In this document: positions 1 to 38,804 of the stretch, in pieces
How the letters are laid out: every line of letters begins with the position of its first letter
Position numbering within the stretch: the stretch's first letter is position 1
Assembly (NCBI GenBank): GCA_007126655.1
Contig: SLAV01000080.1
Span: forward strand, 1 to 38,804
Source: Haloferula sp.
GTDB taxonomy: Bacteria > Verrucomicrobiota > Verrucomicrobiia > Verrucomicrobiales > Akkermansiaceae
Length of the DNA: 38,804 nucleotides
Direction: 5' to 3'
The notes under the pieces: generated by a model
Seen by the model: the letters and a program-made list of their open reading frames with translations, nothing else
What the model was told of the DNA's origin: nothing
Database searches by the model: none
Program-made: the position numbers and the translations under genes

Positions 1-12
1 AGCGAGTGGCGG

Positions 13-678
13 ATGTATGACGAGGAGGCGCACGCCGCTGCGGCGCCGAAGCCGGTGGTCGAGAGCCGGGCGTTCCCTCTTCATCTGGATGTGGCGATGG
101 CGTGGTTGCTGGTGCTGCTGGTGGTGTTTTTCCTGCAGGGGAGGGATCCCTCGCTGAGCGACCGTTTCTGCAATTCAACCACGGCGATGATGGTGGACGG
201 CGAATGGTGGCGTCCGTTCACCGCGCTGTTCCTGCACGCGGACGGGGCGCACCTGCTGGGGAACGCGCTCTTGGGCGGGGTGTTCTGCGTGCTGGTGGCG
301 CATGCGGTGGGCGCGGCGCGCGGGTGGTTCCTGATCCTTGCCTGCGGCACGATCGCCAACGCGGTGAACGCGGCGTCGCGCATGCCGGACGAGTTTCGCT
401 CGCTCGGAGCGTCCACGGCCACCTTCGCGGCGCTGGGCATCCTCGTGGGCCATGCGACGCGGCTGGCGTGGATGATGCGGTCGTTCCAGGGGTTCCGCAT
501 GTTGTTTGTCCCGCTGATCGCGGGCGGCATCCTGCTCGGATGGTTCGGGGGCGGCGGAGCCGACGCGGGGAATACCGATGTGGCCGGTCATGTGCTCGGG
601 TGGCTTACCGGAGTGGTGGCCGGGTTTTTCCTCGGCAAGCCGAGATTGCAAACCGTGTCCCCGCGCATCCGCGCTTGA
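13..678 (+). CDS. Rhomboid-family intramembrane serine protease
   Basis: A polytopic membrane protein of 221 residues expected to cleave other membrane proteins within the bilayer. Hydrophobic segments begin near residue 28 and recur to the C-terminus. The family landmarks are visible: the [10 protein letters not shown] motif of the second core helix, the catalytic serine in GASTATF (Ser134) and the catalytic histidine in DVAGHVLGW (His193). The usual GASG motif is GAST here. The reading frame stays open to the left edge of the window, so the true start may lie upstream; position 13 is only the first ATG visible. Its stop codon overlaps the start of the next gene (TGATG), so the two are probably translated together. 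Family assignment is firm; substrate is unknown. Confidence 0.8.
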
Positions 679-2102
679 TGAGCCACGACCGGACGCGCAT
701 GTTAACCGCCATGAGCAGGCTTAACGCCAGACGAACGGGGAAACGGGGCGGGCTGCTGCGGTGGATTCTTGCCACGTTGTTTCTCGGCACGGTCGCCGGT
801 TGCGTCGCGTTGATGTTCACCGGGGTGCCTGCGAAGGTGAAGCGCGGAGTTGTCGAGATTCGTGAGACGTGGCGCGCGGTCCGCAGCGCCGATGAGGAGG
901 CGATCCGCCGCGAGGTCGAGGAAAGCTTGCGTGCCGAAATGGAGCGCGAACCCGCGGAAGCGCGCGGAGACCAGGACGAATCCGGGGACGAGCGGCCCCG
1001 CATCGACCCTCCGCCGGTCACTACGCGTATCGGCTCGGTCATGGACGTGCGCGAGTTGAGGTCCGGCATTCCGTTCGAGACCGAGCTGAACTTCGGCGAG
1101 GGGGCGTCGGCATCCGCCGAGCGCGCGAACGAGGACAGCTTCACCGCGCGCTACACGCTGAACCTGCGGGTGCCCGCGCCCGCGACGACCGTCGGTGAAC
1201 TGGAAACCCTGAACCCGAACCTGTCGGCGATGCTGCCGGGCCTGCACGACTTGTTCGGCACGGCGGAGGTCTCGCCGTGGTTCCACACGCTTCACGATAA
1301 CAAGCTTTCCCGCGTCCGCCGCGACGCGCACACGCTCAACACGATCCTGACCAAGCACAACGTCTATGACTGCGAGACGATCCTCCACCTGCGCGGCGCG
1401 GACGGCACCCGGGTGTTCTGGCTGCAATCGATGATGGACGTCGTCTCCGACGGTTCCGACGGCGACCGCCTGCCGGAAATGCCCGACGAGATCGTCAATT
1501 CGACGAATTACCAGCCGTTCACGAGCTACGGCTGGCGCAAGCGCACGAGCCGTCCGAACCCGATGATCGCCGGCTGGGAGCGGCGCATCGAGAACGCCCG
1601 CCGTGAAATCGCCGATCCGGACACGACGGACGAGCGCAGGGCGTGGCTGCAAGACCGCAAGGCGTATCTTAAACGCGGCATCGAGGACATGACCTACCGC
1701 AGCTACCTGATCGCCGAGCACGATCCGTTCATCGTGATTCCGGTGAACCTGATCACCGCGCGCGACGATCCGTTCGCGCCGAAGGTCGGGGATTTCGCGG
1801 TGGTGGTGCACGAGGAGAGCCTCTATCCGGCCATCGTCGGCGACGGGGGGCCGAACTTCAAGGTGGGCGAGGCCTCGCTGCGGATGGCGCGCGCGATCAA
1901 TCCGCGCTCGAATCCCTACCGTCGGCCGGTGACCGACCTGACCGTCAGCTACATCGTGTTTCCCGGCAGCAAGGACACGCCGCATGGGCCGCCGGACTAC
2001 GAGCGCATCCGCACGCGCTGCGCCGAGTTGCTGAAAAAAATCGGCGGGCTGGGCGAGGGCTACGAGCTGCACGAATGGGAGAACCTGCTGCCGGAATCCT
2101 GA
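678..2102 (+). CDS. GH75 chitosanase-like protein, membrane-anchored
   Basis: A 474-residue protein with one N-terminal membrane segment (about residues 26-48, [16 protein letters not shown]), then a charged Glu/Arg-rich stretch, then a globular domain. The C-terminal region carries the hallmark of glycoside hydrolase family 75: [21 protein letters not shown] followed closely by [10 protein letters not shown]. By family knowledge the acidic residues here, Asp389 and Glu398, are the likely catalytic pair. Fungal GH75 enzymes hydrolyse chitosan; bacterial relatives are mostly uncharacterised, so the substrate is inferred. The start at 678 is chosen because it overlaps the rhomboid stop; ATGs at 699 and 711 are alternatives. 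Topology suggests the domain sits outside the cytoplasmic membrane. The gap to tlyA is 43 bases. Confidence 0.7.
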
Positions 2103-2145
2103 GTCGGCGGACCGCCGCGCGAACGGAAGCCGGACCCGATGCCCG

Positions 2146-2883
2146 ATGAAAACCGAACGTCTCGACACCCTGCTCGTCGCCCGCGGGTTGTGCGGCTCGC
2201 GCGAGCAGGCCAAGCGGCTCGTGCTGGCCGGGAAAGTGCGGAGCGGCGGCCGGGTAATGGACAAACCGGGTGCGAAGATGCCGGGCGACGCGCCCGTCGA
2301 GGTGCTCGAGTCACCCCGGTTCGTCGGCCGCGGTGGGTTCAAGATTGAGGGCGCGCTGGACCACTTCGGGATCGATCCCGCCGGCCGGGTTTGCCTGGAC
2401 GTGGGTGCATCGACCGGAGGATTCACCGATTGCCTGTTGCAGCGCGGGGCCGCGCGCGTCCATGCGATCGACGTGGGCACCAACCAGTTGGTTTGGAAGC
2501 TCCGCAACGACCCGCGCGTGATCGCGCGCGAGAAATTCAACGCCCGCAATCTCGAACCCGCGGACCTCGGCGAGCCGGTGGACCTCGCGGTGATGGATCT
2601 GTCATTCATTTCGCTGACCAAGGTGCTTCCCGCCGTTTTCCGGGTGATTGGGCCGGGCGGTTCGATTGTGTGCCTGATCAAGCCGCAGTTCGAGTTGGAG
2701 CGCGGTGACATCGGGGCCGGCGGCATTGTGCGCGACCGGGCGCTACACCAGCGGGCGGCCACGAAGATCCGCGACTTCGTTGCCGCCGCGGCCGGTCCGG
2801 AATGGCGCGGCGTGATGGAATCGCCGATCACCGGCACCGATGGCAATCGTGAGTTCCTCGCGTGGATCGGCGGATTCAAATGA
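2146..2883 (+). CDS. tlyA: TlyA family rRNA (cytidine-2'-O)-methyltransferase
   Basis: A 245-residue cytosolic protein with an S4 RNA-binding domain at residues 3-65 (RLDTLLVARGLCGSREQAKR) followed by an FtsJ-like Rossmann methyltransferase domain. The SAM-binding loop is seen in CLDVGASTGGFTD, and the VMDLSFISL motif follows. Characterised TlyA proteins methylate cytidines in 16S and/or 23S rRNA; older annotations call them hemolysin A. Length is close to the usual 240-270 residues. No Shine-Dalgarno is evident; an ATG 7 bases upstream (2139) is in another frame. It may be co-transcribed with the GH75-like gene, but the functions are unrelated. The next gene is 149 bases away and I see nothing in that space. 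Confidence 0.88.
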   Translation: MKTERLDTLLVARGLCGSREQAKRLVLAGKVRSGGRVMDKPGAKMPGDAPVEVLESPRFVGRGGFKIEGALDHFGIDPAGRVCLDVGASTGGFTDCLLQRGAARVHAIDVGTNQLVWKLRNDPRVIAREKFNARNLEPADLGEPVDLAVMDLSFISLTKVLPAVFRVIGPGGSIVCLIKPQFELERGDIGAGGIVRDRALHQRAATKIRDFVAAAAGPEWRGVMESPITGTDGNREFLAWIGGFK

Positions 2884-3032
2884 TGGCAAGGCTCTGGCCG
2901 CGGGCGAGGATTCAAGGGGTAGGGGAATGCCTCCGCCTGAGCCTGAATAGCGGCGCGGCTGCTGCGATTCATCACGCGAATTCTCTTGGTTGCTTGAACC
3001 GCCGCCCAAATCCGCATTGACTGGCCCCGCCC

Positions 3033-4442
3033 ATGAATACGGCCACCTCCTTGCTCACCCGTCGCAATATCGCCCTCATCATCGCCCTCATCGGCTACCT
3101 CGTCCCCTGGTTTGTGGAAATTCCCGGTCTTTCCGAAGCCGGTCACCGCCTGCTCTCGATCTTCCTGCTTGCGGTGATCCTGTGGATGAGCGAGGCGATC
3201 CCGCTCTTCGCCACCTCCTCGATGGTGATTTTCCTGTTGGTGCTCACCTTGAGCGATGCTTCCGAGGACTTGATGTGGGGTGTGGCGGAAGGATTCACCG
3301 ATGGTGAAGCACCGGCGTATGCCATGTATTTCGCCACGCTGGCCTCGCCGGTGCTGATCCTCTTCCTCGGCGGGTTTTTCCTGGCAAATGGCGCGGCCAA
3401 ATTCGGCCTCGATAAGAATCTTTCGGCGATCATGTTGAAGCCGTTCGGCACCAAGCCGACGCGGGTGCTGCTGGGGCTGATGCTCATTACCGGATTCCTC
3501 TCGATGTGGATGAGCAACACGGCGACCACCGCCACCCTGATGGCCGTGGTGCTGCCGCTGATCCGGGGGCTGGCCCCGGAGGACCGCCTGCGCGCGGGCC
3601 TCGCCCTCGGCGTGCCGTTCGCGGCAAACATCGGCGGGATGGGGACACCCGTCGGCAGCCCGCCGAACGCCATCAGCATCGCGGCGCTCGGCGACGCGGG
3701 ATCGGTCACGTTCACGCAATGGATGCTCTTCGCCATTCCGCTGACGGCGGTGATGCTGGTTCTCACCTGGCTGGTGCTGGTGTTCTGCTTCCGCACCAAG
3801 ACCCCGGCGATCGAGTTCTCGATGGAGCAGAAATGGAACAAATCCACTCCGGCATGGATCTATTACGCGACGGCCGTCGTCACGATCGGCATGTGGGTCA
3901 CCGAGAGCCTGCACGGCGTCAACTCTTTCATCATCGGCCTGCTGCCGGTGACGGTGCTCTTGTCCACCGGCGTGATCAACACGCGCGAGTTCCGCTCGAT
4001 GGAGTGGGACGTGCTGTGGCTGGTGGCGGGTGGCATCGCGCTCGGCCGCGGCGTGGCGGTCTCGGGTTTTGACGACTGGATGGTCGGGCTGATCGACTGG
4101 CAGAACATCCCGCCGATGTTCATCGGCGGGATGCTCGCGGCGGCGGCGCTGTTCCTGAGCACGTTCATTTCCAACAGCGCGGCGGCGAACCTGCTCGCGC
4201 CGATGGCGGTGGCGATCGCGACTTCCACGGATTCCGGGCCGGTGGCGACGGTGGCATACGTGGCCCTGGCCTGTTCCATGGCGATGGCGATGCCGATCAG
4301 CACGCCGCCGAACGCCATCGCGTATGCCTCCGGCGCGATCCGCACGCCGGACATGGCCAAGGCAGGCCTGATCATCGGCTTCATCGGCATCGCCGCGCTA
4401 TACCTGCTGCTGCCGCACCTCGTGCGCTTCGCAGGCTACTAG
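3033..4442 (+). CDS. SLC13/DASS-family sodium-coupled anion transporter
   Basis: A 469-residue polytopic inner-membrane protein of the divalent anion:sodium symporter family, which imports dicarboxylates, citrate or sulfate with Na+. The two inverted-repeat signature regions are present: SNTATTATLMAVVLPL near residue 160 and ISNSAAANLLAPMAVAIA near residue 375, each followed by a PPNAI segment (GTPVGSPPNAIS and PISTPPNAIAYASG). Ser-Asn-Thr/Ser signatures of this kind coordinate sodium and substrate carboxylates in characterised members. About eleven to twelve hydrophobic segments are visible and the length is normal. Substrate cannot be read from sequence; a dicarboxylate is the commonest case. 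The kinase gene starts 46 bases downstream in the same direction, so joint transcription is possible. Confidence 0.85.
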   Translation: MNTATSLLTRRNIALIIALIGYLVPWFVEIPGLSEAGHRLLSIFLLAVILWMSEAIPLFATSSMVIFLLVLTLSDASEDLMWGVAEGFTDGEAPAYAMYFATLASPVLILFLGGFFLANGAAKFGLDKNLSAIMLKPFGTKPTRVLLGLMLITGFLSMWMSNTATTATLMAVVLPLIRGLAPEDRLRAGLALGVPFAANIGGMGTPVGSPPNAISIAALGDAGSVTFTQWMLFAIPLTAVMLVLTWLVLVFCFRTKTPAIEFSMEQKWNKSTPAWIYYATAVVTIGMWVTESLHGVNSFIIGLLPVTVLLSTGVINTREFRSMEWDVLWLVAGGIALGRGVAVSGFDDWMVGLIDWQNIPPMFIGGMLAAAALFLSTFISNSAAANLLAPMAVAIATSTDSGPVATVAYVALACSMAMAMPISTPPNAIAYASGAIRTPDMAKAGLIIGFIGIAALYLLLPHLVRFAGY

Positions 4443-4488
4443 TGGGGAAGAAACACATCCGTCCGCCGCCGCTCCGCCACCTGAATCA

Positions 4489-6414
4489 ATGAAACCACCG
4501 ATCCTCTGCCTAGCCGCGAGCAACGATGAAGCCGCGCCGGTTGCGGAGCGGCTCGAGCGGCTGGTTGCGGAGCACGGCATCCGCGTGTCACGGGAGATGG
4601 ACGGACGGGCGGCTGTGGCGTTCGTCGCTGCCGGGAGCGCCGGTGAAGCCGGGCGCATTCTGGAGGAGCTGCATGAAAGCGCGGGCCACTCGGCGACGCG
4701 GGTTGTGGGGGTGGGGAGTTTCGGTGAGGGCGGAGGAAAGGGCGGACCCCGGTTCGACGTGGTGGTCGAGTCCGGCGACGATGCCGCGCTGGCGGAGGTG
4801 CTGCGCGACCAGTTCACCCGGTTCGTGATCGCCCATGCGCCGGACCTGCTGGAGGAGACGGCCGGGATGCTGGATCTCTCGATGGTTTCCGGCGCGCTGG
4901 CAAGCGCGCGCGACAACCTGATCCGGCTGAGCGGGCGCTACGAGGTGTTCGAGGATTCGGTGCTTGGCTCGCCGGACAAGCGTGACGACGAGCTGGAGGA
5001 GGCGATGATCCATGAGATCGACCGGCTTTTCGACAATCCGCCACGCGTTCGCCTCGGGCCGGGAGAAATTTTCGCGCGCGAGGGCGACGATTCGCCTGGC
5101 ATCTGGATCATCCTCGACGGGCAGGTCGAACTCTACCGGCTGGTGGATGGCGAGGACGTGGTGTTTCATTCCGAATCGGCGGGCAGGATCGTGGGGCTGA
5201 TGTCGCTCTACCGCCAGAGTCCGATATTCTACAGTTGCCGGGCGAGGACCGAATGCACGATGTTGTATCTGCAGCGGGATGGGATCCGCCGGGCGATCCA
5301 TGAAAGCCCTGAATTCGCCGGGCATCTGATCGGTGTGATTTTGCGTTCGATGGCCCGCCGCAACCGCCGGGCGGCGCAGTTGCTGATCAAGAACCGCACG
5401 CTCAACCACAAGCTTACCGAAGGGAAGGCGGAGCTGGAGCGAACGCTCGATGACCTGAGGAAAGCGCAGGACCGCCTGGTCGAGTCGGAAAAGATGAACA
5501 CGCTCGGCATCATCGCGGCCGGCATGGCCCACGAGCTGAACAATCCGGTGGCGGCGATCCTCCGCGCCAGCGACCATCTCCGCGAGGACCTGGTCGGGCT
5601 GATGGGTGAGGTGCAAGGCCTGCGTGGTGCGGCCGGGGCGCTGGAAACGGCGGTCAAGCGGCAACCCATGTCCACACGCGAGGAACGGGAGGCCCGCAAC
5701 ACGCTGGCGGACGCCATGGGCGGCGACCGGAAGCTCGCGGGCGAACTGATCGCCGCGGGCATCCGCGGCAGGGACGAGCTGGAGCGATTGCTTGAGCGCT
5801 GCGGGGACATTCCGCGGCACCAGGCTGTCGTGCGTGTCGTGCGCGGTGGCCGGCTCGGCGGTTCGTTGCGCAATCTGGAGACGTGCTCGCGGCGGATTTC
5901 CAAGCTGGTGCGGTCGCTGAAGGTCTTCGCGCGCGACGACCAGGACTGGCAGGACGGCATCGATGTGAACCAGACGCTCGAGGACGTCGTGGCGCTGCTG
6001 GGCAGCCATTTGCGCGGCATCGATCTGCGCAAGGACTACAGCGCCCTCCCTCCGGTGAAGTGCATGCCCTCGCAGCTTGAACAGGTGTGGACGAACGTTC
6101 TCATCAACTCGATCCAGGCGATGGATGGCGAGGGCGTGATCCGCATCGAGACCGGTTTCAGCGAGAGCGAGGGAATGATCTCGGTGGTCATCGAGGACCA
6201 CGGCCCCGGCATCCCGCCCGAGGTGCAGCCGAAGTTGTTTCACAGCCGTTTCACCACCCGCGCCGGGCGGATCGAGTTCGGTCTTGGCCTTGGCCTTCCT
6301 ATCAGCAAGACGCTCGTGGCCAACCATGGCGGCGAGATTTCGTTTCAATCCGAGCCGGGGCGCACCCGGTTCACCATTCTCATCCCACCCAACCCACCCG
6401 AACCACAGACATGA
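4489..6414 (+). CDS. Cyclic-nucleotide-domain sensor histidine kinase
   Basis: A 641-residue protein without membrane segments, so a cytosolic sensor. Residues 1-170 match nothing I recognise. A CAP/cNMP-type beta-roll follows at about 180-300 (LGPGEIFAREGDDSPGIWII then GQVELYRLV), then a coiled coil (about 305-335). The kinase core has the phosphoacceptor His348 in GMAHELNNP, an insert between the two dimerisation helices, the N box near 530-545 (EQVWTNVLINSIQAM), the G1 box DHGPGIPP near 570 and the glycine-rich ATP lid FGLGLGLPISK. The beta-roll lacks an obvious complete cyclic-nucleotide cassette, so the ligand may not be cAMP or cGMP. Its stop overlaps the response-regulator start by four bases (ATGA), marking a two-component pair. 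Confidence 0.88.
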   Translation: MKPPILCLAASNDEAAPVAERLERLVAEHGIRVSREMDGRAAVAFVAAGSAGEAGRILEELHESAGHSATRVVGVGSFGEGGGKGGPRFDVVVESGDDAALAEVLRDQFTRFVIAHAPDLLEETAGMLDLSMVSGALASARDNLIRLSGRYEVFEDSVLGSPDKRDDELEEAMIHEIDRLFDNPPRVRLGPGEIFAREGDDSPGIWIILDGQVELYRLVDGEDVVFHSESAGRIVGLMSLYRQSPIFYSCRARTECTMLYLQRDGIRRAIHESPEFAGHLIGVILRSMARRNRRAAQLLIKNRTLNHKLTEGKAELERTLDDLRKAQDRLVESEKMNTLGIIAAGMAHELNNPVAAILRASDHLREDLVGLMGEVQGLRGAAGALETAVKRQPMSTREEREARNTLADAMGGDRKLAGELIAAGIRGRDELERLLERCGDIPRHQAVVRVVRGGRLGGSLRNLETCSRRISKLVRSLKVFARDDQDWQDGIDVNQTLEDVVALLGSHLRGIDLRKDYSALPPVKCMPSQLEQVWTNVLINSIQAMDGEGVIRIETGFSESEGMISVVIEDHGPGIPPEVQPKLFHSRFTTRAGRIEFGLGLGLPISKTLVANHGGEISFQSEPGRTRFTILIPPNPPEPQT

Positions 6415-6905
6415 AAAAAATCGCCATTCTCTGCATCGAGGACGAACCGGAGGTCCGCGAGGCCGTCCTGCGCGACCTCCACCCGCTCGAATCCCATTTC
6501 ATCATCGAGGCCTCCGGCGACACTGCCGACGCCGCGGCCGTTCTCGCCGAATTCGCCAACCGCGACGTCCTGCCCGGGCTGATCCTCTGCGACCACCGCC
6601 TGCCGGGTGAGAACGGCGTGGAATTCCTGGAGCGCATTCACAAAACCGAGGATTATCGGGATACGCGCAAGGTGCTGCTCACCGGCCAGGCCGGGCACAA
6701 GGACACGATTCAGGCGGTGAACCATGCCGGGCTCAACCACTATCTGGCCAAGCCATGGGACGCCGCGGATCTGGTCGAGACATCGAAGGACCAGCTCACG
6801 CGCTACGTGCTCGGCCGCGAGGATGTTGATCCGATGGACTATCTGGAGGTGCTGGATGCGCCGAAGCTGCTGGAAGCCATCGCCGCGCGCGGCGGCCCGT
6901 CATGA
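6411..6905 (+). CDS. Single-domain response regulator (REC)
   Basis: A 164-residue receiver protein, the partner of the kinase it overlaps by four bases. All receiver landmarks are present: the acidic pair Glu10-Asp11 in CIEDEPEV, the phosphoacceptor Asp61 in LILCDHRLPGENG, Thr91 in VLLTGQAG and Lys114 in YLAKPWD. After the receiver there are only about 40 residues (ending LLEAIAARGGPS) with no DNA-binding or enzymatic domain. It therefore probably signals by protein contact, as CheY-like and phosphorelay proteins do, rather than by binding DNA. The start ATG at 6411 is fixed by the overlap and by the conserved beta-1 strand beginning at residue 3. Downstream there is only a hairpin cluster. 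Confidence 0.9.
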   Translation: MKKIAILCIEDEPEVREAVLRDLHPLESHFIIEASGDTADAAAVLAEFANRDVLPGLILCDHRLPGENGVEFLERIHKTEDYRDTRKVLLTGQAGHKDTIQAVNHAGLNHYLAKPWDAADLVETSKDQLTRYVLGREDVDPMDYLEVLDAPKLLEAIAARGGPS

Positions 6906-6906
6906 C

Positions 6907-7019
6907 GGGCGGTTTGCCCAATGCTCTTCCTTTGGAAGAATTTCCAACCGTAGGCGCGATTGTGAAATCGCGGGTTGTGGGCCCGGGCGGCGTCCACCCG
7001 CCCCATTCTCACGCATGGG
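6907..7019. repeat. Cluster of five hairpins between convergent genes
   Basis: Five perfect inverted repeats follow one another between the response-regulator stop and the convergent BatA-like stop: GGGC/GCCC at 6907-6919, TTGGAA/TTCCAA at 6932-6947, CGCGATT-GTGA-AATCGCG at 6955-6972, GGGCGG/CCGCCC at 6985-7003 and CCCAT/ATGGG at 7002-7019. None is followed by a clear T-run, so this is not a textbook intrinsic terminator, though it may still stop transcription in both directions. The right part (6991-7027) recurs at 16871-16907, which points to a dispersed REP-like family. The count of pairs is seen directly; function is inference. Confidence 0.6.
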
Positions 7020-7077
7020 CCTGCGTTCCGGCCTGAAGCAACAGCATTGGGCGGTTCGCCTGCGCTTTTGTAACGCT

Positions 7078-9063
7078 TCACGCGGCCGCCGGGATGGCTT
7101 CGGCGCTGTTGTTCCGTGGTGGCAGGCACAGCAGGAGTTCGCCGATCAGGAAGAGAAGCATGGCGATGAGGAAGGCGCGCCAGACGTCGCGCGAGAGGGT
7201 GCGGTCGCCCGTTTCCCCGGCCTGTTCGAGCAGGGTGGGGTTGGCGCCTTCGAGCAGTTCGTCGAGGCGCTCGCGGGAGAGGACTTCGGGGTCGTCCTCG
7301 ATGGACGGGCGGTTGACGGCGAGCAGGCGGTCGCCGAGGCGGTACACGCCGGCTTCGTGGGCGGCGTTGGCGGGATCGGGTTTGCCGTAATCATCGAGGC
7401 GGGTGCGGGTTTCATCGCCGAAGAGGCCCGCATCACGCGCGCCGACCGTGCTGATGTATCCGGCGTCGAAACGTTCGGAGCCGGCGGCGATGAGGCGCTG
7501 GACGGCCGGGAGGAGGACATCGGCGTCGCCAAGGTTCGACCACGTGTAATCGGGCAGGCTACCGAGGAACCAGGCGGTGCCGCGGTCGAGCACCATGCGG
7601 GAGAGGAACACCTCGCCGTCCTCCCAGCGGGCGAGCGGCGCGAGGGCGTCGCCCTGGGGAATCTGGCGGCGGATCGAGCGCAGGCGGTCGGCGGTGATGG
7701 GCGAGCCGTCGAGCCCGTCGCGGAGCAGGCCGTCGCCGCGGTTCCAATCCTGGAGGATGAAGAACGACCCGCGCGCCGCGTCCTCGGGTTCGCTCCAGCC
7801 CGCGCCGAGAAAGGTCGCGTCGGGTGCGGTGGCGGAGCCTGGTGGCAGGAACATGACGTGGCCGCCATCGCCAACGAAATCCTCGACGAGGTTTGCGGCG
7901 GAGCCCGTCGGCATCGGTGCGGCCCAGAGGATGGCGGAGAGTTCGGAGGTGTTCAGGTTCGTCGCATCGGCCGGGTCGATGCGTTCGGCCTCCTGACCGC
8001 CGTATCCGGGGGGGGCCGCGGCCAGTGAGAGATAGGAGGCGGCTTCACCGCGCGGGGCGACGATGGCGGTGCGGACCGGGCGATCAGGCCCATATGCGAA
8101 GTAGGCGACGTTGTCGCGTGGATTGCCGTCGGCCGGGATGGAGACCCAGCCGTGGCCGGATTCGCTGTCGGGCGGCAGGGTGAGGCGCTGCTGGAATGTG
8201 AGCGACTGGGCGGGGAGGGTGAGCATTTCGGTGGTGCTGGCACCATCGAGCTGGATCGTGAGCGGGATATTCGCCGTGCCGCGCGCCGCGACGTCGCGAA
8301 CGATCTGGAGGTCGAGGACGAGTTCGTCTCCGGCGCGTCTTGAGCCGACCAGTGAGATGGAATTATTGGGCGCGGTCTCTCCGGTGAGTGCGAGGATGCG
8401 CACGGCGGGCGGCTGGGGCAGGGCGAGGATGCTGGCGCGTGCGCCTGCCCAGCGTTCTTCGGACGCCTCCCAGTTGGTGGCCTGAAGGTCGGATGCGAGC
8501 CAGACCTCGGAGCGGCCGGGGGTCTCGGCGAGGTATTCGGCGGCGCGGGTGACCAAGGCGGGGAAATCGGCTGCGGTGTCGGTAGCGGAGGTCTGGGAGA
8601 TTTCGGGCAGGACGTCGGGCGACGGGACCTCCATCGGATCACCGGTGGCGCTGTCGATGAGCACAAGGCGTGCTCCGCCGAGTGAGGTCATCGCCTCGGC
8701 GATGCGTTCGAGGACGATGGCGCGGCGCGGTTCGAGGCCGTCGCCGGGGCGGATTTCCATGGATGCGGAGCGGTCGAGGATGAGGACCACGGTGTCGATC
8801 GCTCCGCCACCCCAGCCGAGAAGGCCGGAAACGACCGGGCGCGCGGCGGCAAACATGAGCGCGGCGATGGCGAGCGCTCGGCAGGTAAGGATCAGGATGT
8901 GGCGGAGCTTCTTCTTGCCCCGCGACTCACGTGTGGCCTTGAGCAGGAACTGCATGGCCGCCCACTTCACCGTCTTGTGGCGGCGGCGGTTGATGAGGTG
9001 GATGATGACCGGGATCGAGGCGGCCAGCACGCCCCAGAGCAGCGCTGTGTTGAGGAAGGTCAT
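7078..9063 (-). CDS. BatA-domain protein with VWA-like fold
   Basis: A 661-residue membrane protein opening with the BatA-type double membrane segment: residues 4-24 (NTALLWGVLAASIPVIIHLI) and about 57-80, separated by a basic loop (RRRHKTVKWAAMQFLLK). A von Willebrand A-like domain follows with a MIDAS-type DRSAS motif (Asp97, Ser99, Ser101). The long middle part looks extracytoplasmic, and one more hydrophobic helix (AFLIAMLLFLIGELLLC) lies near the C-terminus. It is the third gene after moxR and the DUF58 gene on the minus strand, the order expected for MoxR-BatA systems. Such systems are thought to act as chaperone or assembly modules at the envelope; the client here is unknown. The spacing from the DUF58 gene is 48 bases. 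Confidence 0.82.
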   Translation of the reverse strand: MTFLNTALLWGVLAASIPVIIHLINRRRHKTVKWAAMQFLLKATRESRGKKKLRHILILTCRALAIAALMFAAARPVVSGLLGWGGGAIDTVVLILDRSASMEIRPGDGLEPRRAIVLERIAEAMTSLGGARLVLIDSATGDPMEVPSPDVLPEISQTSATDTAADFPALVTRAAEYLAETPGRSEVWLASDLQATNWEASEERWAGARASILALPQPPAVRILALTGETAPNNSISLVGSRRAGDELVLDLQIVRDVAARGTANIPLTIQLDGASTTEMLTLPAQSLTFQQRLTLPPDSESGHGWVSIPADGNPRDNVAYFAYGPDRPVRTAIVAPRGEAASYLSLAAAPPGYGGQEAERIDPADATNLNTSELSAILWAAPMPTGSAANLVEDFVGDGGHVMFLPPGSATAPDATFLGAGWSEPEDAARGSFFILQDWNRGDGLLRDGLDGSPITADRLRSIRRQIPQGDALAPLARWEDGEVFLSRMVLDRGTAWFLGSLPDYTWSNLGDADVLLPAVQRLIAAGSERFDAGYISTVGARDAGLFGDETRTRLDDYGKPDPANAAHEAGVYRLGDRLLAVNRPSIEDDPEVLSRERLDELLEGANPTLLEQAGETGDRTLSRDVWRAFLIAMLLFLIGELLLCLPPRNNSAEAIPAAA

Positions 9064-9111
9064 GGGTGTGTAATGCGGAAGATCGGGAAAGCTAGAATGC
9101 GGAAATGCGCC

Positions 9112-10002
9112 TCACTTTTTGGTCTTGGACAGGCGGGCGGTGAGGAATTCGCGCAGCAGGGGTTCCAGCGGGGTGTCTGTGGTCACGAGCTGGTAGTCGG
9201 CGCTGGCGTCCGAGCATTTCGCGCGAACGGCGGTGAGGAATTCGCGCAGCGCGGTTTTGTATTCGGCGGCGATGAGCGACGGCTCGGCGACCAGAGCGGT
9301 GCCATCCTCGAGATCGACGAAACGGTGCGGGCGCTCGAACTCGAAACCGACTTCCTGCGGGTCCATGAGGTGGAAGACGGCGATATCGTGCTTGCGGAAG
9401 CGCAGGTGTTGCAGGGCGTCGCCGAATTCCGCGGGATCGGTGAAGAGGTCGGAGAGGATGACGACGAGGGCGCGCTGGGCGATTTTCTCGGCGATGGTGT
9501 GGAGGGCGTCGAGCAGGCCGGTGGGGCCTTCGGGTTCAAGCGCGGCGAGTGTGGAGAACAATCGCTCGAGGTGGGCGGCGCGGCGGCTGGGCGGCACTTC
9601 GAGGTGGAGCTTGTCGGTGCAGATCGAGAGGCCCGCGGCGTCGCCCTGGTTGACGAGCAGGTAGGAGAGCGAGGCGGCGATCTTGCGGGCGAATTCGATC
9701 TTCTTCTCGCCCGCGCCCTCGAATTCCATTGAGCCGGAGGCATCGACCACGAAGTAGGCGCGGAGGTTGGTATCGGCTTCGAATTCCTTGATGTAGAAAC
9801 GGTCGGAGCGGGCGAAGACCTTCCAGTCGAGCCGGCGGGTGTCGTCGCCGGCAACGTATTTGCGGTATTCCGCGAACTCGACTGACGAACCGCGGTGTGG
9901 TGAGCGATGCTTTCCTGCGACGTTGCCCATCATCGGCACCCGTGATTCGACGGGGAGTGATCCGAGGCGGGAGAGGAGGTCGCGGTCGATGAAGGAGTGC
10001 AT
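9112..10002 (-). CDS. DUF58 domain protein
   Basis: A 296-residue protein of the DUF58 family, the regular middle partner of MoxR ATPases. The family core YRKYVAGDDTRRLDWKVFAR is at residues 46-65, and it leads into a VWA-like fold with the metal-site motif DASGS at residues 87-91. No convincing membrane segment is present, unlike many DUF58 proteins, so this one may be cytosolic. The ATG at 10002 is chosen because it falls 5 bases after the moxR stop codon; the frame remains open further upstream but only as an antisense shadow of moxR. The protein ends in a Lys-rich tail (LSKTKK). Role inferred from context: it works with the upstream ATPase on a VWA-dependent process at the membrane. Confidence 0.87.
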   Translation of the reverse strand: MHSFIDRDLLSRLGSLPVESRVPMMGNVAGKHRSPHRGSSVEFAEYRKYVAGDDTRRLDWKVFARSDRFYIKEFEADTNLRAYFVVDASGSMEFEGAGEKKIEFARKIAASLSYLLVNQGDAAGLSICTDKLHLEVPPSRRAAHLERLFSTLAALEPEGPTGLLDALHTIAEKIAQRALVVILSDLFTDPAEFGDALQHLRFRKHDIAVFHLMDPQEVGFEFERPHRFVDLEDGTALVAEPSLIAAEYKTALREFLTAVRAKCSDASADYQLVTTDTPLEPLLREFLTARLSKTKK

Positions 10003-10007
10003 GAGAA

Positions 10008-11138
<1,131 letters not shown>

Positions 11139-11229
11139 GTCGGCTTAGTGATGAAAGCGATGCTAGGCCAAGGGGTTGTTTTGTCGAGGGGGGATGCGCG
11201 GATCTGTGTATTTTCCCGTTCGGGAGGCT

Positions 11230-12003
11230 TCATCCCACTGGTGTGGGAGGGCAAAAGCGGGTGCAGAGGCCGTCGCCGGCGACAACCGCGGCAAGTCGGT
11301 CCGGGTGGCGGCCATTGGCGATGCAGCATTCGATGCCAGAATCAAGCGCATGCCGCACGGCTTCGAGCTTGGAGGCCATGCCGCCGATGGAGAAGCCGCC
11401 CTTGTCGGGCCGGGCGTGTCGGGCGACGGACGAGGTGTCCGACGCGCGCGCGACGAGGTTGCCGGTTTCGGGATCGAGCAGGCCGTCGGCGCTGGTTAGG
11501 AAGACGATGCGTTCGGCGCGGACGAGGCGGGCGACGCGGACGGCGAGCATATCGTTGTCGCCGAATTTCAGCTCCTCGACGGCGACGGTGTCGTTCTCAT
11601 TGATGATGGGCAGCATGCGCGGCACGGCGAAGAGGCGCTCGAGGGTGTCGTGGACGAGGGTGGAGCGCTCCGGGGTGGCAAGGTCGCTGGCGGTGAGCAG
11701 AATCTGCGCGACGGGGATGTCGAAATGGGCGAACAGCCCGCTATAGCTTTCCATGAGACGCGCCTGGCCGACGGCGGCACAGGCCTGGCGGGTGGCGGTG
11801 TCGGCGGGATATTGGCCGAGGCCGAGCGCGGAGACGCCGCAGCCGACCGCGCCGGAGGAAACGAACAGGCACCTCCGCCCGGCATCGATCAGGCCGGCGA
11901 TGGCGGAGACGAGGTGGATGAGGGCCGCGCGGTCGATGGTGCCGTCCGCCTCGCGGGTGAGCACGCCGGTGCCGGCCTTGATGACGGTGGGGTTGGGGAT
12001 CAT
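11230..12003 (-). CDS. proB: Glutamate 5-kinase, PUA-less form
   Basis: A 257-residue amino-acid kinase that phosphorylates glutamate, the first step of proline synthesis. Family motifs are visible: VSSGAVGCG near residue 48, PIINENDTVAVEEL and FGDNDMLA near residues 132-155, and the nucleotide-site GGMASKLEA near residue 208. It lacks the C-terminal PUA domain found in enterobacterial ProB (about 367 residues), and its length agrees with the short kinase-only form. Start ATG at 12003 lies 20 bases after the rpe stop, so rpe and proB probably share a transcript. proA is not in the window. I see no feedback-related feature that can be judged from sequence. Confidence 0.88.
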   Translation of the reverse strand: MIPNPTVIKAGTGVLTREADGTIDRAALIHLVSAIAGLIDAGRRCLFVSSGAVGCGVSALGLGQYPADTATRQACAAVGQARLMESYSGLFAHFDIPVAQILLTASDLATPERSTLVHDTLERLFAVPRMLPIINENDTVAVEELKFGDNDMLAVRVARLVRAERIVFLTSADGLLDPETGNLVARASDTSSVARHARPDKGGFSIGGMASKLEAVRHALDSGIECCIANGRHPDRLAAVVAGDGLCTRFCPPTPVG

Positions 12004-12023
12004 GCCGGGCAGCGGCCGGTTTT

Positions 12024-12692
12024 TCAGGCGTTGCGGATCGAGGTGACGGCGGCGGCCATGTCGGGCGCGCGGAATGTCGAGGAACCGGCGACGAGGACGT
12101 TGGCCCCGGCGGCGGCGCAGGAGGCGGCGGTGGCGGCGTCGATGCCGCCGTCAACCTCGATGTGCCATTCGCCGCCGGTTTCGTCGCGCAGGGCGGCGGC
12201 GGCGCGGATTTTCGGCAGCACCTCGTCCATGAACGCCTGGCCGCCGAAGCCGGGGACCACGGTCATGCAGAGCAGCAGGTCGATGGCGTCGAGGTGGGGT
12301 TTCACGGTTTCGAGCGAAGTGGCGGGGTTGATGGCGAGGCCCGCCTGGCAGCCCGCCGCGCGAATGCGGCGCAGGGTTGCGGCGACGTCGTGTTCGGCCT
12401 CGACGTGGACGGTGACGAGGTCCGATCCGGCGGCGATGAAGCGGTCGAGATAATGGTCGGGCCGCGAGATCATGAGGTGGACGTCGAGGAAGATGTCGTT
12501 GGTTTCGTGGACGGCCTGGACCATGGCGGGACCGAACGAGATGTTGTCCACGAAATGGCCGTCCATGACGTCGAGGTGGAGCCAGTCGGCCCCTGCGCGG
12601 ATGGCGCGGGAGACTTCTTCGCCGACGCGGGAGAAATCGGCGGCGAGCAGCGATGGGGCGACCACGCGGTCGCGGCAGGTCTTGGGAATCAC
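12024..12692 (-). CDS. rpe: Ribulose-phosphate 3-epimerase
   Basis: A 222-residue TIM-barrel enzyme interconverting ribulose 5-phosphate and xylulose 5-phosphate in the pentose phosphate pathway. Signatures are APSLLAADFS at the N-terminus, HLDVMDGHFVDNISFGP, DVHLMI, MTVVPGFGGQAF and VDGGI near the C-terminus, covering the metal-binding and catalytic loops. No ATG lies at a fitting position; the GTG at 12692 gives a start eleven residues before APSLL and the normal family length, so I prefer it. The frame stays open far upstream, but that part shows no family similarity and includes antisense EF-G sequence. It is the first gene of the rpe-proB pair. Confidence 0.9.
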   Translation of the reverse strand: MIPKTCRDRVVAPSLLAADFSRVGEEVSRAIRAGADWLHLDVMDGHFVDNISFGPAMVQAVHETNDIFLDVHLMISRPDHYLDRFIAAGSDLVTVHVEAEHDVAATLRRIRAAGCQAGLAINPATSLETVKPHLDAIDLLLCMTVVPGFGGQAFMDEVLPKIRAAAALRDETGGEWHIEVDGGIDAATAASCAAAGANVLVAGSSTFRAPDMAAAVTSIRNA

Positions 12693-12743
12693 GGGGGGAT
12701 TCCAGAGGAATCGGAGGGGCAGGGGAAGGCGGAAATGTAACGC

Positions 12744-12896
12744 ATGCCGGACCCTCCCGGGCGCGGCCCCCGGGGGAATCCCGGGAAAAGATTCACATCG
12801 CCGCACGGCATCACGTTCGACGGCGATGGCAACCTGCATGTGATGGGCTGGAACGCGACCGGGCGCGTCAGCAAGCTGGTGCGCGTGGCGGATTGA
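12744..12896 (+). pseudogene. Remnant of an NHL/SMP-30-type beta-propeller protein
   Basis: In the 334-base space between rpe and EF-G an open frame of 50 codons ends at a TGA (12894-12896). Its last 33 residues, starting at 12792, read like the final blade of a beta-propeller protein: SPHGITFDGDGNLHV, then MGWNATGRVSKLVRVAD. The preceding 16 codons (Pro/Arg/Gly-rich) have no such character, and a TAA closes the frame at 12738-12740. I read it as the surviving 3' tail of a deleted gene. A short independent gene is the less likely alternative. The rest of the space holds nothing I recognise. Confidence 0.5.
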
Positions 12897-13026
12897 GCCG
12901 GGGGGGCGTGCCATCCGGCGCGTCGAAAAAGGCAAACTCCGGGATTGCCAATTCGCGCGATCCGTATAGAAGCGCGCCCGCGCGTTTTTTGTGCGCGCGC
13001 CAACACCGACCCGAACCCCACCTGGA

Positions 13027-15117
13027 ATGAAGGACCTCACCAAATACCGCAACATCGGCATTTTCGCCCACGTCGATGCAGGCAAGACGACCACCACCGA
13101 ACGCATCCTCAAGCTAACCGGAAAAATCCACAAGCTCGGCGAGGTCCACGACGGCGAATCCACCATGGACTTCATGGACCAGGAGGCCGAGCGCGGCATC
13201 ACGATCCAGTCCGCCGCGACCAGTTGCTTCTGGAAGGACCACCAGTTCAACGTGATCGACACGCCGGGGCACGTGGACTTCACCATCGAGGTGTACCGTT
13301 CGCTCAAGGTGCTCGACGGCGGCGTCGGCGTGTTCTGCGGGTCCGGCGGGGTGGAGCCGCAATCCGAGACGAACTGGCGCTACGCGAACGACTCGAAGGT
13401 CGCGCGGATCATCTACGTGAACAAGCTCGACCGGATCGGCGCGGATTTCTACCGCGTCGTCGGGCAGGTGAAGCGGGTGCTCGGCGCGCATCCGCTGGTG
13501 ATGGTGCTGCCGATCGGCACCGAGTCGGACTTCAAGGGTGTGGTGGACCTGCTGACGATGAAAGCCCACATCTGGGACGACACCGGCCAGCCGGAAAACT
13601 TCACGGTCGGGGAGATTCCCGCCGACATGGTGGACAAGGCGAATGAATACCGCGCCGCGATGGTGGAAAGCGCCGTCGAGCAGGACGACGAGGTGATGGA
13701 GGCCTACCTCGAGGGCAACGAGCCGGACATCGAAACGATCAAGCGCTGCATCCGCAAGGGCACCATCGATTTGGCGTTTTTCCCTACGTATTGCGGTTCG
13801 TCGTTCAAGAACAAGGGGCTCCAGCCGATTCTCGACGCGGTGGTGGATTTCCTGCCCTCGCCGCTGGAAGTGAAGCCGCTGCCGGAAGTGGACGCCGAAG
13901 GCAACGAGACCGGAGAATTCGCCACGGCGGATTCCTCCAAGCCGCTGCGCGCGCTCGCCTTCAAGATCATGGATGACAAGTATGGCGCGCTCACCTTCAC
14001 CCGCATCTACTCGGGCACGCTCAAAAAGGGCGGGACGGTTCTCAACTCGTTCACCGGCAAGACCGAGCGGGTCTCGCGCATGGTCGAGATGCATGCCGAC
14101 GACCGCAACGAAATCGACACCGCCCAGGCCGGCGACATCGTTGCCATCGTGGGTCTCAAGAATGTCCAGACCGGCCACACGCTGTGCGACGAGAAGAACC
14201 CGGCCACCCTGGAACCAATGGTTTTCCCCGACCCCGTGATCTCCATCGCGGTGGCCGCCAGGGACAAGGCGAACGCGGAGAAACTCGCCAATGCCATTGG
14301 CAAGATGGTGGCCGAGGACCCCTCGTTCCGCGTCGAGACCGACGAGGACTCCGGCGAGACCATCCTCAGGGGCATGGGCGAGCTGCACCTCGACATCAAG
14401 ATCGACATTCTCAAGCGCACCCACAAGGTGGAGGTGGAGGTCGGCGCGCCGCAGGTCGCCTACCGCGAAACCATCACCCGGCCGACGTCCGACAGCTACA
14501 CCCACAAGAAGCAGTCCGGCGGCTCCGGCCAGTTCGCGAAGATCGACTACACCATCGAGCCGCTCGAGCCGGGTTCCGGCTTCATGTTCGAGTCCACAGT
14601 GGTCGGCGGCAACGTGCCGAAGGAATTCATCCCCGCCGTCGAGAAGGGCTTTAGGGTCTCGACCGACCGCGGCCCGCTGGCGGGTTACCCGTGCCTCGAC
14701 TTCAAGGTGACGCTCACCGACGGCGGCTTCCACGCGGTGGACTCCTCGGCGATCGCCTTCGAGATCGCCGCCAAGGCGGCCTACCGCCAGACGATGCCCA
14801 AGGCTGGCCCGCAGATCCTCGAGCCGATGATGAAGCTCGACGTCTTCACTCCTGAGGAGAAGGTCGGCGACGTGATCGGCGACCTCAACCGCCGTCGCGG
14901 CATGATCCAGGGCCAGGAACCGACACCCGGCGGCGTGCGCGTGAAGGCGGAGGCCCCGCTGTCCGCGATGTTCGGTTACATCGGCGACCTGCGCACGATG
15001 ACGTCCGGCCGCGGCCAGTTCTCGATGGAGTTCTCGCACTACGCGCCGTGCCCGAAAAACGTGTCCGAAGAGGTGATCGCCGCCGCGAAGGCACGGGAAG
15101 AGGCGCTCAACAAGTGA
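13027..15117 (+). CDS. fusA: Translation elongation factor G
   Basis: A 696-residue GTPase that drives translocation on the ribosome. GTPase motifs are in order: G1 AHVDAGKT (residues 12-19), G2 RGITI, G3 DTPGH and G4 NKLD. Domains II to V follow through [15 protein letters not shown]-like [10 protein letters not shown], and the C-terminal [12 protein letters not shown]. The gene stands alone, without rpsL, rpsG or tuf, and reads [15 protein letters not shown] where classical EF-G has AVGGVQPQSETVW. This resembles the second EF-G type (EF-G2/spdEFG-like) that many bacteria carry as a paralogue; that subclass call is inference. The ATG at 13027 is preferred over one at 12991 because the conserved N-terminus ([13 protein letters not shown]) begins right after it. 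fusA is used as the family name only. Confidence 0.93.
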
Positions 15118-15147
15118 TCGAAGGCGTCGGATACGGGTGACGCGGGA

Positions 15148-15252
15148 GGTCGGAGCGGACGTCATCCGACCGGAATGCCAACCTTCGCGCGAGGGCGCGC
15201 GAAGGAACACGCGGGGGCGCGTGTGGTCCCCCTTGCCCGCACCCGTGGGGTG
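15148..15252. repeat. Four consecutive GC-rich hairpins after EF-G
   Basis: Four perfect inverted repeats sit between the convergent EF-G and DUF1501 stops: GGTCGGA/TCCGACC at 15148-15171 (10-base loop), CCTTCGCGCG-AGGG-CGCGCGAAGG at 15182-15205, ACACGCG-GGGG-CGCGTGT at 15207-15224 and CACCC-GTG-GGGTG at 15240-15252. No T-run follows any of them. They may act as a bidirectional transcription barrier or belong to a REP-like element. The pairing is seen directly; the role is inference. Confidence 0.55.
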
Positions 15253-15362
15253 AAGGCATTGGGTCCGGTGTGCCGCCCGCCCCTCAATCCCGGCGGTGGA
15301 TTCCAAGGTTCACACGCCGCGGACGCCCCGGAGGATGCGTCCGTGCCTGTTGGTGGCGAGCG

Positions 15363-16838
<1,476 letters not shown>

Positions 16839-16870
16839 GGTGATGAGAGGTCTTAATTAAGATGTATCGG

Positions 16871-16907
16871 CGTCCATTCTCCTCATTCTCACGAATGGGC
16901 CTACATT
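16871..16907. repeat. Second copy of REP-like repeat
   Basis: This 37-base stretch matches 6991-7027 with the same internal spacing: CGTCCA, seven variable bases, CATTCTCACG, one variable base, then ATGGGCCT and a variable tail. The core of 24 bases agrees at 21 positions. It contains a CATTC-TCAC-GAATG hairpin at 16884-16897. It lies between the PSD1 stop and the DUF1501 start on the minus strand, so it may separate or modulate expression of the two genes. Confidence 0.6.
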
Positions 16908-16912
16908 TGCTT

Positions 16913-19840
16913 TCAGCGGTTCAGGGCGTGGTCCGAGTTGAGGAGGGTGTTGGCGACGAGGATGAGGGCGGCGCGCTCCGGGGTGCCGTCGTCGGCGAGG
17001 GCGGCGGCCTCGTCCGGGGCTGCGCGGTAGTCAGCGAGGGCGTCGCTGTGGAGATCGACGAGGATGCCGAGGATTTCGGGTTCGGGCGGGCGCAGGGTGA
17101 GCATGCGGTAGCCGTGGACCAGCCGGGTTTCCGGGTCGTCGCCGGCGTCGGCCATGCGGGTGGCGAAGGCGGCGGCGAATTCGATGTGGGCGGGGTCGTT
17201 GAGGGTGACGAGCGCCTGGAGCGGCGTGTTGGTCGTCTGGCGCTGTTCGGTGCAGAGGTCGCGGTCGGGCGCGTCGAAGGTGAGCAGGCCGGGGTGTCCG
17301 GCGGTGCGCTTGTGGTAGGTGTAGATGGCTCGGCGGAAGCGGTCCGGGCCTTCGGAGATGTTCCATGTCGCGCCGCTGTAAACAGAGTTCCACACGCCGT
17401 CGGGCTGGGGCGGGAAGACGGGCGGGCCGCCGAGTTCGGGATGCATCAGGCCGGAGAGGGCGAGGCCCTGGTCGCGCACCATTTCGGCGGTGAGCCGCTG
17501 GCGCGGGCCGCGTGCGAGCAGGCGGTTGTGGGGATCGATTTCGAGCAGGTTGGCCGGGATGCGGTTGCTCTGGCGGTAGGTCGAGGAGAGCACGATCTCG
17601 CGGAGGAACGGCTTGATGTGCCATTGGTGGTGCTCGCGCAGGCGGATGGCGAGGAAATCGAGTAGTTCAGGGTGCGACGGCAGCGCGCCGGAGCTGCCGA
17701 AGTCGCCGAGCGTCTCGACAATGCCGATGCCGAACATTTCGGCCCAGAGGCGGTTGGCGAGGACGCGGGCGGAGGTCGGGTTTTTTTCGCTGGTGAGCCA
17801 GCGCGCCATGTCGAGCCGGGATTCTGCCTGTTCCGGGCGGCCGAAGATTTCCGGGATGTTCGGCTCCACGACTTCGTCGAGGGTGGTGCGGTTGCCGCGG
17901 ATGAAGACGCGCGTCTCGCGGGTAGCAGCCTCCGGGCGCTCGCGCATCACCGGGATGGTGAGGCCGTCGATGGAGTTGTAGCGGCTTTGCAGCGAGGCGT
18001 GGTGCTGCCATGCCCCGGCGCGCTCCGGATCCGCGAGGGCTTCGGCGAGGCGCGGGTCGGCGGTGGTTTCGACGCGGAAGCGGCGCAGCACGGTGTTCTG
18101 GTGGTTGCCGTTGCAGCGCGCGCCGTGGCCGAGCGTGAGTTCGAGGGTTTCGCCGGGTTGCGGCACGGCGGGTTCCTCGGGGACGAACCAGGCGGTGCGC
18201 GGGGCCTTCATCATCGGGAACTCGCCGAATCCGCGCGCATTGCCGCGCAGCGTGTCCTGCGGGTCGAACGGGCCGGTGATGTAATCGGCGACGACTTCGC
18301 GCACGCGGATTTCGCGGCGTTCGCCTTCTGGCGAGACGAAGTGCGCTTGGAAATTCGTGACCACCGCGCCGCGCTCGTCCCAGTGGGCGGGGTCGTCGTT
18401 GAGGGGCAGGATTTCGAGCTTGATCGCGGCGATGTCGGCGGCCGGGCCGCGCAGGGTGAAGACGCTGCTGTCCGGCGTGGTTCCAGAGGAGAGGATGTCG
18501 CCGTCGTCGCGCTGGTCGAGCCGCCCGGTGTCGGGCGTGATGAAGGCCTCGGTGGGGCGGAAGAGCGACCATCCGTCGAGCGAAACGGCGGTTTCGCGGG
18601 CCTGGTCGTTGATTTCGTTGCGGTAGGAAACGAGCGCCTGTTCGAGTTTCACGGCCTCGGCCTGGAGTTCGGGGTCGGCGGCGACCTTGGTGCGCGGGAA
18701 GTCGCTGTCGATGTCCACGTCCTCGGTGTTGTTGAAGAAGGCGAGGAACTCGAAATAGGCTTTGTGGGGGATGGGGTCGTACGGGTGGTCGTGGCACTGC
18801 ACGCAGCCGATGGTCATGGCGTTCCAGGCGGTCCACGTGGTGTTGGTGCGGTCGATCACGGCCTCCATGCGGTATTCCTCGTCGTCGGTGCCGCCCTCGG
18901 TGTTGTTCTGGGTGTTGCGGTGGAAGGCGGTGGCGATCAGGTCGCGCGGGTCGGGATCGTCGAGCAGGTCGCCGGCGATCTGGCGCACAGTGAAGTCGTC
19001 GTATGGCATGTCCGCGTTGAAGGCATCGACGACCCAGTCGCGGTATGGCCAGATGTCGCGGTGCGGGTCTTTCTCGAATCCGAACGTGTCGGAGTATCGC
19101 GCGAGGTCGAGCCACATGGTGGCCCAGCGCTTGCCGAATGCGGGCGAGGCGAGCAGGCGGTCGGCCACCTCCTCGCGGGCGCGCCGGGGATCCCGGGCGT
19201 GGGCGGCGGTGAAGGCGTCGTATTCCTCCAGGGTGGGCGGCAGTCCGGTCAGGTCGAAGGTGGCGCGGCGCAGCCATTCGGCGGGGCCGGCCTCGGAGGA
19301 CGGGGCGAGATCCTCGCCGTCGAGCCGGGCGAGAATGAAATGGTCGAGCGGCGCGGCGGGCCACGAAGGGTCGGAGATTTCAGGGAGATCGGGCTTCTCC
19401 GGCGGCTGGAACGCCCAGTGCTCCATCCACTCCGCGCCCTCGCTGATCCAGCGGGTGAGGATCTCGATTTTCTCGTCGGCGAGCGGATCGGGGTGATGGT
19501 CGGGCGGAGGCATGCGCACGGCGTCCTCATTGGTCATGATGCGGGCGATCATCTCGGATTTCTCCGGATGGCCGGGCACGGCGACGGGCAGGCCGGAGTC
19601 CCCCTCGCCGAGCACGTCCTCGCGGTAGAGGAAGGAGACACCGCCCGCACGCATCACGCCACCGTGGCAGGTGGTGCAGTTTTTCGTGAGGATGGGCCGG
19701 ACGTCGCGATTGAAATCAATCGGCGATTCCGCGGCGGCCATGCCGGCGAGGTGAACGGGCAGGGCGAGCAGGAAGAGGTATTGTAGCAGGGTCTGCACGA
19801 TGAAACGGATACGAAGCACAAAATGGATTGTATCGTGCAT
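16913..19840 (-). CDS. PSD1-type cytochrome protein (DUF1549/DUF1553), first copy
   Basis: A 975-residue exported protein of the planctomycete-type PSD1 family. A signal-like hydrophobic segment spans about residues 12-36. A c-type heme motif CTTCH (residues 55-59) lies in the N-terminal cytochrome domain, then DUF1549 (from about 150, HWAFQPPEKP onward), a second CVQCH motif at 346-350, and DUF1553 in the last third (from about 670, ARWLTSEKNPTSARVLANRLW, to the conserved TNTPLQALVTLNDP). Function is unproven; genomic association in PVC bacteria links the family to polysaccharide use. The ATG at 19840 is chosen for the signal sequence; an upstream in-frame ATG at 19882 is possible. It precedes the DUF1501 gene by 74 bases. 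Confidence 0.88.
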   Translation of the reverse strand: MHDTIHFVLRIRFIVQTLLQYLFLLALPVHLAGMAAAESPIDFNRDVRPILTKNCTTCHGGVMRAGGVSFLYREDVLGEGDSGLPVAVPGHPEKSEMIARIMTNEDAVRMPPPDHHPDPLADEKIEILTRWISEGAEWMEHWAFQPPEKPDLPEISDPSWPAAPLDHFILARLDGEDLAPSSEAGPAEWLRRATFDLTGLPPTLEEYDAFTAAHARDPRRAREEVADRLLASPAFGKRWATMWLDLARYSDTFGFEKDPHRDIWPYRDWVVDAFNADMPYDDFTVRQIAGDLLDDPDPRDLIATAFHRNTQNNTEGGTDDEEYRMEAVIDRTNTTWTAWNAMTIGCVQCHDHPYDPIPHKAYFEFLAFFNNTEDVDIDSDFPRTKVAADPELQAEAVKLEQALVSYRNEINDQARETAVSLDGWSLFRPTEAFITPDTGRLDQRDDGDILSSGTTPDSSVFTLRGPAADIAAIKLEILPLNDDPAHWDERGAVVTNFQAHFVSPEGERREIRVREVVADYITGPFDPQDTLRGNARGFGEFPMMKAPRTAWFVPEEPAVPQPGETLELTLGHGARCNGNHQNTVLRRFRVETTADPRLAEALADPERAGAWQHHASLQSRYNSIDGLTIPVMRERPEAATRETRVFIRGNRTTLDEVVEPNIPEIFGRPEQAESRLDMARWLTSEKNPTSARVLANRLWAEMFGIGIVETLGDFGSSGALPSHPELLDFLAIRLREHHQWHIKPFLREIVLSSTYRQSNRIPANLLEIDPHNRLLARGPRQRLTAEMVRDQGLALSGLMHPELGGPPVFPPQPDGVWNSVYSGATWNISEGPDRFRRAIYTYHKRTAGHPGLLTFDAPDRDLCTEQRQTTNTPLQALVTLNDPAHIEFAAAFATRMADAGDDPETRLVHGYRMLTLRPPEPEILGILVDLHSDALADYRAAPDEAAALADDGTPERAALILVANTLLNSDHALNR

Positions 19841-19958
19841 GATAGCGGCTCTGGTCGGTCCCGCAAGATCGATGTCTGTCATCCGTTGTCCGTGGAATAG
19901 CGTCGTGTTTTTGTTTGGCAACCAATGGATCGCAAGAGCAATACCCGACAATCGCTAT

Positions 19959-19973
19959 ACTTCTCCGAGAAGT
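19959..19973. promoter_or_regulatory. Perfect palindrome upstream of PSD1 gene
   Basis: ACTTCTC-C-GAGAAGT is a perfect inverted repeat with 7-base arms and a single central base, about 120 bases upstream of the first PSD1 start and 41 bases past the TroA-like stop. The local sequence is less GC-rich than its surroundings. A dimeric-repressor operator is possible, as is a weak 3' hairpin for the upstream gene; no T-run supports an intrinsic terminator. Confidence 0.3.
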
Positions 19974-20014
19974 GTGGATTGGAAACCCAGGTGCCTGCTT
20001 GACGGTCGGTGGGG

Positions 20015-20968
20015 TCACGGGTTGAGTTCGGTGGCGATGGTATGGATGTTGTGGCGCATCATGCCGGTGTAGGTGCCGCGGTCGTGGGTTTTGCCGTCGA
20101 GCGTGAAGGTGTCGCCGGGTTTTCCGAGGGCGTCGGAGTAGAGCGTGCGGTCGGAGATGCGCACTCCGGCCTCTTGAGCGACGGTTTCCAGGGCCTTCGG
20201 GTTGATGGTGGATTCGGGGAAGACGGCGGGGATGCCGGATTCGCGGAGGAAGGCGACGAGGTCGCGGCGGTCGCGCAGGCCGGCCTCGCTGGCGGACGAG
20301 ACGCCCTGGAGGCCGCGCACCTCGAGATCGTATGCGTTGCCGAGGTAGTGGAAGGCGTCGTGGCTGGTGACGAGGACGCGCTGTCCGGCGGGGATTTCGC
20401 CGAGCGTTTCGCGCGCCCATGCGTCGAGCGTTTCGAGTTCCGCCCGGTAGGACGCGGCGCGTTCGCGGAAGACGCCGGCTCCTTCCGGATCGATGGTGGC
20501 GAGGGCGTCGGCAAGCGGGTCGATCACGGCGGCCCAGAGCATCGGGTCGCCCCAGATGTGGGGGTCGAGCGCCCCCGGAAAATCCTCGGCGGCGGCGATC
20601 AGTTGCGAGGGGTCGAGCGTTTCGGCAAGGGCGACGACCCGGCGGCCGCGGCCGGACATTTCCTCAAGGGTGCGCTGGAGGCGGCCTTCGAGGTGGTGGC
20701 CGTTAAAAACGACGAGGTCGGCGCGTTCGAGCAGGCGGGAGTCGCCGATCCGCGGGATGTAGCTGTGGGGATCGACGTCCGGCCCCATCAGGCCGCGGAC
20801 GTCGAGGCGGTCGCCGCCAATCTCGCGGACGAGGTCGGCGGCCATCGTCGTGGTGGCAACTACAAGCGGCCGGCCATCACCGGCGGAGGTGTCGCGCCCG
20901 CAGGACACCACTCCGGCCGCCAGGATGGCGGCGGCAAGCGCGGGCAGGGAGCGGTAATTCAATCTCAC
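20015..20968 (-). CDS. TroA/MntC-like metal-binding lipoprotein of an ABC importer
   Basis: A 317-residue cluster-A-I solute-binding protein for Mn2+/Zn2+/Fe2+. It starts with a lipoprotein signal ending VVSC (lipidated Cys23). Metal ligands by family position are His68 (DVDPHSY), His137 (DPHIW), His203 (TSHDAF) and an Asp near 279 (LYSDAL), a three-His plus Asp set as in TroA. The His-rich loop of ZnuA proteins is absent. The C-terminal DGKTHDRGTYTGMMRHNI fits this family. The only suitable start is GTG at 20968. No ABC permease or ATPase gene is adjacent, so it is an orphan binding protein. A DtxR/MntR-like operator lies about 48 bases upstream, which favours Mn or Fe. Confidence 0.85.
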   Translation of the reverse strand: MRLNYRSLPALAAAILAAGVVSCGRDTSAGDGRPLVVATTTMAADLVREIGGDRLDVRGLMGPDVDPHSYIPRIGDSRLLERADLVVFNGHHLEGRLQRTLEEMSGRGRRVVALAETLDPSQLIAAAEDFPGALDPHIWGDPMLWAAVIDPLADALATIDPEGAGVFRERAASYRAELETLDAWARETLGEIPAGQRVLVTSHDAFHYLGNAYDLEVRGLQGVSSASEAGLRDRRDLVAFLRESGIPAVFPESTINPKALETVAQEAGVRISDRTLYSDALGKPGDTFTLDGKTHDRGTYTGMMRHNIHTIATELNP

Positions 20969-21015
20969 GCCGGGGGGTGTGGTTGGGCAGGCGAGTCTTG
21001 GTCAACTCAAAAAAT

Positions 21016-21029
21016 TTAGGTCCGACTAA
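21016..21029. promoter_or_regulatory. DtxR/MntR-like operator overlapping a promoter
   Basis: TTAGGTCCGACTAA has TTAG and CTAA arms six bases apart, matching the outer bases of the DtxR/IdeR box half (TTAGGTTAGSCTAA). On the minus strand a TATTAT candidate -10 element abuts it, so a bound repressor would block transcription of the metal-binding lipoprotein gene whose GTG is 48 bases away. The site is seen in sequence; the regulator is inferred and no DtxR-family gene is in the window. Confidence 0.45.
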
Positions 21030-21113
21030 TAATATGCAGGGCGAGCTTATTATGACCGGCGGTTTGTTCGCGCGGGTGACGGACCGGGACCGGAAATGGA
21101 GCAGCCGTTTTTG

Positions 21114-22358
21114 TCAGGCCGGGATTCCGCCATCACTGTGCCGTGCCGCGGGGCGGCGGGTGTTTTCCACGACGATTTTGATTCCTTCCTGGCGCAGATT
21201 GGTGGCGAAGGCTTCTTGGATTCGATCGAGCGGGAAGCGATGGGTGATGAGTTTCGTGATCGGCAGGCCGATGCGTTCCGCGCGTTGGAGGAAATGGTAG
21301 GCGTTCGGATATTCCCAGCTGTTGTAGGCCCACGAGCCAACGAGGGTGATTTCCTTTTTGCAGAAATCCTCGTGGGGGTTGACCTGGGAGAGGCCGTTTT
21401 CGACGAAGAAGCCGACCTCGCAGACGCCGCCGCCGCGACGCACGAGTTTGAAAATCGTGGAGGCGGCCTGTGGCACGCCGGTGACGGAGAATGCGAAATG
21501 CGCGCCCATGCCCTTGGTGACGTGGAGCACTTCGTCGGCGAGACTTTCCGCGGACGGGAAGTTGCGGAAGTTGATGGTTTGGTCCGCACCAAGCTGGCGG
21601 GCGAGTGCGAGGCGGGCGTCGCTGCCGTCGATCGCGATGATGTTGTTGACTCCGGCGGTGCGCAGGATGGCGACCAGCATGAGGCCGATCGGCCCGCATC
21701 CCTGGACGACGACGCGGCTGCGGAAATTGATGTGGCCGGTGGCGCGCGCGCGTTCCAGCGCGTGCGCGGCAACGGCCGCGGGCTCGATGAGAACGCGCAG
21801 ATCGATGCTCATGTCGTTGACGACGAAAAACGACGATCCCGGACGGATGATGAGCCATTCACCGAAGTAGCCGTTGAAGTGGTTGTCCGGCTCGTCCGGG
21901 AGCAGGCCGTAGATGCGGAGGTCATCGCAGAGGTTGGCCTTGGCCGGGTTGTATTTCGCGATCATGCAGGCATCGCTGGTTTCGAGCGTGCTGGTTACGA
22001 TCTTGTCGCCCGGGCGCACCGGTTTCCCCACGCTGTCCATGGTGACCGCGGGGCCGACCATAACGACTTCGCCGGTTCCCTCGTGTCCGAGCACCACCGG
22101 GATCAGACCGAACGGGTCTTTCTTGTAGCAGTGGATGTCCGTGCCGCAGATGCCGCAGGCCTCGACGCGGACGAGGATCTCATCCGGCCGGATTTCCCGC
22201 AGCGGGAACTCGCGGAATTCGAGATTTTCCCGTGCGGTGAGAACCGCGGCGCGCCCGGTCGCCGGGATCGCCGGCCTTTGCGGGTGACTGGCGGGAGCGG
22301 GGGAGAGTTGTTGCGCCAATACGTCGCGGACGATGCGTTCGATGTCGGAGGATTGCAT
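21114..22358 (-). CDS. Zinc-dependent alcohol dehydrogenase with N-terminal targeting-like helix
   Basis: A 414-residue medium-chain dehydrogenase. Catalytic zinc residues are Cys71 (CGICGTD) and His92-Glu93 (GHEGTGEV); the Rossmann nucleotide loop is VVQGCGPIGLMLVA. The four-Cys structural zinc lobe of classical enzymes is not seen: only Cys131 and Cys144 fall in that region. Before the catalytic fold there is an 18-residue amphipathic helix and a Pro/Ala linker, resembling the encapsulation peptides of microcompartment enzymes. The ATG at 22358 starts exactly at this helix; upstream frame is not protein-like. The gene follows DUF1501 by 83 bases and ends the PfkB-PSD1-DUF1501-ADH run. Substrate is unknown; an alcohol or aldehyde from deoxysugar breakdown is a guess. 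Confidence 0.87.
   Translation of the reverse strand: MQSSDIERIVRDVLAQQLSPAPASHPQRPAIPATGRAAVLTARENLEFREFPLREIRPDEILVRVEACGICGTDIHCYKKDPFGLIPVVLGHEGTGEVVMVGPAVTMDSVGKPVRPGDKIVTSTLETSDACMIAKYNPAKANLCDDLRIYGLLPDEPDNHFNGYFGEWLIIRPGSSFFVVNDMSIDLRVLIEPAAVAAHALERARATGHINFRSRVVVQGCGPIGLMLVAILRTAGVNNIIAIDGSDARLALARQLGADQTINFRNFPSAESLADEVLHVTKGMGAHFAFSVTGVPQAASTIFKLVRRGGGVCEVGFFVENGLSQVNPHEDFCKKEITLVGSWAYNSWEYPNAYHFLQRAERIGLPITKLITHRFPLDRIQEAFATNLRQEGIKIVVENTRRPAARHSDGGIPA
22305..22358 (-). other. Putative microcompartment encapsulation peptide
   Basis: Residues 1-18 of the alcohol dehydrogenase read MQSSDIERIVRDVLAQQL, an amphipathic helix with Ile/Val/Leu spaced every three to four residues, then a Pro/Ala-rich linker (SPAPASHPQRPAIPATG). 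Encapsulation peptides of PduP, PduD and related enzymes share this plan (short polar start, I/E-x-x-V/I-x-x-V/I-L, flexible linker). No shell protein gene is in this window, so targeting is inference. Confidence 0.45.
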
Positions 22359-22441
22359 TCGATGGAAAAAGATATTTCGCCGTGCGGTATGCGCCTGCAA
22401 AGCGCCGCCGGGCAAGTCGTTTCCGGTTTGTGGGAGCAAAC

Positions 22442-23968
22442 TCAGGCGAAGAGCTTGTCCACGACGTATGCGGGTTCGACGCCGGTAAGGCGTTGGTCGA
22501 GCCCTTGGAACCGGTAGGTGAGCCGGGTGTGGTCAATGCCGAGGAGATGGAGGATGGTGGCGTTGAGGTCGCGGATGTGCATGGGATCCTTGACGATGTT
22601 GTAGGAGAAATCGTCGGTTTCGCCGTAGGTCATGCCGGGATTCACGCCGCCGCCCGCCATCCACATGGAGAAGCAGCGGGGGTGGTGGTCGCGTCCGTAG
22701 TTGTCGGGGCGCAGGCGGCCCTGGGAATAGACGGTGCGGCCAAATTCACCGCCCCAGACGACCAGTGTGTCGTCGAGCAGGCCGCGTTGTTTGAGGTCGG
22801 CGATGAGCGCGGCGGACGGCTGGTCGATGTCGTCGCAGAGGGTGCGCATGCGGTTCGGCAGGTCGCCGTGGGTGTCCCAGCCGCGGTGGAAGACCTGGGT
22901 GAAGCGGACGCCGCGCTCGGCGAGGCGTCGCGCCATGAGGCAGTTGTATGCGAAGGTGCCTTCTTCCTTCGCCTTGGGGCCGTACATGAGCCAGGTGGAT
23001 TCCGGCTCGTCGGAGAGGTTGGTGAGTTCGGGCACCGACGTCTGGAGGCGGAAGGCCATTTCGTATTGGGCGATGCGGGCGTTGGTTTCGGGATCGCCGA
23101 TGCGGTCGTGGAGGTTGCGGTTGATCTCGGCGACGCCGTCGATCATTTCGCGCCGCAGTTTCGACGGGACGCCTTTCGGATTGGAGAGATGGAGGACCGG
23201 ATCGCCGCCGGAGCGGAGGGCGACGCCGGCGTGCTCGGGCGACATGAATCCGGATGACCAAAGGCGGGATGAGAGCGCCTGGATGTTCTGGAAGACGGTG
23301 AGTTTCGATGTGAGGACGACGAACGCGGGCAGGTCGTCGTTCATGGAGCCGAGGCCGTATGAGATCCACGAGCCGATGGACGGGCGGCCGCCGACCATGT
23401 TGCCCGAGTTCATGAGGAGGATGGCGGGCTCGTGGTTGATGGCATCCGTGTGGAGCGATCGGATGACGGCGAGTTCGTCGGCGACTTTGGCGGTATGCGG
23501 GAGCAGTTCGCTCACCCAGTGTCCCGCCTTGCCGTGTTGTTTGAATTTGAAATACGAGGGGGCGATCGGGAAGCGGGCCTGGTTGGCCGTCATGCCGGTG
23601 AGGAGTTGTCCGCCGCGGACGGATTCGGGCAGATCCTCGTCGTAATAGTCGGCGAGTCCGGGTTTGGGGTCCCAGGTTTCGAACTGGGAGGGTGCGCCGG
23701 CCATGAAGAGATAGATTGCGCGCTTGGCCTTGGGAGCGAAGTGCGGATTGAGCGAGGGCGCGGCTTGGGCGGAGGAAACCGCCTCGCGGCCCATCAGCCC
23801 GGCGAGGCCGGCCCACGCGAGGGCCTTGCCGCCGCGGGTGAGGAACTGGCGCCGGGTGGCGAGCGTGAGCCATTCGCGTTTGAGCGAGTCCGGCACGGGG
23901 AGTCCGAGGACTTGCGGGTTCTCACCGCATTGGTCGGAGCAAAGGTGGCGCATCGGGTCGTGGTTCAT
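22442..23968 (-). CDS. Tat-exported DUF1501 protein (second copy)
   Basis: A 508-residue DUF1501 protein paralogous to the one at 15363-16838. The N-terminus has a Cys-containing leader (MRHLCSDQCGENPQ) and then a twin-arginine signal near residue 39 (TRRQFLTRGGKALAWAG). Family motifs include YLFMAGAPSQFETWDPKPGL, the HRGWDTHGDLP segment, GGEFGRT and NYGRDHHPRCFSMWMAGGG, ending ILHLLGIDHTRLTYRFQGLD. The two copies differ throughout, so this is an old paralogue rather than a recent duplication. It is 64 bases after the PSD1 stop and 83 bases before the dehydrogenase, all on the minus strand. The biochemical role of the family is not established. Confidence 0.9.
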   Translation of the reverse strand: MNHDPMRHLCSDQCGENPQVLGLPVPDSLKREWLTLATRRQFLTRGGKALAWAGLAGLMGREAVSSAQAAPSLNPHFAPKAKRAIYLFMAGAPSQFETWDPKPGLADYYDEDLPESVRGGQLLTGMTANQARFPIAPSYFKFKQHGKAGHWVSELLPHTAKVADELAVIRSLHTDAINHEPAILLMNSGNMVGGRPSIGSWISYGLGSMNDDLPAFVVLTSKLTVFQNIQALSSRLWSSGFMSPEHAGVALRSGGDPVLHLSNPKGVPSKLRREMIDGVAEINRNLHDRIGDPETNARIAQYEMAFRLQTSVPELTNLSDEPESTWLMYGPKAKEEGTFAYNCLMARRLAERGVRFTQVFHRGWDTHGDLPNRMRTLCDDIDQPSAALIADLKQRGLLDDTLVVWGGEFGRTVYSQGRLRPDNYGRDHHPRCFSMWMAGGGVNPGMTYGETDDFSYNIVKDPMHIRDLNATILHLLGIDHTRLTYRFQGLDQRLTGVEPAYVVDKLFA

Positions 23969-24032
23969 GGCTTTCGGGATTTTTTAATGGTGCATGCTTG
24001 CGCGGCTTTTTCCAGTCAGACTTGCTTTTGGA

Positions 24033-27000
24033 TCATTTCACGAGTGCTTCATCGAGATTGAGGACGAGGTTGGCGACCATCGTCCATGTGGCGGCTTCGA
24101 CGGGGTGGACATCCGGGTTCGGCGGGTGCGCGCCGGTGGTGAGGGCGGCCTTGGCGTCGTCCGGATTTTCCTGGTAATGGTTTTTGAAGGTTTCGAGACG
24201 CCGGTTGAGTGTTTCGATCTCGGAGGCGTCGAACTCGCGTGCGAGGACGTTTCGGGCCATGAAGTGGAAGCGGTCCCCGGGGGATTCGGCGTATTGGATG
24301 GCGCGGTCGGCCAGCAGCCGGGCGGCCTCGAAGAACTGGGGGTCGTTCATGGTAACGAGGGCCTGCAGCGGGGTGTTGGTGCGGGCGCGGCCGACGCAGA
24401 CAACCTCGCGGGCTTCGGCGTCGAATGTTTCGAGCGAAGGCGGCGGGGCGAAGCGTTTCCAGAAGGTATAGACGGAGCGGCGGTAGAGGCCCTCGCCCTC
24501 GTCGGCCTCGTATTTCCTGGTGTCGGACTCGGGCATGGAGACGGCCTCCCAGATGCCGTCGGGCTGGTAGGGTTTGGCGGGCGGGCCGCCGACGCGGTCC
24601 ACGAGCAGGCCGGCCGCCTGGAGGGCGGTGTCGCGCAGCATTTCGGCGTCCATGCGGAAGCGCGGGGCGCGGGAGAGCATGTGGTTGAAGGGGTCGGCGG
24701 CGAGGGCGTCTTCGGTGACTTGTTGTGATTGGCGGTAGGTGTGTGAGGAGAGCATGAGGCGGTAGATGTGGCGGAGGTCCCAGCCGGATTCGCGGAATTC
24801 GACGGCGAGCCAGTCGAGCAGTTCCGGGTGGGTCGGGCGGCCGCCCATGATGCCGAGGTCGTCGGGGGTATCGACGATGGCGGAGCCGAAGACCTCCTGC
24901 CAGATGCGGTTGACGGTGACGCGTGCGAAGAGCGGGTGGTCGTCGCGGAACAGCCAGTCGGCGAGGTCGAGGCGGTTGCGGTCGGGATGGTCGGGCAGGG
25001 GAGGGAGGATGGCGGGCGTGCCGGGGCCGACGAGTTTCTCGCGGTTGCCGAATTCGCCGCGACCGAGCGTCCAGGCGAACGAGGGTTCGGGGCGGCGCTG
25101 TGCGATGAGGGTGGGTGTGCCGTCCTTGCCGAGCTGGTTGATTTCGCGGTCGAGCCGCTCGATTTCGCGGCGCATTCCGGCGGCCTCCTCGTCGTGGTGT
25201 TCGAGGAAGAACCGGTCGATGGCGAAGTGGCGCTGCCACGCGTCCCATGTGGCGGGGTCGGGTGATTCGGCGACGAGCTCGGCGGCATATTGCTCAAAGG
25301 GAAGCGTGGCAAACTCGCGCCCGTCGAGCGCGCGGCGGAACAGGCGCACGTCCTGGAGTGCGACCTCGCTGATGCGGTTGCCGCCGTGGCGGGAGCCGAG
25401 GGTGAGCGGGAGGTCGTTGCGGATGGTGAGTCCGTCGGCAAGGGTGTCGTGGGTGACCTTGGTTTCGCGGGGTTCGCCGTTGATGTAGAGGGTGACGCCT
25501 TCCGCGGTGCCGGAGCCGTCGTAGCTGAGGCCGACATGCACCCAGTCGCGCCGGTTGATGCCGCCGGCCTCGACGCGGATGGCTTTTTCCGGCCATTCGT
25601 GGATCAGGTGGGCGATGAGCTTGTTGCCCTGGATGGCGAGATCCCAGCCGCGCAGGTCGTTCTCGCCGCCGCCGAGGCGGGCGATGTATGATCCGTTGCC
25701 GATGGGGTTGCCTCCGATATTGGTGCGCTGGCGCGCCCAGAGCGCGACGGAGAAAGCTTCGTCGGCCTCGAAATCGCCGTGATCGGGGATGTGGAAATCG
25801 CTGCGGATGTCCATGCGGGCGGACGGGTGCAGCCAGACGTATTCGCCCCAGACGGGCGGGTTGGTTTCGATTTTCCACTCGCCGGGGCCGGAGGATTCGG
25901 GGGCGCGGTTGCGGACAATGTCGCCGCTTCCCTCGTCGAGCGGCAGGTGCAGTTCGAGGGCGTCGGTGGAGACGGAGTGCGGGGCGTGGCCCTCCTCGAG
26001 CCACGCGGCGAAGCGCTCGTGGGCGCGGGCGCGCAGGGCGTCGTATCCGGCGATCACCTTGGAGCGTGCGGCGACCGCCTCGTCCAGACGCGCGCGTTTT
26101 CCGCTGTCGTCGGGCAGGCGGAGCACCGGGGCTGGATCCTTGCGGTTCTGGTCGCCGGCGATTTCGGCGGTGTTGTGGAAGAAGGCCGCGAGTTCGTAGA
26201 ACTCGTCCATCGAGACGGGGTCGAACTTGTGATCGTGGCAGGCGGCGCAGCCCACCGTGAGGCCGAGGAATGTCTGGCCGAAAGCCTCGGTGCGGTCGCG
26301 GGTGTTCTCGGCGTGGACCTCCTCGACGATGGTGCCGCCCTCGTTTGTTGTCACGTTGCTGCGGATGTAGCCGGTGGCGATCAGGGCATCGGCATCGGGC
26401 GCGGGCATGATGTCCCCGGCAACCTGCTCGCGGACGAATTCGTCGTAGGGTTTGTTGGCCGCGAACGAGCGGATGACGTAGTCGCGGTATGGCCAGATCG
26501 AACGGTAGTTGTCGAAGTGTAGACCGTGGGTGTCGGCATAGCGGACGTAGTCGAGCCAGTAGCGGGTGCGGTGCTCGGCGTATGCGGTGGTCTCGAAGAG
26601 CGAGTCGAGGAACGCCTGGTAGGCCTCGTCGGACGGGTCGGCGGCGAACGCCTCGACGTCATCGGGATCGGGCAGCAGGCCGGTGAGGTCGAGCGAAGCG
26701 CGGCGGGCCAGCGCGCGGGGGTCGCCGGGCGGCATCGGGGCGAGGCCGGCTTTGTCGAGTTCCGCCTGGATGAAGTGGTCGATGGGGTTTTTGACGAGTT
26801 CCGGGTGGGCCGGCTCGGGATGTTCCGGGCGTTCCGGCGGCAGGAATGCCCAGTGGTCCTCGTATTCCGCACCCTCCTCGATCCAGCGGACCAGCAGCTC
26901 GATGGCCTCTTCAGGCATGTCCTTGTGGGCCTCGGGCGGGGGCATCATTTCATTTGGATCGCGCGAACGCATGAGGCGGACGGCGAGCGAGTTTTCCGGG

Positions 27001-27323
27001 TCGCCGGGGATGATGACCGGTTTGCCATCATCACGCGGGGCAAGGGCGTATTCCTCGATGTCGAGACGGAGCGGGTTGTTGGCCGGCTTGCGGGTTCCGG
27101 CGTCAGGACCGTGGCAGTGGTAGCAATATTCGGAGAGCACCGGCTGGACGTCGGTATTGAAGGAGAGCCTTTCAATGTGGCTGACGAGTTCCAAGTCGTC
27201 ATCACCGGCGAGCGGTTCCACGGCATCGTCAGCTTCAGAGACGACCACTTCCTCGCGCTGGCACGAAACCACGAAATATGCGGCAAGCGCGAGGATGATG
27301 GGTCGTTTCCAATTTTTCATCAT
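24033..27323 (-). CDS. PSD1-type cytochrome lipoprotein with LamG-like domain
   Basis: A 1096-residue exported protein. A lipoprotein signal ends VVSC (Cys21). Heme motif CYHCH lies at 67-71, DUF1549 follows from about residue 150, and a second CAACH motif is at 359-363. A beta-sandwich LamG/concanavalin-like domain (about 455-668, from LHLPLDEGSGD to DVRLFRRALDGREF) is inserted before DUF1553 (about 770-1070, DLADWLFRDDHPLFARVTVNRIW to TNTPLQALVTMNDP). LamG domains often bind carbohydrate, so this copy may attach to a glycan at the cell surface; that is inference. Two adjacent ATGs at 27323 and 27320 begin it; the frame upstream is only an antisense shadow of the kinase gene. DUF1501 follows at 64 bases. 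Confidence 0.88.
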   Translation of the reverse strand: MMKNWKRPIILALAAYFVVSCQREEVVVSEADDAVEPLAGDDDLELVSHIERLSFNTDVQPVLSEYCYHCHGPDAGTRKPANNPLRLDIEEYALAPRDDGKPVIIPGDPENSLAVRLMRSRDPNEMMPPPEAHKDMPEEAIELLVRWIEEGAEYEDHWAFLPPERPEHPEPAHPELVKNPIDHFIQAELDKAGLAPMPPGDPRALARRASLDLTGLLPDPDDVEAFAADPSDEAYQAFLDSLFETTAYAEHRTRYWLDYVRYADTHGLHFDNYRSIWPYRDYVIRSFAANKPYDEFVREQVAGDIMPAPDADALIATGYIRSNVTTNEGGTIVEEVHAENTRDRTEAFGQTFLGLTVGCAACHDHKFDPVSMDEFYELAAFFHNTAEIAGDQNRKDPAPVLRLPDDSGKRARLDEAVAARSKVIAGYDALRARAHERFAAWLEEGHAPHSVSTDALELHLPLDEGSGDIVRNRAPESSGPGEWKIETNPPVWGEYVWLHPSARMDIRSDFHIPDHGDFEADEAFSVALWARQRTNIGGNPIGNGSYIARLGGGENDLRGWDLAIQGNKLIAHLIHEWPEKAIRVEAGGINRRDWVHVGLSYDGSGTAEGVTLYINGEPRETKVTHDTLADGLTIRNDLPLTLGSRHGGNRISEVALQDVRLFRRALDGREFATLPFEQYAAELVAESPDPATWDAWQRHFAIDRFFLEHHDEEAAGMRREIERLDREINQLGKDGTPTLIAQRRPEPSFAWTLGRGEFGNREKLVGPGTPAILPPLPDHPDRNRLDLADWLFRDDHPLFARVTVNRIWQEVFGSAIVDTPDDLGIMGGRPTHPELLDWLAVEFRESGWDLRHIYRLMLSSHTYRQSQQVTEDALAADPFNHMLSRAPRFRMDAEMLRDTALQAAGLLVDRVGGPPAKPYQPDGIWEAVSMPESDTRKYEADEGEGLYRRSVYTFWKRFAPPPSLETFDAEAREVVCVGRARTNTPLQALVTMNDPQFFEAARLLADRAIQYAESPGDRFHFMARNVLAREFDASEIETLNRRLETFKNHYQENPDDAKAALTTGAHPPNPDVHPVEAATWTMVANLVLNLDEALVK

Positions 27324-27488
27324 ATCCAGATAGCAAACCTGGCACTCTTTGCCAAGTATCACACGGGAACGCCCGTTATGGCCGATTCTTTCAGGGGCGT
27401 GGTGGATTTTTCCAAAACGTCGCACGGAACCCGTTTCCGGATTCCGGGGGAGATCCGGCGGACGTTGATTGAGCAGCGGCCTTGACGT

Positions 27489-27534
27489 GCGGGGACAGGA
27501 TATCCCCGCGACGGTCTGGGACAGAATGTCCCAG
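27489..27534. repeat. Tandem pair of related hairpins (REP-like doublet)
   Basis: Two perfect hairpins lie just past the PfkB stop: GCGGGGA-CAGGATA-TCCCCGC at 27489-27509 and CTGGGACA-GAA-TGTCCCAG at 27516-27534. Their cores, GGGACAGGATATCCC and GGGACAGAATGTCCC, agree at 12 of 15 positions, so they look like diverged copies of one unit. Neither is followed by a T-run on either strand. They may attenuate transcription between the kinase and PSD1 genes or protect mRNA ends. Confidence 0.6.
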
Positions 27535-27541
27535 CCACGAG

Positions 27542-28639
27542 TCAGCGCACGACGCGGGCGCCGCCGCCGGCGATTTGTTTTTCGACTTCCTTGCGGGTGG
27601 CCATGGACGTGTCGCCCGGGGTGGTGGAGGCGAGGGCGCCGTGGGCGGCTCCGTATTCGACGGCTTTTTCCGGGTCGTTGAATTCGAGGAATCCGAATTG
27701 CAGGCCGGAGGCGAAAGAATCGCCGCCGCCGACGCGGTCGAGGATTTCGAGTCCGTCGTATTTCCGGCTTTCGTGGAACCTGCCCTCGTGCCAGAGGATC
27801 GCGGACCAGTCGTTGACGGTGGCGGTAATCACGCCGCGCAGGGTGGTGGCGGCGACTTTGAAGTTGGGGAATTCCTTCACGGCGGTCTCGATCATCGCCT
27901 TGAATGCGTCGAGCTGGATGTTGGAGATATTGTGATCCACGCCCTCGACCTCGAAGCCGAGGGAGGCGGTGAAGTCTTCTTCGTTGCCGATCATGACATC
28001 GACGTATTTGGCGATCTCGCGGTTCACTTCGCGGGCCTTGTCGAGTCCGCCGATGGTTTTCCAGAGGGACGGACGGTAGTTGAGGTCGTAGGAGACGATG
28101 GTGCCGTGTTTGTTGGCGGCCTTGACGGCCTCGATGGTGAGTTCGGCGGTGCTTTCGGAGAGTGCGGCGTAGATGCCGCCGGTGTGGAACCAGCGTGCGC
28201 CGAGCTTGCCGAAAATGTGGTCCCAATCCACATCGCCGGGCTTGAGCTTGGAGGCGGCGGTGTTGCCGCGGTCCGGATTGCCGACCGCACCGCGGATGCC
28301 ATACCCGCGCTCGGTGAAGTTGAGGCCGTTGCGGACGGAGCGGCCGATGCCGTCGTCCTCGCGCCACTGGATGAAATCGGTGGCGACGCCGCCCTGCATG
28401 ATGAAGTCCTCGATCAGGTGGCCGACCTCGTTGTCGACGAAGGCGGTGACAACGGCGGTTTTCTGGCCGAAGCATTTGCGGAGTCCGCGCGAGGTATTGT
28501 ATTCGCCGCCACCTTCCCATGCGGCAAACCGGCGGGCGGTGCGGATGCGGCCTTCGCCGGGATCGAGGCGGAGCATCACTTCGCCGAGGGAAATTTGGTC
28601 AAATGCGCATTCGGAACGGGGTTTGATATCGAGGGCCAT
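27542..28639 (-). CDS. PfkB-family sugar kinase, likely 2-keto-3-deoxygluconate kinase
   Basis: A 365-residue ribokinase-fold enzyme. The N-terminal substrate region has GEVMLRL and the glycine-rich WEGGGEYNTSRGL (41-53), and the C-terminal signature DRVGGGDSFASG (301-312) contains the catalytic Asp307 and anion hole. The arrangement best fits KDG kinases, which phosphorylate 2-keto-3-deoxygluconate from uronate, alginate or pectin breakdown, but fructokinase or another sugar specificity is possible. It is the first gene of a minus-strand run ending in the alcohol dehydrogenase; the hairpin doublet lies between it and the PSD1 gene. It diverges from the ROK-family gene across a 432-base space. 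No Shine-Dalgarno is visible before the ATG at 28639. Confidence 0.83.
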   Translation of the reverse strand: MALDIKPRSECAFDQISLGEVMLRLDPGEGRIRTARRFAAWEGGGEYNTSRGLRKCFGQKTAVVTAFVDNEVGHLIEDFIMQGGVATDFIQWREDDGIGRSVRNGLNFTERGYGIRGAVGNPDRGNTAASKLKPGDVDWDHIFGKLGARWFHTGGIYAALSESTAELTIEAVKAANKHGTIVSYDLNYRPSLWKTIGGLDKAREVNREIAKYVDVMIGNEEDFTASLGFEVEGVDHNISNIQLDAFKAMIETAVKEFPNFKVAATTLRGVITATVNDWSAILWHEGRFHESRKYDGLEILDRVGGGDSFASGLQFGFLEFNDPEKAVEYGAAHGALASTTPGDTSMATRKEVEKQIAGGGARVVR

Positions 28640-29071
28640 GGGTCGGATTGGGTGTGGGTTGTGCGGGCTGAGGTGTATGACAGACCGCCGACCGATGCAA
28701 CGGCAATCGGATTCACGGACGACTTATAGCCATCCGCTGGATCACCCGTCTCCGCGACCAACCCGAATCCCTCCCCCGCGCCCGCAAATTCCTCAACAAA
28801 TCCACCTTCATCCCATGCCGGTTACGCCGAAGGCCCATACCGATTGGAATGATCCAATTCCCAACTTATGCAGCATGGCTTGAAGCGGGAAAGGCCCTCT
28901 ACCGGAGTGATTTCGGGCGTTGATTGGCGGTGTTACCCGCTTCTCGTCGTGGTCAAGCGGCCTTACTTGCTTTCGGTGCGGGTATTCCGGGATTCTCGTG
29001 ATCGGTTCTCCGGAAATTTGCATCGACTCGCCACAACCGATGGGACAAGCTTGTGGCATTCGCAAGTGCCC
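28640..29071. other. Divergent intergenic region, no gene recognised
   Basis: This 432-base space separates the divergent PfkB and ROK genes and should contain both promoters. On the minus strand a TATAAG hexamer about 85 bases before the kinase start is a weak -10 candidate. A plus-strand frame stays open from before 28726 to a TGA at 28921-28923 (with TRLRDQPESLPRARKFL inside), but it matches no family I know and has no clear start. I support no gene here. Confidence 0.4.
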
Positions 29072-30460
29072 ATGAGTTTACCGATCAAAGCCGCCTTCAA
29101 GCCGATCCTCGATCCCGGTTTCGTCCCCGCATCCCTCTGGAACAAGGCCTACCACGCCAAGGTGGCGAGGGACAGCCGCGCGCGGCAGGTGCATCTCGCA
29201 TTGTCGCGGCCGGACGGCATGACATTCCGCTGGTCCGGTGCGGTGCTGTCGCCGGGCGGCGCGAACGACAGACTGACGCTGCGCTACATCGAACGGCTGG
29301 TGAAGTTTCTTTTGTGGCAGAAGGGCGGCTCGCGGCTGGTGGTGGCCGGCGCGCCGGAGACCGCGGCGGCTCTGGCGAAGATCTACGCCGAGGACGGTGC
29401 GCGGCAATTTGATCGGGAGTTCATCGGAACGAGGATTTTCGGTGAGCCGGTGAGCGTGAAGCATGTGGATCGCACGGCGGAACTGCCGGAGGCGAACGAC
29501 GGTGCGATGACCCTTGGGCGCAATCTGGAGGGATGCCGCATCGGATTCGATCTCGGCGGCTCGGACCGGAAATGCGCGGCAGTCGTTGATGGACGCGTGG
29601 TTTTTTCCGAGGAGGTCGTCTGGGATCCGTATTTTCAAGCCGATCCGCAATACCACATCGAGGGCATCCACGACTCGCTCAAGCGCGCGGCCGCCCGGCT
29701 GCCGCGCGTGGACGCGATCGGCGGAAGTTCTGCGGGCGTTTATGTGAACAATGAGGTGCGGGCCGCCTCGCTGTTCCGCGGCGTGTCTCCCGAGGATTTC
29801 GAAACGCACATCCGGCGCCTGTTCCTGACGCTCCGGGAGCGCTGGGACAATGTGCCGTTCGAGGTGGTGAACGATGGCGAGGTGACCGCCCTTGCAGGCT
29901 CGATGAGCCTTGGAAAAAACCGGGTGCTCGGAGTGGCGATGGGCACTTCCGAGGCTGCGGGCTATGTGGACGGCGACGGGCACATCAGGCCATGGCTCAA
30001 CGAGCTTGCTTTCTCGCCGGTGGACTACCGGGAGGACGCGCCGGTGGACGAGTGGTCGGGTGATCGGGGTTGCGGCGCGCTGTATTTCTCGCAGCAGGCG
30101 GTTGCGCGGCTGGCACCGGCTGCGGGCTATGATTTCGGTGACATGCCTTTTCCCGAACAATTGGCGAAAGTGCAGGAGGCGATGGAGCAGGGTGACCCGC
30201 GCGCGGCGTCGATCTACGAGACCATCGGTTGCTACTTCGGCTACGCAATCGCGCATTACGCGGATTTCTATGAAATCGAAAACCTGCTGATCCTCGGGCG
30301 GGTGACATCCGGCGACGGCGGGCAGATGATCATTGACGAGGCGGAAACAGTCCTTGCGCGTGAGTTCCCGGACCTTCGAATCAAGTTGGTGGTGCCGGAC
30401 GAGAAGACCAAGCGCCACGGTCAGGCGGTGGCCGCCGCGAGCCTTCCGCCGGCATATTGA
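29072..30460 (+). CDS. ROK-family sugar kinase-like protein
   Basis: A 462-residue protein with an actin-like ATPase core of the ROK family, which covers glucokinases and sugar-responsive repressors. The phosphate-1 loop reads GFDLGGSDRKCAAV rather than GGTK; GGSSAGVYVNN and VVNDGEVTALAG follow, the Asp of the latter being the likely catalytic base. The usual zinc-binding CxCGxxGCxE cluster is degenerate (DRGCGALYFSQQ). About 150 extra residues precede the core, with no helix-turn-helix evident, so a kinase or sugar sensor without DNA binding is more likely than a NagC-type repressor. The ATG at 29072 is chosen as the first start with protein-like downstream sequence. It diverges from the PfkB kinase gene, suggesting shared sugar metabolism. 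Confidence 0.75.
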   Translation: MSLPIKAAFKPILDPGFVPASLWNKAYHAKVARDSRARQVHLALSRPDGMTFRWSGAVLSPGGANDRLTLRYIERLVKFLLWQKGGSRLVVAGAPETAAALAKIYAEDGARQFDREFIGTRIFGEPVSVKHVDRTAELPEANDGAMTLGRNLEGCRIGFDLGGSDRKCAAVVDGRVVFSEEVVWDPYFQADPQYHIEGIHDSLKRAAARLPRVDAIGGSSAGVYVNNEVRAASLFRGVSPEDFETHIRRLFLTLRERWDNVPFEVVNDGEVTALAGSMSLGKNRVLGVAMGTSEAAGYVDGDGHIRPWLNELAFSPVDYREDAPVDEWSGDRGCGALYFSQQAVARLAPAAGYDFGDMPFPEQLAKVQEAMEQGDPRAASIYETIGCYFGYAIAHYADFYEIENLLILGRVTSGDGGQMIIDEAETVLAREFPDLRIKLVVPDEKTKRHGQAVAAASLPPAY

Positions 30461-30743
30461 TCACATCCGGCTCAGCTTTGCCCGGTTGGTTCGCTTTGAT
30501 CAAGAACGCTGGGCCTGGGACACTGCCGATCAATGGCCACATGTTGTCCATGTATGCCTCATTCGTGGTCTCTCCTTCCGGAGATTGCCGCACCAAAACA
30601 AGACACTCAAAATCGGCGACCAGGATGAGAAGCAGCGCCAATGACGATACGATCCACATTGGACCCGAAGGCCGTAAAGACCAGTCAGAAGGATTTTGAG
30701 CAAATTCCCATGGCTGAGGGCCGGAGGAATCGACTGTCCCCAC
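30381..30743 (-). CDS. Hypothetical small membrane protein
   Basis: A possible 120-residue protein with one strong hydrophobic helix at about residues 30-50 (WIVSSLALLLILVADFECLV) and a polar C-terminal part. Its last 26 codons run antisense over the ROK gene, so the C-terminus would be shaped by that gene. Residues 1-95 have a plausible composition (several Trp, mixed polar residues) in sequence of lower GC content than the surroundings. I recognise no family. It overlaps another minus-strand frame (30685-30876) that could be its broken or coupled N-terminal part. A chance open frame is a real alternative. Confidence 0.3.
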   Translation of the reverse strand: MGTVDSSGPQPWEFAQNPSDWSLRPSGPMWIVSSLALLLILVADFECLVLVRQSPEGETTNEAYMDNMWPLIGSVPGPAFLIKANQPGKAEPDVINMPAEGSRRPPPDRGAWSSRPAPPT

Positions 30744-30876
30744 TCAGAAAATGTCTGTCGCGGTGGCCGAAGTCGATTGCACGGGCTAGATCTCCCATCA
30801 CGGGGTGGTGGCGTCCATCCAGGTCGCGCTTGACCGGCTCGTCCTCAGGATCACAGATCATGAAATGATATTGCAT
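30685..30876 (-). CDS. Hypothetical short reading frame upstream of small membrane protein
   Basis: A 63-codon frame starting at ATG 30876 (MQYHFMICDPEDEPVKRDL) and ending inside the start of the frame at 30381-30743, which it overlaps by 59 bases in a different phase. The text looks protein-like up to about HRDRHFLSGD, after which the other frame takes over with SSGPQPWEFAQNPSDW. A single gene with one frameshift would explain both. No family is recognised, and it may be fortuitous. Confidence 0.22.
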   Translation of the reverse strand: MQYHFMICDPEDEPVKRDLDGRHHPVMGDLARAIDFGHRDRHFLSGDSRFLRPSAMGICSKSF

Positions 30877-30904
30877 GATCTCAGGTCGTGTAACAACATT
30901 CCGC

Positions 30905-31399
30905 ATGGCAAGTAACGAATCCGGACACAGACTCCTTTGGGAAACCATTCAACGGCAGGAAAGCTATCCGATTTACCGCCTTACCTACCTGAGCAAGCCA
31001 ACCGAACCCTTCACTGACGCCGATTTTGATGACATCGAAAAAAAATCGATCAAGGCCAACAACGCACGCGACGTGACCGGCCTGCTTATCGTCCAGGATG
31101 AGCGCATTCTCCAGACACTCGAAGGACCAAAACAGAGTGTAATCGAGCTATACGCCAAGATCGAGGCCGATCCACGACACACAATCACCAAGGTGGTCTC
31201 CGAAGTCGAAGATGAGGAACGGCTGCTACTCACCTGGAGCATGGTGGTGCGCGGCACTTCCTGCATTCCACGCGAAGTGTTGGAACAATACTTGCGGATC
31301 TACGACGAAATGCAAAACGCCACCGAACCATACGAAATCACCATCGATCATATCGAACTCTTCAAAACCATCTCCGTTCTGGCCCCCCTGCCGACCTGA
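30905..31399 (+). CDS. BLUF-domain blue-light sensor
   Basis: A 164-residue protein that is essentially one BLUF domain, a flavin-binding blue-light receptor. Compared with AppA the key residues are present: Tyr28 (LTYLSKP), Asn52/Asn53 (KANNARDVTG), Gln70 (ILQTLEGP), Trp111 and Met113 (LTWSM). The EADPRH segment is also typical. The C-terminal 50 residues form a short tail with no output enzyme, so signalling is probably through a protein partner. The ATG at 30905 is used; an in-frame ATG at 30875 would add ten residues. The stop lies 9 bases before the dus start, so a shared transcript is likely. Photoactivity is inferred from conserved residues only. Confidence 0.8.
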   Translation: MASNESGHRLLWETIQRQESYPIYRLTYLSKPTEPFTDADFDDIEKKSIKANNARDVTGLLIVQDERILQTLEGPKQSVIELYAKIEADPRHTITKVVSEVEDEERLLLTWSMVVRGTSCIPREVLEQYLRIYDEMQNATEPYEITIDHIELFKTISVLAPLPT

Positions 31400-31408
31400 T
31401 ATTTTCAA

Positions 31409-32467
31409 ATGCTTTCCGCTTCCATCCACCGCCCCCCGTCCGATACCGACGCCGACATGCTGCCCTGGTTCACCCACAACGCCTTCCCCATCTACCTTGC
31501 CCCCATGGCCGGGGTAACCGACGTTGTGTTCCGTCGCATCTGCAAGGAAATGGGCGCGGACGTCATGGTTACCGAGTTCGTCTCCGCCGAGGGTATTCTC
31601 CAGCGCGACGACCGAACCCGCCGCTACACCGATTTTACTGACGGGCAGCGTCCCGTTGGTGTCCAGCTCTTTGGTGCGGATGGCAGGCGCATGGGCGAGG
31701 CCGCACTGAAAATCATCGATTGGAAACAACCCGACTTCATCGACATCAACTTCGGCTGCCCCGTCAACAAGGTCGTCGCCCGCAACGGCGGCTCATCGCT
31801 TCTCCGGGATTGCCCGCTCCTCGCCAGCGTTGCCTCGGGCGTGGTCGAAAAAGTCGGCGACCGCGTCCCCGTCACCGCGAAAATCCGCATCGGCTGGGAC
31901 CGGAATTCCATCAATGCCGTCGAGGTCGCCAAAACCCTCGTCGATTGCGGCATCCGGGCGATCACCGTCCACGGCCGCACCCGCGCCCAGGGATACGGCG
32001 GCGAGGCGGACTGGGACGTCATCGACGCAGTCGCCCGCGCCGTTTCCGTGCCCGTCGTCGGTAACGGTGACATCGCCACCGGGGCCGACATCGCCCGCCG
32101 CCGCCGCGAGACCGCCGTCTCCGGCGTCATGATCGGCCGCGCCGCCATGCGCAACCCATGGGTCTTCCGTGAGGCCAAGCACTACATCGCCACCGGCCAC
32201 ATCCTCCCCCCCGCTCCTCTGGAGGAACGCTGGGAACTTGTCCTGCGCCACTGTCGCCTCGCCATCGAGAGTGGCCGCTACGGTGGCGAGAATCACACAC
32301 TGACCGCCATGCGCTCACGCCTCATGGCATACTGTAAGGGTTTCCCTGGCGCGCGCGACCTTCGCCAGAAACTCTGCCAAGTCACTTCCCTTGACGATGT
32401 CCGCGAAATCGCTGACTGGTCCATGAATATGGAGCCGGCTGTCGGACTCGAACCGACGGCCTGCTGA
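31409..32467 (+). CDS. tRNA-dihydrouridine synthase
   Basis: A 352-residue FMN-dependent enzyme that reduces uridines in the tRNA D-loop. Motifs are YLAPMAGVTDVVFRR at the N-terminus of the TIM barrel, the catalytic-cysteine loop FGCPVNKVVARNGGSSLL, the HGRTRAQGYGG segment and GNGDIATGADI near the phosphate site. It is closest to the DusB-type group. ATG at 31409 is the first start; ATG at 31457 (MLPWFTHN) also fits the family N-terminus. The last 13 residues (MEPAVGLEPTAC) are not family sequence: they are antisense tRNA-Thr, because the stop lies inside that gene. It lies directly behind the BLUF gene. Confidence 0.9.
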   Translation: MLSASIHRPPSDTDADMLPWFTHNAFPIYLAPMAGVTDVVFRRICKEMGADVMVTEFVSAEGILQRDDRTRRYTDFTDGQRPVGVQLFGADGRRMGEAALKIIDWKQPDFIDINFGCPVNKVVARNGGSSLLRDCPLLASVASGVVEKVGDRVPVTAKIRIGWDRNSINAVEVAKTLVDCGIRAITVHGRTRAQGYGGEADWDVIDAVARAVSVPVVGNGDIATGADIARRRRETAVSGVMIGRAAMRNPWVFREAKHYIATGHILPPAPLEERWELVLRHCRLAIESGRYGGENHTLTAMRSRLMAYCKGFPGARDLRQKLCQVTSLDDVREIADWSMNMEPAVGLEPTAC

Positions 32468-32505
32468 TTACAAATCAGCTGCTCTACCAACTGAGCTAAG
32501 CCGGC
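32430..32505 (-). tRNA. tRNA-Thr (anticodon TGT)
   Basis: On the minus strand the sequence folds into a standard 76-base tRNA with acceptor arms GCCGGCT and AGCCGGC, a D-arm containing AGCTCAGTTGGTAGAGC, anticodon stem GCTGA/TCAGC with loop TTTGTAA (anticodon TGT, reading ACA), and a T-arm with GGTTCGAGTCC. The 3' CCA is encoded (32430-32432). It is convergent with the dihydrouridine synthase gene and overlaps its last 38 bases. Confidence 0.96.
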
Positions 32506-32867
32506 TGTTGTTGATTTAACATTGGTTTTGACGCTTCCTTATCGCCGGAAACTATCGGATGATCATGAGGAATGACGAGTTGTGACCTGCCGTGCATTCC
32601 CGTGCCTGCCAGTTTGGCGGCATGGCTACGTTTACCATGGTCGTTGAAAATCTCTTTCATCATTCGGGTGGCACGATCTACCTGCGGGGACGGGTGGCTG
32701 GCAAGCCAATTCGGGCGAAACTCCACGCGTTTCATGAATGTTCGGGAAAAGAAGGTTGCCGCTTCCGCGAAACGGATTCGCAAACGCTGTCGCCATGAGT
32801 CCCACGAAGGCCGGTGGGAATATCCTTGGCACGGCGGCGGCATTCGTTAGGTTTCCCGCAAACGCTC
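32506..32867. other. Intergenic region with one possible small gene
   Basis: This 362-base space between tRNA-Thr and the broken kinase gene should hold the tRNA promoter on the minus strand near its left end. Apart from the small plus-strand frame at 32622-32798 I see no RNA gene or repeat. Confidence 0.5.
32622..32798 (+). CDS. Hypothetical 58-residue protein, EF-Tu-domain-II-like barrel
   Basis: A short frame reading MATFTMVVENLFHHSGGTIY, then LRGRVAGKPIRAKLHAFHEC. The pattern VVExxFxxxGGTxxLRGRVxGKP resembles the start of the beta-barrel domain II of translation GTPases (VEDVFxIxGRGTVVTGRV). It is not long enough for the complete barrel and carries two cysteines. No Shine-Dalgarno is obvious; an in-frame ATG at 32592 would add ten residues. 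Similarity is by eye and weak; a chance frame is possible. Confidence 0.33.
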   Translation: MATFTMVVENLFHHSGGTIYLRGRVAGKPIRAKLHAFHECSGKEGCRFRETDSQTLSP

Positions 32868-35694
32868 ATGCTTCATCCGCTACATACGCGGGGAGTCCTC
32901 TCACAGGTGGCTTTCACGCTGGTTTGTTGTCTGATCCCGGCCTCATACTTGTCGGCATCCGACGCGCCATACGATGTGGGCGTGGCCTGGCACGGCGAAT
33001 CCAAAATGCCCGAGCGGCTGCTTTCCGGAATGCGGCAGGTCCTCGCCGAACAGGCACCCGGCATCCGTCTCGATATCCGGCCGGAATTGCCGGATATCGA
33101 AACCCTCGCGGAAACCATCCGCCATTTTGAATCCACCAAGGACGCCATGGTGGTGCTCCGCAGTGATGGGGCTGAGCTTCTCGGCCAGATGGGCGCGTCG
33201 ATCCCCGCGTTCATCGGAGGGGCCAGCGATCCGGTTGCGCTTGGTGCCGCCCGCGCGCTCAACGACCCGAAGCCCAACATATCGGGCGTCAGCTACCATG
33301 TCCACGCGCGAAAAAACTGGAGGTCTTCAAACAGGTCATCCCCGGTTTGCGCCACTATGTCCTGCTCCTTGAGGAAGGACACCCGGCCGCCGCCATCGAC
33401 GCGGCGGAAACCGACACCGGCGGACTCGACCTGACCGTGGATGCCGTCATGTGCCAGACGCTGGACGATGCTGTCGCCGCCATCCGGGCAGCTCCCGCGA
33501 ACGCCGCCATCATCCTCGGCTCGCAGGTCATGCTCACCGATCACGCCGCCCTCCTGGTGGAGGCTGCGGGCGACAGGCCGGTCTTCTCATTCACGGAAAT
33601 CGCCGTCGAGGCGGGCGCCCTGGCAAGCCTCGCCGCCGATGACGCCAAGCTCGGGCGCATGCTCGGCGCCATGCTGGTCGATCTGCTCATCCATCAGGTC
33701 CCGGTGGACCGCATGCCCATCCGTTCCGACCCCCAGCCCAGGCTGCGCCTCAACTACCGGGCGCTCGCACGCTTCCACGAGGAAGTGCCGGTCGCCATCC
33801 ACAGCCTCGCCGAAAACGAACGGCTCCTCGACAGCATCCTCAACAATGCGCCCGCCGGCATCGGCGTCGTGGAAAACCGCATCATCCTGCGCGTCAACGA
33901 TTACATCGCTTTCATGACCGGCTACCCGAAGGAGGAACTCATCGGCCGGGAAACCCGAATGCTCTACACCTCGGAGAAGGCCTATCAAAAGGCGGGGGCC
34001 GAAATCTACGGAAACCTCGCGCACAAGGGCCGGGGGCTTACCGAAACCACATGGCGCACCAGGGACGGATCCACCATCCACGTCGAGGTCTCCGTCGCCT
34101 TGCTCGACCCGGACGATCCGCAGGGCGCGGTCTCGGTCATCGTGCACGACATCACCGACCGCAAGCAGGCCGAGGCCGCGCTTGCCTCCCGCACGCGTCT
34201 CTTCCTTGCCTCCGCCGCCCTGCTCATTCTTCTGCTGCTCGCCCTCATCCACAAGCTCCGGTCGAACCTGGAGCAGCGCAAACGCATCTCCCGTTTCCAG
34301 GCATTGATCTCGGAAATCTCCGGCAGATTCGTCACCACCACGCCAAGCGGCTTCGACGCAAGCATCCGGGGCATGCTCGCGGTGCTCGGCCGGCACTTCG
34401 GGGTCGATTGCGCATCCCTGGTCCTGTGCTCCCCGGATTTCACCACCATCACCCAGACCCACGAGTGGTGTCGCCACGGAACCAGCCCGCAAAAGACACA
34501 CCCGCAAGCCCCCGCGCCGGACGCGGCACCCTGGTGGAGGGAACGCGTGTCCGCCGGAGAGGTCATCCACATGCCGGATGTGCGACAACTGCCGGATCAC
34601 GTACGGGCGGAAATGCAGGAACCGCCCGGCCGGGGCGTGCGGTCGCTGCTCATGGTGCCCGTCAAGGACGCCGAACGGATACGTGGGTTCATCAGGTTGG
34701 AGGCCGTGCAAAACCTCCGCCACTGGAGCGTCGACGAAATCAACCCCCTCGGGCTGATCGCCAACAGCACCGGCAACCTGCTGGTGAAAATCCGCAATGA
34801 ACAGGAACTGATCCGCGCCAGGAGAACCGCCGAGGACGCCACCCGCGCGAAATCGGAATTCCTCGCCAACATGAGCCACGAGATCCGCACGTCCCTCAAT
34901 GGCGTCATCGGCTTCACCGACCTGCTCAAGGACACGCCGCTCTCACCGGCCCAGGAGGAATACGTCGAAAATGCCAATGCCGCCGGCCGCACCCTGTTGA
35001 CCATCCTCAACGATATCCTCGATTTCTCCAAAATCGAGGCCGGCATGCTGCGGCTCGAAATGGTCGAAACCGACCTCGCCACCCTCGTCGAGGAGAGCAT
35101 GGATCTGGTCAAACACGCGGCCGACAAAAAGGGCGTGGAGCTGCTGCTGCAAATGGATCCCGGCATGCCGCAATCCCTCGTCACCGACCCCGTCCGCCTC
35201 AAGCAGATCCTCGTGAACCTGCTGGGCAATGCCGTCAAATTCACCAAAGAGGGCGAGGTCGAACTCACCGTCGCCTGCACCCCGCTCGACCTGCCCCGCG
35301 GCAAACTCGCGTTTTCCGTGCGCGATACCGGCATCGGCATCCCCGCGGCGCAGCAGGACCGGCTCTTCAAGGCGTTCTCTTGGTCGAGGCCGGCAACGGA
35401 GCCGAAGCGGTCGCGCGATTCCGCGCATCCTCGCCCGACCTCGTCCTCATGGATGTGCAGATGCCCGTGATGGATGGATTGGAGGCCACGCGACAGATCC
35501 GGGAACTCGAAAGGCAGGCTGGCGGGCACGTGCCGATCGTCGCCCTCACCGCGGGCGTCCTCCGCGAGGAAAAAGACAAATGCATCGCCGCTGGCATGGA
35601 CGACTTCCTCGGCAAGCCGGTCAACATGGAAAAACTCCGGCAGGCGCTCGAAGTCCACCTGCCGCGCCACACCCCCGCCACCAGCCCCGCGTAG
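32868..35694 (+). pseudogene. Broken hybrid sensor histidine kinase
   Basis: The pieces of one membrane hybrid kinase, split by two lesions. From the start: signal/anchor helix (VLSQVAFTLVCCLIPASYL), an ABC_sub_bind-type periplasmic domain (to about 33790), a PAS domain (33810-34170), one membrane helix ([16 protein letters not shown], about 34200-34250), a GAF domain (34290-34790), the His-box [12 protein letters not shown] near 34875, HATPase N and G1 boxes ([11 protein letters not shown]), and the C-terminal part of a receiver ([13 protein letters not shown], ending at 35694). A frame change occurs in the A6 run at 33311-33316. Near 35378 the ATP lid and the first third of the receiver are missing and the frame changes again. 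The kinase could not work as sequenced. Sequencing error could explain the first lesion but hardly the second. Confidence 0.82.
33311..33317 (+). other. Frame change at an A AAA AAC heptamer
   Basis: The upstream frame reads CGA AAA AAC TGG, and family-like sequence resumes one base back as AAA AAA CTG GAG ([13 protein letters not shown]). This is exactly what a lost A from a seven-A run, or a -1 slip on the heptamer A AAA AAC, would give. Because the gene has a second lesion downstream, loss of one base is the simpler reading. Confidence 0.7.
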
Positions 35695-36091
35695 CCTCCG
35701 GCAACGATTCCCTCGGGCGCGTCACACCTCCGTCATCCGCCGCCAAACAAATCGCCTGGCGCTTCTCGCGCGTCCTCCAGCCGCTCCCGCGCCACCTCCA
35801 GGTAGACCTCGTCCAGCTCGATTCTGATCGTCAATGGTGTCCAAAATTCCGATCATGAGTGTTCATAGACTTTGCTGAGTTTGGCCATGGCTTCGTCCCA
35901 GTCGCGTTCCAGGTCCAAATGGTTTTTGGAGACTGTGTGCATCAATACGGTCTCATTCGATCCCATCCCCCGCCTCGACAACTTCCACCGCATGCGCCTC
36001 GGCTTCACGGAATCCAAACCACCAACTCTCCGCTGGATCATTCCGCCGCACCTCTCATATCTCGCCTGGCACCGGAAGGGTCACCTGGTAA
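35695..36091. other. Intergenic region with an unassigned minus-strand frame
   Basis: This 397-base space lies between the broken kinase and the PxpB-PxpC stop. A minus-strand frame of 62 codons (35853-36041) ends with SKNHLDLERDWDEAMAKLSK and then VYEHS. A second minus-strand stretch to its left reads IRIELDEVYLEVARERLEDA before a stop near 35737. Both look more protein-like than chance, but I recognise no family and neither has a supported start. They may be remnants of a lost gene. Confidence 0.3.
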
Positions 36092-37750
36092 TCAGCTGCG
36101 GCACATCAACCCCGCCCGCAGCAACGCGAAATCCCACTCCATTTTCGCAAGAGCCGCCCTCGCCTCCGCAGCGCAAACGCGGCGGAAACGCACCCGCGCG
36201 CCCGGCATGGCCCGTGCCAGACAAGGCATGTCCGCGGTGATCACACAGCCGATCTGCGGATAGCCCCCGTGCGTTTGCCGCTCCGCCATCAGCACCATCG
36301 GCCTGCCATCCGGCGGGATCTGGACCGACCCCGTCGCCACCGGCTGCGACCGCATTTGCCGCGACCCATCGCGGATTTCCAATCCCGCTCCATGCAGGCG
36401 CATGCCCGTCCGGTCCTGCCTCGCCGTCACCTCGTATGCCTCTGAAAAAAACCGCTTGAGAACCTCTTCGCCAAACCAATCCGCCTGCGGCCCCTCCAGG
36501 AGCCGCAGCTCCAATTCGAGCCCGACTGGCTTCGCCAGTCCCACGCCGTCAACCGCCGGCGGCAACTTCGCCGGTCTCACCGCTCCGGTCGCCAGCACAT
36601 CGCCTGTTTCCAGCTTCCGCCCGTCAACCCCGCCGAACCTCCCGCGCACGTCCGTCGCGCGCGAACCCATCACAAGCGGCACCTCGGTCCCTCCCTCGAC
36701 CGCCAGAACCGCACGCGACGAATCAAGCAAAGCCCCCACGTCCAGCACGTCGCCGGCCCACACCTCCAACACCCGCCCGGGCTGCGGAATCCCCTCCGCG
36801 CGAGCGCCGGCCAGCACCACCCGCGAATCGCCGCCGAACTTCAACACCGGACCCTTCACCGCCATCTCGAGCACCGCCGCATCCTCCGCGTTTCCCAGCA
36901 ACATGTTCGCCACCCGCATGGCCTCCCGGTCCAGCACGCCGCCGGGAGACACTCCCGCATGCTCATACCCGGGCCTTCCCGCATCCTGCACCGTCGTCGA
37001 AAAACCTGGCGCCAAAACCTCCACGCTCCGACATTCCGGATTCTCTCCGCACCCGCGAATCCCGCCCCCGGCGGGCTTGCCGCCCGGCTCAATCCCGTCC
37101 ACCGGGACGAACCGCACCCGGTCCCCCGCCTCAAGCAGCGCCTCGCGCCCGACCCGCGCCGGGTCGAACAACACCGCGTCCGTCCGTCCCAGCACGTGCC
37201 AGCCACCCGGCGAATCGCACGGGTAAATTCCAGCCTGCTCCCCGGCGATCGCCACCGATCCCCCATTCACCCGTTTACGCGGCGTCGCAAGCCGCGGCAC
37301 CCGCAGGGCTTCCGGAAGCCCTGTCAGATAGGGGAAACCCGGAGCAAACCCGATCACCGCCACCGTGTAATCCGCCCCGCAATGCAGGGCCACGACCTCC
37401 CGCTCGGTCAATCCGGTCTCTTCCGCCATCCGCGCCAGATCGCGCCCGTCCCCGTAACACACCGGAATCTCGTGGATCGCGCCTTGTGCCACCTCACGCG
37501 AATCCACCTCCGCCAGCTCGCGCAGAATCCAATCCCTGAGCTGCCCCGAATCGACCGCCAACGGATCATGCCGGACCACCAGCGAGTCGTATCCTCCGAT
37601 CACCCCAAGCACGCCATTCGGCCGTTCGGCGGACGCATTCAACCGCCGCACCGCCGCATGCACCTCCGCGAGCCGTGAGTCCAGCCCGCCGCCTTCCTGC
37701 CATTCAACCAGCCAAGCCGAATCCCCGAGCATGACCAAACGCACATCCAT
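36092..37750 (-). CDS. Fused 5-oxoprolinase subunits PxpB-PxpC
   Basis: A 552-residue fusion of the two small subunits of the ATP-dependent 5-oxoprolinase (older names: allophanate hydrolase subunits 1 and 2, KipI/KipA). The PxpB half (about 1-230) has GFAPGFPYLTGLP, ATPRKRVNGGSVAIAG and YPCDSPGGWHVLGRT. The PxpC half starts at VLAPGFSTTVQDAGRPGYEH and includes RQDRTGMRL, QPVATGSVQIPPDG and the C-terminal AERQTHGGYPQIG. In the separate-gene form PxpA is the third subunit; no pxpA gene is in the window. The role is hydrolysis of 5-oxoproline to glutamate, in the cytosol, if PxpA is encoded elsewhere. ATG at 37750 begins at the conserved VRLVMLGDSAWLVEW; an upstream open frame is not family sequence. 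Confidence 0.85.
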   Translation of the reverse strand: MDVRLVMLGDSAWLVEWQEGGGLDSRLAEVHAAVRRLNASAERPNGVLGVIGGYDSLVVRHDPLAVDSGQLRDWILRELAEVDSREVAQGAIHEIPVCYGDGRDLARMAEETGLTEREVVALHCGADYTVAVIGFAPGFPYLTGLPEALRVPRLATPRKRVNGGSVAIAGEQAGIYPCDSPGGWHVLGRTDAVLFDPARVGREALLEAGDRVRFVPVDGIEPGGKPAGGGIRGCGENPECRSVEVLAPGFSTTVQDAGRPGYEHAGVSPGGVLDREAMRVANMLLGNAEDAAVLEMAVKGPVLKFGGDSRVVLAGARAEGIPQPGRVLEVWAGDVLDVGALLDSSRAVLAVEGGTEVPLVMGSRATDVRGRFGGVDGRKLETGDVLATGAVRPAKLPPAVDGVGLAKPVGLELELRLLEGPQADWFGEEVLKRFFSEAYEVTARQDRTGMRLHGAGLEIRDGSRQMRSQPVATGSVQIPPDGRPMVLMAERQTHGGYPQIGCVITADMPCLARAMPGARVRFRRVCAAEARAALAKMEWDFALLRAGLMCRS

Positions 37751-38038
37751 GTGCCTATCCAATACCTGCATTCCAAAAAAACGTCCAGTCGCCAACTGCC
37801 TGTCGATCACGGTTTCCGGCTTGGATTTCCGATAAACAGAACACGTCCACGGCCACCGCTCGGCTGCCCTCGATTTCGCCGCACCGCCGCGTCGCCCCGT
37901 CCTGAAATGCTCGCGCACCGCACGAAACAAGAATGCACACGTTCCCGGCGAGAATTGCGTCACCCATCATGCACAGGCAGATGTTCCGGGTTGCCTGCGC
38001 GCGACCGAAGCGAATGGGTCCATACGACCGATGCTGCC

Positions 38039-38804
38039 TCAGTGTTCCATCGGATTTTCGCCTGAGGCTTCGCCGAGATGCTCGAGTTCTTTCGGCAGGT
38101 ATTTCTTGAAGCGCGTTTTGTCGATTGCCTTCATGTAGGCCTCTTCCGGCGTGATCATGCCCTCGCGGAGTTTCGACCAGATCGATTCGTCCATGAACTG
38201 CATGCCCTCGCCCTTGCCGCCGGTGATCACGTCATAGAGCTTCTGGGTCGCCCCCTCGCGGATGATCGCGGAGACGGCCGGGGTGGCGAACATGATCTCG
38301 TGGACGGCGGTGCGGCCGGGTTTGTCAATGCGTTTGCACAGCAGTTGTGCGAGCACGCCGCGCAGCGAGGCGGCGAGCATGGTGCGCACCTGCGACTGTT
38401 GGTCGGACGGGAACACGTCGATGATCCGGTCGATCGTCTTGCGGGCGTTGTTGGTGTGCAGGGTGCCGAAGACGAGCAGGCCGGTCTCCGCGGCGGTGAG
38501 GGCGAGCGAAATGGTGTCGAGGTCGCGCATCTCGCCGACGAGGACGATGTCGGAATCCTCGCGCAGGGCGGCGCGCAGGCCGTCGGCAAACGAGGGCGTC
38601 TGGATGGGCACCTCGCGCTGGGTGATGATCGAGTGCCTGTTGGAGTGGACGAACTCGATCGGTTCCTCGATGGTTATGATGTGGCGCGAGGAGGTTCGGT
38701 TGATGTAGTCCAGAATGGCCGCGAGGGTGGTCGATTTCCCCGATCCGGTGGGACCGGTCACAAGGATCAGCCCGGAGCGCATTGTTGCGAAGTTTTTGAC
38801 GACG
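38039..38804 (-). CDS. PilT-type twitching motility ATPase, partial
   Basis: The C-terminal 254 codons of a type IV pilus retraction ATPase; the gene continues past the right edge. The frame is open at the edge (VVKNFATMRSGL), so the ATG at 38782 is internal. Visible motifs are Walker A GPTGSGKSTT, the Asp-box region (TIEEPIEFVH), Walker B IVLVGEMRDLDT and the His-box GTLHTNNA. PilT family hexamers depolymerise pilin to retract pili; PilU-type paralogues look similar, so the exact subtype is open. It has a Glu-rich tail (YLPKELEHLGEASGENPMEH). It lies upstream of PxpB-PxpC by 288 bases in which I see nothing. Confidence 0.88.
   Translation of the reverse strand, partial: VVKNFATMRSGLILVTGPTGSGKSTTLAAILDYINRTSSRHIITIEEPIEFVHSNRHSIITQREVPIQTPSFADGLRAALREDSDIVLVGEMRDLDTISLALTAAETGLLVFGTLHTNNARKTIDRIIDVFPSDQQSQVRTMLAASLRGVLAQLLCKRIDKPGRTAVHEIMFATPAVSAIIREGATQKLYDVITGGKGEGMQFMDESIWSKLREGMITPEEAYMKAIDKTRFKKYLPKELEHLGEASGENPMEH

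Follow-up and report, generated by a model that had tools for sequence, protein, structure and literature searches.

The alcohol dehydrogenase (ADH) gene in this stretch of Haloferula DNA raises a question: is the product the cargo of a bacterial microcompartment (BMC), as its N-terminus would suggest, when no shell gene lies close to it? The sequence-only reading of the window (the whole stretch that was analysed, 38,804 nucleotides) had described a helix, a Pro/Ala linker and only then the dehydrogenase fold. It had proposed that the enzyme could be remote cargo, with its compartment specified by genes at another site, or that the helix binds another partner.

In the window copy, MQSSDIERIVRDVLAQQL stands ahead of the ADH fold and is followed by a Pro/Ala-rich linker. 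The AlphaFold2 model, which is of moderate quality (mean pLDDT 70.8, pTM 0.74; alignment of 20 sequences), gives the tag block pLDDT values of 78 (residues 1-10) and 63 (residues 11-20), falls below 50 at residues 19-26 and begins the dehydrogenase fold with a strand at residues 34-42. Pfam places ADH_N at 58-171 and ADH_zinc_N at 223-358, and for the 60 solved ADH sequences among the matches listed the best-matched stretch begins at least at residue 24, and mostly at least at residue 36. The order of helix, linker and fold is therefore borne out by the model, by Pfam and by the alignment with solved ADHs.

The tagged set consists of 20 orthologues with a readable N-terminus, namely the window copy and 19 others that are 64-85% identical to it, and all of them keep the helix. 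Their mean pairwise identity is 0.60 at residues 6-14 versus 0.17 at 2-5, 0.15 at 15-18 and 0.19 at 19-33, and V10 of the tag is invariant. The linker between helix and enzyme, 10 to 29 residues long across the orthologues, corresponds to the flexible linker of BMC cargo. The predicted helix 3-17 with its conserved island 6-14 corresponds to the terminal amphipathic helix of 15-20 residues, although the hydrophobic moment of the window peptide is not unusual relative to shuffled sequences (p = 0.19; p < 0.05 in 5 of the 20 orthologues). The hydrophobic moment was therefore dropped as proof of an amphipathic helix, and the case is carried by conservation, co-occurrence and gene order. In one further homologue (L041, 2309-2667) the ADH similarity begins abruptly at residue 280, which may reflect a decayed gene or a misassembly; this copy, readable at residues 280-399 only and coming from a MAG without a PF03319 match, was left out of all counts.

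The enzyme itself carries ADH_N and ADH_zinc_N in place of PF00465, the iron-type ADH family of PduQ and FucO. Its fold has TM0436 and sorbitol, butanediol and threonine dehydrogenases as Foldseek neighbours. TM0436 (1vj0) is the closest solved structure by both sequence and fold, but it is 28-29% identical, aligns from query residue 43 and has a four-cysteine lobe. From knowledge of the MDR family, we take C71, H92, E93 and E192 to be the catalytic zinc shell. The structural zinc cysteines had been reported as missing from the window ADH, and this is correct for two of the four found in TM0436; C131 is invariant in the tagged orthologues, and C144 is mostly kept (replaced in 4/20). The best NCBIfam matches are the models for scyllo-inosose 3-dehydrogenase (IolM, the closest, with 153 bits against a cut-off of 450) and threonine 3-dehydrogenase (TDH; 151.2 against 380 and 140 against 458), all far below the cut-offs, and they do not fix the substrate.

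The neighbours in the window include PfkB (27542-28639), PSD1 and DUF1501 genes, as described earlier. PSD1 and DUF1501 genes of the planctomycete-cytochrome type form two pairs, at 15363-19951 and 22442-28520 (minus strand); a BLUF blue-light sensor gene at 30875-31399 (plus strand) and a tRNA-Thr gene at 32430-32505 (minus strand) were also seen. The ORFs of loci L028-L041 were compared with those of the window for common neighbours, and the ZnuA, DUF1501, PSD1 and PfkB genes were rejected as a clue to the substrate, because this context is not common to those loci. In another locus (L067), the distance between the tagged ADH and a PfkB gene is 4.5 kb.

Shell genes are present elsewhere in the same genome. 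The profile search of the contigs gave five PF00936 domain matches and three PF03319 matches on contigs C306 and C121, all of them off C27, the contig of the ADH; the earlier statement that no shell genes lie nearby thus holds. The search of the genome that had been proposed with it recovered three BMC-P genes, three BMC-H genes and one tandem BMC-T gene. On C306, a class II aldolase, a PduP-type aldehyde dehydrogenase, PduL, an acetate-kinase homologue and both BMC-P and BMC-H genes occur together (Table 1), and by this gene content the locus is of the PVM type (L-fucose/L-rhamnose). Ahead of it lies what is presumably, from its sequence features, a DeoR-like regulator. A second malate/lactate dehydrogenase-like gene (L009 3103-4122, minus strand) was noticed by eye about 3.3 kb before the first gene of the BMC run, and its product and that of the Ldh/Mdh gene at the end of the run have near-identical N-termini. 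BMCs of the PVM type have been described for L-fucose and L-rhamnose (PMC4207490, PMC8217296).

Table 1. Features of the tagged dehydrogenase gene in the window and of the PVM-type locus in the same genome
Feature	Position	Strand	Basis or remark
Zinc MDR alcohol dehydrogenase with predicted N-terminal encapsulation peptide, P0001	21114..22358	-	ORF, 414 aa, Pfam
Predicted encapsulation-peptide helix, residues 3-17	22308..22352	-	AlphaFold2 helix; present in 20/20 aligned orthologues
Conserved peptide core, residues 6-14 (IERIVRDVL)	22317..22343	-	Pairwise identity 0.60
Variable Pro/Ala-rich linker, residues 18-33	22260..22307	-	Length 10-29 residues, identity 0.19; 19-26 pLDDT <50
Dehydrogenase fold, residues 34-398	21165..22259	-	Pfam; TM0436 (1vj0) as top Foldseek match
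Putative catalytic zinc ligands C71, H92, E93	22080..22148	-	E192 at 21783-21785; all four invariant in 20 orthologues
PTAC (PduL type)	C306 (L009) 7426-8106		Pfam
BMC-H	C306 (L009) 8167-8436		Pfam
BMC-H, second	C306 (L009) 8486-8764		PF00936 genome match
Acetate-kinase homologue	C306 (L009) 8813-10075		Pfam
BMC-H, third	C306 (L009) 10120-10425		Pfam
BMC-P	C306 (L009) 10444-10842		Pfam
Aldedh (PduP type)	C306 (L009) 11009-12478		Pfam
BMC-P, second	C306 (L009) 12515-12769		Pfam
BMC-P, third	C306 (L009) 12791-13096		Pfam
Class II aldolase	C306 (L009) 13093-14163		Pfam
Ldh/Mdh	C306 (L009) 14168-15154	+	Pfam; ends BMC gene run

The distribution of the tag follows that of the shell genes. PF03319 was found in 20/20 distinct genomes with a tagged ADH versus 0/36 genomes with the untagged sister clade; as this family alone was profiled across genomes, shell-less here means having no BMC-P match. 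In the sample of the phylum (387 genomes, with a PF03319 base rate of 65/387), 44 genomes had an ADH homologue at E <= 1e-70. Eight of these homologues are tagged and at least 66% identical to the window ADH, and all eight genomes have PF03319. The other 36, 49-56% identical in this search, form the sister clade (48-56% identical), and none of their genomes has it (Fisher's test on 8/0/0/36, 5.6e-9). Counted by genus (6 tagged of 18 genera), the value is 5.4e-5, which softens the problem of relatedness but does not remove it. In the sample of the order (189 genomes), the tagged ADH occurs in 3 genomes, all among the 13 with PF03319, and none of the 11 carriers of an untagged ADH is among the 13. 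Among the genomes behind the named loci, 12/13 have PF03319, the exception being that of the L041 fragment; the L035 copy falls in G109 (identical match) and that of L028 in G149.

Of the 36 untagged N-termini, 35 could be read, with an internal Met taken as the start in L056, L098 and L104, and the tag was found in none; the 36th homologue (G450) is a fragment without an N-terminus. One untagged homologue (L103) has a Lys/Ala-rich N-terminal tail in place of the helix. Two sequences of about 32% identity (G003, G062) served as outgroup and were not counted. Close homologues without the helix would have spoken against targeting, but all 20 readable orthologues keep it, and the helix-free homologues belong to the sister clade, whose genomes have no PF03319 match, which supports the proposal of remote cargo.

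The tagged carriers also include two Planctomycetota (L037, L040), a phylum in which the gene is rare, since in 392 genomes the ADH profile matched the centre genome alone (1/392). Within the phylum sample, the tagged ADH is present in only 8 of the 65 PF03319-bearing genomes and 57 are without a match at that threshold; at most four ADH candidates were scored per genome, so a few tagged copies may be missed in this count. Because of this low frequency, the tagged ADH is accessory and not essential to PVM organelles.

Gene order in relatives also connects the enzyme with the organelle. In four loci (L039, which is Pelagicoccus sp. SDUM812005, L063, L064 and L065), the BMC gene run ends with the tagged ADH, 20-254 bp behind Ldh/Mdh and in the same orientation, and in L039 the gene that follows is on the opposite strand. 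This arrangement was seen in 4/20 orthologues and is not that of the window genome; for the other 16 tagged genes, no shell gene was found alongside. The tagged copies away from BMC-P are on different contigs in G000, G109, G149, G358 and G390 and 3.1 Mb apart on one contig in G301, and for 10 tagged copies no homologue of the shell proteins of the window genome was found within the flank examined, some of these flanks being short. In a quick tree, the four linked copies group as a single clade (SH-aLRT 100) within a set of unlinked ones, and the tagged sequences come together with a support of 87, under the 95 mark. This is most simply read as a single origin of a mostly unlinked tagged enzyme and one later entry into the gene run; the opposite order is also possible.

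These data bear on the proposal that the helix binds another partner or serves oligomerisation while the enzyme stays in the cytosol. The weak amphipathicity of the window peptide, taken alone, and the 16 copies not found beside shell genes would fit it. Against it stand the contrast between tagged and untagged genomes in PF03319, the place of the ADH within the BMC gene run of four genomes, and a similar motif that an unrelated aldolase, whose gene adjoins BMC-T, carries at its C-terminus (see below). We regard this proposal as very unlikely, and another binding partner is not needed as an explanation. The reading as remote cargo is supported because shell genes are present in the genome, the helix is kept in 20/20 orthologues and four orthologues lie in BMC runs, and we consider with high confidence that the window ADH is organelle cargo encoded in trans.

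In favour of the fucose reading, the neighbours selected for typing near tagged copies include alpha-L-fucosidases (L035, L036, L040), sulfatases (L036, L094) and an FGGY kinase (L034); no fucosidase, sulfatase or FGGY kinase was noted among the selected neighbours typed at L029-L033, L037 and L038. Among untagged homologues whose neighbours were typed, that of L092 is preceded at 66 bp by a class II aldolase gene on the same strand, and that of L085 has an alpha-L-fucosidase gene at a distance of about 1.5 kb. In three subdivision-3 MAGs (L029-L031) the tagged ADH is located between homoserine dehydrogenase (Hom) and a threonine synthase-like gene (ThrC), and in an Akkermansiaceae MAG (L028) Hom adjoins it. 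These neighbours do not suggest fucose and are not explained by lactaldehyde as the substrate. They would agree with an enzyme of the threonine pathway, similar to threonine 3-dehydrogenase, that gained its helix for other reasons, and the TDH models are indeed among the best NCBIfam matches. Yet the TDH scores of 151.2 and 140 bits are far below the cut-offs, for which the threonine pathway was rejected as the main reading; no threonine gene was present among the selected neighbours typed at the other tagged copies, and the correlation with shell genes would be left unexplained. We therefore consider a threonine-pathway enzyme extremely improbable.

Similar tags may be present on other proteins of the organelle. 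A 13-column motif made from the ADH tags was scored against 332 mechanical ORFs from the regions retrieved, with 45 residues taken at each terminus; nine of the ORFs are tagged ADHs, and the best score among the other 323 was 12.0. The N-termini of the PduP-type enzymes of L039 (15.3) and L065 (15.8) exceed every one of these 323 ORFs; that of L063 scored 11.1 and that of the window genome 5.6, a value reached by 7/323. The PduL-type protein of the window genome scored 10.6, and the PduL proteins of L039 and L065 gave no motif score, the start of the latter being misplaced. Neither class II aldolase nor Ldh/Mdh termini gave a score that stood out, and Ldh/Mdh of the BMC locus was rejected as tagged cargo, its termini being negative in the window genome and in L063. 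The acetate-kinase (AckA) homologue of L063, which is not expected to be cargo, scored 8.9 at its C-terminus, which is the level of noise.

For a DHDPS-family aldolase, scored at its C-terminus in nine of its eleven loci, the values were 25.4, 20.6, 20.6, 15.0, 14.3, 9.5 (window genome), 7.6, 7.5 and 2.7, five of the nine exceeding all of the 323 other ORFs. On C121 (L010 9413-11885, minus strand), an Amidohydro_2 lactonase-like gene, this aldolase and the tandem BMC-T gene lie side by side, and the aldolase carries a C-terminal encapsulation-like peptide, NVDAIVHAVLQEI. All three genes adjoin in L106, L107 and L109, the aldolase and BMC-T genes in L111, and the lactonase-like and aldolase genes in L108. 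The aldolase was matched in 9 of 35 chosen genomes (30 with PF03319 and 5 without), and all nine have PF03319. By eye, 10/11 copies have a tag-like C-terminus, the exception being the 41% copy L079. This suggests that the module represents a non-phosphorylating entry of fucose and rhamnose into the organelle.

The reaction of the tagged ADH can be considered against the published scheme. Metabolosomes need an alcohol dehydrogenase (AlcDH) for the recycling of NAD+, and in the PVM type this role was assigned to the lactate/malate dehydrogenase as the sole candidate in the locus (PMC4207490). In the PVM scheme, lactaldehyde is partly reduced to 1,2-propanediol and the rest is oxidised (PMC6620236). 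Given this scheme and a recycler assigned by default, the tagged ADH is best read as an L-lactaldehyde reductase. For a role as core metabolosome AlcDH, the window ADH offers its fold and invariant presumed zinc ligands, and NADH-dependent aldehyde reduction itself is predicted. The search of the window genome recovered no FucO/PduQ-like gene; the assembly is 95% complete, so that a gene may have been missed. An iron-type ADH elsewhere was rejected as the recycler, as the sole PF00465 match, at 36.2 bits against a cut-off of 31.3, looks by eye like AroB. The Ldh/Mdh of the BMC locus is also present in this genome in addition to the tagged ADH.

On balance, we favour as probable the reading that the ADH is PVM cargo encoded in trans and recruited by its tag, which catalyses the NADH-dependent conversion of L-lactaldehyde to 1,2-propanediol and thereby returns NAD+. 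From its sequence, its distribution and the gene order in relatives, residues 3-17 would act as an encapsulation peptide that brings the enzyme into the organelle as it assembles. There, the PduP-type aldehyde dehydrogenase would produce NADH, which the zinc MDR ADH would use to reduce L-lactaldehyde, giving NAD+ back to the PduP-type enzyme. Lactaldehyde would thus leave partly as lactyl-phosphate and lactate through the PduL- and AckA-like enzymes and partly as propanediol. Recruitment, substrate, direction and cofactor are all inferred here.

The enzyme might instead be organelle cargo with another reaction. It could supply the aldehyde pool of the organelle by oxidising 1,2-propanediol, another polyol or a secondary alcohol, or its substrate could be a sugar acid from an oxidative route of fucose breakdown. 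Polyol dehydrogenases are among its fold matches (sorbitol, butanediol and threonine dehydrogenases), the organelle seems to have an extra entry route through the lactonase-like gene and the tagged DHDPS aldolase, and the Ldh/Mdh of the locus could balance redox. Nevertheless, the published PVM model centres on lactaldehyde (PMC4207490, PMC6620236), and in four genomes the ADH and the class II aldolase belong to a single gene run; we consider another reaction rather unlikely.

A wider proposal may be made, which we put forward tentatively and hold to be somewhat doubtful: the PVM organelle could be an open platform that unlinked genes join through a similar short tag. At least two modules encoded in trans would then be present here, the zinc ADH closing a private NAD+/NADH loop and the lactonase-like, tagged DHDPS and BMC-T module feeding lactaldehyde by a non-phosphorylating fucose/rhamnose route.

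Several known systems are close to this one. The PVM BMC of the Planctomyces limnophilus type (PMC4207490, PMC8217296, PMC8857213) has the same locus enzymes, and the window genome has three BMC-P and three BMC-H genes of its own; the difference is the extra zinc ADH with an encapsulation peptide (EP) encoded in trans, whereas the published NAD+ recycler is the lactate/malate dehydrogenase (PMC4207490). The GRM5 fucose/rhamnose metabolosome of Clostridium phytofermentans, also a methylpentose organelle, likewise has a zinc-binding dehydrogenase as its predicted core AlcDH (PMC4207490). It differs in its glycyl-radical pathway and in an AlcDH encoded in the locus, and the likeness to the window ADH is one of enzyme type. 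The iron-dependent PduQ/FucO enzymes (PF00465) have a similar proposed role, aldehyde reduction with NADH, but the window ADH belongs to a different superfamily, the MDR zinc type. The remote orthologues with an EP that have been proposed as cargo of the aHO organelle (PMC8217296) represent the same idea of distant cargo recognised by an EP-like N-terminus. The aHO is another organelle type, whereas here the tag correlates with BMC-P across two phyla and in one clade the gene lies in the BMC run.

The general elements were already known: encapsulation peptides, organelles of the PVM type, satellite loci and, as an idea, unlinked cargo that bears an EP (PMC8217296). In the parts of the literature that our search covered, no tagged zinc ADH of PVM organelles outside the locus was found, and an earlier mention is possible. 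In PMC8857213, 1,2-propanediol is part of the pathway figure, which also marks genes located elsewhere in the genomes.

PVM organelles have been tied to the use of fucose and rhamnose by aquatic Verrucomicrobiota (PMC8857213, PMC13174399). For these organelles, the tagged unlinked dehydrogenase is a second testable candidate for NAD+ recycling. Our results suggest that cargo inventories compiled from BMC loci alone are incomplete; if the open-platform proposal is true, surveys based on loci would overlook core organelle enzymes. The two sister clades, one tagged and in genomes with BMC-P, the other untagged and in genomes without it, offer a natural comparison for the transition from a cytosolic enzyme to organelle cargo.
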